Source: an uncultured Pelagibacteraceae bacterium (GTDB taxonomy: Bacteria > Pseudomonadota > Alphaproteobacteria > Pelagibacterales > Pelagibacteraceae). From it: 37,631 bases of DNA. A program made the position numbers and the translations under genes. Numbering within the stretch: position 1 is the stretch's first letter; each line of letters opens with the position of its first letter. The notes beneath the pieces are model-generated. The model made no database searches. It worked only from the letters and a program-made list of their open reading frames with translations, and was not told the origin of the DNA. Below are positions 1 to 37,631 of the stretch, piece after piece. The stretch lies in NCBI GenBank assembly GCA_902589795.1, contig CACIUJ010000005.1:10001-47631 (forward strand). The letters run 5' to 3'.

Positions 1-789
1 AAAAAATTTAATATGGTTTTCGTACCAGCAAGCGAAAAGGGTGATGAAAGTGATTACGCTGGCCTCATAAAAATCGTTGAGGATATTACCAAATTTAAAA
101 TTAATACTATAAAAGTAACAGATTATAATGCTGCAGTCGAAGCTATGAGAGCTGGTAGAGCAGATATAGCTTGGTATGGAGGCAAGACATATATTAAGGC
201 CTCGGAGATAGCTAATGCAGAGGCATTTGCAGCAGGAGTTAGACCTGGCGAAAAAGATGCAGGTTATTATGCTTATTTTGTAGTTAAAAAAGACAGCAAA
301 ATAAAAAAATTTTCAGATGTAAAAGGTAAAGTATTATCTCTAAATAGCATTGGTTCAACGAGTGGTGATTTAATTCCTCAGGTTGAATTAGCAAAGATTA
401 ATCTTTCTACTACTAATGAAGATGATTTTAAAAGTGTATTTTATGCTGGAAGTCACGATGCATGCTTGTTAGCAGTTTTAAATAATAAATCAGACGTTTG
501 CGGCATGAGTTCCAGAAATTATGAAGCACGTTTAGCAGACAATACTTTTAAAAAGGAACAAATAAGAATTATACACAAATCTGACCGTGTTCCACCCCCA
601 CCGCTTGCATATTCTAAAAGAATTCCTATTGAAGATAGAACAAAAATCAAAAATGCAGTACTAGAAGCCCACAAGCATGGAAAAATAGGTGGTTATGGGG
701 GAGAAATGTCTCACTATATATCAGTTAAAGATTCAGACTACGATGTATTGAGAAATGTCGTTGCATTGCTGAAAAAAAATAAAAGTTAA
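1..789 (+). CDS. phnD: Phosphonate/phosphate-type ABC transporter substrate-binding protein PhnD (5' end outside window)
   Basis: Periplasmic binding protein of a PhnD-type importer for phosphonate, phosphite or phosphate esters. The frame is open from base 1 to the stop at 787-789. The first in-frame ATG (base 13) falls inside the first strand of the mature fold (VFVPASEKG), so the true start and signal peptide lie upstream and the gene is cut by the window. Family features are the ADIAWYGG segment, the GSTSGDLIP loop and the SHDA segment, which in this family line the ligand pocket. Pairs of prolines (VPPPPLAYS) precede the hinge back into lobe 1. It is followed 13 bp later by phnC and then phnE, the usual transporter order. 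Ligand specificity cannot be read from the sequence; phosphite and methylphosphonate binders look alike at this level. Confidence 0.92.
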   Translation, partial: KKFNMVFVPASEKGDESDYAGLIKIVEDITKFKINTIKVTDYNAAVEAMRAGRADIAWYGGKTYIKASEIANAEAFAAGVRPGEKDAGYYAYFVVKKDSKIKKFSDVKGKVLSLNSIGSTSGDLIPQVELAKINLSTTNEDDFKSVFYAGSHDACLLAVLNNKSDVCGMSSRNYEARLADNTFKKEQIRIIHKSDRVPPPPLAYSKRIPIEDRTKIKNAVLEAHKHGKIGGYGGEMSHYISVKDSDYDVLRNVVALLKKNKS

Positions 790-802
790 TAATTTTTTAT
801 AT

Positions 803-1525
803 ATGCTTGAAATAAAGAATCTAAAAAAAACGTTCCAAGGCGGAGTAGAAGCTCTTAGAGGAGTTGACTTAAAAGTAAATAAAGGAGAGTTCTTATCCAT
901 TTTGGGACCAAGCGGATCTGGCAAAACTACCCTGTTGAGAAGCATTAATGGCTTGGAAAATATTGATAGTGGAGAAATATTTTTTGAAAGTGAAAAAATA
1001 AATAAGATTTATTTACCTCAAGTTCAAAAAAAAACAGGCATGATTTTTCAAGAATTTAACTTAATAAATAACTTGTCTGCGATTAATAATGTTTTAACTG
1101 GACTTTTAAATTCAACCAGTAAATTTTTATCAATGTTTTATTTATTTACGAAAGAACAAAAATTACAAGCTTTAAAAGCACTAGAAACCGTAGGACTTTT
1201 AGATAAAGCGTATAACCGAGCAGACGAACTTTCTGGGGGCCAAAGACAAAGAGTAGGTATTGCAAGAGCAATAATAAAAAAACCGACATTGCTTTTAGCA
1301 GATGAACCGGTTGCAAGTTTGGATCCTAAGGCAGCGGATTTAATTATGTCATTATTAAAAAAAATTAATAAAGAGTTTAAAATAACTGTTGTATGCAATT
1401 TACATCAGGTTGGGCTTGCATCTCAGTATTCAGATAGAATAGTTGGTTTATTAGATGGAGCAATTATGTTTGACAATTTACCATCAAACATTAATAAAAC
1501 GATCATTGATCAAATATATAAATAA
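803..1525 (+). CDS. phnC: Phosphonate/phosphate-type ABC transporter ATP-binding protein PhnC
   Basis: Cytoplasmic ATPase that powers the PhnD/PhnE importer. At 240 residues it is a normal single-domain ABC ATPase. Walker A is GPSGSGKTT at 35-43, the signature LSGGQRQR at 143-150, Walker B LLLADEP at 163-169 with the catalytic glutamate at 168, and the switch histidine is H201 in a NLHQ context. The start ATG is 13 bp after the phnD stop, and the protein begins MLEIKNLKKTF as expected for the family. The stop is separated from the phnE start by a single base, so the three genes are translationally close. Nothing odd is seen. The family assignment rests on its neighbours as well as on the sequence, because many importer ATPases look alike. 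Confidence 0.93.
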   Translation: MLEIKNLKKTFQGGVEALRGVDLKVNKGEFLSILGPSGSGKTTLLRSINGLENIDSGEIFFESEKINKIYLPQVQKKTGMIFQEFNLINNLSAINNVLTGLLNSTSKFLSMFYLFTKEQKLQALKALETVGLLDKAYNRADELSGGQRQRVGIARAIIKKPTLLLADEPVASLDPKAADLIMSLLKKINKEFKITVVCNLHQVGLASQYSDRIVGLLDGAIMFDNLPSNINKTIIDQIYK

Positions 1526-1526
1526 A

Positions 1527-2357
1527 ATGACAAACAAAAATATTCTTAAATTAGCAGCAAATAATCAAACTAAACATCTTGAAAAATACTTAAAACAACA
1601 ATGGACGTGGAGAACATATTTCCTTATTTTTTCTCTTATATTTATCCTTATTTTTATTGTAATTGATTTAGAAATAAATTTTATTGCACTATTTTCTGAC
1701 TCTTCAAAATATTTTGGAGATATTATTGGAAGAATGTTACCTCCAGATTTTTCAAATTTTGGAAATTTGGCTTATGCTATGTTAGAAACTATTGAGATAG
1801 CATTTTTAGGAACTTTTATTGCAATTACTTTATCAATTCCCGTTGGTCTATTTTCGGCTAGAAATTTAGCCCCAAATTACTGGGTTTTTTTAATTGCCAG
1901 AACCATAACAATTTTTTTTAGAGCCATTCCCGAGTTTATAATTGCAATGATACTTGTAATTGCAATCGGTTTTGGAGCTATGCCTGGTGTTCTTGCATTA
2001 GGTATTCATACGATGGGTTTCTTAGCGAAATTTTATGCTGAGGATATAGAGCACGTAAATAAAGGTCCTATAGAAGCATTAAAATCCTCGGGAGCTTCCA
2101 AAAGTCAGATAATCTCTTTTGCGATAATACCCCAAATAATTCCATCCTTTATAGCAAATAACTTATATATTCTTGATCGAAATATCAGAATGGCAACTAT
2201 GCTTGGAATCGTTGGAGCTGGTGGAATTGGATACGAATTACAATCTTCATTTAGAATGTTCGAATACCAGAAAGTTTCAGCAATAATAATTGTTATTTTC
2301 ATTACTATATTTATTATAGATCATTTATCTTCTTTTATACGCTCTAAAGTAAAGTAA
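1527..2357 (+). CDS. phnE: Phosphonate/phosphate-type ABC transporter permease PhnE
   Basis: Inner-membrane permease subunit partnering phnC and phnD, 276 residues. An in-frame ATG exists further upstream at 1455, but it lies inside phnC; the ATG at 1527, one base after the phnC stop, gives a normal-length protein and is preferred. Hydrophobic spans are visible near residues 31-50, 88-108, 120-147 and 150-168, with more towards the C-terminus. The cytoplasmic EAA loop that docks on the ATPase is at about 172-203 (EDIEHVNKGPIEALKSSGAS). Only one permease gene is present, whereas some marine bacteria carry two phnE genes; the gene after it is an unrelated DMT transporter. The operon appears to end here, with a 103-bp gap before the next gene. 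Confidence 0.92.
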   Translation: MTNKNILKLAANNQTKHLEKYLKQQWTWRTYFLIFSLIFILIFIVIDLEINFIALFSDSSKYFGDIIGRMLPPDFSNFGNLAYAMLETIEIAFLGTFIAITLSIPVGLFSARNLAPNYWVFLIARTITIFFRAIPEFIIAMILVIAIGFGAMPGVLALGIHTMGFLAKFYAEDIEHVNKGPIEALKSSGASKSQIISFAIIPQIIPSFIANNLYILDRNIRMATMLGIVGAGGIGYELQSSFRMFEYQKVSAIIIVIFITIFIIDHLSSFIRSKVK

Positions 2358-2416
2358 ATTTCTTATACTAATTTCAATTAAACTTTTTACGCTGAAGTAG
2401 TAAGGCTTAATTGTAC

Positions 2417-2445
2417 TAGCTTTATTTTAGTTAAAAATAAAGTTA
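2417..2445 (+). other. A+T-rich hairpin upstream of the DMT transporter
   Basis: A 12-bp stem with a 5-base loop: nine perfect pairs CTTTATTTT (2420-2428) with AAAATAAAG (2434-2442), extended by one G-U and two A-U pairs. It sits in the 103-bp gap after phnE. It has little G+C in the stem and no following T run, so it is a weak candidate for the end of the phn operon or for a structure near the next gene's ribosome-binding region. Chance is quite possible in sequence this rich in A and T. Confidence 0.25.
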
Positions 2446-2460
2446 AAAAGAAAAATATCA

Positions 2461-3303
2461 ATGGATACTAATGTTTTTTTAATAATTCTGCTAGCTACGA
2501 TTATGCACGCCATCTGGAACGGAATGGTTAAGAAGCATCCAGACAAAGTAATTGCTATGTCTGGAATTGTATTTGGCCATGTGCCTCTTGCAATAACTGC
2601 TATTATTTTATTACCAGCGCCTTCTCTAAATTGCATTCCTTATATAATTGCTAGCGCATTTATTCATCAAGGTTACCAGTGGTATTTATTATCATCTTAT
2701 CAAATTGGAGATCTTACTAAAGTGTATCCTATAGCAAGAGGATTTGGTCCTTTTGTTACAACAGTCATTTCAATTTTTTTTTTAGGAGTGATAATTAATA
2801 GTTTTATTTTTTTTTCAATATGCTTAATTTGTTTTGGAATTATGTTTCTCGGAATTTTTGATGACCATGATTCTAATAACATAAAAATAATACAATATTC
2901 ATTATTTACTGGTTTTTTTATTGGCCTCTATTCAATTGTAGATGGATACGGAGCAAGAATAAGCTTGTCAGCAATAACTTATATGAGCTGGTCATTTATT
3001 TTAAACGCATTATTATTTCCCGTGGTATTAAGAGTCAAAAATCAAAAAAATATATTTAAAAAATTGATAAAAAAAGGAAAGAAAATATTTTGGATAGGGG
3101 GTTCTTTATCATACATAATTTATATTATAGTCGTTTGGGCTTTTACCAAAGCACCAATTCCAATGGTAAGTGCACTTAGAGAAACTAGTATTTTTTTTTC
3201 TATAATTATCGGATTTTTCTTTTTAGAAGAAAAAATAACTTTTATAAAAATAATTTCAATTATACTTATAATTCTAGGAACGGTAGGTTTAAAGTTAGTT
3301 TAA
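2461..3303 (+). CDS. DMT superfamily (EamA) transporter
   Basis: Integral inner-membrane transporter of 280 residues, a typical length for the 10-helix EamA/DMT fold made of two tandem five-helix repeats. The first helix carries a pattern seen in this family (HAIWNGMVKK near 16-25). A short charged stretch in the middle (around 200-210, KKGKK) separates later helices. The end of the second repeat has the usual glutamate pair in FFFLEEK. Members move amino acids, nucleotide sugars, polyamines or other metabolites out or in; the substrate cannot be told here. It has its own 103-bp upstream gap. Its last 9 bp overlap the 3' end of the convergent kinase gene, so no terminator sits between the two. 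A T10 tract lies inside the gene at 2774-2783. Confidence 0.85.
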   Translation: MDTNVFLIILLATIMHAIWNGMVKKHPDKVIAMSGIVFGHVPLAITAIILLPAPSLNCIPYIIASAFIHQGYQWYLLSSYQIGDLTKVYPIARGFGPFVTTVISIFFLGVIINSFIFFSICLICFGIMFLGIFDDHDSNNIKIIQYSLFTGFFIGLYSIVDGYGARISLSAITYMSWSFILNALLFPVVLRVKNQKNIFKKLIKKGKKIFWIGGSLSYIIYIIVVWAFTKAPIPMVSALRETSIFFSIIIGFFFLEEKITFIKIISIILIILGTVGLKLV

Positions 3304-3816
3304 ATTTCTAACTTTTTTTAATAATTCTTCAGACAATTTATTTAAAGGTTTTGTAAATTTATTCTCGATTATAATATCTGGCGATACAGGCAACTCAGCT
3401 TTTAAATTTTTCCCCACTATATTTTTGAAGTTTCCCTTATAAAAGAATTTATTTTTCTTTTTAATAATTTCGTTAATATCTGATTTTATATAAATTTCTA
3501 CATAATTATTGATATTGGCCCTGTTCCATTTTCTAACTTTGTGAAAAAGACTTACTGTAGAAAAAATCAAATTTATATTTTCATCTATAATACGTTTACA
3601 AAATTTACTGTAACTTAAAGCATAATTTAATCTCTGTTTTTTTGAAAACTTATTAAAATTAAATATTTTTCGAAGATCATCTCCACTAAGGGTTAAAGTT
3701 GGCCCATATTTTTTAGAAATTTGTATCTTTATTTTTTCAGCAATTGTTGTTTTCCCCGAGCCTGATAATCCAGTAATCCAAAACAAGAAGCCTTTATTTT
3801 TTATTATTTTTTTCAT
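3295..3816 (-). CDS. Adenylylsulfate-kinase-like P-loop kinase
   Basis: Small P-loop kinase, 173 residues, resembling CysC (APS kinase). Walker A is GLSGSGKTT at 16-24, preceded by the hydrophobic strand FLFWIT. The segment LSGDDLRKIF at 43-52 matches the LDGDNVR region of APS kinases. The downstream part has diverged: the usual SPYRxDRxxAR lid region reads SLFHKVRKWNRAN (89-101), and the later motifs seen in true APS kinases are not evident. In capsule clusters of other bacteria, CysC homologues phosphorylate nucleotide-linked phosphoramidate or other small groups instead of APS. The position next to a glycan locus, divergent from its regulator, suggests a similar tailoring role, but this is inference. 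The gene is transcribed away from the glycan operon and collides with the DMT transporter at its 3' end. Confidence 0.75.
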   Translation of the reverse strand: MKKIIKNKGFLFWITGLSGSGKTTIAEKIKIQISKKYGPTLTLSGDDLRKIFNFNKFSKKQRLNYALSYSKFCKRIIDENINLIFSTVSLFHKVRKWNRANINNYVEIYIKSDINEIIKKKNKFFYKGNFKNIVGKNLKAELPVSPDIIIENKFTKPLNKLSEELLKKVRNLN

Positions 3817-3850
3817 CCCAAGATATAGTTGTTTAGCAATTTCTGCCCAC

Positions 3851-3862
3851 TATACAGGTATA
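3851..3862. promoter_or_regulatory. Short inverted repeat TATAC-AG-GTATA in the divergent intergenic region
   Basis: A 12-base inverted repeat with 5-bp arms lies 35 bp upstream of the kinase start, in the 123-bp divergent gap. On the minus strand a TATAGT box (3849-3854) overlaps it and could be the -10 of the kinase promoter, but I see no good -35 at the right distance. It may be an operator or simply a symmetrical A/T-rich -10 region. Confidence 0.2.
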
Positions 3863-3888
3863 AGTTTTAAACAAACCAATATTTTATC

Positions 3889-3917
3889 TTTACTGTTCAA
3901 AAATTGAACTGTATAAA
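3889..3917 (+). promoter_or_regulatory. Predicted sigma-70-type promoter of the marR-nusG-glycan operon
   Basis: A -35-like TTTACT (3889-3894, four of six matches to TTGACA) and a -10-like TATAAA (3912-3917) are separated by exactly 17 bp. The 17-bp spacer contains the first operator-like repeat and the expected start site, near 3924, lies inside the second. The implied leader before the ATG at 3940 is about 16 bases, with no clear Shine-Dalgarno sequence. The fit of the two boxes to the two repeats raises confidence above that of a box match alone. Confidence 0.55.
3895..3909. promoter_or_regulatory. Operator-like inverted repeat 1 (GTTCAA-AAA-TTGAAC)
   Basis: Perfect 6-bp arms around a 3-base centre, located between the predicted -35 and -10 boxes. 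The second copy downstream has the same arms, with a centre-to-centre distance of 24 bp. It is most likely bound by the MarR-family protein encoded immediately downstream, because winged-helix MarR dimers bind short palindromes and often repress their own promoter. Confidence 0.6.
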
Positions 3918-3918
3918 T

Positions 3919-3933
3919 GTTCAATAATTGAAC
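3919..3933. promoter_or_regulatory. Operator-like inverted repeat 2 (GTTCAAT-A-ATTGAAC)
   Basis: Perfect 7-bp arms around one central base, covering the expected transcription start of the regulator gene. It differs from repeat 1 only in the centre (TAA instead of AAA). Binding here would block initiation. The 3' end of the repeat stops 6 bases before the preferred start codon. Confidence 0.6.
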
Positions 3934-3939
3934 ATATTT

Positions 3940-4239
3940 ATGAATGATAATCAAGACCATTTTAACGTACTTAGAAAGATAAATAATAAGCCAAAGTCTA
4001 CCCAAAGAGAGCTTGCGGAAGAGTTGGGGTTTAGTTTGGGAAAATTAAACTACTGTTTGAAAGCTCTAAAAGGTAAAGGCTTAATCAAAATGAAAAATTT
4101 TGAAAAAAATCCAAATAAAATAAATTATATATATGTTCTTACACCAAGAGGAATCACCGCAAAAACTAAGCTGACAATAAATTTTATGAAAAGAAAAATG
4201 AAGGAATATGACGAGTTAAAAAAAGAGATTAAAGGTTAG
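3940..4239 (+). CDS. MarR-family transcriptional regulator, EPS-associated type
   Basis: Winged-helix DNA-binding protein of 99 residues. A helix-turn-helix lies at about 20-43 (STQRELAEELGFSLGKLNYC), followed by the recognition-helix end KALKGKGLIK, a wing at about 51-70 ending in LTPRGI, and a charged C-terminal helix at 75-99 that would form the dimer. This pattern is that of the short MarR proteins linked to exopolysaccharide loci (TIGR04176-like). A TTG start at 3928 would add four residues but lies inside operator 2 and only about 4 bases from the predicted transcription start, so the ATG at 3940 is preferred. The stop is 2 bp before the NusG paralogue, so the two are co-transcribed. 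It probably represses its own promoter through the two palindromes upstream; the inducer is unknown. Confidence 0.87.
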   Translation: MNDNQDHFNVLRKINNKPKSTQRELAEELGFSLGKLNYCLKALKGKGLIKMKNFEKNPNKINYIYVLTPRGITAKTKLTINFMKRKMKEYDELKKEIKG

Positions 4240-4241
4240 TT

Positions 4242-4742
4242 ATGTGGGTAGTAGCTAAAATTAAGATAAAAAATTTCAATACTTTTAAACAAGAATTAAG
4301 AAAAAAAATAGGTAAGGATATTAAATTTTATTATCCAAAGATCGAATATCATAAATATTTTGGTGACAAGGTTAAAAGATTTGAGAAACATATTTTAGAA
4401 AATTATATATTTTGCTACCATATAAAATTTTCAAAATCTGAATTTGTCAATGAAATTAGATTTGTAAGAGGTCTAGAATATTTTTTAGAGGGACACTATC
4501 AAAATCAAAAGGATATTGTAAAATTTGTAGATTACTGCAAAATATTTGAAGATGAAAAAGGATATTTAACCCAAAATTTTTTTAAAACAATTATATCGAA
4601 AAAAGCAAAATTCATATCAGGCCCATTTACTAATGTAATTTTCGAGATTATAGAAAGACAAAAAAACAAGTTAAAAATTTTAGTTGGAAATATTGTTACG
4701 ACGATACCAAATAAAACAAATTATTTATATCGTCCTATCTAA
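4242..4742 (+). CDS. Specialised NusG paralogue (RfaH/LoaP-like antitermination factor)
   Basis: 166 residues with the two-domain layout of NusG. An N-terminal domain at about 1-100 starts MWVVAKIKIKNFNTF (the W-x-V-V strand that opens NusG domains), continues with FYYPKIEYHKYFGDKVKR and NYIFCYHIKF, and has VRGLEYFLEGH at 76-85. A KOW-type domain runs from about 122 to 166, beginning FISGPFTNVIFEI. Proteins of this kind ride on RNA polymerase and suppress termination and pausing in long operons for capsule, LPS or polyketide synthesis. Its place, 2 bp after the MarR gene and directly before a 32-kb co-directional gene run, supports that role here. It is shorter and more lysine-rich than housekeeping NusG (about 180 residues). 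The assignment is from motif pattern only, not from an alignment. Confidence 0.8.
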   Translation: MWVVAKIKIKNFNTFKQELRKKIGKDIKFYYPKIEYHKYFGDKVKRFEKHILENYIFCYHIKFSKSEFVNEIRFVRGLEYFLEGHYQNQKDIVKFVDYCKIFEDEKGYLTQNFFKTIISKKAKFISGPFTNVIFEIIERQKNKLKILVGNIVTTIPNKTNYLYRPI

Positions 4743-4755
4743 AGTAAAAAAATTT

Positions 4756-4800
4756 ATGCTCTCAGAGACTTAGTTTTTAAAAAGTCAAAGTGCGGAGCAT
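4756..4800 (+). promoter_or_regulatory. Leader element with nested inverted repeats and an ops-like decamer
   Basis: The 70-bp gap between the NusG paralogue and the first glycan gene holds an outer inverted repeat ATGCTC (4756-4761) / GAGCAT (4795-4800) and an inner one GACTT (4767-4771) / AAGTC (4782-4786). A small palindrome TCTCAGAGA (4760-4768) overlaps both left arms. The decamer TGCGGAGCAT (4791-4800) resembles the RfaH recruitment site GGCGGTAGCGT with one base deleted. The element is visibly richer in G+C than its surroundings. A recruitment site for the NusG paralogue is the most economical reading; an intercistronic RNA structure with another role is the alternative. Confidence 0.45.
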
Positions 4801-4812
4801 TGGTTTATTAAA

Positions 4813-5583
4813 ATGAATCTCTCAAAAAAAGTCATTAATGAAAGTGAATTCAAAAATTTGTATGTAAAACCAAAAAGTTTTGCGAGAAGAGTAATACAAG
4901 ATTTTTTCTTAAAACTACTATTAAAAATATTTCCTAAAAAGTTTGAAATTTATAAAGAAAAAATTAAAAATATTATTAACAAAATAGTATACTACTTCGT
5001 CAGATATCCAAGTTTTATTTTACTAATTATTTTTTTAAAATTTAAACATCCTTTATATTTTAGACTTCCTTCAAGACATATTTATACATTGTATATATTG
5101 ACTAATTTCTTAAAAATTTTGAAAAAAGAAAAAATAGATTTTTTTTTAATTGCCGGGTCACTTTTAGGAGCTGTAAGACAAGAATCTTTTGCAGGCAGGC
5201 CAACAGATATTGATCTAGGAATAAAAGAAGATCAGTTTCAAAAATTATTAAACGCAATTCCTTTATTGATTAAAAAGGGGGCAAGGTCTATAAGAAAGGA
5301 TGATAAACTATCAGTCTTACAAATTATATATAAATATACTCTTGTAGATATTAATGTTTTCAAAAAAAAAAATCAAATGTGGATTGGAGAATGTGACAAG
5401 TATTATGGGGAGAATTTTAAAGGTATTACTTTTTCCATTAAAGATTTAGAGTGTTTAACAACCATTAAACTATATGGAAAAGAATTTCTATCTCCAACAA
5501 ACCCACAAATATATCTTGAAAAAAAGTATGGTAAGGAATGGAGAGTTCCTGATAAAAAACAATTTATTTGGAAAAAAATATAA
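4813..5583 (+). CDS. LicD/fukutin-family transferase
   Basis: 256 residues. Family features are GSLLGAVR at 115-122 followed by RPTDIDLG at 129-136, whose D132 and D134 form the metal-binding D-x-D of LicD-type nucleotidyltransferase folds. These enzymes move phosphocholine, ribitol phosphate or similar phosphodiester groups from a CDP donor to a glycan. The N-terminal third is basic with a hydrophobic segment near 58-78 (YYFVRYPSFILLIIFL), suggesting membrane association. No CDP-choline or CDP-ribitol synthesis gene is seen nearby, so the donor is unknown. It is the first gene after the leader element, and its stop codon directly touches the next ATG. An A11 run lies inside the gene at 5362-5372. 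Confidence 0.8.
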   Translation: MNLSKKVINESEFKNLYVKPKSFARRVIQDFFLKLLLKIFPKKFEIYKEKIKNIINKIVYYFVRYPSFILLIIFLKFKHPLYFRLPSRHIYTLYILTNFLKILKKEKIDFFLIAGSLLGAVRQESFAGRPTDIDLGIKEDQFQKLLNAIPLLIKKGARSIRKDDKLSVLQIIYKYTLVDINVFKKKNQMWIGECDKYYGENFKGITFSIKDLECLTTIKLYGKEFLSPTNPQIYLEKKYGKEWRVPDKKQFIWKKI

Positions 5584-6576
5584 ATGATTTCTTTAGTTAC
5601 AGGCGGCGCAGGTTTTATTGGTAGTAATTTAGTAACCGAGTTAGTTAAATTAAAGCATAAAGTTATTGTGTTAGATAATTTAAGTACTGGAAAATTAACT
5701 AATTTAAAGCAAATTAAAAAAAAAATAAAATTTATAAATGTCGATATTTCAAAAAATCAAAAATCTATTAATAAGTATTTTAAAAAGGTAGATTGGGTGT
5801 TTCATCTAGCAGGTTTAGCAGATATTGTTCCCAGCATAACAAATCCAAATAATTATTTTGAAGCAAATGTTAAAGGCACTTTAAATGTTTTAGAAGCCGC
5901 TAAAAAAAATAATGTAAAAAAGTTTATTTATGCAGCTTCCGCCAGCTGCTATGGTGTTCCAGAAAAGTATCCAACTGATGAAAAAAATAAAATTGATACA
6001 AAATATCCTTATGCCCTCACTAAATTTTTAGGAGAACAATTAGTTATTCATTGGGCAAAAATTTATAATATGCCAAATGTTTCACTTAGATTCTTTAACG
6101 CGTATGGGCCAAATTCAAGAACAACAGGTGCATATGGAGCAGTATTCGGAGTTTTTTTAGCGCAAAAACTCGCAGGCAAACCATTGACAATTGTAGGTAA
6201 TGGAGAACAAACAAGAGATTTTATTCATGTGTTTGATTTAGTTGATGCTGTTATTTTGGCTGCAAAAAAAGGAAAAAATTCTGAAATCTATAATATTGGA
6301 AGCGGAAAAGAAGTTTCTGTTAATTACATAGCTAAAATAATTGGTGGAAATACAGTTAATATTCCTAAAAGACCTGGTGAGCCCGATAGATCTTTAGCCG
6401 AAATATCAAAGATCAAATCCCATTTAGATTGGTCACCAAAAATCTCAATCGATAAAGGCGTAAGTATGCTGATAAAAATTATTGATCAGTGGAAAGATGC
6501 TCCGGTTTGGACTCCAAAAAGTATTGAAAGAGTAACAGAGAATTGGTTTAGGTATTTAGCCAAAGATAAAAATTAA
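5584..6576 (+). CDS. NAD-dependent nucleotide-sugar epimerase/dehydratase (extended SDR), UDP-glucose 4-epimerase-like
   Basis: 330-residue extended short-chain dehydrogenase. The dinucleotide-binding glycine motif is GGAGFIGS at 7-14, the catalytic Y-x3-K is Y143-K147 (YALTK), and the serine position falls in AASASCYG at 117-124. The C-terminal half shows the usual sugar-binding features RFFNAYGPN and the GNGEQTRDFIHV segment. Overall pattern is that of UDP-glucose or UDP-GlcNAc 4-epimerases, but 4,6-dehydratases and other epimerases share these motifs, so the substrate is not fixed. It starts directly at the end of the LicD-like stop and is followed 12 bp later by the HldE-like enzyme. It probably feeds an activated sugar to module A. 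Confidence 0.88.
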   Translation: MISLVTGGAGFIGSNLVTELVKLKHKVIVLDNLSTGKLTNLKQIKKKIKFINVDISKNQKSINKYFKKVDWVFHLAGLADIVPSITNPNNYFEANVKGTLNVLEAAKKNNVKKFIYAASASCYGVPEKYPTDEKNKIDTKYPYALTKFLGEQLVIHWAKIYNMPNVSLRFFNAYGPNSRTTGAYGAVFGVFLAQKLAGKPLTIVGNGEQTRDFIHVFDLVDAVILAAKKGKNSEIYNIGSGKEVSVNYIAKIIGGNTVNIPKRPGEPDRSLAEISKIKSHLDWSPKISIDKGVSMLIKIIDQWKDAPVWTPKSIERVTENWFRYLAKDKN

Positions 6577-6588
6577 TAAATTTTAGCG

Positions 6589-8115
6589 ATGTCAAAAAAT
6601 AAAATATTATCTTTAGAAAACTTAAAAAAAATAACTAACAGAGAAAAAACAAAAGGAAAAAAGATAGTTCTCTGCCACGGTACTTTTGATCTTCTTCATA
6701 TCGGACATATTAAACACTTCGAAGAAGCAAAAAAGATGGCAGACAAACTAATCGTAACAGTTACCCCTGATGTGTATGTAAATAAGGGACCTAAGCGACC
6801 CTTTTTTAAAGAAAAACATAGGCTAGAAGCCATCGCCGCATTAGATGTTGTAGATTTTGTAGCTTTAAATGAATATCCTACAGCAGTAAATACCATTAAA
6901 AAATTAAAGCCAAACTATTATTGCAAAGGCCCAGACTATCAAAATTATAAAAATGATATTTCAGGTGAAATATTAAATGAAATAAATGCAACTAAAAAGT
7001 CAGGCGGAAAAGTAGTTTATACCAAAGATATTACATTTAGTTCTAGCAGACTAATAAATTCATTTATTAGCACCCAATCATCGTCACAAAAAATGTTATT
7101 TAATAAAATAAAAAAAAAATATAATTTTTCAAAGATAAGAAACTTGGTAGAGTCAATTAAGAAAATTAAAGTTCTTGTTATTGGTGAAGTAATCATTGAC
7201 CAATATTTTTTTTGTGAAGCAATAGGTAAGTCAGGAAAAGAACCAGTTTTAGCCTTAAAAGATATAAAAAATGAACACTATCTAGGAGGAGCCGGGGCCA
7301 TATGTAGGCATATATCCTCTTTTTGTAATAAAATTACTTTATTAAGTATGGTTGGAGAAAAGGGGGAATTTATTAAAGATATAAAAAAAAGCCTACCTAA
7401 AAATGTGAAATTTAATTTTATAAAGAAAGAGAACTCACCAACAATAATTAAAAAAAGATTTTTGGATAATATTAGTTATAACAAAATGTTAGGAGTATAT
7501 TCTTTGAATGACGATCTTTTAACGAAAAAAGATGAAAAAAAGTTTATTAAATTATTAAAAAAATTAATATCAAATCACGATCTAGTAATAACATCAGATT
7601 ATGGTCATGGGCTAATTTCAAAAAACAGCGCAAAATTAATTTCGAAATATTCAAAATACTTGGCACTTAATGCCCAAATAAATGCAGCAAATATTGGATA
7701 TCATAGTATGCGAAACTATAAAAATGTTGATTGTGTTATCATAAACGAAAATGAAATTAAACATGAACTACGAGATAAGAATAGTAGTACAAAATTCTTG
7801 ATGAAGAAATTATCTTCCTCTCAAAAGATTAATAATCTAGTCGTTACAAGAGGAATTCGTGGAGCGCTACTATATAATAGAATAAAAAATAAATTTACAG
7901 CATGTGAGGCATTTGCTGATAATGCCGTTGACAAAATTGGCGCAGGAGATGCTCTGCTATCAATTATTGCTTTATTTTTTAAAAAGGGATTGACAAATGA
8001 ATTGTCCTTACTCGCAGGTTCATTAGCGGCCGCACAATCAGCCGAAACTATAGGAAACAAAGAATCTGTAAATAAAACAAAAATTTTAAAAACTTTAGAA
8101 CATATATTGAAGTAA
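6589..8115 (+). CDS. HldE-like bifunctional sugar nucleotidyltransferase-kinase with reversed domain order
   Basis: 508 residues. The N-terminal part (about 25-155) is a cytidylyltransferase-fold domain with CHGTFDLLHIGH at 29-40 carrying the H-x-G-H catalytic motif, and a FSSSRLI motif near its end. The C-terminal part (about 190-505) is a PfkB/ribokinase domain beginning KVLVIGEVIIDQYFF, with GGAGAICRH in the substrate region and the catalytic GAGD at 451-454. In HldE of enteric bacteria the kinase is first and the nucleotidyltransferase last, so the order is swapped here. HldE makes ADP-heptose from heptose 7-phosphate; this protein may phosphorylate and activate a heptose or a similar sugar. 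Both active sites look intact. An A10 tract at 7110-7119 falls in the linker. Confidence 0.85.
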   Translation: MSKNKILSLENLKKITNREKTKGKKIVLCHGTFDLLHIGHIKHFEEAKKMADKLIVTVTPDVYVNKGPKRPFFKEKHRLEAIAALDVVDFVALNEYPTAVNTIKKLKPNYYCKGPDYQNYKNDISGEILNEINATKKSGGKVVYTKDITFSSSRLINSFISTQSSSQKMLFNKIKKKYNFSKIRNLVESIKKIKVLVIGEVIIDQYFFCEAIGKSGKEPVLALKDIKNEHYLGGAGAICRHISSFCNKITLLSMVGEKGEFIKDIKKSLPKNVKFNFIKKENSPTIIKKRFLDNISYNKMLGVYSLNDDLLTKKDEKKFIKLLKKLISNHDLVITSDYGHGLISKNSAKLISKYSKYLALNAQINAANIGYHSMRNYKNVDCVIINENEIKHELRDKNSSTKFLMKKLSSSQKINNLVVTRGIRGALLYNRIKNKFTACEAFADNAVDKIGAGDALLSIIALFFKKGLTNELSLLAGSLAAAQSAETIGNKESVNKTKILKTLEHILK

Positions 8116-8123
8116 ATTATTTT

Positions 8124-9104
8124 ATGCAAAAAATATTTATTACAGGAGGAGCAGGATATGTTGGCGCAGTATTAACTCCGTATTTAATAAGCAAGGGTTA
8201 TAAAATAACGGTTTATGATTTAATGATTTACGGAAAAGAGGTTTTAAAAGAAGACCCAAATTTAAGTGTAATACAAGGAGACATTAGAGATAAAAAACTA
8301 TTAAGCAAAGTCATGCCAGGCCATGATATTGTCATTCATCTCGCATGCATTTCTAATGATCCAAGTTTTGAACTTAACCCCGAATTAGGAAAATTAATTA
8401 ATCTTGATGCCTTCGAACCTTTAGTGGAAATTGCGAAAAAGAGTTCAATTAAAAGGTTTATATATGCTTCAACTTCGTCAGTTTACGGAATAAAAGCTGA
8501 ATCAGATGTAAATGAAAATATGTCTTTGGAGCCTTTGACTGATTATTCAAGATATAAGGCTGATTGTGAAAAAACACTTAATAGACATGTATCAGAAAAC
8601 TTTGTTCCAATAATAATAAGACCAGCGACAGTTTGCGGATATTCTCCAAGACAAAGATTAGATCTTGTTGTAAATATTTTAACAAATTTAGCCTACCACA
8701 AAAGATCCATCAGTGTTTTTGGTGGAAAGCAATTAAGACCAAATATTCATATAGAGGATATGGTAAGGGCTTACCAAGTCTTGATCGAGGCTCCAAAGTC
8801 CAAGGTGTCTGGAGAGATATTTAATGTTGGGTATGAAAACCACTCTGTTTTAGAATTAGCAAACACAGTAAAAAAAAATATTGGCGAAGATGTTAAATTA
8901 GAATCTATACCTACTAATGATAACCGCTCATATCATATTTCTTCAAAAAAAATAAAAAACGTCTTAAAATTTGACGCTCTAAAAACTATTTCTGATGCTG
9001 TGACAGATCTAAAGATAGCATTTGAAAAAGGCTTATTGCCAAATTCGATGACTGATGAAAAATATTTTAATATTAAAAGGATGCAGTCACTTAAGCTAAA
9101 GTAA
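8124..9104 (+). CDS. NAD-dependent epimerase/dehydratase (extended SDR)
   Basis: 326 residues. Glycine motif GGAGYVG at 8-14, an acidic residue at the end of the second strand (VYDLMIYG), and the catalytic Y141-K145 in YSRYK with STSSVYG at 116-122. The segment LACISNDPSFELNP at 73-86 is a hallmark of an SDR subgroup often found in LPS and capsule loci beside transketolase-like or heptose genes, though I cannot give its substrate. It lies 8 bp after the HldE-like gene and 18 bp before the split transketolase, which suggests it works on the sugar nucleotide the HldE-like enzyme makes. A 4-epimerase or 3,5-type epimerase reaction is possible; the sequence alone does not decide. Confidence 0.85.
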   Translation: MQKIFITGGAGYVGAVLTPYLISKGYKITVYDLMIYGKEVLKEDPNLSVIQGDIRDKKLLSKVMPGHDIVIHLACISNDPSFELNPELGKLINLDAFEPLVEIAKKSSIKRFIYASTSSVYGIKAESDVNENMSLEPLTDYSRYKADCEKTLNRHVSENFVPIIIRPATVCGYSPRQRLDLVVNILTNLAYHKRSISVFGGKQLRPNIHIEDMVRAYQVLIEAPKSKVSGEIFNVGYENHSVLELANTVKKNIGEDVKLESIPTNDNRSYHISSKKIKNVLKFDALKTISDAVTDLKIAFEKGLLPNSMTDEKYFNIKRMQSLKLK

Positions 9105-9122
9105 AGATAAAATATTACTTGT

Positions 9123-9875
9123 ATGAATTATAAAACTTTAATCAAAAAAGCAAAAGAATTAAGACAAGAAACTTTTCTTGCTTTTATAAAAAAAGGAGAA
9201 GCTCACCTCGGGGGTAGTTTTTCAATAATTGAAATATTACTTACACTTTATGAAGTAATAATAAAAAAAAATGATAAATTTATTCTTAGTAAATCTCACG
9301 CTTCATTTCCATTATGTTTGTTATTAAAGAAAAAAGGTTTAAACCCCTCCCTCACAACTCATTTAGAACTTGATGCTAAAAATGGAATATATTGCACAAC
9401 GGGAAGTTTGGGACACGGACTTCCTATTGCAACAGGAATGGCATTTGCTAGAAAAAAAAGAAAAATTTCTGGAAAAATTTATGTAATGATTAGTGACGGA
9501 GAATGCCAAGAAGGAACTACATGGGAGTCATTGTTGATAGCTTCTAAACATAAATTAGATAATCTTATAGTTTTAGTTGATTATAATAAAATTCAAGCAT
9601 TATCACGATTAAATGATGCATTGCCTCTTAAAAATCTTTCTAAAAAATTTAAAGCTTTTAATTGGAAATGCATAAATGTTAAAGATGGACATTCATTTAA
9701 ATCACTAATTTCATCATTTAAAAAAATAAAAAAAAATGCAAAACCTATAGCAATAATAATTAATACTATTAAAGGAAAAGGTATAAAAGAATTTGAAGAT
9801 GATCCGATATGGCATGCTAGAAAGCTTCAAGGAAAAGAAATGGAAATAGGAAAGAAAAAATTGGGAATTTTATGA
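9123..9875 (+). CDS. Transketolase-like N-terminal subunit (ThDP-binding)
   Basis: 250 residues, the pyrophosphate (PP) domain of a split transketolase. The thiamine diphosphate motif starts SDGECQEG at 124-131 (G-D-G in most relatives, here S-D-G) and closes at LVDYNKIQ about 25 residues later, as expected. Other family segments are GEAHLGGSFS near 25-34, SKSHAS at 56-61 and GSLGHGLP at 94-101. Its stop overlaps the next gene by 4 bp (ATGA), which carries the partner pyrimidine domain. In glycan loci such split pairs are thought to transfer a two-carbon unit and form or cleave a ketose or branched sugar, unlike the full-length central-metabolism enzyme. The substrate here is unknown. Confidence 0.88.
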   Translation: MNYKTLIKKAKELRQETFLAFIKKGEAHLGGSFSIIEILLTLYEVIIKKNDKFILSKSHASFPLCLLLKKKGLNPSLTTHLELDAKNGIYCTTGSLGHGLPIATGMAFARKKRKISGKIYVMISDGECQEGTTWESLLIASKHKLDNLIVLVDYNKIQALSRLNDALPLKNLSKKFKAFNWKCINVKDGHSFKSLISSFKKIKKNAKPIAIIINTIKGKGIKEFEDDPIWHARKLQGKEMEIGKKKLGIL

Positions 9876-10363
9876 GAAGAAGATTTGGTAAAGTCATTAA
9901 TGAATTAGCAAAAAAAGATGACAAAGTTATATTGATCGTTGGTGATATTGGTTACGGTGTTTTTGATGATTTTAGAAAAGAACATCCCAAAAAATTTTTT
10001 AATCTAGGCATTTGTGAGCAAAGCATAATAAGCTTCGCATCAGGAGCTGCTTTAGAAGGTTTAAAGCCCTGGGTGTATACTATTACCCCATTTCTAATTG
10101 AGAGACCATTTGAGCAAGTAAAGCTTGATATAGACCAACAGAATGTAAATGTAAATCTTGTGGGTTTTGCAGATTATCCTACGTTAGGCCCAAGCCATGC
10201 AGAACTGGATGCTGAAAAACTTATGAAGCTATTCAAAAATATTAAATCTTTCTTTCCTAAAAACGGCGAAGAAACAGAGAAGGCTATTTATGAGAGCTAT
10301 AAAAGAAGCGGACCAAATTTTATAAGCTTAAAAAGCGATGTAACGATTGGAAAAAATTGGTAA
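9872..10363 (+). CDS. Transketolase-like pyrimidine-domain subunit, short form
   Basis: 163 residues corresponding to the Pyr domain of transketolase. The ThDP-activating glutamate is E49 in NLGICEQS, and the substrate-side segment LGPSHAELD follows at about 109-117. The protein stops right after the last strand of the Pyr domain (PNFISLKSD), so the C-terminal transketolase domain of roughly 120-140 residues found in usual second subunits is absent. No frameshifted remnant is visible in the 22 bp before the next gene, so this looks like a natural short form and not a broken gene. It starts within the stop of its partner (4-bp overlap), implying translational coupling and a heteromeric enzyme. 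Confidence 0.85.
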   Translation: MRRRFGKVINELAKKDDKVILIVGDIGYGVFDDFRKEHPKKFFNLGICEQSIISFASGAALEGLKPWVYTITPFLIERPFEQVKLDIDQQNVNVNLVGFADYPTLGPSHAELDAEKLMKLFKNIKSFFPKNGEETEKAIYESYKRSGPNFISLKSDVTIGKNW

Positions 10364-10385
10364 ATATAAATTGTCATTTTAAATT

Positions 10386-11474
10386 ATGAAAGTACGATTT
10401 AGAGATTTAGCTGTAAAAGATAAAAAATTAAAAGAAGAATTATTAACTGCAGTTAATAAAGTTCTCACACATGGCAAAGTTCTTCTTGGTCCAGAAGTTA
10501 CTGAGTTTGAAGAATTTATCGCCAGAGAATGTGGAACAAAATATTCTGTAGGGGTAGGAAGTGGAACGGATGCATTATATGTTTCTATGAAAGCATTAGG
10601 AATAGGACCGGAGGACGAGGTGATAACAACACCACTATCCTGGATCGCAACCGCAAACTCCATTGTAGCTGTTGGAGCCAAACCAACCTATGTTGACATT
10701 GGACAAGATCTTAATATTGATCCAGATCTAATTGAGAAATCAATAACAAATAAAACAAAAGCGATAATGCCCGTTCACTTTACAGGTCGTATATGCCAAA
10801 TGGATAAAATAAAAAAAATTGCTAAAAAAAATAATTTATTTTTAATTGAGGATGGTGGACAAGCATACGGAGCTAATATTAATGGAAAGATGGCCGGATC
10901 ATTTGGTGACATGGGTTGCTTTAGTATGAATCCGATGAAAATATTTTCTTCATATGGAGAAGCGGGAGTCATTACTGTTAATGACAAAAAACTTAGAGAT
11001 GATCTTGTTTCAGTCAGATATAATGGAACTTTAAACAAAGAAGACTGCCATGTTCCAAGTATAAATGCTAGAATTGATACATTGCATGCCGCAATGCTGA
11101 ATATTAATGCCAAATATCTTAAAAATAAAATAAACAGAACAAGAGAAATATCAAAATATTACGATGACAAATTAAAAAATGTTGTCGAGTGCCCATCAGA
11201 TGATGGAACTTTTCAAACTTATTATTCATATATGATCAAAGTAGAAGATAGAGAATCTTTGACAAGCTATTTAACTGAGAATGAAATAGAAACAAAAATA
11301 CAACACCCTATACTAATGCCATTTCATACAGCCTATAAAAAGTTTTATCCCAACATATCTATTCCCATGTCAGAGAAGCTAATAAAAAAAATATTAAGCA
11401 TACCCAACCACGATAAAATGACTGATCAGCAAGTTGAATATGTTGCTGACAAAATATATAATTACTACAAATGA
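10386..11474 (+). CDS. DegT/DnrJ/EryC1/StrS-family PLP-dependent sugar aminotransferase (module A)
   Basis: 362 residues, normal for the family. The PLP-binding lysine is K185 in FSMNPMKIFSSYGEAG, and IEDGGQAYG at 154-162 supplies the aspartate that contacts the pyridine nitrogen. The substrate-side segment GSGTDALYVS at 58-67 is typical. These enzymes convert a keto-sugar nucleotide into an amino sugar with glutamate as donor. Its closest relatives cannot be named by eye. The local base composition is higher in G+C than in module C: the 60-base line 10561-10620 has 27 G or C by hand count. Its stop overlaps the next start by 4 bp. Context suggests it aminates the product of the SDR and transketolase-like enzymes upstream. 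Confidence 0.9.
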   Translation: MKVRFRDLAVKDKKLKEELLTAVNKVLTHGKVLLGPEVTEFEEFIARECGTKYSVGVGSGTDALYVSMKALGIGPEDEVITTPLSWIATANSIVAVGAKPTYVDIGQDLNIDPDLIEKSITNKTKAIMPVHFTGRICQMDKIKKIAKKNNLFLIEDGGQAYGANINGKMAGSFGDMGCFSMNPMKIFSSYGEAGVITVNDKKLRDDLVSVRYNGTLNKEDCHVPSINARIDTLHAAMLNINAKYLKNKINRTREISKYYDDKLKNVVECPSDDGTFQTYYSYMIKVEDRESLTSYLTENEIETKIQHPILMPFHTAYKKFYPNISIPMSEKLIKKILSIPNHDKMTDQQVEYVADKIYNYYK

Positions 11475-13501
11475 AAAGAAAAATAAAAATAATGTTAGCT
11501 GATTTAACGCATACAGGCGTAAATCTAAATTCAGATCATTTTCCCTTAGGCATAGGTTTCATAGCCTCGTATACTTTAAAAGTTCTCAAGGATGAAGCTG
11601 AAATTTCTTTGCACAAATTGCCAGAAGAACTTCTTGAAGAACTTCCAAAAGTTAAACCAGATTTTCTTTGTTTTAGTTCGTATAATTGGAATGCAAAACT
11701 AAGCAATATTATTGCCTCATATGCCAAAGAGATAAATCCAAATGTCACTACAATATTCGGTGGACCTGATTTTCCTGTTGGAAATGAAGCTCGTCATAAT
11801 TTTTTAAAAAAACGACCTGTTATAGATTTTTATATTAAATCAGATGCAGAATATGCTTTTGTAAGATTAATAAAAAAAATGATGGATTTTAATTTAAATT
11901 TAAAAGAATTTAAGAAAAACTATATTAAGCTTCCTAACATATGTTATGTGGAAGGCGATCATTATATAGAAGGTCCATACGAAAGAGTAGAGAACATTAT
12001 GGATATTCCTTCCCCTTATGTTAATGGATTGTTAGATAAATTTTTTGAGCTTCCGTTAAAACCAAATATTCAGACAAATAGGGGCTGCCCTTATTCATGC
12101 ACTTTTTGTTGTGATGGAGAAATTTCAAACAGAAAAATTCATAGAAAAAGTGATGCTTATATGCGTGAAGAATTAGAATATATTGCAAAACATGTGAAAC
12201 TAACCCCAACTCTTGGATTTTCTGATCTTAATTTTGGAATGTACAAACAAGATCTCGAGACCGCAAAAGCTATTAGAGATATTAGAAAAAAATATAATTG
12301 GCCTATTCAAATGGAAGGCTCAACCGGAAAAGCCCAACCAGAAAGATTGGCTGAGGTAGGGAAAATAATTAATGAAGGAGGAATAGATATAATAAGGATG
12401 GGTTCATCAATGCAATCAGTCAGTACAGACGTTCTTAAAGAGATAAAAAGAACAAATTTAGACTTTGAGTCACTTCGTGAACTTCATCACAACAATGTTG
12501 ATAGCCAAAATTTTACAGAGTTTATAATTCCACTTCCAAAAGAAACGAAAAAGTCATTTTTAAGCGGATTAACTAAAGTTGTAGATGATATTAGATTTAA
12601 TAACATTGCTGTGCATCATCTACAATTATTAAAGGGTTCCGAGTTAGAAACTCATGCACAAAGATCAAAATATGATATGAAAACTAAGTATAGAGTCTAC
12701 GAGGCGTGTCTAGGAAACTATAAAATCGGAAACAAAAAAGTTCCAATTGCAGAAATTGAGGAAATTGTGGTTGGTACAAATACAATGAGTCCGGAGGAAT
12801 ATTATGATCTTACAGTCGTAACTCTATTAATAAAAATTTTCATACATGGAGATACATATAAGCCAATCTTTGAAGTTCTAAGACGAAATAATATTAAAAG
12901 CATGGAGATTATTACACAAATATTAGAGAAATCTAGTAATGAATTTCCAAAATTTAAAACTTTTTTAGAAGACTTTGTTAAAATGGGAAAAAATAAATGT
13001 TTTAACAGCGAGGAGAATCTTGAAAAATATTTAGCAAAACCAAATGTCATTGATAATATAATTAATGGCGAAGGACAAAATGAACTTTTAGCGTTTAGAG
13101 CAAAAGCTCTTAGGAAGCACTATAAGGATTGCACTTTAGTTTTGCAGTCAGCAATTAAAAATATTCTGGATAAGCGAAATCTAAATTCAACTGAACTAAA
13201 TGAATACTTGAATGAAGCATTTAAATTTTGTGAAATTAGAAAGTTTAATTTTGATGATATGAAGGACTGTGAAGCTAACTTCACATTTGATTTTGTTAAG
13301 GGTGACAAAAATAATTTTGATGTAGATCCAAAAGAAATCCAAAATAAAGTAAATATTAAATTTTATTATGTGGATGAAAAAGACACTTTCAATAAATACC
13401 TAAAATTTTATGGTAATTCAAATGACTTTCAATGGGGAAAAATCATTCAAAGAATGGATTGGATAAGAATGAGAAAAAGAATTAAGTATTCCAATGTATG
13501 A
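11471..13501 (+). CDS. Radical SAM protein with N-terminal B12-binding-like domain
   Basis: 676 residues. The N-terminal region (about 1-190) has the layout of a cobalamin-binding domain of the B12-radical SAM type, with FPLGIGFIASY near 24-34 and TIFGGPDFPVG at 94-104, but no D-x-H-x-x-G motif, as is common in this group. The radical SAM core has the cluster cysteines C206, C210 and C213 in RGCPYSCTFC. A long C-terminal region (about 430-676), lysine-rich and without a motif I recognise, follows. Members perform difficult methylations, ring contractions or other radical changes. Its 4-bp overlap with the aminotransferase ties it to the same pathway. Whether it acts on a sugar, a lipid or a peptide cannot be told. 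Confidence 0.85.
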   Translation: MKRKIKIMLADLTHTGVNLNSDHFPLGIGFIASYTLKVLKDEAEISLHKLPEELLEELPKVKPDFLCFSSYNWNAKLSNIIASYAKEINPNVTTIFGGPDFPVGNEARHNFLKKRPVIDFYIKSDAEYAFVRLIKKMMDFNLNLKEFKKNYIKLPNICYVEGDHYIEGPYERVENIMDIPSPYVNGLLDKFFELPLKPNIQTNRGCPYSCTFCCDGEISNRKIHRKSDAYMREELEYIAKHVKLTPTLGFSDLNFGMYKQDLETAKAIRDIRKKYNWPIQMEGSTGKAQPERLAEVGKIINEGGIDIIRMGSSMQSVSTDVLKEIKRTNLDFESLRELHHNNVDSQNFTEFIIPLPKETKKSFLSGLTKVVDDIRFNNIAVHHLQLLKGSELETHAQRSKYDMKTKYRVYEACLGNYKIGNKKVPIAEIEEIVVGTNTMSPEEYYDLTVVTLLIKIFIHGDTYKPIFEVLRRNNIKSMEIITQILEKSSNEFPKFKTFLEDFVKMGKNKCFNSEENLEKYLAKPNVIDNIINGEGQNELLAFRAKALRKHYKDCTLVLQSAIKNILDKRNLNSTELNEYLNEAFKFCEIRKFNFDDMKDCEANFTFDFVKGDKNNFDVDPKEIQNKVNIKFYYVDEKDTFNKYLKFYGNSNDFQWGKIIQRMDWIRMRKRIKYSNV

Positions 13502-13550
13502 TTTTAAAAAGTTTATAAAGTCATTAAATAATATATAAAATAAGGACAAA

Positions 13551-14525
13551 ATGTTGAATTTACAAAAACAGCTAGATTTAATCTCAAAAGAATTATCCGT
13601 AAAGGATATTGATGGAATTGATTATTTTGCACGTTACGTCGAGATGGACGCCTATGATGGATGCAATTTAGATTGTATAATGTGTCCGTTGGGAAAGAGC
13701 ATTTACAAAGGTGGCGGACCTATACCTCAAAAACTTTTTAAAAAGATAGTTGATGAACTGGCCGAATATTCTGATTGGATATACCAGGTTTGCTTATCTA
13801 GAAACGGCGAGCCACTTTTAAATAAAAATATTGCATCAATGATAAAGCAGTTAAAAGATGTAGGAATAAAAAGAGTTAATTTTTCAACAAATGCAACAGC
13901 TTTAACCGAAAAAAAAGCACACGAATTGCTCGAGTCTGGTTTGGACGAGATAAGATTTTCAATTGATGGAGTTACAAAAGAAACTTTTGAGAAAGTAAGA
14001 CAAGGCGTAGAGTACGAGCGAGTATTAAAAAATTGTTTAAAATTTATCGAAATAAGAGAAAAATATAAAGACGCCAAAACCCAAGTACAAATTAGATTTG
14101 TTGAACAAAAGGCAAATAGCCATGAAGTTCAAATGTGGAAAAATTTCTGGTTAACCAAAGTGAGAAAAACTGATGTTGTGGCTTCAAAAAAAATGCATTC
14201 CTGGTCTAATGAATTGGATGGCCTGAAAAATAAAAGCACTGATCCAAAATTTGTTTCAGACCGAAGTAATATTCATCCTTGCATTTCCCCATTCTCCTCA
14301 CTCGAAATATTATATGATGGAACTGTCCCACTTTGTGGCTCTGATTATCTGCGTACCGTGACTTTTGGTAATGTATATAAAAATACTTTAAAAGAAATTT
14401 GGAATAGTAAAGAATTCAAAAAAGTAAGAGATTTACATAAGTCAGGAAATAGAAATCAAATAGATGCTTGCATTGGATGTAAAATTTGGGACAAAGATAT
14501 TAAAACTGTTCATTATAACAAATAA
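13551..14525 (+). CDS. Radical SAM/SPASM domain protein 1
   Basis: 324 residues. The radical SAM cysteines are C38, C42 and C45 in DGCNLDCIMC. The middle contains SRNGEPLLN and NFSTNATAL, usual in the barrel. A C-terminal SPASM domain, which holds extra iron-sulfur clusters, has cysteines in HPCISPF, VPLCGSD and DACIGCKIW, with the GNVYKNTLKEIW motif between. A good Shine-Dalgarno TAAGGA sits at 13541-13546, four bases before the start, and a 49-bp gap precedes it, so it may be translated strongly. SPASM proteins modify peptides or act as dehydrogenases and epimerases on sugars. Being in a glycan locus with a second SPASM protein and a B12-type one points to sugar chemistry, but this is inference. 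Confidence 0.9.
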   Translation: MLNLQKQLDLISKELSVKDIDGIDYFARYVEMDAYDGCNLDCIMCPLGKSIYKGGGPIPQKLFKKIVDELAEYSDWIYQVCLSRNGEPLLNKNIASMIKQLKDVGIKRVNFSTNATALTEKKAHELLESGLDEIRFSIDGVTKETFEKVRQGVEYERVLKNCLKFIEIREKYKDAKTQVQIRFVEQKANSHEVQMWKNFWLTKVRKTDVVASKKMHSWSNELDGLKNKSTDPKFVSDRSNIHPCISPFSSLEILYDGTVPLCGSDYLRTVTFGNVYKNTLKEIWNSKEFKKVRDLHKSGNRNQIDACIGCKIWDKDIKTVHYNK

Positions 14526-14541
14526 TTTTTTTATATTTAAA

Positions 14542-14558
14542 AAATAAATAAATAAATA
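14542..14558. repeat. Short AAAT tandem repeat
   Basis: Four copies of AAAT plus one extra base in the 58-bp gap between the first SPASM protein and the unknown gene. It may be a simple A/T-rich spacer; no promoter boxes with correct spacing are seen around it. Confidence 0.5.
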
Positions 14559-14583
14559 CAATACATTACCCTAGCCAATTATT

Positions 14584-15738
14584 ATGGAAATAGATTTTGA
14601 TAAACTTTTAGAAAATTATAATTCAGAACTTGTCACAAAACTGAGAGGTTTTAATGACGAGCATGATTATTTACAATACTGGGTGCCAGGCTCAGATAAA
14701 GTTAGGAGTTTATTAAATTTAATAGATGCTATTTATGAAACAGGAACAATTAATTTCTCGGTGTTACTATCAAAAAAAGACGAATATATAATTAATGAAA
14801 TAAAAAAAATTTCCAATAACATTGGAAAAGCAGAGGTTAGTCAAAACAAAAATACATTTAAAATTTTGATTTCATTGGATAAATCCAAATATAAATTGTT
14901 TAGTAAAGAACAAACTATTGTTAAAAAAAAATATATACAAAAAAATTCTTCTATCACTACCGAATTAAAGGATGAGAGAAAAGATTACGATATTTTTAAA
15001 GACTATGAAGCGAATTTAAGTAGTTATAAATTAGTTTCAAATTATAACAAAAAGCCTATTGATGAAAGTGTGTTTTTTGAATTTGTTAATAAAAATAAAA
15101 AATTATTCATCAAAATAAATAAAGATACACAAAAAGTAGTTGAGAGTTGGCATGATTTTAATCAGATTGATAACCAAGCGATTGTTGTTGATAAATTTTG
15201 TCAAATCATTTTGAACAAAACCATACAAGAAGCATCTGAGCACGGGATTATTTATTTAGAACATTCTTTAAGACCATTAGGTATAAGACAAAAAATAAAA
15301 GGCATAATATTGCCAAAAAAAGCAGGTGGAATTTTTTTTGATTTACACCAATGTATTAATAAAATTTATATAAAGATAAAAGAAAAATTTCATTTTAATG
15401 ATGTAATTAATAAGGAATATTTTGATTTATCAGAAAATTGGTTAAAAAATACCTATGAGCAAAAACTGAATAAATTAAGAAAAGTTTTATCAGAGAAAAT
15501 AATACCTTCATTACAACTAAAACAAAACGATATTATTATTGAAGCAATCGAGATAGATACTAAAATTGTTATTAAAACTAGCGATGATTTTCTAAAAAAA
15601 AACTCAGGTAAAAAGAATTATTTGATTATAATTGAGGATTTATTTAAGCAATTTGTTGATAAACGATTAGAATTGTTTACTATAGAAAAAAAGGATGACA
15701 ATAGATTGAGACATATAAATTCACCTCAAAAAATTTAA
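14584..15738 (+). CDS. Protein of unknown function between two radical SAM/SPASM genes
   Basis: 384 residues; I do not recognise a family. There is no signal peptide, no membrane segment and no cysteine motif (only two cysteines, both in the second half). The N-terminal segment has aromatic, acidic patterning (HDYLQYWVPGSDK near 27-39). A conserved-looking middle segment, SEHGIIYLEHSLRPLG at about 219-234, is followed by basic IRQKIKGIILPKKAGG. The rest is lysine-rich and helical in appearance. The gene is much poorer in G+C than its flanks: the 60-base line 14881-14940 has 9 G or C. The next gene begins 2 bp after the stop, so the two are probably coupled. A partner, carrier or substrate-binding protein for the SPASM enzyme is a guess. 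Confidence 0.8.
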   Translation: MEIDFDKLLENYNSELVTKLRGFNDEHDYLQYWVPGSDKVRSLLNLIDAIYETGTINFSVLLSKKDEYIINEIKKISNNIGKAEVSQNKNTFKILISLDKSKYKLFSKEQTIVKKKYIQKNSSITTELKDERKDYDIFKDYEANLSSYKLVSNYNKKPIDESVFFEFVNKNKKLFIKINKDTQKVVESWHDFNQIDNQAIVVDKFCQIILNKTIQEASEHGIIYLEHSLRPLGIRQKIKGIILPKKAGGIFFDLHQCINKIYIKIKEKFHFNDVINKEYFDLSENWLKNTYEQKLNKLRKVLSEKIIPSLQLKQNDIIIEAIEIDTKIVIKTSDDFLKKNSGKKNYLIIIEDLFKQFVDKRLELFTIEKKDDNRLRHINSPQKI

Positions 15739-15740
15739 AT

Positions 15741-16865
15741 ATGAAAGAACATCAGGAATTAATTTTAGACGGAACAAAAATAAACTGGCATTTGGATAGA
15801 GTTAGTAAGTGGGAGAATGGCGAAAGAATAGCTCCGATAACTATCGATATGGCCTTAACAAGAGCATGTAATTATTCATGTGGATTTTGTTACGCAATGT
15901 TTCAGGAAAACGACAGAAAAATAATTACACAAAAAATAATTTTTGATTTTTTAGAGGACTGTGCAGAAATAGGTGTAAAAGGAATAAGTTTTGTTTCAGA
16001 TGGAGAAAGTACAATTTCACCAGTTTTTATTGACGCATGCAAAAAAGGCTATGAGTTGGGTTTATCAATGGCAGTAGGAACCAATGCATTTGTATTAACA
16101 AAAAATAGATTAGAAGAAGTTCTTCCTTATTTAACTTACTTAAGGGTCAACTTTTCAGCTGGCGAAAGAAAAAGATATTCAGAGATCATGGGTGTAAAGG
16201 AGACTGCTTTTGACAGAGTTTGTCAAAACATAAAAGATATGGTTGCAATTAAAAAAAGAGATAATTTGCCTGTTACAATTGGAATGCAAATGGTTCTTAT
16301 GCCTCAAGATGGGGATCAAATTATCCCTTTGGCCAAACTTGGAAAAGAACTAAGACCGGACTATGTAATTATTAAACATTGCACAGATAATGAAGATGGT
16401 GGCCTTGGTATTGATTACAATGCTTATGAAAAACTTTATCCTCTATTAAAAGAAGCTGAAAATTATTCAGATAGTGATTATAAAGTTGTAATTAAATGGT
16501 CAAAAATTAAAGACAAAGGTAATAGTGGAAGAAGTTATCAAAGATGTTATGGAGCTCCGTTTATGTTACAACTGTCAGGAACAGGTCTCGTTGCTCCTTG
16601 TGGCGCCCTATTTAATGAAAAATATAAAAAATTCCATATAGGTAATATATGTGATCAAAGATTCAAAGACATTTGGAAATCTGATAAATATTGGGAGGTA
16701 ATGAATTATCTTGCCTCTCCTAAATTTAATGCACAAAAAATGTGTGCATCTTTATGTTTACAGCATAAAGTAAACGAAGCTTTAGACGCTCATGTTAAAG
16801 GTAAAGCTACACTAAAACTTAAACAAACAAACAAGACAAAGCCCCAACATATAAACTTTGTTTAA
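15741..16865 (+). CDS. Radical SAM/SPASM domain protein 2
   Basis: 374 residues. The radical SAM cysteines are C43, C47 and C50 in RACNYSCGFC. The barrel segment VSDGESTISP matches the usual GGEPxxxP region with a changed first residue. The SPASM part has cysteines in RCYGAPF, APCGALF, GNICDQRF and KMCASLCLQH. It differs clearly from the first SPASM protein and from the B12-type one, so the three are not recent copies of one another. It starts 2 bp after the unknown gene. It is the last gene of module A; a 33-bp gap follows. Substrate unknown: family members include peptide-modifying enzymes and sugar or aminocyclitol dehydrogenases. Confidence 0.9.
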   Translation: MKEHQELILDGTKINWHLDRVSKWENGERIAPITIDMALTRACNYSCGFCYAMFQENDRKIITQKIIFDFLEDCAEIGVKGISFVSDGESTISPVFIDACKKGYELGLSMAVGTNAFVLTKNRLEEVLPYLTYLRVNFSAGERKRYSEIMGVKETAFDRVCQNIKDMVAIKKRDNLPVTIGMQMVLMPQDGDQIIPLAKLGKELRPDYVIIKHCTDNEDGGLGIDYNAYEKLYPLLKEAENYSDSDYKVVIKWSKIKDKGNSGRSYQRCYGAPFMLQLSGTGLVAPCGALFNEKYKKFHIGNICDQRFKDIWKSDKYWEVMNYLASPKFNAQKMCASLCLQHKVNEALDAHVKGKATLKLKQTNKTKPQHINFV

Positions 16866-16898
16866 GTAAAAATACCTATTTTCCAAAAGTTAAAAAAA

Positions 16899-18194
16899 AT
16901 GAAACTACTTAGATTTCTTTCAAAACAATTTCTTGATGTTAAGAAAAATGGAACAAAAGAGCTTTTAAAAAAAATAAAGATATTTTTAATTTTTTTACTT
17001 ATTTCACCATTTCATATTTTATTTTTTATTGTCGCTTTACCAATTGTAATTTTCATTCGAATTATTAAACCTTTTCTTCATATTCGATTTCGTACAATTT
17101 CAACAGGAAGAATTGGTCATTTTGCAGATGATGCTGGCATAATACTAAGCGAGACCGTACTTAAACAAAACAATATTAAAGATTGGTATTGGTTACAAAA
17201 ACCTACTTGTAACCATCAATTAGAAAAAATGGTAGAAAGGGCTTTTTATGTACGTTGGTGGGTAAAGTATTTATATACTACAAATAAAATTATTCCTGGA
17301 GGTAAACAACATACATTAGAAACTCCAAGTATAACTCAATCAGCAAGGGATATAAATGGTCTCTTGTACAAAAGTAAAGGAATAAAAAAAGCATACCTTA
17401 GTTTTTCCGAACAAGAGCAAGCTGATGCAAAAAAGTATTTAAAAAGTATTGGCCTAAACGATAACGATAAGTTTGTTTGTCTAAATGTACGAGACTCGTC
17501 CTATTTAAATCATCTTTATCCAAAAGTAGATTGGAATTATCACAATTTTAGAGACTCAGATATAAATACTTATGCATTAGCAGCAGAAGCATTAGCAGAA
17601 AAAGATTATTGGGTATTTAGAACAGGCAAAGTAGTTTCAAAACCATTTAATTGTAAACATCCAAAAGTAATTGATTACGCTACGAGTGATAGAAAAAGCG
17701 ATCTTCTTGATATTTGGCTTATGGCAAATTGCTCGTTTTCTATATCAACAGGCTCAGGATTAGATTCGATACCTGTAATTTTTAGACGACCTATTTTATT
17801 TTTAAATTTTTTACCAATCAATGAAGTCGTTACTTATGCTGCTTCACTAACATATTTTAAACATCTTAAATGGAAGAATAAAAATAAATTACTTAATTTT
17901 AAAGAATGCCTGGAAAATAGCCACTATGAATATAATGAATATGCCAGAAATGGTGTTGAGATAATAGATATGTCACCAAGTGAGATGAAAAGTGCGGTAC
18001 TCGAAATGGTGGATCGTATAAGCGGCAAGTGGATTGATAAGACAGAAGATATTAAATTACAGAATAGTTTTTGGCACACTTACAAAAAATGTGAAAATTT
18101 TAGAAAAAACCACAGTTTTATAAACCCTAGTGCTAAAATAAGTTCAGCTTTTTTACATTCAAGTTTTAAACCTGTGCAATTTCAAAGACTATAA
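16899..18194 (+). CDS. TIGR04372-type putative glycosyltransferase
   Basis: 431 residues. A strong hydrophobic segment at about 27-54 would anchor the protein in the inner membrane with the bulk in the cytoplasm. The body matches the pattern I associate with TIGR04372 proteins: an early ISTGRIGHFADDAG segment, VCLNVRDSSYLNH in the middle, and SISTGSGLDSIPVIFRRP near the C-terminal end, where a G-S-G loop would bind the sugar nucleotide. It most likely transfers a sugar to a lipid-linked glycan. It opens module B and is followed 18 bp later by another possible transferase. Donor and acceptor are unknown. The family call is from recall of motif order, not from a profile search. Confidence 0.75.
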   Translation: MKLLRFLSKQFLDVKKNGTKELLKKIKIFLIFLLISPFHILFFIVALPIVIFIRIIKPFLHIRFRTISTGRIGHFADDAGIILSETVLKQNNIKDWYWLQKPTCNHQLEKMVERAFYVRWWVKYLYTTNKIIPGGKQHTLETPSITQSARDINGLLYKSKGIKKAYLSFSEQEQADAKKYLKSIGLNDNDKFVCLNVRDSSYLNHLYPKVDWNYHNFRDSDINTYALAAEALAEKDYWVFRTGKVVSKPFNCKHPKVIDYATSDRKSDLLDIWLMANCSFSISTGSGLDSIPVIFRRPILFLNFLPINEVVTYAASLTYFKHLKWKNKNKLLNFKECLENSHYEYNEYARNGVEIIDMSPSEMKSAVLEMVDRISGKWIDKTEDIKLQNSFWHTYKKCENFRKNHSFINPSAKISSAFLHSSFKPVQFQRL

Positions 18195-18212
18195 AATTTC
18201 AAAAAAACATAA

Positions 18213-19214
18213 ATGCTCAAAAATTATTTTAAGAAGATTATTAAAAGTGTGCCGATTCTTTGGAAACTTTCCACCTGGACAAAGGATAAATTACTAAATC
18301 TGGCAAGATTAAAAGATGTATTTATGATGATGTTATTATTTCATGTCTGGCCTGAACAAACTTATAGATTTTCCACGAGAAAATTTTTACCTAGCAAAAA
18401 AAATAGATTTTCTAAGCAGCTAAAACCAGTTATTCCATATAATTTAATAAAATCTAAAAGCAGCAAAATACCTAGGATGAAAGAGATTAATGTTGTTGGA
18501 TTGGGATTAAGTTTTGATTTAAATAACCTAAGCCAACTCGAGGGGCCAGTATTTTTAGTTTCATTTTGGAGTCCACTAAAAATTAATAGTGTGGGAAAAG
18601 TAACTTACAATCATATTTTTTCATATAAATTGGGGAAACAAAAAACAATAGATGAAATTTATAGTAACAATCCAGATAACGAAATATTAAAAAAAAAATT
18701 AGTTTATTTAAACAGTAGAGAGGCAGTGGTTAGTAAACTTAAAGAGTCTGGTTATAAAGTTCTAAGTGTTAACGTATATCCAAATGATGAAAAAATGGAA
18801 ACTGGATCATATCTTAATAATTTTGACCATGACCAATGTAAAAGAATAGTGCTTGAAGAAAATGTTTATCAATCTTCACCATCAAAGTCACAACCTGATT
18901 GGGCACCTACTAAATCTTTTTTACCAAATTTATGCGCCCTTTCTTTTTTTGCTGAAAAAATAAATGTATACGGGTGGGATTATTACCTGGAAAACTCTCC
19001 ACAAGAAATGGGGTATTGGCAACTTTTTTTTAATATGTACAAATATAAAATTGATATAGGCCAATCAAAAGATCATTTCGAGTCAGCCTTAATAAATTAT
19101 TATTATGGATATCAACTTTCGAAATTGCCAAATTTCAAAATTTACGGCCATATGGGCAAATTAAGCAAGCATCACAAGCTTATAAAAAGAATCGAAAAAG
19201 TATTATTCAATTAA
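18213..19214 (+). CDS. Unrecognised protein, possible glycosyltransferase (GT42/DUF115-like layout)
   Basis: 333 residues; no family is certain. After a basic N-terminal region with a weak hydrophobic stretch (about 36-48), a Rossmann-like start is visible: EINVVGLGLSFDLNNL at about 91-106, followed by a strand FLVSFWSP. Late in the protein, LCALSFFAEKINVYGWDYYL resembles the conserved block of GT42 sialyltransferases and DUF115 proteins, in which a helix leads to a strand ending in G-x-D-x-Y. Since the locus appears to make a CMP-activated nonulosonic acid, a transferase of that kind would be expected somewhere, and this is the best candidate in the window. That is inference; the catalytic histidine of GT42 cannot be placed. 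Confidence 0.6.
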   Translation: MLKNYFKKIIKSVPILWKLSTWTKDKLLNLARLKDVFMMMLLFHVWPEQTYRFSTRKFLPSKKNRFSKQLKPVIPYNLIKSKSSKIPRMKEINVVGLGLSFDLNNLSQLEGPVFLVSFWSPLKINSVGKVTYNHIFSYKLGKQKTIDEIYSNNPDNEILKKKLVYLNSREAVVSKLKESGYKVLSVNVYPNDEKMETGSYLNNFDHDQCKRIVLEENVYQSSPSKSQPDWAPTKSFLPNLCALSFFAEKINVYGWDYYLENSPQEMGYWQLFFNMYKYKIDIGQSKDHFESALINYYYGYQLSKLPNFKIYGHMGKLSKHHKLIKRIEKVLFN

Positions 19215-19264
19215 AAAACTTTATTTAAAAATATAAAATTAATAATAGGAGTGATAAAATTTCA

Positions 19265-20077
19265 ATGAGTTCATGGTGGATGTTAAACCCAGGACCAAAA
19301 CGGTATTTAATACCAACAATAAAAAAGAAAATTATTACATTATTTAACTTACTTTCTAGAGGGGAGTTTTTAATAATTTTAAAAGCTATTTACAATTATA
19401 CAGTTAATATTTTTAACAAAATAGGTTTAAATGAAATTTTTTATTTACCTTATAGTATTCTAACTTATTATAATTTAATTAATAAAAAATTTAATATAGA
19501 TGATAATATAAATTTTTCTAGTGATTTAGAAAATAAATTTTTTGAAAAAAAACTCCTTAATAGCAAACTTTATCTTGAGTATGGTAGTGGATCATCGACA
19601 CTTTTGGCAGATAGAAATAACATCATTTATTATTCAATAGAGTCAGATAAAATTTTTTATAAGAATTTAAAAGAAAAATTAAAAAGTAAAAATTACTTCT
19701 TAAAAGATTTTGGTATTGTATCAAAAGGATCACGGCCAATTTTGTTTACTTATAGGAAATTTTTTATCAAAAAAAGAGCTCAAAAATATGCAGAGGATAT
19801 ACTCTGTTATTTTAAGAAAGAAAATTTAATTCCAGATTTAATCTTAATTGATGGCAGATACAGAGTTTTATGTGCTTTATTTGTTTATAAATTTTTAAAT
19901 GAAAAAAAATGTTCTTCAACAATTATAATCGATGATTACAAAAAAAGACCTTATCTACATGTGCTAGAAGATTTATTCCACATAGAAAAAGTTGGTTCAT
20001 TCGGGGTATGTGGTGAATTAAAAAAATCTGAAAATGTAGATGAATTTATAAAAATCTATCTAAACGATCCAAGATAA
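19265..20077 (+). CDS. Methyltransferase-fold protein (class I SAM-like) of unknown substrate
   Basis: 270 residues. A class I methyltransferase-like core begins with LYLEYGSGSSTLLA at 102-115 (an E-x-G-x-G-x-S variant of motif I), followed by the acidic end of strand 2, YSIESDK at 123-129. The strand 4 region is LILIDGRYR at 192-200 and a further IIIDDY lies at 220-225. The first 90 residues are basic and partly hydrophobic and precede the core. Such proteins are common in surface-glycan loci of marine bacteria, but a reaction has not been assigned to my knowledge. A Shine-Dalgarno-like TAGGAG lies at 19246-19251, 13 bases before the start, which is farther than usual. Methylation of the glycan is plausible. 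Confidence 0.7.
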   Translation: MSSWWMLNPGPKRYLIPTIKKKIITLFNLLSRGEFLIILKAIYNYTVNIFNKIGLNEIFYLPYSILTYYNLINKKFNIDDNINFSSDLENKFFEKKLLNSKLYLEYGSGSSTLLADRNNIIYYSIESDKIFYKNLKEKLKSKNYFLKDFGIVSKGSRPILFTYRKFFIKKRAQKYAEDILCYFKKENLIPDLILIDGRYRVLCALFVYKFLNEKKCSSTIIIDDYKKRPYLHVLEDLFHIEKVGSFGVCGELKKSENVDEFIKIYLNDPR

Positions 20078-20101
20078 AGGATATACAAAACTAATTTTTA
20101 T

Positions 20102-21118
20102 ATGAAAAAATCTTATCTAAAAGTAGGAATTGCGGGTTACGGATACGTTGGTCAAAAAAGAAGAAAAATTCTTAATAACATTTCTGGAATAAAGATTGTT
20201 GCTATTAGTGATAATAATCCAAAGTACAGGATTAATGAAAAAAAAATAAAATTTTTTAAAAATTATAATGATTTATTCAGTGAAGATTTAGATGTTTTGT
20301 TTATAAGTTTGCCAAATAAATATGCTGCAGATGCAACTATAAAGGCTATAAAAAACAATATAAATGTATTTTGTGAAAAACCCCCAGCACGAAATATTAA
20401 TGAGTTAAAAGAAGTATTAAAAGAATTTAAAAAAAAAAGAGGCAAAATTAAACTTAAATATGGTTTTAATCATAGATACCACGACTCGATTATATGGGCA
20501 AAAAAGATTATCGATTCAAAAAAGTATGGAAAGCTTATAAATCTCAAAGGTTTATACGGTAAAAGTAAAATAATTAGTTTAAAGGGAGGGTGGAGAACAA
20601 AAAAATCCATGGCAGGTGGCGGCATTTTATTAGACCAAGGAATTCATATGCTTGATTTAATGAGGTATTTTTGTGGGGATTTTGCGGAAATCAAAAGTTT
20701 TGTTAGTAATTATTATTGGAAACACAAAGTTGAAGATAATGCATACATTATTATGCGCTCTAATAAAAAAATTGTTGCCATGCTTCACTCAACAGCAACG
20801 CAGTGGCAACATCAATTTAGAATAGAAATTACTCTAGAAAAAGCATTAATTTACCTTACTGGAATTTTGTCTGGCTCCATGACCTATGGAGAAGAAAAAA
20901 TAGAAATACAACCAAAATTATCAAAAAATAAAAAAACAACAAAACGTTCTTTTAATAAAGATTTATCATGGAAAAGAGAAATATCTGAATATATAGACTG
21001 TATAAAATTTAATAAAAAAATTTATAATGGAACTATTTTTGAATCAATCAAGGTTATGAAAATGATTGATACAATATACAAATCTGACAACGAATGGAAA
21101 GAAAAATATTTGGGATAA
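20102..21118 (+). CDS. Gfo/Idh/MocA-family NAD-dependent sugar oxidoreductase
   Basis: 338 residues. The N-terminal Rossmann domain starts KVGIAGYGYVGQKR (glycine motif at 12-17), and the catalytic E-K-P motif is at 92-94 in FCEKPPARN. The C-terminal domain has FNHRYHDSI and the GGGILLDQGIHMLDLMRYF block with the histidine expected at the active site. Relatives such as WlbA/WbpB oxidise C3 of UDP-N-acetylglucosaminuronate before transamination. A UDP-HexNAc dehydrogenase and two amino-transferases occur downstream, so a 3-amino uronate route is possible here. Other family members reduce or oxidise different sugars. It lies between the methyltransferase-like gene (24-bp gap) and the flippase (60-bp gap). 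Confidence 0.88.
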   Translation: MKKSYLKVGIAGYGYVGQKRRKILNNISGIKIVAISDNNPKYRINEKKIKFFKNYNDLFSEDLDVLFISLPNKYAADATIKAIKNNINVFCEKPPARNINELKEVLKEFKKKRGKIKLKYGFNHRYHDSIIWAKKIIDSKKYGKLINLKGLYGKSKIISLKGGWRTKKSMAGGGILLDQGIHMLDLMRYFCGDFAEIKSFVSNYYWKHKVEDNAYIIMRSNKKIVAMLHSTATQWQHQFRIEITLEKALIYLTGILSGSMTYGEEKIEIQPKLSKNKKTTKRSFNKDLSWKREISEYIDCIKFNKKIYNGTIFESIKVMKMIDTIYKSDNEWKEKYLG

Positions 21119-21133
21119 AAAATATCCTTATTA

Positions 21134-21162
21134 TTGATTTTTCTAATTATTTTTAAAATCAA
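21134..21162 (+). other. Inverted repeat ahead of the ABC flippase gene
   Basis: Perfect 8-bp arms TTGATTTT (21134-21141) and AAAATCAA (21155-21162) around a 13-base A/T loop, in the 60-bp gap that is the second longest inside the operon. There is no T run after it. It could be a weak pause or processing site, or a chance palindrome in A/T-rich DNA. Confidence 0.25.
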
Positions 21163-21178
21163 ATAAAAAATTATTTTT

Positions 21179-22981
21179 ATGATTAAGAAAATTAAAATTA
21201 TCTTAAGTAAAAAGCAGCAGCTACAGTTTGTAATTTTATTTTTTGGAATTTTAATAGCAGCAATTTTAGAAATGGTTGGTGTAGGATCAATTCCAATTTT
21301 TATAAATTTATTATTAAAGCCAGAACAAGTATTTTCTTATGTACCTCCAAATAAATTTTTAGATTTTATTATTAACAAAGATTATTTAGGGCAAATCCTA
21401 ATCGCCGGTGGACTACTATTAATTATTTTTCTATTTAAGAATATTTTTATTTTTTTTGTCAATTACATGCAAACATCTTTATTTCAACAGATAAAAATTA
21501 AAAACTCAAAAAGATTGATCAAAGCTTATTTAACCAGTCCATATTCTCTTCATTTAGACCGTAATCCCGCAACTATACATAGAAATGTTTTAGGTGAAGT
21601 AGTTCATGCAGCCAAATTTTTGGATTTATTAATAGTATGCATGAGAGAAATTTTAGTTGTGTTAGTTATTTTCATTTTATTATTATTAGTGGATCCCATA
21701 ACTAGTTTGGCTGTATTTTCTATAATCGGGTTTTTTGCAGTTATTTTTAATTATATTACAAAGAAAAAAATAACTTATTTATCAAAACTTTCTCAAATGC
21801 ATCGTGAGCGACAAGTTAAAATTATTAATCAAATATTTGGCGCAATAAAAGATATAAAAATTTTAGATAAAGAGAAATATTTTATAAATGAATTTAATAA
21901 TGAAACCAAAGGTGCTATGAAAATTGAATTTTTTTCTCGAGTAATCAGTCTAATACCACGCTTGTCTATTGAAATTTTAGGTATTGCTGCAATTTTATTT
22001 GTAACTTCTTTTTTACTTTTTGCAAGTGGTTACTCCATAGAAGCCACAATTCCAATATTGAGTTTATTAGGTGTAGCAACTATAAGAATGATACCCTCAT
22101 TTAATTTATTATCTGGCTCAATTGCTATGATGAGACAAACTTACGTTTCTTTTAATCTTGTTGTAAAAGAACTTATCAATTTTGAAAATCATAGTATAAA
22201 AAAAACTCATACAGAAACTATTGATTCAAATGAAATTAAATTAATAAACAAAACTATAGAAATCAAAAATATTTCTTTTGAATACCCTAATTCAAATTTA
22301 ATGACTTTAAAAAATATATCTTTTAAAATTAAACCAGGCAGTTTGTTTGGGATAATTGGAACAACGGGCGCTGGAAAGTCTACATTAATAGATTTAATTT
22401 TGGGTTTGTTAGAACCTAAAGAAGGTGAAATAAATATTAATGGAGCAAACATAAAAAAAAATTATCAAATATGGCAAAAACAAATTGGGTACATACCGCA
22501 GGATATATACATATTTGATGAAACAATTCGTTCGAACGTAGCCTTTGGTGTATCTGATGATCAAATTGATGAAAAAAGAGTAATAAAAGCATTAAAATTA
22601 GCTCAAATTTCTGAGTTTGTACTTAATTTACCAAAGGGGTTAGATACAGTTGTTGGAAATCGGGGTATTAGACTTTCAGGTGGTCAAAGACAAAGACTAG
22701 GTATAGCGAGAGCTTTATACCGTCAATCTAAAGTTTTAATTTTAGACGAAGCCACTAATTCACTCGATATCGAAACTGAGAAAAAATTAATTAAAGATAT
22801 AGAAAGTTTAAGTGGTGATTATACAATAATTATTGTTACACATAGGCTATCAACAATAAAAAATTGTGATGATGTGATTTTACTATCACAGGGAAAATTA
22901 CTTGATCAAGGAACATTGGATGAATTAATTTCAAGGCATCAAAATTTAAAAACTGATTTTTTAAAGATAAAAGTTAACTAA
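21179..22981 (+). CDS. ABC transporter with fused membrane and ATPase domains, PglK-like lipid-linked glycan flippase
   Basis: 600 residues, half-transporter layout. The membrane domain (about 1-335) has helices near 17-40, 72-95, 157-172 and 175-190 and a pair at 265-300. The ATPase domain (about 360-600) has Walker A GTTGAGKST at 394-402, the signature LSGGQRQR at 499-506 and Walker B VLILDEA at 519-525, with THRLST after it. The overall pattern, including GYIPQDIYIFDETIRSNVAFG, closely follows PglK of Campylobacter, which flips undecaprenyl-linked oligosaccharides. A role in flipping the completed lipid-linked glycan fits, since no Wzx is in the window. An MsbA-like lipid flippase is the alternative. 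The next gene starts 3 bp after the stop. Confidence 0.87.
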   Translation: MIKKIKIILSKKQQLQFVILFFGILIAAILEMVGVGSIPIFINLLLKPEQVFSYVPPNKFLDFIINKDYLGQILIAGGLLLIIFLFKNIFIFFVNYMQTSLFQQIKIKNSKRLIKAYLTSPYSLHLDRNPATIHRNVLGEVVHAAKFLDLLIVCMREILVVLVIFILLLLVDPITSLAVFSIIGFFAVIFNYITKKKITYLSKLSQMHRERQVKIINQIFGAIKDIKILDKEKYFINEFNNETKGAMKIEFFSRVISLIPRLSIEILGIAAILFVTSFLLFASGYSIEATIPILSLLGVATIRMIPSFNLLSGSIAMMRQTYVSFNLVVKELINFENHSIKKTHTETIDSNEIKLINKTIEIKNISFEYPNSNLMTLKNISFKIKPGSLFGIIGTTGAGKSTLIDLILGLLEPKEGEININGANIKKNYQIWQKQIGYIPQDIYIFDETIRSNVAFGVSDDQIDEKRVIKALKLAQISEFVLNLPKGLDTVVGNRGIRLSGGQRQRLGIARALYRQSKVLILDEATNSLDIETEKKLIKDIESLSGDYTIIIVTHRLSTIKNCDDVILLSQGKLLDQGTLDELISRHQNLKTDFLKIKVN

Positions 22982-22984
22982 AAT

Positions 22985-24154
22985 ATGAATAAAATTTCAA
23001 AAAAAATTGTAAAAATATTTAAAAAAAAAATTAAACTAAATAAAGTTTATTTGCATGAACCTGATTTAAATAAAAGTGATTCAGTTTATCTAAAAGATTG
23101 TATTAATCAAAACGCTGTTTCAGCAGCTGGAAAATTTATTCAAAAATTTGAAAATAAAATTTTAAATTTAACAAAAGCGAAATGTGTCATATCTACTAAC
23201 TCAGGGACTTCAGCATTACATATTTCCTGTATTTTAATGAATGTTAAAGAAAATGACGAAGTTCTTGTTCCCGCATTTACTTTTGTAGCAACAGCAAATG
23301 CGATAAAATATTGTGGTGCAATACCACATTTTATAGATATAGAAGAAAATCATTTTGGTGTTAATGTTAATAAGTTAGACAATTATCTTAAAGAAATTTC
23401 AATAAAAAAAGGAAACTTTTGTTTTAATAAAAAAACTGGAAGAAAAATAAAAGCTATAATGCCGGTTCATGTTTTTGGACACTTCATGAAAATAAACGAG
23501 CTTATTAAACTAGCTAAAAAATACAATTTATCAATCATTGAGGATGCAGCTGAAGCTATAGGTAGTTATTACAAAAATAAACATGCGGGAACGTTTGGAC
23601 ATATCGGGGTTTTAAGTTTTAATGGTAACAAAACTATCACATGTGGTGCAGGAGGCGCTATTTTGACGAACAATAAGAAAGTAGCGCAAAAGGCTAGGCA
23701 TTTAATTGCTACTGCAAAAATTGCTCATCCTTATAATTATATTCATGATGAGGTTGGATTTAACTATAGAATGGCTAATTTAAATGCGGCCCTAGGTTAC
23801 TCTCAAATAAAAAGAATAAAAAAAATATTAAAAAAAAAGAGAAAATTATTTAATTTTTACGACAAGATATTTAAAGGAAATATATATTTTAAATTAATTA
23901 ATGAACCAAAAAAAAGCAAAAGCAATTTTTGGTTACAAACTATTTTAATAAACGAAAAATATTCAAAATTTACTAAAAAAATAATTGAAGATCTAAATGA
24001 TAAAAAAATCTATGTAAGGCCTGGTTGGGAATTAATGAATAATTTAAAACACTTCAAAAATTGTCCTAAAATGGATTTATCAATAGCTAAAAGAATTTGT
24101 AAAAGAATTATAAATATTCCAAGCAGTTCTTTTTTAGAAAGATACATTAAATGA
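22985..24154 (+). CDS. legC: LegC/PglE-like PLP-dependent sugar aminotransferase (module C)
   Basis: 389 residues of the DegT family. The PLP lysine is K216 in SFNGNKTITCGAGG, and IEDAAEAIGS at 185-194 provides the aspartate. The segments LHEPDL (23-28), VPAFTFVATANAIKYCGAIP (95-114) and the inserted stretch before KAIMPVHVFGH follow the LegC subgroup, which aminates C4 of a UDP-4-keto-6-deoxy-GlcNAc in legionaminic acid and bacillosamine synthesis. The dehydratase that would make that keto-sugar (LegB or PglF) is not in the window. Its ATG is preceded by a very A-rich leader, and its stop overlaps the dehydrogenase start by 4 bp. Subgroup assignment is from motif recall, so pseudaminic-type or other roles remain possible. 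Confidence 0.82.
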   Translation: MNKISKKIVKIFKKKIKLNKVYLHEPDLNKSDSVYLKDCINQNAVSAAGKFIQKFENKILNLTKAKCVISTNSGTSALHISCILMNVKENDEVLVPAFTFVATANAIKYCGAIPHFIDIEENHFGVNVNKLDNYLKEISIKKGNFCFNKKTGRKIKAIMPVHVFGHFMKINELIKLAKKYNLSIIEDAAEAIGSYYKNKHAGTFGHIGVLSFNGNKTITCGAGGAILTNNKKVAQKARHLIATAKIAHPYNYIHDEVGFNYRMANLNAALGYSQIKRIKKILKKKRKLFNFYDKIFKGNIYFKLINEPKKSKSNFWLQTILINEKYSKFTKKIIEDLNDKKIYVRPGWELMNNLKHFKNCPKMDLSIAKRICKRIINIPSSSFLERYIK

Positions 24155-25524
24155 TCATATGCATCCAAGGACTTGGATACGTAGGCTCAGTCATGTCTGT
24201 AGCAGTTGGCCTAGCAAAAAATAATTTTAAAGAAAAAAATTTCAAAATAGTTGGTGTTGAAAAACCAACTAAGCGAGGCAAACAAATTATTGATGATATT
24301 AATAAAGGTATATTTCCATTTAGATCAAACGACTTTGAATTAAAAAAATCCTTAAAGAAAATAAATAAAGCTGGCTATCTTGAAGCGACCAGCTCCACTT
24401 CTGTTTATAAAAAAGCCAATGTTATATTGGTAAATGTAAATTGTGATTTAATTAGAATTAAAGGAAAAACTGAAATTGATCTTAAAAAATTCAAAAGATG
24501 TATTATTGAATTTGCTGAAAAAATTGAAGAAAATACTTTAATCATTGTGGAATCAACTGTTCCCCCAGGTACTTGCGATAAAATTGTATATCCAACGATT
24601 AAAAAAATATTTAAAAAAAGAAGATTGAACCCCAGTAATATTTACGTTGCTCATTCTTATGAAAGAGTTACTCCTGGGAAAAATTATTTAAATTCTGTAG
24701 TAAATAATTACCGAGTTTATTCTGGTATTAATAAAAAATCAGAAATTAAATGTAAAAATTTTTTAAAAAAAATAGTCAATGTAAAAAATTATCCTTTATA
24801 TAAACTAAAAAACACTAACTCTTCCGAATTAAGTAAGCTAATGGAAAACAGTTATAGAGCTGTAAATATAGCTTTTATTGAAGAATGGAGTCGGTGGGCC
24901 GAAAAAATTAATGTAGATTTATTTGATGTGATTAATGCAATTAAAAAAAGACCAACACATAATAATTTAAAAAATCCTGGATTCGGGGTTGGCGGATATT
25001 GCTTAACAAAAGATCCACTTATAGCAATGATTGGAGCAAAACAAATATTTAATATTAAACAAGATTTTCAATTTTCAAAATTATCGGTGAAAACAAATAA
25101 CATTATGCCTTTATCGACAATTAATAAAATAAAAAAATTTTATAATAATAAATTAAATAAAATTAAAGTTTTATTACTTGGGGTTACGTACAAAGAAGAT
25201 ATTGATGATACAAGATATTCACCTAGTGAATTTTTTTTCAAGAAAATGAGTCACTTAGGTGCTAAAATTGAAGTTCAGGATCCTTTAGTAAAATATTGGA
25301 ATGAAATGAAAATTAATATTCACGGTAAGATAAAAAATATCAATAAATTTAATGTTGTTGTTTTTGCGGTTAAGCACAAAGAGTATCAAAAAATAAATTT
25401 TAATATATGGAAAGTTAAAAAAAAAGATTTTTTAGTCATTGATGCAAATAATGTTTTAACAAAAAAACAACTTAAAATTTTAAAAAAGAAAAAATTTAAT
25501 ATAGTTTCAATTGGTAGAGGTTAA
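24151..25524 (+). CDS. Nucleotide-sugar dehydrogenase, UDP-HexNAc 6-dehydrogenase type
   Basis: 457 residues, UDP-glucose/UDP-HexNAc dehydrogenase family. The NAD-binding start is IQGLGYVGSVMSV, with VESTVPPGTCDKIV at 133-146, the substrate-domain lysine-containing segment KLMENSYRAVNIAFIEE at 229-245, and the catalytic cysteine C284 in GFGVGGYCLTKDP. The E-N-x-Y-R-x-V-N-I-A form is typical of the enzymes that oxidise UDP-GlcNAc or UDP-ManNAc to uronates (WbpA/WecC type), in contrast to UDP-glucose dehydrogenases. The C-terminal UDP-binding domain begins LLLGVTYKEDIDDTRYSPS. It overlaps the aminotransferase before it by 4 bp and the SDR after it by 1 bp (TAATG), so the three are tightly coupled. 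It would supply a UDP-HexNAc uronate. Confidence 0.87.
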   Translation: MIICIQGLGYVGSVMSVAVGLAKNNFKEKNFKIVGVEKPTKRGKQIIDDINKGIFPFRSNDFELKKSLKKINKAGYLEATSSTSVYKKANVILVNVNCDLIRIKGKTEIDLKKFKRCIIEFAEKIEENTLIIVESTVPPGTCDKIVYPTIKKIFKKRRLNPSNIYVAHSYERVTPGKNYLNSVVNNYRVYSGINKKSEIKCKNFLKKIVNVKNYPLYKLKNTNSSELSKLMENSYRAVNIAFIEEWSRWAEKINVDLFDVINAIKKRPTHNNLKNPGFGVGGYCLTKDPLIAMIGAKQIFNIKQDFQFSKLSVKTNNIMPLSTINKIKKFYNNKLNKIKVLLLGVTYKEDIDDTRYSPSEFFFKKMSHLGAKIEVQDPLVKYWNEMKINIHGKIKNINKFNVVVFAVKHKEYQKINFNIWKVKKKDFLVIDANNVLTKKQLKILKKKKFNIVSIGRG

Positions 25525-26519
25525 TGAAAAAAGTTCTTATAATCGGTGGAGCAGGCTTTATAGGCTTTCATCTGGCTAAAAAATTATTATTACACTTTAG
25601 AGTTGATATGATTGATAATTTTTCAAGATCTATAAAAGATAAAGATCTCAGGGAATTATTAAAAAAAAAGAATTTAAAATTAATTAATTTTGATATATTA
25701 AAAGATCAAATTAAATTAGATAAATTGTCAAAAAATTACACCTATATTTTTCATTTAGCTGCAATCGTGGGTGCTAAAAATGTATTAAATGCACCATATA
25801 ATGTTTTAACAAAAAATATAGAATTACTAAAAAGAGCAATAAATATTGGAAAAAAACAAAATAAATTAAAAAGATTCATTTTTACTTCATCTAGTGAGGT
25901 TTACTACGGCACACTAAAAAATTATGGTCTAAAATTTCCCACAAAAGAAAATACCAAGTTGAGTACACTGAATTTATCCGATAAGCGGGGTACATATATG
26001 CTATCAAAAATTTATGGTGAAGCTATGTGTAGGTTATCAAATTTACCGTTTACTATTTTAAGACCACATAATTTTTATGGACCAAGAATGGGACAATCAC
26101 ATGTAATTCCAGAATTATTTAAAAAAGTTTATTTTTCTAAAAAAAAATTTGTTTCAGTATTTTCACCAGACCATAGACGAAACTTTTGTTATATAGATGA
26201 TGGTATAAATTTTATTCTATTGCTAATTAAAAATCAAAAATCTTTAGGAGGAACATTTAATATTGGAAGTAATAAAAAAGATATATCGATTAAGGATTTA
26301 ACTAAAATTATAATTAAATTGTGTAATAAAAAAATAAAAATTAAAAAAGAAAATGATATGCTTAATTCTCCCAAAAGACGTTTACCAGATGTATCAAAAG
26401 CAATTGGTTTAACAAAATATAAATTCCAATATTCTTTAGAAGACGGGTTGAATGAAACATTCCAGTGGTACAAAAAAAATGTTTTTAATAATAATAAAAT
26501 TTTAAATTCATATAATTAA
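25524..26519 (+). CDS. NAD-dependent epimerase/dehydratase (extended SDR), module C
   Basis: 331 residues. Glycine motif GGAGFIG at 8-14, catalytic Y158-K162 in YMLSK, and the serine segment TSSSEVY at 121-127. HNFYGPR and the HRRNFCYIDDG stretch are usual sugar-binding features. The gene starts on the last base of the dehydrogenase stop, which suggests it acts on the UDP-uronate made by that enzyme, for example as a 4-epimerase or decarboxylase. It does not show the LegB/PglF dehydratase pattern, so I would not use it to fill the missing first step of the nonulosonic pathway. Sequence is very A/T-rich and lysine-rich. Reaction not determinable by eye. Confidence 0.82.
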   Translation: MKKVLIIGGAGFIGFHLAKKLLLHFRVDMIDNFSRSIKDKDLRELLKKKNLKLINFDILKDQIKLDKLSKNYTYIFHLAAIVGAKNVLNAPYNVLTKNIELLKRAINIGKKQNKLKRFIFTSSSEVYYGTLKNYGLKFPTKENTKLSTLNLSDKRGTYMLSKIYGEAMCRLSNLPFTILRPHNFYGPRMGQSHVIPELFKKVYFSKKKFVSVFSPDHRRNFCYIDDGINFILLLIKNQKSLGGTFNIGSNKKDISIKDLTKIIIKLCNKKIKIKKENDMLNSPKRRLPDVSKAIGLTKYKFQYSLEDGLNETFQWYKKNVFNNNKILNSYN

Positions 26520-26537
26520 TTTATACTTTTTAAAAAT

Positions 26538-27155
26538 ATGCATGAAATAATTATTTTAGGATGTGGTGGGCACGCATCGTCCTGCATAGATGTAATTGAA
26601 GCTGAAGGAAAGTTTAAAATTAAAGGCTTAGTAGATCAAAAAAATCAAAAAAAATCAGAATTTATGAATTACCCAATAATAGGAACTGATCAAGAGTTAT
26701 CCGAGATAAAAAAAAAATGCGACTATGCTTTTATTGCAATTGGTCAAATAAAGAATTCAACAATAAGAGAGGAAAAATTTTTAGAATTACTTTCTTTAGG
26801 CTTTAAAATTCCATTTATAATTTCACCTAAAGCTTATGTTTCTACAAGATCAAATATTCAAGATGGTACAATTATTATGCATAACGCAATTGTAAACGCT
26901 AATGTTAGAATTGGTAGAAATTGTATTATTAATAGCAGAAGTTTAATCGAGCACGATGTAATAGTTGAAGATAACTGTCATATTTCTACTGGAGCAATTC
27001 TTAATGGCGAGGTTAAAGTTAGACAAAATACATTCATTGGAAGTGGCTCAATTTTAAAAGAAAAAGTTAGTGTAGGAAAAAATTCTGTTGTAGGCGCAGG
27101 ATGCACAGTTTTAAAAGATTTAAAGGATAATTCTTTTTACAAAAATGAAAAATAA
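26538..27155 (+). CDS. NeuD/PglD-like sugar O- or N-acetyltransferase
   Basis: 205 residues, the two-part layout of this family: an N-terminal Rossmann-like domain that binds UDP (LGCGGHASSCIDVIE at 7-21) and a C-terminal left-handed beta helix made of hexapeptide repeats (from about 105). The catalytic histidine is H139 in SLIEHDVIV, matching the I-E-H-E site of PglD. Relatives acetylate the 4-amino group of UDP-4-amino-sugars before the NeuB-like step (PglD, LegH) or O-acetylate sialic acid (NeuD). Since a LegC-like aminotransferase and a NeuB-like synthase are neighbours, the LegH role is most likely. The last 11 bp overlap the start of the synthase gene. Confidence 0.85.
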   Translation: MHEIIILGCGGHASSCIDVIEAEGKFKIKGLVDQKNQKKSEFMNYPIIGTDQELSEIKKKCDYAFIAIGQIKNSTIREEKFLELLSLGFKIPFIISPKAYVSTRSNIQDGTIIMHNAIVNANVRIGRNCIINSRSLIEHDVIVEDNCHISTGAILNGEVKVRQNTFIGSGSILKEKVSVGKNSVVGAGCTVLKDLKDNSFYKNEK

Positions 27156-28164
27156 GACACTTATTATTGCAGAAGCTGGAATTAACCATAATGGAAATTT
27201 ATATAAAGCAAAAAAGCTTATAGATGCAGCTAAGTCTTCAGGAGCAGATGTTGTTAAGTTTCAAGCATACAAAACTGATTTGTTGATTGAAAAAAATGCA
27301 ATACAAAAAAAAAAAGAAAAATATAAAAAAATAAAAAAAACCTTTAAATTTTTAAAAAAATTTGAATTAAGTTTTAATGATTTAAAAGAATTAAAAAAGT
27401 ATTCAGTTAAGAAAAAAATCACTTTTGCCGCGACTCCATTTGACAAGTTAAGTATTGATGAATTAGCTAAACTAAAAGTTCCTTTTTTTAAAGTTTCTTC
27501 AGGAGATATTAATAATTTTCCACTAATAAATCATATCGTAAGAAAAAAAAAACCAATTATAATTTCAACAGGCAGATCTAGCTTGGAAGAAGTGAGAAAA
27601 ACTGTTTTTTATTTAAAACAAAAAGGCTGTAAAAACTTTGCTTTATTACATTGTGTGAGTATATATCCAGCAAAATTAGAAGATTTAAACTTAAATGCCA
27701 TTAAATTTTTAAAAAGAAAATTCAAATGCCCAATTGGTTTTTCTGATCATTCAAAGGGAATCGATGCCGCTCTCGGCGCTGTAGTATTGGGAGCAAAGTA
27801 TATTGAAAAACATTTAACATTAAATACAAAGGATAAAGGACCAGATCATAAAGCATCAATTGAACCATCTGAATTTAAAAAAATGGTAAATGGTATAAGA
27901 AATTTAGAAATTGCAGTTGGTAGAGAAAAGAAAAAAGCAACAAAACAGGAAATCAAGGGAAAATTTAGCTCTAGAAGAAGTATATTTGCGAACAAGAACT
28001 TATTTAAAAATTCCATAATTAATGAAAAAGATATTATTTGTAAAAGACCAATGATCGGAATAGGTCCAGAAAATTTTGAAAAAATAATAGGTTGTAAAAT
28101 AAAACAAAATATAAAAAAAGGTCAACAGATAAACTTTAAACATATTAAAAAGACAAATTTATGA
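27145..28164 (+). CDS. neuB: NeuB/LegI-like nonulosonic acid synthase
   Basis: 339 residues. The TIM-barrel synthase domain starts IIAEAGINHNGN at 7-18 and has DVVKFQAYK at 35-43, KVSSGDINNFP in the middle and GFSDHSKG later. The C-terminal antifreeze-like SAF domain lies at about 272-337, beginning SSRRSIFANK and containing MIGIGPENF. It condenses phosphoenolpyruvate with a hexosamine (ManNAc or its 2,4-diacetamido-6-deoxy form) to make a nine-carbon nonulosonic acid. Sialic, legionaminic and pseudaminic synthases share these features; the legionaminic type fits the neighbours best. An A11 run falls inside the gene at 27305-27315. It overlaps the gene before by 11 bp and the next by 4 bp. 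Confidence 0.92.
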   Translation: MKNKTLIIAEAGINHNGNLYKAKKLIDAAKSSGADVVKFQAYKTDLLIEKNAIQKKKEKYKKIKKTFKFLKKFELSFNDLKELKKYSVKKKITFAATPFDKLSIDELAKLKVPFFKVSSGDINNFPLINHIVRKKKPIIISTGRSSLEEVRKTVFYLKQKGCKNFALLHCVSIYPAKLEDLNLNAIKFLKRKFKCPIGFSDHSKGIDAALGAVVLGAKYIEKHLTLNTKDKGPDHKASIEPSEFKKMVNGIRNLEIAVGREKKKATKQEIKGKFSSRRSIFANKNLFKNSIINEKDIICKRPMIGIGPENFEKIIGCKIKQNIKKGQQINFKHIKKTNL

Positions 28165-29063
28165 AAATTCTTATAACAGGACATGCTGGATTTCTAGGCT
28201 CAAAACTAACATCAAATTTTTTAAAAAAAAAACATTCTGTTATTGGTATAGATATCAAAAAAACAAAAATTTTTAACAATTATAAAAATTTTTTACAATA
28301 TAAAGTAAATTTATCAAATTCTATGAAAGTAAAATATTTATTTAAAAAAATTAAGAAAGTTGATATTGTTATACACACTGCAGCAAAACAACCTGTAAAA
28401 AAAGATGATAATTTAGAAAAATATTTAAAAACAAATTTTTATGGTACAAAAAATCTTTTAGAATTTTGCAGAGATATCAATGTTAAAAAAATAATTTATT
28501 GCTCGAGTTTTAGTGTGTACGGGTTCGAAAAAAGCCCCATAAAAGAAGATACAAATCCTAATCCAAAAAATACTTATGGTTTAAGCAAGTATTTGTCAGA
28601 GAATTTAATTAAAAATTTCTCAAATCAATTTAATATGAAAGTAATAATTTTAAGATTAGATGGAATTTATGGAAATAATCAAAATTTACCTGGTTTTATA
28701 AAAACATCTTTTGAGTCTGCATATAAAAATAAAGAAATATTATTGTTTAAAAAAGGAAAACTTAAGAGAAACCAAGTGTACGTTGATGATGTTGTTAAAG
28801 CCATTAATCTAGCTTTAAAAAAAATAAATAAATTTAAATGTGAAATCTTTAATATAGGAGGGGATAAACCAATAAGTACATTTAATATTTTAAAAAAAAT
28901 CATTCAAATTTCAAAATCTAATTCAAAAGTAATTTTATCTAATAAAAGTTTGAATTTTTCACAGGATATTTTTTTAGATACTAATAAGGCAAAAAATTTG
29001 CTTAATTTTAAACCAAATGCTATAGAAAATAATTTAAAAAAAATGTTTAAAAATGCTGAATAA
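28161..29063 (+). CDS. NAD-dependent epimerase/dehydratase (extended SDR), short form
   Basis: 300 residues. Glycine motif GHAGFLG at 7-13 (the first glycine pair is G-H, a mild variant), catalytic Y139-K143 in YGLSK, and the serine segment CSSFSVYG at 114-121. RLDGIYGNN and KGKLKRNQVYVDD are sugar-binding features. It is about 25-30 residues shorter than the other three SDRs in the window, mainly at the C-terminus. It lies between the synthase and another aminotransferase, with overlaps of 4 and 11 bp, so the trio forms a tight unit. This suggests it makes the keto-sugar that the following aminotransferase aminates, but a dehydratase pattern is not obvious. It is among the most A/T-rich genes here (line 28201-28260 has 11 G or C). 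Confidence 0.82.
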   Translation: MKILITGHAGFLGSKLTSNFLKKKHSVIGIDIKKTKIFNNYKNFLQYKVNLSNSMKVKYLFKKIKKVDIVIHTAAKQPVKKDDNLEKYLKTNFYGTKNLLEFCRDINVKKIIYCSSFSVYGFEKSPIKEDTNPNPKNTYGLSKYLSENLIKNFSNQFNMKVIILRLDGIYGNNQNLPGFIKTSFESAYKNKEILLFKKGKLKRNQVYVDDVVKAINLALKKINKFKCEIFNIGGDKPISTFNILKKIIQISKSNSKVILSNKSLNFSQDIFLDTNKAKNLLNFKPNAIENNLKKMFKNAE

Positions 29064-30210
29064 AAAGAAAAAAAGATACGAAGTTAGTGGTCCATATTTC
29101 AGTTCTCAAGATATAAAATGGATACAAAAAAAAACTAGAAAAGTTTTAGAAGGAAGATTAAGTACCGGTCCATATACTTTAGAATTTGAAAAAAAATTTG
29201 CTAAATTTGTTGGAGTAAAATATGCAGTTTTTGTAAATACTTGCACAAGTGCACTAGAAATAGCTGTTAAGTCATTAAACTTAAAGACAGGTGACGAGGT
29301 AATTGTTCCATGCGAAACATTTATTGCAACTGGTATGGCTGTAACCTCCCAAGGAGGAAAAGTAATTTTTGCAAATATTAATCCAAAAACTTTTTGTATT
29401 GATCTAGAAGAAATAAAAAAGAGAATTACTAAAAAAACAAAAGCTGTAATGGTTGTACATTTTGGTGGCTATATGCCTCACGACATTATAGATATAAAAA
29501 ATTATTGTAGAAAAAAAAATATAACAATTATTGAGGATTCAGCTCACGCGCTAGGATCCAAAGTTGGTAAAGCGATGGCCGGATCTATTGGAGACGCAGG
29601 TTGTTTTTCTTTTTTTTCAACAAAAACTATTTCGACCGGTGAAGGCGGAATGCTTACCACAAATAATAAAAAAATATTTAAGTTAGCCCTATCATTAAGA
29701 GAGAGGGGAAGGGATTGGGATAAGAGAGGAGAACTTTATACTAGGGGCTGGAGGAGTTGTAGAGTACCAGAAATTTGTGCAGTAATGGGTTTAAATCAAT
29801 TTTCAAATATTAAAAAAATTATTTCTCATCGTGGACGTATATGTAAAATATATAATGAGGAATTAAAAAAAACAAATTTATTTTCCACACTTCCAATTGC
29901 TAAAAAATCTAAATTGTCTATATGGAAACATATTACATTAACAAATCACTCTAAATTAAATAGATTAAAAATTGCAAAAACATTAAAAGAAAAATATGGA
30001 ATAATAATTAACTGGGCTTATGATCCACCTCTTCATCTACAGCCAGTTTATAAAAAAAATAATTTGTTGAAAAAAAATTTCCTTAAGCGATCAGAAGGTT
30101 TAATGAAAAAACATTTTCATTTACCGCTCCACATGCAAATCTCTGAAAAAGATGCAAAATATATAGTAGAAAAACTTATATTAGAAGCTAAGAGAATTAT
30201 TGGAATTTAA
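29053..30210 (+). CDS. DegT/DnrJ/EryC1/StrS-family PLP-dependent sugar aminotransferase (second in module C)
   Basis: 385 residues. The PLP lysine is K191 in FSFFSTKTISTGEGG, and IEDSAHALGS at 160-169 gives the pyridine-binding aspartate. The substrate-side segment NTCTSALEIA at 62-71 is normal. It differs from the LegC-like gene upstream (22985) and from the module A enzyme (10386) in its motifs, so the window holds three separate sugar aminotransferases. By position it pairs with the short SDR before it (11-bp overlap). Candidate roles are 4-amination of a second keto-sugar, or 3-amination in a WbpE-like step following the dehydrogenase and the Gfo/Idh/MocA enzyme. Which one cannot be told from the sequence. 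Confidence 0.9.
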   Translation: MLNKKKKRYEVSGPYFSSQDIKWIQKKTRKVLEGRLSTGPYTLEFEKKFAKFVGVKYAVFVNTCTSALEIAVKSLNLKTGDEVIVPCETFIATGMAVTSQGGKVIFANINPKTFCIDLEEIKKRITKKTKAVMVVHFGGYMPHDIIDIKNYCRKKNITIIEDSAHALGSKVGKAMAGSIGDAGCFSFFSTKTISTGEGGMLTTNNKKIFKLALSLRERGRDWDKRGELYTRGWRSCRVPEICAVMGLNQFSNIKKIISHRGRICKIYNEELKKTNLFSTLPIAKKSKLSIWKHITLTNHSKLNRLKIAKTLKEKYGIIINWAYDPPLHLQPVYKKNNLLKKNFLKRSEGLMKKHFHLPLHMQISEKDAKYIVEKLILEAKRIIGI

Positions 30211-30223
30211 TAGTTCTAAATTT

Positions 30224-30910
30224 ATGTCTAGTATTGTTATCCATCAACCAGAATACTTTCCTTGGATTAACCTTTTTTTTAAAATGTTAAAGTGTGATAA
30301 ATTTATTTTTTTAGATAATGTGCAATATTTAAGAAGAGGTTTTCAAAATAGAAATATAATAGGTAATAATGGAAGATCTTTCTATATTACAGTTCCAATA
30401 AAATATGCACCAAGAGAAACGTTGATAAGAGAAATTGAGATAGATAATTCAAAAAAATGGATAGACGAACATATAAAAAATTTACATAATTGTTACAAAA
30501 AAACAAAATTTTTTAAAAGCATTATTATTCTTTTAGAAAATGAGTATGCAAAAAGTTATAAATATTTAAACGAATTAAACCAGGGTTTGATTAAAATGTT
30601 AGCTAATAACATGGAAATAAAATGTAAATTTTTCTCTTCTTCAGATCTCGATGTTAGCGGTGCTAAATCTGATTTAATATTTAATATCTGTGAAAAAATA
30701 GGGGCCCGTAAATATATAACAGGTACTGAGTCTGCTAATTATTTAGATGAAGAAAAGTTTAAAAAAAATGAAATAAAAATAATGTATTTAAAAAAAAAAG
30801 AAATAATTTATCAACAAAAAAATAGTGAAAAAAATTTCATCAAAGACTTATCTGTGCTTGATTTTTTATTTAATCTAGGATTTGAGGGATTTAGAAAAAT
30901 CAAAATTTAA
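30224..30910 (+). CDS. WbqC-like family protein
   Basis: 228 residues. The N-terminal IVIHQPEYFPW is the family hallmark of WbqC-like proteins, with the KCDKFIFLDNVQY segment soon after and LRRGFQNRN following. Towards the C-terminus ARKYITGTESANYLDEE is also typical. A TTG start at 30200 would overlap the preceding gene and adds eight residues before the motif; the ATG at 30224 is preferred because the hallmark begins within the first few residues in relatives. Members occur in O-antigen and capsule loci near sugar aminotransferases and are thought to help attach or change acyl groups on amino sugars, but the reaction is not established to my knowledge. Confidence 0.87.
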   Translation: MSSIVIHQPEYFPWINLFFKMLKCDKFIFLDNVQYLRRGFQNRNIIGNNGRSFYITVPIKYAPRETLIREIEIDNSKKWIDEHIKNLHNCYKKTKFFKSIIILLENEYAKSYKYLNELNQGLIKMLANNMEIKCKFFSSSDLDVSGAKSDLIFNICEKIGARKYITGTESANYLDEEKFKKNEIKIMYLKKKEIIYQQKNSEKNFIKDLSVLDFLFNLGFEGFRKIKI

Positions 30911-30913
30911 ATT

Positions 30914-32074
30914 ATGAGAAAAAGAAAAATCCTTTTCATTACAGGTTGTAGATCTGACTTTTATATACAAAAACCAATAATTGATGCTGCAAAAAATTCT
31001 CCATTTTTAAAAACTTTATTAGTGGTTACGGGAGCACATTTATTAAAAAAATTTGGAAAATCGTTGAATGATATAAAAAAAGAAAAATATAACATAATAG
31101 CTAAAATAAAAAATCTTAAAATTTCTGATAATCGATTTTCAAGACTTAATGGTGCTTCAGTACAGCTAAGTAAACTTGTAAAAGTAGTAAAAAAATTTAA
31201 ACCAGATTTTATTCTAGCACCATTTGATCGCGAAGAATCTATCACAACCGCAGTTGTGGGTGCTTATATGAATATTCCCGTTGCTCATTTAGGCGCAGGT
31301 GATCGAACGAGAGTAAATGTAGATGGTGTTATAAGACATAGTGTTACTAAACTCTCAAATATTTTTTTCTGTTTCACTCCTGAAAATGCAAAAAGAGTTA
31401 TTAAAATGGGCGAAGAAAAATGGAGAGTTTTTAACGTTGGCCACACGGCAGTTGAGAGATATAAAAATAGTAAATTAATATCTAACTCAATTTTATCAAA
31501 ATATTTTAATCTAGATGTAACGAAAGAACCTTTAATAGTTTTTATACAACATCCAGTAAGCAATTGGTTGGAACAAACTAAAAAACATATAAATATCTCA
31601 CTATCAGCGATTGATGAACTAAATCTACCGACTATAATAATAAGATCTAATTCTGATCCAGGCACCGAAACGATAAAGGCAGCATATCAAAAATATAAGT
31701 TTCATAATAAAAAGGTACGATACTTTGAAAATATACCTGAAAATTTATTTGTTAATATTTTAAAAAAAGCTTCAGTTTTAACTGGAAATTCAAGCATGGG
31801 AGTTTTGGAGGCTCCTTACTTAAAACTTCCAGTAGTAAATATTGGGCTTAGACAAAAAGATAGGCAAAATGCAGGTAATATTATATTTGTTCCTCACAAT
31901 AAAAATAAAATTATAAATGCTATAAAAAAAAGTATTCATAATAAGAAATATTTGAAAAAAATAAAAAAAATTAAAAATCCTTATGGAAAAAGTGGTGCAT
32001 CAAAAAGAATTATAAAAATTCTTAAGAGCATGAAAATAGATCAAAAATTAATAAATAAAAAAATAACTTACTAG
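30914..32074 (+). CDS. neuC: NeuC/LegG-like hydrolysing UDP-sugar 2-epimerase
   Basis: 386 residues. The N-terminal ILFITGCRSDFYIQKPII matches the G-T-R-A-D-Y opening of NeuC-type enzymes with altered residues. VTGAHLLKKFGKS at 38-50 is diagnostic of the NeuC/LegG branch, as opposed to the non-hydrolysing WecB type. The UDP-binding half has VAHLGAGDRTR and near the end GNSSMGVLEAP followed by VVNIGLRQKDRQNAGN. It releases UDP while inverting C2, giving the free hexosamine that the NeuB-like synthase uses. Its separation from neuB by three genes is unusual but the direction and spacing (3 bp) are those of one operon. A WbpI-like non-hydrolysing role is less likely. Confidence 0.88.
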   Translation: MRKRKILFITGCRSDFYIQKPIIDAAKNSPFLKTLLVVTGAHLLKKFGKSLNDIKKEKYNIIAKIKNLKISDNRFSRLNGASVQLSKLVKVVKKFKPDFILAPFDREESITTAVVGAYMNIPVAHLGAGDRTRVNVDGVIRHSVTKLSNIFFCFTPENAKRVIKMGEEKWRVFNVGHTAVERYKNSKLISNSILSKYFNLDVTKEPLIVFIQHPVSNWLEQTKKHINISLSAIDELNLPTIIIRSNSDPGTETIKAAYQKYKFHNKKVRYFENIPENLFVNILKKASVLTGNSSMGVLEAPYLKLPVVNIGLRQKDRQNAGNIIFVPHNKNKIINAIKKSIHNKKYLKKIKKIKNPYGKSGASKRIIKILKSMKIDQKLINKKITY

Positions 32075-32079
32075 ACATT

Positions 32080-33936
32080 ATGCAAGGTATTTACCTAACA
32101 AACAATATAAATGAAAATCCAAAATATCAAATTTTGGAAGATCAGTTGAAAAAATTTCCAAAAATTGTAGTTGGAAAGTATTTATTAAATTTTTTTTTCA
32201 CAGAAAAAAGAGAGTCCTTTTTCAAGGAAGGTAATAATTTTATTTTTAATCTAGGAGTGTTTATATATAAAAATAATTTTAATAAAAAAGCTCTTAGTCT
32301 TTTTATGCAGGATTTAGCTTCAGGTATAAAGTTAAAAGATTTATTACTATCAAAAAATACAAGAGGGCAATTTATCTTAGTTTTATATTATCAAAATCGT
32401 CTTCAAATTATTACTGATAGACTAGGATATTTCCCTCTTTATTATTTTCAAAAAGGAGATAAATGGTCTTTTTCTAATTCAATGCTAACTTTAGCAAAAA
32501 ATAATAAAGTTACATTAAACTATATAGGTATTGCACAATATTTATCTGAGAATTACAGACATATTACATATGCTTGCTGTGATCAAAATATTTTTAATGA
32601 AATAAATTATTTAAAAGCAGGAACTATTTATTTTCTATTAGAAGATAAAGTAATTGAAGAAAAATATTTTGATATTAAAAATCAAATTAGTATTGGAAGA
32701 TACACTTCTACAAATCAAATTGTTGCAGATGTTGAAAATACACTTACTGAAAATTTATCATTTTTAAAAAATATTTCTGGAAAAATACATTGTGATATAA
32801 CAGGCGGGATCGATACCAGAGTTATTATAGGCATTTTAAGCAAAATGAATATTAATTTTGAAGTAGGAGTCCAAGCTATAGAAGAGTATAAGGATTTTTC
32901 AAACCAGGGAAAATTTAGCGAAATATCAATTGTAAATGAAATAATAAAATACAAAAAATTAAATTTTGAATTATTTAGTGAAGAAAAATATTCTAAAAAC
33001 TCAAAATTTATTGAAGACCTAACATTTTTGTATAGTCACAAACAGACATATAATAGAAGAACGGGGTACTTTTTAGATGTGAGAAATAAAAATGCAGATA
33101 TCATGATCTCAGGGCTTAGTGGAACAGAACTATTCAGATTATCTTATTATAAATATTTTAAAAAAAATAAAGATTTAAAATTAAATTCCTTTTTAGAGAA
33201 GCATGACGAACTTGTTGATTTAATGCATGATAAATTAATGCACAAAAAAACATATTATGATCATTTGATAAATTTTTATCAGGAAAATTTAAATGGTTTG
33301 AAATATAAAAAAGCAAGAGATTTATCTTCTTACATAGATTATTTCGCTTTTTATAGAACTCATTTTTGTAGATATCTAAGCTTAGCTAACAGCTTTGTTC
33401 CTTTTTATACACCATACGGAGACTATTCTTTTGCAAGTCTTATGTATCAAGTTGCTTACGATGCTAAAGCAAAATTTAAAATACAAAGATTTTTATTATC
33501 AAGATTAGATCCTAGGCTTGCATCATTTTACTCAACAAGAGGCTTTCCTTTAGCTAAAGTTGATTTTTTTAATTTTTATAAATTTTTCAGAATGATAAAG
33601 AAAGATATACCACAACAGTATTTTAGCATAAATCAGAAATTCAACACTTACGTTTATAAGAATTTAATTAAATTTTTCTTTAAAAATAAAAACACTTACT
33701 ATTCTTTCTATAAAAATAAATTTAATTCAACAAAAGCAACAAAGAAAAATTTGTGGAATATTCCTAATGATATTAACGTAATAAAGGATTTAGATGAATT
33801 ATTAAAAAAAGACTTACCAGTATTCGAGATAATAGATAAAAAAAAATTAGCAAATTATACAAGAAAAGATTGTAATTATAATACAATTAGTAGAGTCGTT
33901 AATCTAAATCGTATATTAGATTACGTAAATTATTAA
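32080..33936 (+). CDS. Asparagine-synthase-like protein without N-terminal catalytic cysteine
   Basis: 618 residues. The N-terminal half keeps the shape of a class II glutamine amidotransferase domain (RGQFILVLYY near 95-104, TDRLGYFPLYYF at 112-123), but the protein begins MQGIY with no cysteine at position 2, so glutamine hydrolysis as in AsnB is not expected. The synthetase half has a PP-loop, CDITGGIDTRVII at 238-250, where TGGIDTR replaces S-G-G-x-D-S. A segment YSTRGFPLAKVDFF near 484-497 is seen in such homologues in glycan loci. It may amidate or otherwise adenylate a carboxylate on a sugar using free ammonia or another amine. It sits between the 2-epimerase (5 bp) and the deacetylase (4 bp). 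Confidence 0.8.
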   Translation: MQGIYLTNNINENPKYQILEDQLKKFPKIVVGKYLLNFFFTEKRESFFKEGNNFIFNLGVFIYKNNFNKKALSLFMQDLASGIKLKDLLLSKNTRGQFILVLYYQNRLQIITDRLGYFPLYYFQKGDKWSFSNSMLTLAKNNKVTLNYIGIAQYLSENYRHITYACCDQNIFNEINYLKAGTIYFLLEDKVIEEKYFDIKNQISIGRYTSTNQIVADVENTLTENLSFLKNISGKIHCDITGGIDTRVIIGILSKMNINFEVGVQAIEEYKDFSNQGKFSEISIVNEIIKYKKLNFELFSEEKYSKNSKFIEDLTFLYSHKQTYNRRTGYFLDVRNKNADIMISGLSGTELFRLSYYKYFKKNKDLKLNSFLEKHDELVDLMHDKLMHKKTYYDHLINFYQENLNGLKYKKARDLSSYIDYFAFYRTHFCRYLSLANSFVPFYTPYGDYSFASLMYQVAYDAKAKFKIQRFLLSRLDPRLASFYSTRGFPLAKVDFFNFYKFFRMIKKDIPQQYFSINQKFNTYVYKNLIKFFFKNKNTYYSFYKNKFNSTKATKKNLWNIPNDINVIKDLDELLKKDLPVFEIIDKKKLANYTRKDCNYNTISRVVNLNRILDYVNY

Positions 33937-33940
33937 GAAA

Positions 33941-34603
33941 ATGAAAAAAATACTTGTAATCGCACCTCACCCCGATGATGAAACAATTGGATGTGGCGGA
34001 ACAATTCTTAGGCATATAAAAGCCGGGGATAAGGTTTCATGCGTTTTTGTGACTAAATTAAAAAAAAACAATAAATGGTCTGAAAAAATTGTTAAAAAAA
34101 AAGAAAAAGAAATTGATAAAATAAAAAAAATTTATAAATTTACTTTTTTTAAGAGATTAGATTTTTTACCAACAGAGCTAGATAAAGTGCCATTAAAAAA
34201 GCTTGTTACTGAATTCAGTGAGTTATTTTCGCTAATTAAGCCAGAAGTCATTTACATTCCTTATATTAATGATGTTCATACCGATCATAAAATTGTATCA
34301 AAAGCTGCAACCAGCGCAGCTAAATGGTTTCGTTCAAGCTCTATAAAACAAGTCAATATGTATGAAACATTGTCTGAAACAAACTTCAATTTTATAGAAA
34401 AAAAAGTTTTTCAACCAAATCTTTTTATAGATATTTCCAAATTTTTGGAAAAAAAGATTAAAATTTGCAATTGCTATAAAACAGAATTTGGCAAACATCC
34501 TTTTCCACGTAGCAAAGAATCAATTAAAGCATTAGCTATATTAAGAGGATCACAGAGTGGTTATAAAGCAGCAGAATCTTTTAAGGTAGTTTTTAAAAAA
34601 TAA
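33941..34603 (+). CDS. PIG-L family N-deacetylase
   Basis: 220 residues. The zinc-binding motif HPDDE is at 10-14 in the usual N-terminal context (ILVIAPHPDDETIGCGG), and the second motif HTDH is at 113-116, so both metal sites are intact. The family removes acetyl groups from N-acetyl sugars such as GlcNAc-PI, mycothiol precursors and others. PIG-L genes are found in several legionaminic and pseudaminic acid loci next to amidotransferases, where a free amino group is needed before a different acyl or amidino group is attached; that fits here, with a sugar amidotransferase two genes on. Start is 4 bp after the previous stop. Confidence 0.9.
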   Translation: MKKILVIAPHPDDETIGCGGTILRHIKAGDKVSCVFVTKLKKNNKWSEKIVKKKEKEIDKIKKIYKFTFFKRLDFLPTELDKVPLKKLVTEFSELFSLIKPEVIYIPYINDVHTDHKIVSKAATSAAKWFRSSSIKQVNMYETLSETNFNFIEKKVFQPNLFIDISKFLEKKIKICNCYKTEFGKHPFPRSKESIKALAILRGSQSGYKAAESFKVVFKK

Positions 34604-34633
34604 AATATTAAGTAGTTAAATCAATCTAATAAA

Positions 34634-35338
34634 ATGATTAAAAATAAAAAGATAATTTGTTTAATTGTAGCGAAAAAAAAATCAACTGGTTTAAAAAATA
34701 AAAATATTTTGCGTTTAGCTGGCAAGCCACTGATACATTGGACATTTCGAGCAGCAAAAAAGTCTAAATTTATTGATCAGGTTATTTTATCAACAGATTC
34801 AAAGTTTATAATTAAAATTGCAAAAAAAGAAAAAATTCTTGTTCCTTTTATTAGACCCAGAAAACTTGCTCAAGTAAATTCTTCAATTTATGATGTAATA
34901 TCACATGCAAAAAAAAATTATTCATCATTTAAAAAATACGATTATTTAATTTTGCTTCAGCCAACTACTCCATTTAGATCATCACACCATTTAGACTCCG
35001 CCCTTAAAAAGTTTGTTAGGTTAAGAACAAAAAACCAAACTACATTAGTCTCAGTTACCAAAATTGTAAAAAAAGCACACTGGCTATTAAAAAAAATTAA
35101 TAAAGATTATATAAAACTATTAAATAATAAAATAACCAAATATGTAAATCGTCAAGATGTTGAAGATTTATATCTACCAAATGGAGCAATATATATTTGC
35201 AAAATAAAAACTTTTAAAAATAATTTTTACACAAAAAAAATAGCATTTTTTTTGATGGATGAAGATTCGTCAATTGATATAGATAGTAAAAAAGATTTTG
35301 ACTTAGCTAAAACAAAAGCAAAAAAATTATTAAAATAA
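34634..35338 (+). CDS. neuA: NeuA/LegF-like CMP-nonulosonic acid cytidylyltransferase, variant N-terminal motif
   Basis: 234 residues. LQPTTPFRS at 108-116 is the clear family motif, with LSTDSKFI at 52-59, IRPRKLAQ at 73-80 and a C-terminal IDIDSKKDF acidic cluster that binds metal. The N-terminal nucleotide loop, usually A-R-x-G-S-K-x-(I/L)-x-x-K-N, reads AKKKSTGLKNKN (13-24): the arginine and the G-S pair are replaced. The rest of the fold looks complete, so the gene is probably functional but may differ in nucleotide preference or efficiency. It activates the nine-carbon acid with CMP for transfer. A 30-bp gap precedes it; the next start follows 3 bp after its stop. Confidence 0.82.
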   Translation: MIKNKKIICLIVAKKKSTGLKNKNILRLAGKPLIHWTFRAAKKSKFIDQVILSTDSKFIIKIAKKEKILVPFIRPRKLAQVNSSIYDVISHAKKNYSSFKKYDYLILLQPTTPFRSSHHLDSALKKFVRLRTKNQTTLVSVTKIVKKAHWLLKKINKDYIKLLNNKITKYVNRQDVEDLYLPNGAIYICKIKTFKNNFYTKKIAFFLMDEDSSIDIDSKKDFDLAKTKAKKLLK

Positions 35339-35341
35339 ATT

Positions 35342-36514
35342 ATGAAACAAAATAAATTAATTCAAAAAAAAAATGTTATTAAACAATATAACCTACCAAA
35401 GGAAGTAGTTTTTTGTAAAAAATGTGTAGTATCTAATCAAAGACCAAGAATTACTTTTGATGAAAATGGCATTTGTTCTGCATGTAATTATGCAGTTTAT
35501 AAAAAAAATAAAATTGATTGGAAATCCAGAGAGAAAGAACTGGAAAAATTATGTGACAGATTTAGAAGCAAGGATGATAGCTATGATGTTGTCGTGCCTT
35601 GTAGCGGTGGTAAAGATGGAAGTTTTGTATGCCACCAACTAAAACATAAATATAAAATGACACCACTTGCAGTTACTTGGTCTCCACTTAGATATACCCC
35701 TGCTGGTAGACAGAACCTTGATTCATTCATTGAGACTGGTTTTAACCATATATTAGGTACCCCAGATAGAATTATAACAAGAAAACTAACAAAGCTATGT
35801 TTTAATATTTTAGGAGATCCATTTCAGCCTTTTATATATGGACAAAATAATTTTCCGTTAAAAGTTGCAGTTCAAAATAAGATAAGCTTAATTATGTATG
35901 GAGAAAACGGTGAGGCGGAATACGGCGGGGATTGGAAAGGAGCTTTTTCACCTACTAGAGATTTTAGTGACTACAATAGGGTATTTTTTACAGAGTTTCC
36001 AGTAGAGCGATGGTTAGAATATGGAATTTCAAAAAAGGATTTATCCCCTTTTATGCCACCTAGTTTAGATGAAATAAAAAAAAATAAAATCGAAAGACAT
36101 TATTTTGGTTACTATAAGTATTGGGATCCCCAAGAAAATTTTTATTATAGTGTTAAAAATACTGGTTTAAAAACGAATCCTGGAAGATCTGAGGGAACTT
36201 ATTCAAAGTATGCCAGTTTAGACGATAGATTTGATGGTTATCATTATTATTTAGCCTATATTAAGTTTGGTATTGGTCGCTGTACATCTGATGCAGCACA
36301 CGAAATTAGGGATGGAAAAATTTCAAGAGAAGAAGGTATTGCATTAGTTAAAAAATATGATGGAGAATTTCCAAAAAAATATTTTAATGAATTCTTGGAG
36401 TATTGTGACATTGATAAAGAAACTTTCAATAATATCATTGATAGTTGGCGCTCAGATCATCTTTGGTACAAAAATAATGAAAATGAGTGGAAGTTAAAAA
36501 ATATAATTGAGTAA
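35342..36514 (+). CDS. wbpG: WbpG/PseA-type N-acetyl sugar amidotransferase
   Basis: 390 residues. Two C-x2-C pairs near the N-terminus (C25, C28 and C45, C48; KKCVVSNQRP and GICSACNY) bind zinc, and the PP-loop SGGKDGS at 88-94 adenylates the substrate. Further family segments are MYGENGEAEYGG, ERHYFGYYKYWDP and GRCTSDAAHEIRDG. In Pseudomonas O-antigen and Campylobacter/Legionella flagellar or LPS sugars, this enzyme turns an N-acetyl group into an acetamidino group, using ammonia delivered by HisH/HisF homologues. A HisF homologue follows 20 bp downstream, but no HisH is in the window. The combination with neuA, neuB and neuC suggests an amidino nonulosonic acid. Confidence 0.92.
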   Translation: MKQNKLIQKKNVIKQYNLPKEVVFCKKCVVSNQRPRITFDENGICSACNYAVYKKNKIDWKSREKELEKLCDRFRSKDDSYDVVVPCSGGKDGSFVCHQLKHKYKMTPLAVTWSPLRYTPAGRQNLDSFIETGFNHILGTPDRIITRKLTKLCFNILGDPFQPFIYGQNNFPLKVAVQNKISLIMYGENGEAEYGGDWKGAFSPTRDFSDYNRVFFTEFPVERWLEYGISKKDLSPFMPPSLDEIKKNKIERHYFGYYKYWDPQENFYYSVKNTGLKTNPGRSEGTYSKYASLDDRFDGYHYYLAYIKFGIGRCTSDAAHEIRDGKISREEGIALVKKYDGEFPKKYFNEFLEYCDIDKETFNNIIDSWRSDHLWYKNNENEWKLKNIIE

Positions 36515-36534
36515 AATAGTTATATAAAATTCAA

Positions 36535-37293
36535 ATGGTTCGTTTAATCCCAAGACTAGATATCAAAGGTCCAAATTTAATAAAGAGCATTCAACTTGAA
36601 GGCCTAAGAATTATTGGCGATCCAAATTTTTATGCTAAAAAATATTATAATCAGGGCGCTGATGAACTTTTGTACATGGACTGTGTTGCAAGCTTATACG
36701 GAAGAAATAGTCTGAAAAAATTAATTACAAAATCCACAGAAAATGTATTTATACCTATTACTGTTGGCGGAGGAATAAGATCAATTGAAAGTGTTAATGA
36801 AATACTTAGAAGTGGAGCAGATAAAGTAGCAGTTAATACAGCAGCAGTAAAAAATCCAAAACTTATATCAAGCTTGGTAAATAAATTTGGTTCATCAACT
36901 ATCGTTATATCAATTGAAGCCAAAGAAATTTCAGAAAATAAATGGGAAGTTTATATTGAAAATGGTCGTGAAAAAACTGGATTAAATGTTATTGACTGGG
37001 CTAAAAAATGTGTAGATTTAGGAGCGGGTGAAATATTATTAACATCAATTGATAGAGAAGGAACTAGAGAGGGTTTTAACATAAACTTAATAAAATCAGT
37101 TACCGAGGTAGTTAATATACCCGTTATTGCAAGTGGCGGAATGAACAAAGCCGAAGATATTGTTGATGCTGTTTTTAAAGGAAATGCCAGCGCAATATCA
37201 ATGGCTGATATTCTGCACTATAATAGAGCAACAATAAAAGATATAAGTAAAGCAGCCTCTAATAATAAAATTGAAATTCGAAAATTTGTTTAA
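36535..37293 (+). CDS. hisF: HisF-like cyclase subunit homologue (HisF2 type)
   Basis: 252 residues, whole TIM barrel. It starts MVRLIPRLDIKGP with the first catalytic aspartate at D9, and shows ITVGGGIRS at 75-83, LLTSIDREGTREG at 168-180 and IASGGM later, the two phosphate-binding sites of HisF. The second catalytic aspartate of histidine-pathway HisF (D130 in Thermotoga, in the A-I-D-A-K-R strand) is here a glutamate, E128 in ISIEAKE. This suggests it does not make imidazole glycerol phosphate but serves as the ammonia-channel partner of the WbpG-type amidotransferase directly upstream, as HisF2 does in Pseudomonas. No HisH glutaminase is found before the window ends. It is the last large gene of the operon seen here. 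Confidence 0.87.
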   Translation: MVRLIPRLDIKGPNLIKSIQLEGLRIIGDPNFYAKKYYNQGADELLYMDCVASLYGRNSLKKLITKSTENVFIPITVGGGIRSIESVNEILRSGADKVAVNTAAVKNPKLISSLVNKFGSSTIVISIEAKEISENKWEVYIENGREKTGLNVIDWAKKCVDLGAGEILLTSIDREGTREGFNINLIKSVTEVVNIPVIASGGMNKAEDIVDAVFKGNASAISMADILHYNRATIKDISKAASNNKIEIRKFV

Positions 37294-37344
37294 TAAAAAA
37301 TCATATGGACTTTATTATAAAAAATGTTAGGATCTTGAAATCAT

Positions 37345-37515
37345 ATGTCGCTTCTTAAAGGAAATTATAAACTTAAAAAAAACGTAATTAAGAATAAACC
37401 TACAACGGAAGAAGAGTTAGAGATTTTATTGGAAAAAAAGGCTCATAAAAAACTAGGCGGAAGTATGGTTTATGTTTCTAAAAGAAAAGTTAATTGGGAT
37501 CTTAAGCCAAAATAA
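37345..37515 (+). CDS. Small hypothetical protein, 56 residues
   Basis: An open frame from ATG 37345 to TAA 37513-37515. The product is basic and hydrophilic, has no membrane segment or cysteine, and shows a central acidic helix (PTTEEELEILLEKKA, 19-33) followed by KKLGGSMVYVSKRKVNWDL and a short tail. This ordered pattern and clean codon run in a 51-bp spaced, same-strand position suggest a real gene, but I do not recognise the family. A second ATG at 37304 opens a 17-codon frame that overlaps this one and looks like chance. Confidence 0.55.
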   Translation: MSLLKGNYKLKKNVIKNKPTTEEELEILLEKKAHKKLGGSMVYVSKRKVNWDLKPK

Positions 37516-37529
37516 TAAAAATTAAAATC

Positions 37530-37541
37530 AATCTAAAGATT
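37530..37541. other. Short inverted repeat after the small gene
   Basis: AATCT-AA-AGATT, 5-bp arms, 14 bp after the small gene's stop. A T7 run flanked by A runs follows at 37571-37577, about 30 bp away. It is too weak to be called a terminator; the 86-bp gap to the next ATG otherwise holds nothing I can name. Confidence 0.15.
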
Positions 37542-37601
37542 AATTCAACATCCTTCAGTTAAAAAGTAAATTTTTTTAAAAAATATTTCAATTATATTAA
37601 A

Positions 37602-37631
37602 ATGAAAAAATCAAAAGAATTTGTCGATATT
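37602..37631 (+). CDS. Start of a further gene cut by the window end
   Basis: ATG at 37602 opens a frame that is still open at the last base (MKKSKEFVDI, 10 codons). The 86-bp gap before it is A/T-rich. Too little is visible to assign a family. It is on the same strand as the operon, so it may be the next glycan gene. Confidence 0.4.
   Translation, partial: MKKSKEFVDI

Follow-up and report, generated by a model that had tools for sequence, protein, structure and literature searches.

Of the nine superfamilies of ThDP-dependent enzymes, only three (decarboxylase, αKADH2 and transketolase) are known to work on ketone acceptors, giving branched sugars (PMC12247030). The pathways described include those of YerE, ErwE and JanthE, the αKADH2 enzymes of aldgamycin and kibdelomycin, and the split transketolases of miharamycin and amipurimycin; a role in branching is still unproven for transketolases, the split genes of Streptomycetes being listed as candidates (PMC12247030). 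The words ‘radical’ and ‘heptose’ do not occur in the text of that article. Two further systems bear on the locus described here: BtrN of butirosin, a radical SAM dehydrogenase that acts on an aminocyclitol alcohol and has an auxiliary cluster with four cysteine ligands (PMC9012708), and the ADP-heptose pathway of HldE, GmhA and GmhB.

Here, a radical enzyme and a thiamine enzyme are paired, probably to build an unusual carbon-branched sugar; we found no such combination described in the open literature. The locus lies in a 37,631-nucleotide stretch (‘the window’), part of a 47.6-kb contig from an incomplete, 826-kb genome whose nearest relatives, judged by the defining enzyme spasmB, are Pelagibacteraceae (SAR11). 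Its genes form one run on the plus strand, with intergenic gaps of −4 to 58 bp (2 bp between the gene for a 384-residue protein and spasmB):

5584..6576, plus strand: sdr1, an NAD-dependent epimerase/dehydratase-type SDR, a module gene in bacteria (Pfam Epimerase, 2.6e-63)
6589..8115, plus strand: HldE-like bifunctional enzyme, core; nucleotidyltransferase then PfkB kinase, the reversed order (Pfam CTP_transf_like and PfkB)
8124..9104, plus strand: sdr2, the second module SDR (Pfam Epimerase, 6.3e-40)
9123..9875, plus strand: tktN, N-terminal half of a split transketolase, ThDP slot (Pfam Transketolase_N)
9872..10363, plus strand: tktC, pyrimidine-domain half of the split transketolase (Pfam Transket_pyr)
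10386..11474, plus strand: DegT-family sugar aminotransferase, accessory (Pfam DegT_DnrJ_EryC1, 3.3e-91)
11471..13501, plus strand: B12-binding radical SAM enzyme, predicted C-methyltransferase, accessory (Pfam B12-binding, just under cut-off, and Radical_SAM)
13551..14525, plus strand: spasmA, a twitch-type radical SAM enzyme, accessory (Pfam Radical_SAM and SPASM)
14584..15738, plus strand: 384-residue partner of spasmB, core (no Pfam match)
15741..16865, plus strand: spasmB, a twitch-type radical SAM enzyme, the defining core enzyme (Pfam Radical_SAM and SPASM)
16899..18194, plus strand: TIGR04372-family glycosyltransferase, probable user of an activated sugar (TIGR04372, 3.5e-65)

The initial annotation had described three radical SAM proteins within 5.4 kb, in a run with a sugar aminotransferase and a 384-residue unknown, together with a reversed HldE-like enzyme, two SDRs and a short transketolase; all are present, the transketolase being split over two ORFs. 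It could match the set to no described pathway, and our own search of open papers found none that describes a radical SAM enzyme with a heptose/O-antigen, phage or thiamine branched-sugar module.

A search with spasmB among 247 genomes of the order returned full-length relatives (at least 39% identity) in seven other genomes, around which sdr1, hldE, sdr2, ThDP enzyme and DegT genes recur, joined in several by that for the 384-residue protein. Homologues of sdr1 (50–60% identical) adjoin hldE/spasmB in most SAR11 relatives, those of sdr2 (48–64%) lie in SAR11 module loci, and homologues of the TIGR04372-family glycosyltransferase adjoin the module in other loci. A scan of ∼85,000 species genomes gave 123 spasmB relatives, the 80 used for locus counts coming from Alpha-, Beta- and Gammaproteobacteria, Campylobacterota, Myxococcota, Elusimicrobiota, Omnitrophota, Marinimicrobia, Planctomycetota and others; IMG/VR viral contigs hold another 47. 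Counting neighbours within 8 kb of spasmB at loci with enough flank (62 bacterial, from the 80 of 123, and 37 viral, related loci not being independent of one another), we find a ThDP enzyme at 51/62 bacterial and 34/37 viral loci, HldE at 44/62 and 31/37, and a GmhA-like isomerase at 20/62 and 17/37; an SDR is present at 46/62 and 4/37, and DegT at 44/62 (often in two copies) and 7/37. A small control, the neighbourhoods of nine homologues of the B12 enzyme in other SAR11 genomes, gave hldE at 0/9, a ThDP enzyme at 2/9 and the partner at 0/9.

The core is formed by the reversed HldE-like enzyme, the ThDP enzyme, spasmB and the 384-residue protein; SDRs and DegT are usual in bacteria and a GmhA-like isomerase is often found. 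The coherent module claimed by the initial annotation stands in so far as HldE, SDR, transketolase, aminotransferase and radical SAM genes recur together elsewhere, across phyla and in phages, and cluster more than expected by chance. Its choice of the three radical SAM proteins as the unit does not stand: a spasmA relative lies near spasmB at 2/62 bacterial loci and full-length B12 homologues at three, and with both so rare beside spasmB a three-enzyme system was rejected. It had also missed that the transketolase slot is filled elsewhere by E1αβ or YerE-like enzymes, that the unknown is a partner protein, and that the module occurs in phages. The gene set is well supported and appears to represent a real, widespread variant of branched-sugar biosynthesis, apparently undescribed in the open literature; the reactions themselves we infer from it.

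All three radical SAM enzymes of the window carry CxxxCxxC (from C206 in the B12 enzyme, C38 in spasmA and C43 in spasmB), the motif being present in 124/124 rows of the spasmB alignment. The four auxiliary cysteines of spasmB (C269-X17-C287-X47-C335-X3-C339) are kept in 91–93% of these rows, and those of spasmA (C244-X17-C262-X44-C307-X2-C310) have spacing identical to BtrN's (C-X17-C-X44-C-X2-C, counted from the HMMER alignment). Both enzymes show the BtrN-type ‘twitch’ pattern, exact in spasmA and similar in spasmB; that is, a CxxxCxxC core plus one auxiliary cluster by cysteine pattern, and the label ‘SPASM-type’ initially given to them is better replaced by that of the truncated twitch type. 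The PDB matches of spasmB include BtrN and DesII, although overall similarity to BtrN is low (profile E ∼1e-4), and spasmB differs in its greater length and in having a partner protein of its own. At nine bacterial loci, all of one clade, spasmB is without the auxiliary cysteines, a loss that is hard to square with auxiliary-cluster-dependent oxidation in that clade. These loci (L178–L186) have the same module and offer a natural test of the cluster's role. A second, divergent (25–28%) spasmB-type radical SAM gene is also seen within some modules (L171:5893–6987; also L192, L196 and L198).

For the partner, an AF2 model built on three sequences had too low a confidence to use (pLDDT 54) and was superseded by one from a 25-row alignment (pLDDT 80, pTM 0.49); these scores give more trust to the individual domains than to the way they are arranged. 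This model comprises an N-terminal alpha/beta domain, an IscU-like fold (residues 139–274) and a small NFU-like C-terminal domain (285–373); as predicted, the second superposes on IscU with a Z of 10.0 over 120 residues and the third on the C-terminal domain of NFU1 with a Z of 8.5. The top PDB matches of its sequence profile are NifU/IscU, at weak E-values of 0.018–0.31, and for residues 1–120 there was no established match to a known fold, only weak Alba-like rows. Predicted fold and NFU-like domain are shared with the IscU/NifU scaffolds; the partner, however, is tied to one radical SAM gene and is without conserved cysteine ligands, no invariant or nearly invariant cysteine being found in 25 sequences.

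A profile search over ORFs from 45 aa places the partner's C-terminal domain beside spasmB at 71/80 bacterial (80 of 123) and 36/47 viral loci; an 80-aa ORF minimum had given only 3/37 viral. In phages and one bacterial clade this domain stands alone as a short ORF, mostly of 62–115 aa, before spasmB, and in many bacteria it is fused to the IscU-like domain as a long form. All nine loci with spasmB lacking the auxiliary cysteines have the short form, and in the 48 rows with a long-form partner spasmB keeps most or all of them; since the nine fall in one clade, the association counts as a single event and carries no statistical weight.

In the ThDP slot stands the split transketolase in the window and in genome G022, an acetolactate-synthase-like enzyme of ∼578 aa in G194, G240 and L107–L112, and an E1αβ pair in G117, G195, G191, L114, L119 and most others; all three types occur inside a single 11-row SAR11 clade of spasmB (SH-aLRT 99). 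The best PDB match of tktN, which is 72% identical to its G022 counterpart, is the N component of a split-chain transketolase (1.6e-31), and tktC keeps the catalytic-Glu motif GIxEQ at 46, with identities of 75% in G022 and 56% in phage contig L227. The E1β of G117 is PDH-like, and the 578-aa enzyme best matches 5ahk, then 8rph, the latter being the YerE-like JanthE (PMC12188165). With no E2-like ORF in 127 loci (query, the E2 of the same genome), membership of E1 in a 2-oxoacid dehydrogenase complex is unlikely and was set aside. The slot draws on three superfamilies, decarboxylase, αKADH2 and transketolase, the same ones as in the described branched-sugar pathways (PMC12247030), and in both cases sugar genes, DegT and SDR lie around and no E2 nearby; the module differs in that the three types alternate within one HldE/radical SAM module with heptose-type activation. 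On viral contig L227 (6235–11914), HldE, a second spasmB paralogue (27%), a split transketolase, a spasmB relative (35%) and an SDR stand in a row, as in SAR11 G022.

Taking these observations together, we favour, with moderate confidence, the reading of 5584–16865 as a module for a nucleotide-activated, carbon-branched, heptose-type cell-surface sugar, formed via a ketone made by spasmB and a ThDP-dependent branch; substrate, spasmB role, order of steps and product are what we infer from the genes. An activated heptose or similar sugar would arise through a GmhA-like isomerase, a GmhB-like phosphatase and the HldE-like kinase/nucleotidyltransferase, and the SDRs may epimerise or reduce it. 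Acting with its partner, spasmB would then oxidise a sugar alcohol to the ketone in the manner of BtrN, and the ThDP enzyme (here the split transketolase) would place a two-carbon unit, in the window probably hydroxyacetyl, on that ketone, with DegT aminating after the branching. The B12 enzyme would C-methylate the sugar, and spasmA might carry out another radical oxidation, or a step akin to it. Keto sugars can also arise through SDRs of this kind, so spasmB need not be the ketone maker, and the split transketolase could instead produce a ketose phosphate. To our knowledge, no sugar structure has been reported from any carrier of the module; the cultured Azospirillum oryzae and Nisaea denitrificans are among the carriers.

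The individual enzymes fit this scheme to differing degrees. The HldE-like enzyme matches HldE (PRK11316) at 1.2e-51 and keeps the catalytic motifs of its nucleotidyltransferase and kinase domains (HxGH at 37 and GAGD at 451); it is not canonical, its domain order being reversed and its 175.8 bits falling under the curated NCBIfam cut-off of 521. GmhA-like and GmhB-like genes are found elsewhere in the genome, away from the module, with modest scores against curated families (the GmhB-like gene under its cut-off). Homologues of the kinase, nucleotidyltransferase, isomerase and phosphatase of the ADP-heptose pathway are thus available in modules or genome, set apart from it by the reversed HldE domains and by scores under curated cut-offs. 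DegT keeps its lysine motif (FSMNPMK, at 179), its best NCBIfam match being PseC-like and under cut-off. KedN5, TokK and CysS methylate unreactive carbons; the B12 enzyme shares with them a B12-binding domain followed by a radical SAM domain, with significant similarity over ∼380–400 residues (PDB matches TokK, 1.6e-42, and CysS, 1.3e-35), which fits the C-methyltransferase function initially suggested. Its context is a sugar locus, whereas theirs are enediyne, carbapenem and cystobactamid, and because it scores 156.4 bits (8.5e-46) against the NF033712 cut-off of 700 we treat it as a relative and not a member of the KedN5 family. Full-length homologues occur in only three other module loci (L151, L157 and L159), with transketolase pairs likewise present in two of these; that of L159 is 32% identical over 625 residues, an apparent 67% match there being an artefact over 15 residues.

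The order of events might be inverted, with the ThDP enzyme acting first to give an unusual ketose or deoxyketose phosphate, GmhA-like and HldE enzymes activating a linear higher-carbon sugar, and spasmB entering later. Ketose phosphates are the normal products of transketolases and the substrates of GmhA-like isomerases, which as counted above stand at 20/62 bacterial (from 80 of 123) and 17/37 viral loci; yet sugar pathways with branching at a ketone are a known setting for the E1αβ and YerE-like enzymes that take the transketolase's place in close modules (PMC12247030), and transfer from pyruvate would give a 1-deoxyketose, which GmhA-type chemistry could not isomerise at C1–C2. We regard this order as unlikely. 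We give somewhat less credence to a DesII-like ammonia-lyase, in which DegT would add an amino group for spasmB to remove and the resulting deoxy-keto sugar would pass to the ThDP enzyme or a second DegT: DesII is among the (weak) PDB matches of spasmB and rSAM_desII among its NCBIfam matches, and DegT genes, often two, accompany 44/62 bacterial loci (from 80 of 123), but only 7/37 viral modules have one nearby and the auxiliary-cluster cysteines of spasmB resemble those of BtrN, an oxidising enzyme.

It is more doubtful still that spasmB and the small partner modify a peptide or mature a metalloprotein, in RiPP-like or W-cofactor maturase-like fashion unrelated to sugar. A 62–115 aa ORF directly 5′ of a radical SAM gene does look like a RiPP pair, and the best NCBIfam match of spasmB, far under cut-off, is a tungsten-oxidoreductase maturase family. 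The small domain, however, is conserved through its C-terminal DxNKxR tail with no variable core, and on that conservation the RiPP reading was rejected; many bacteria carry the domain joined to an IscU-like one, and sugar-activation genes are neighbours in most loci. Given that there is no variable core, we read the partner from its sequence as a spasmB subunit or chaperone rather than as a modified peptide. A random assortment of unrelated genes, brought together in a hypervariable polysaccharide island of SAR11, is scarcely credible as an explanation of the run. Gene shuffling is a feature of such islands and other sugar genes do lie in the window, but the set is met again in other phyla and in phages, and the co-occurrence counts refute the idea.

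Returning to the ketone-and-branching scheme, its phage form is the leaner one: HldE, a ThDP enzyme and spasmB with its partner, often with GmhA and mostly without SDR or DegT. With the latter two seldom nearby (present at 4/37 and 7/37 loci), spasmB is the candidate ketone maker in phages. The viral sequences include a viral-only spasmB clade (31 rows, SH-aLRT 100), and genes next to viral modules code, among others, for terminase, portal, major head protein, primase, glycosyltransferases and methyltransferases. This makes it probable that the module is old phage cargo serving glycan or virion modification, and its place beside terminase, portal and head genes suggests a glycan modification relevant to phage–host contact. 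Annotated phage records gave just five distant matches, and the lineage is accordingly known here from metagenomic contigs only. More tentatively, and with slightly less than even confidence, we propose that the pathway is a hitherto undescribed one, carried by phages and spread horizontally: spasmB and its small partner (the latter fused in many bacteria to a cysteine-free IscU-like ‘pseudo-scaffold’) would form a two-component twitch radical SAM enzyme that introduces the ketone into an activated heptose, and ThDP enzymes of three superfamilies, used interchangeably, would then branch the sugar. If this is so, radical SAM chemistry and thiamine carboligation would be joined in one sugar pathway, split transketolases, whose branching role is pending (PMC12247030), would gain a testable home, and a cysteine-free IscU-fold protein would gain a function as a radical SAM partner.

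Several features of the flanking DNA may be recorded. Upstream of the module (3928–4742) lie two ORFs, a winged-helix one of 103 aa and one of 166 aa that matches no Pfam family, the latter resembling an RfaH/NusG-type factor by eye only; the G117 module is preceded by a similar pair (L011:1835–2646; 103 and 165 aa, the second 39% identical). Judged from their translations, PhnD/PhnC/PhnE phosphonate-type transporter-like genes occupy the left edge of the window (13–2357), with an APS-kinase-like gene on the minus strand (3295–3816) between them and the module. A further block of sugar genes, at 22985–37293, contains NeuB, NeuC-like, NeuA-like, WbuX amidotransferase and HisF-like genes, as for a nonulosonic-type acid.
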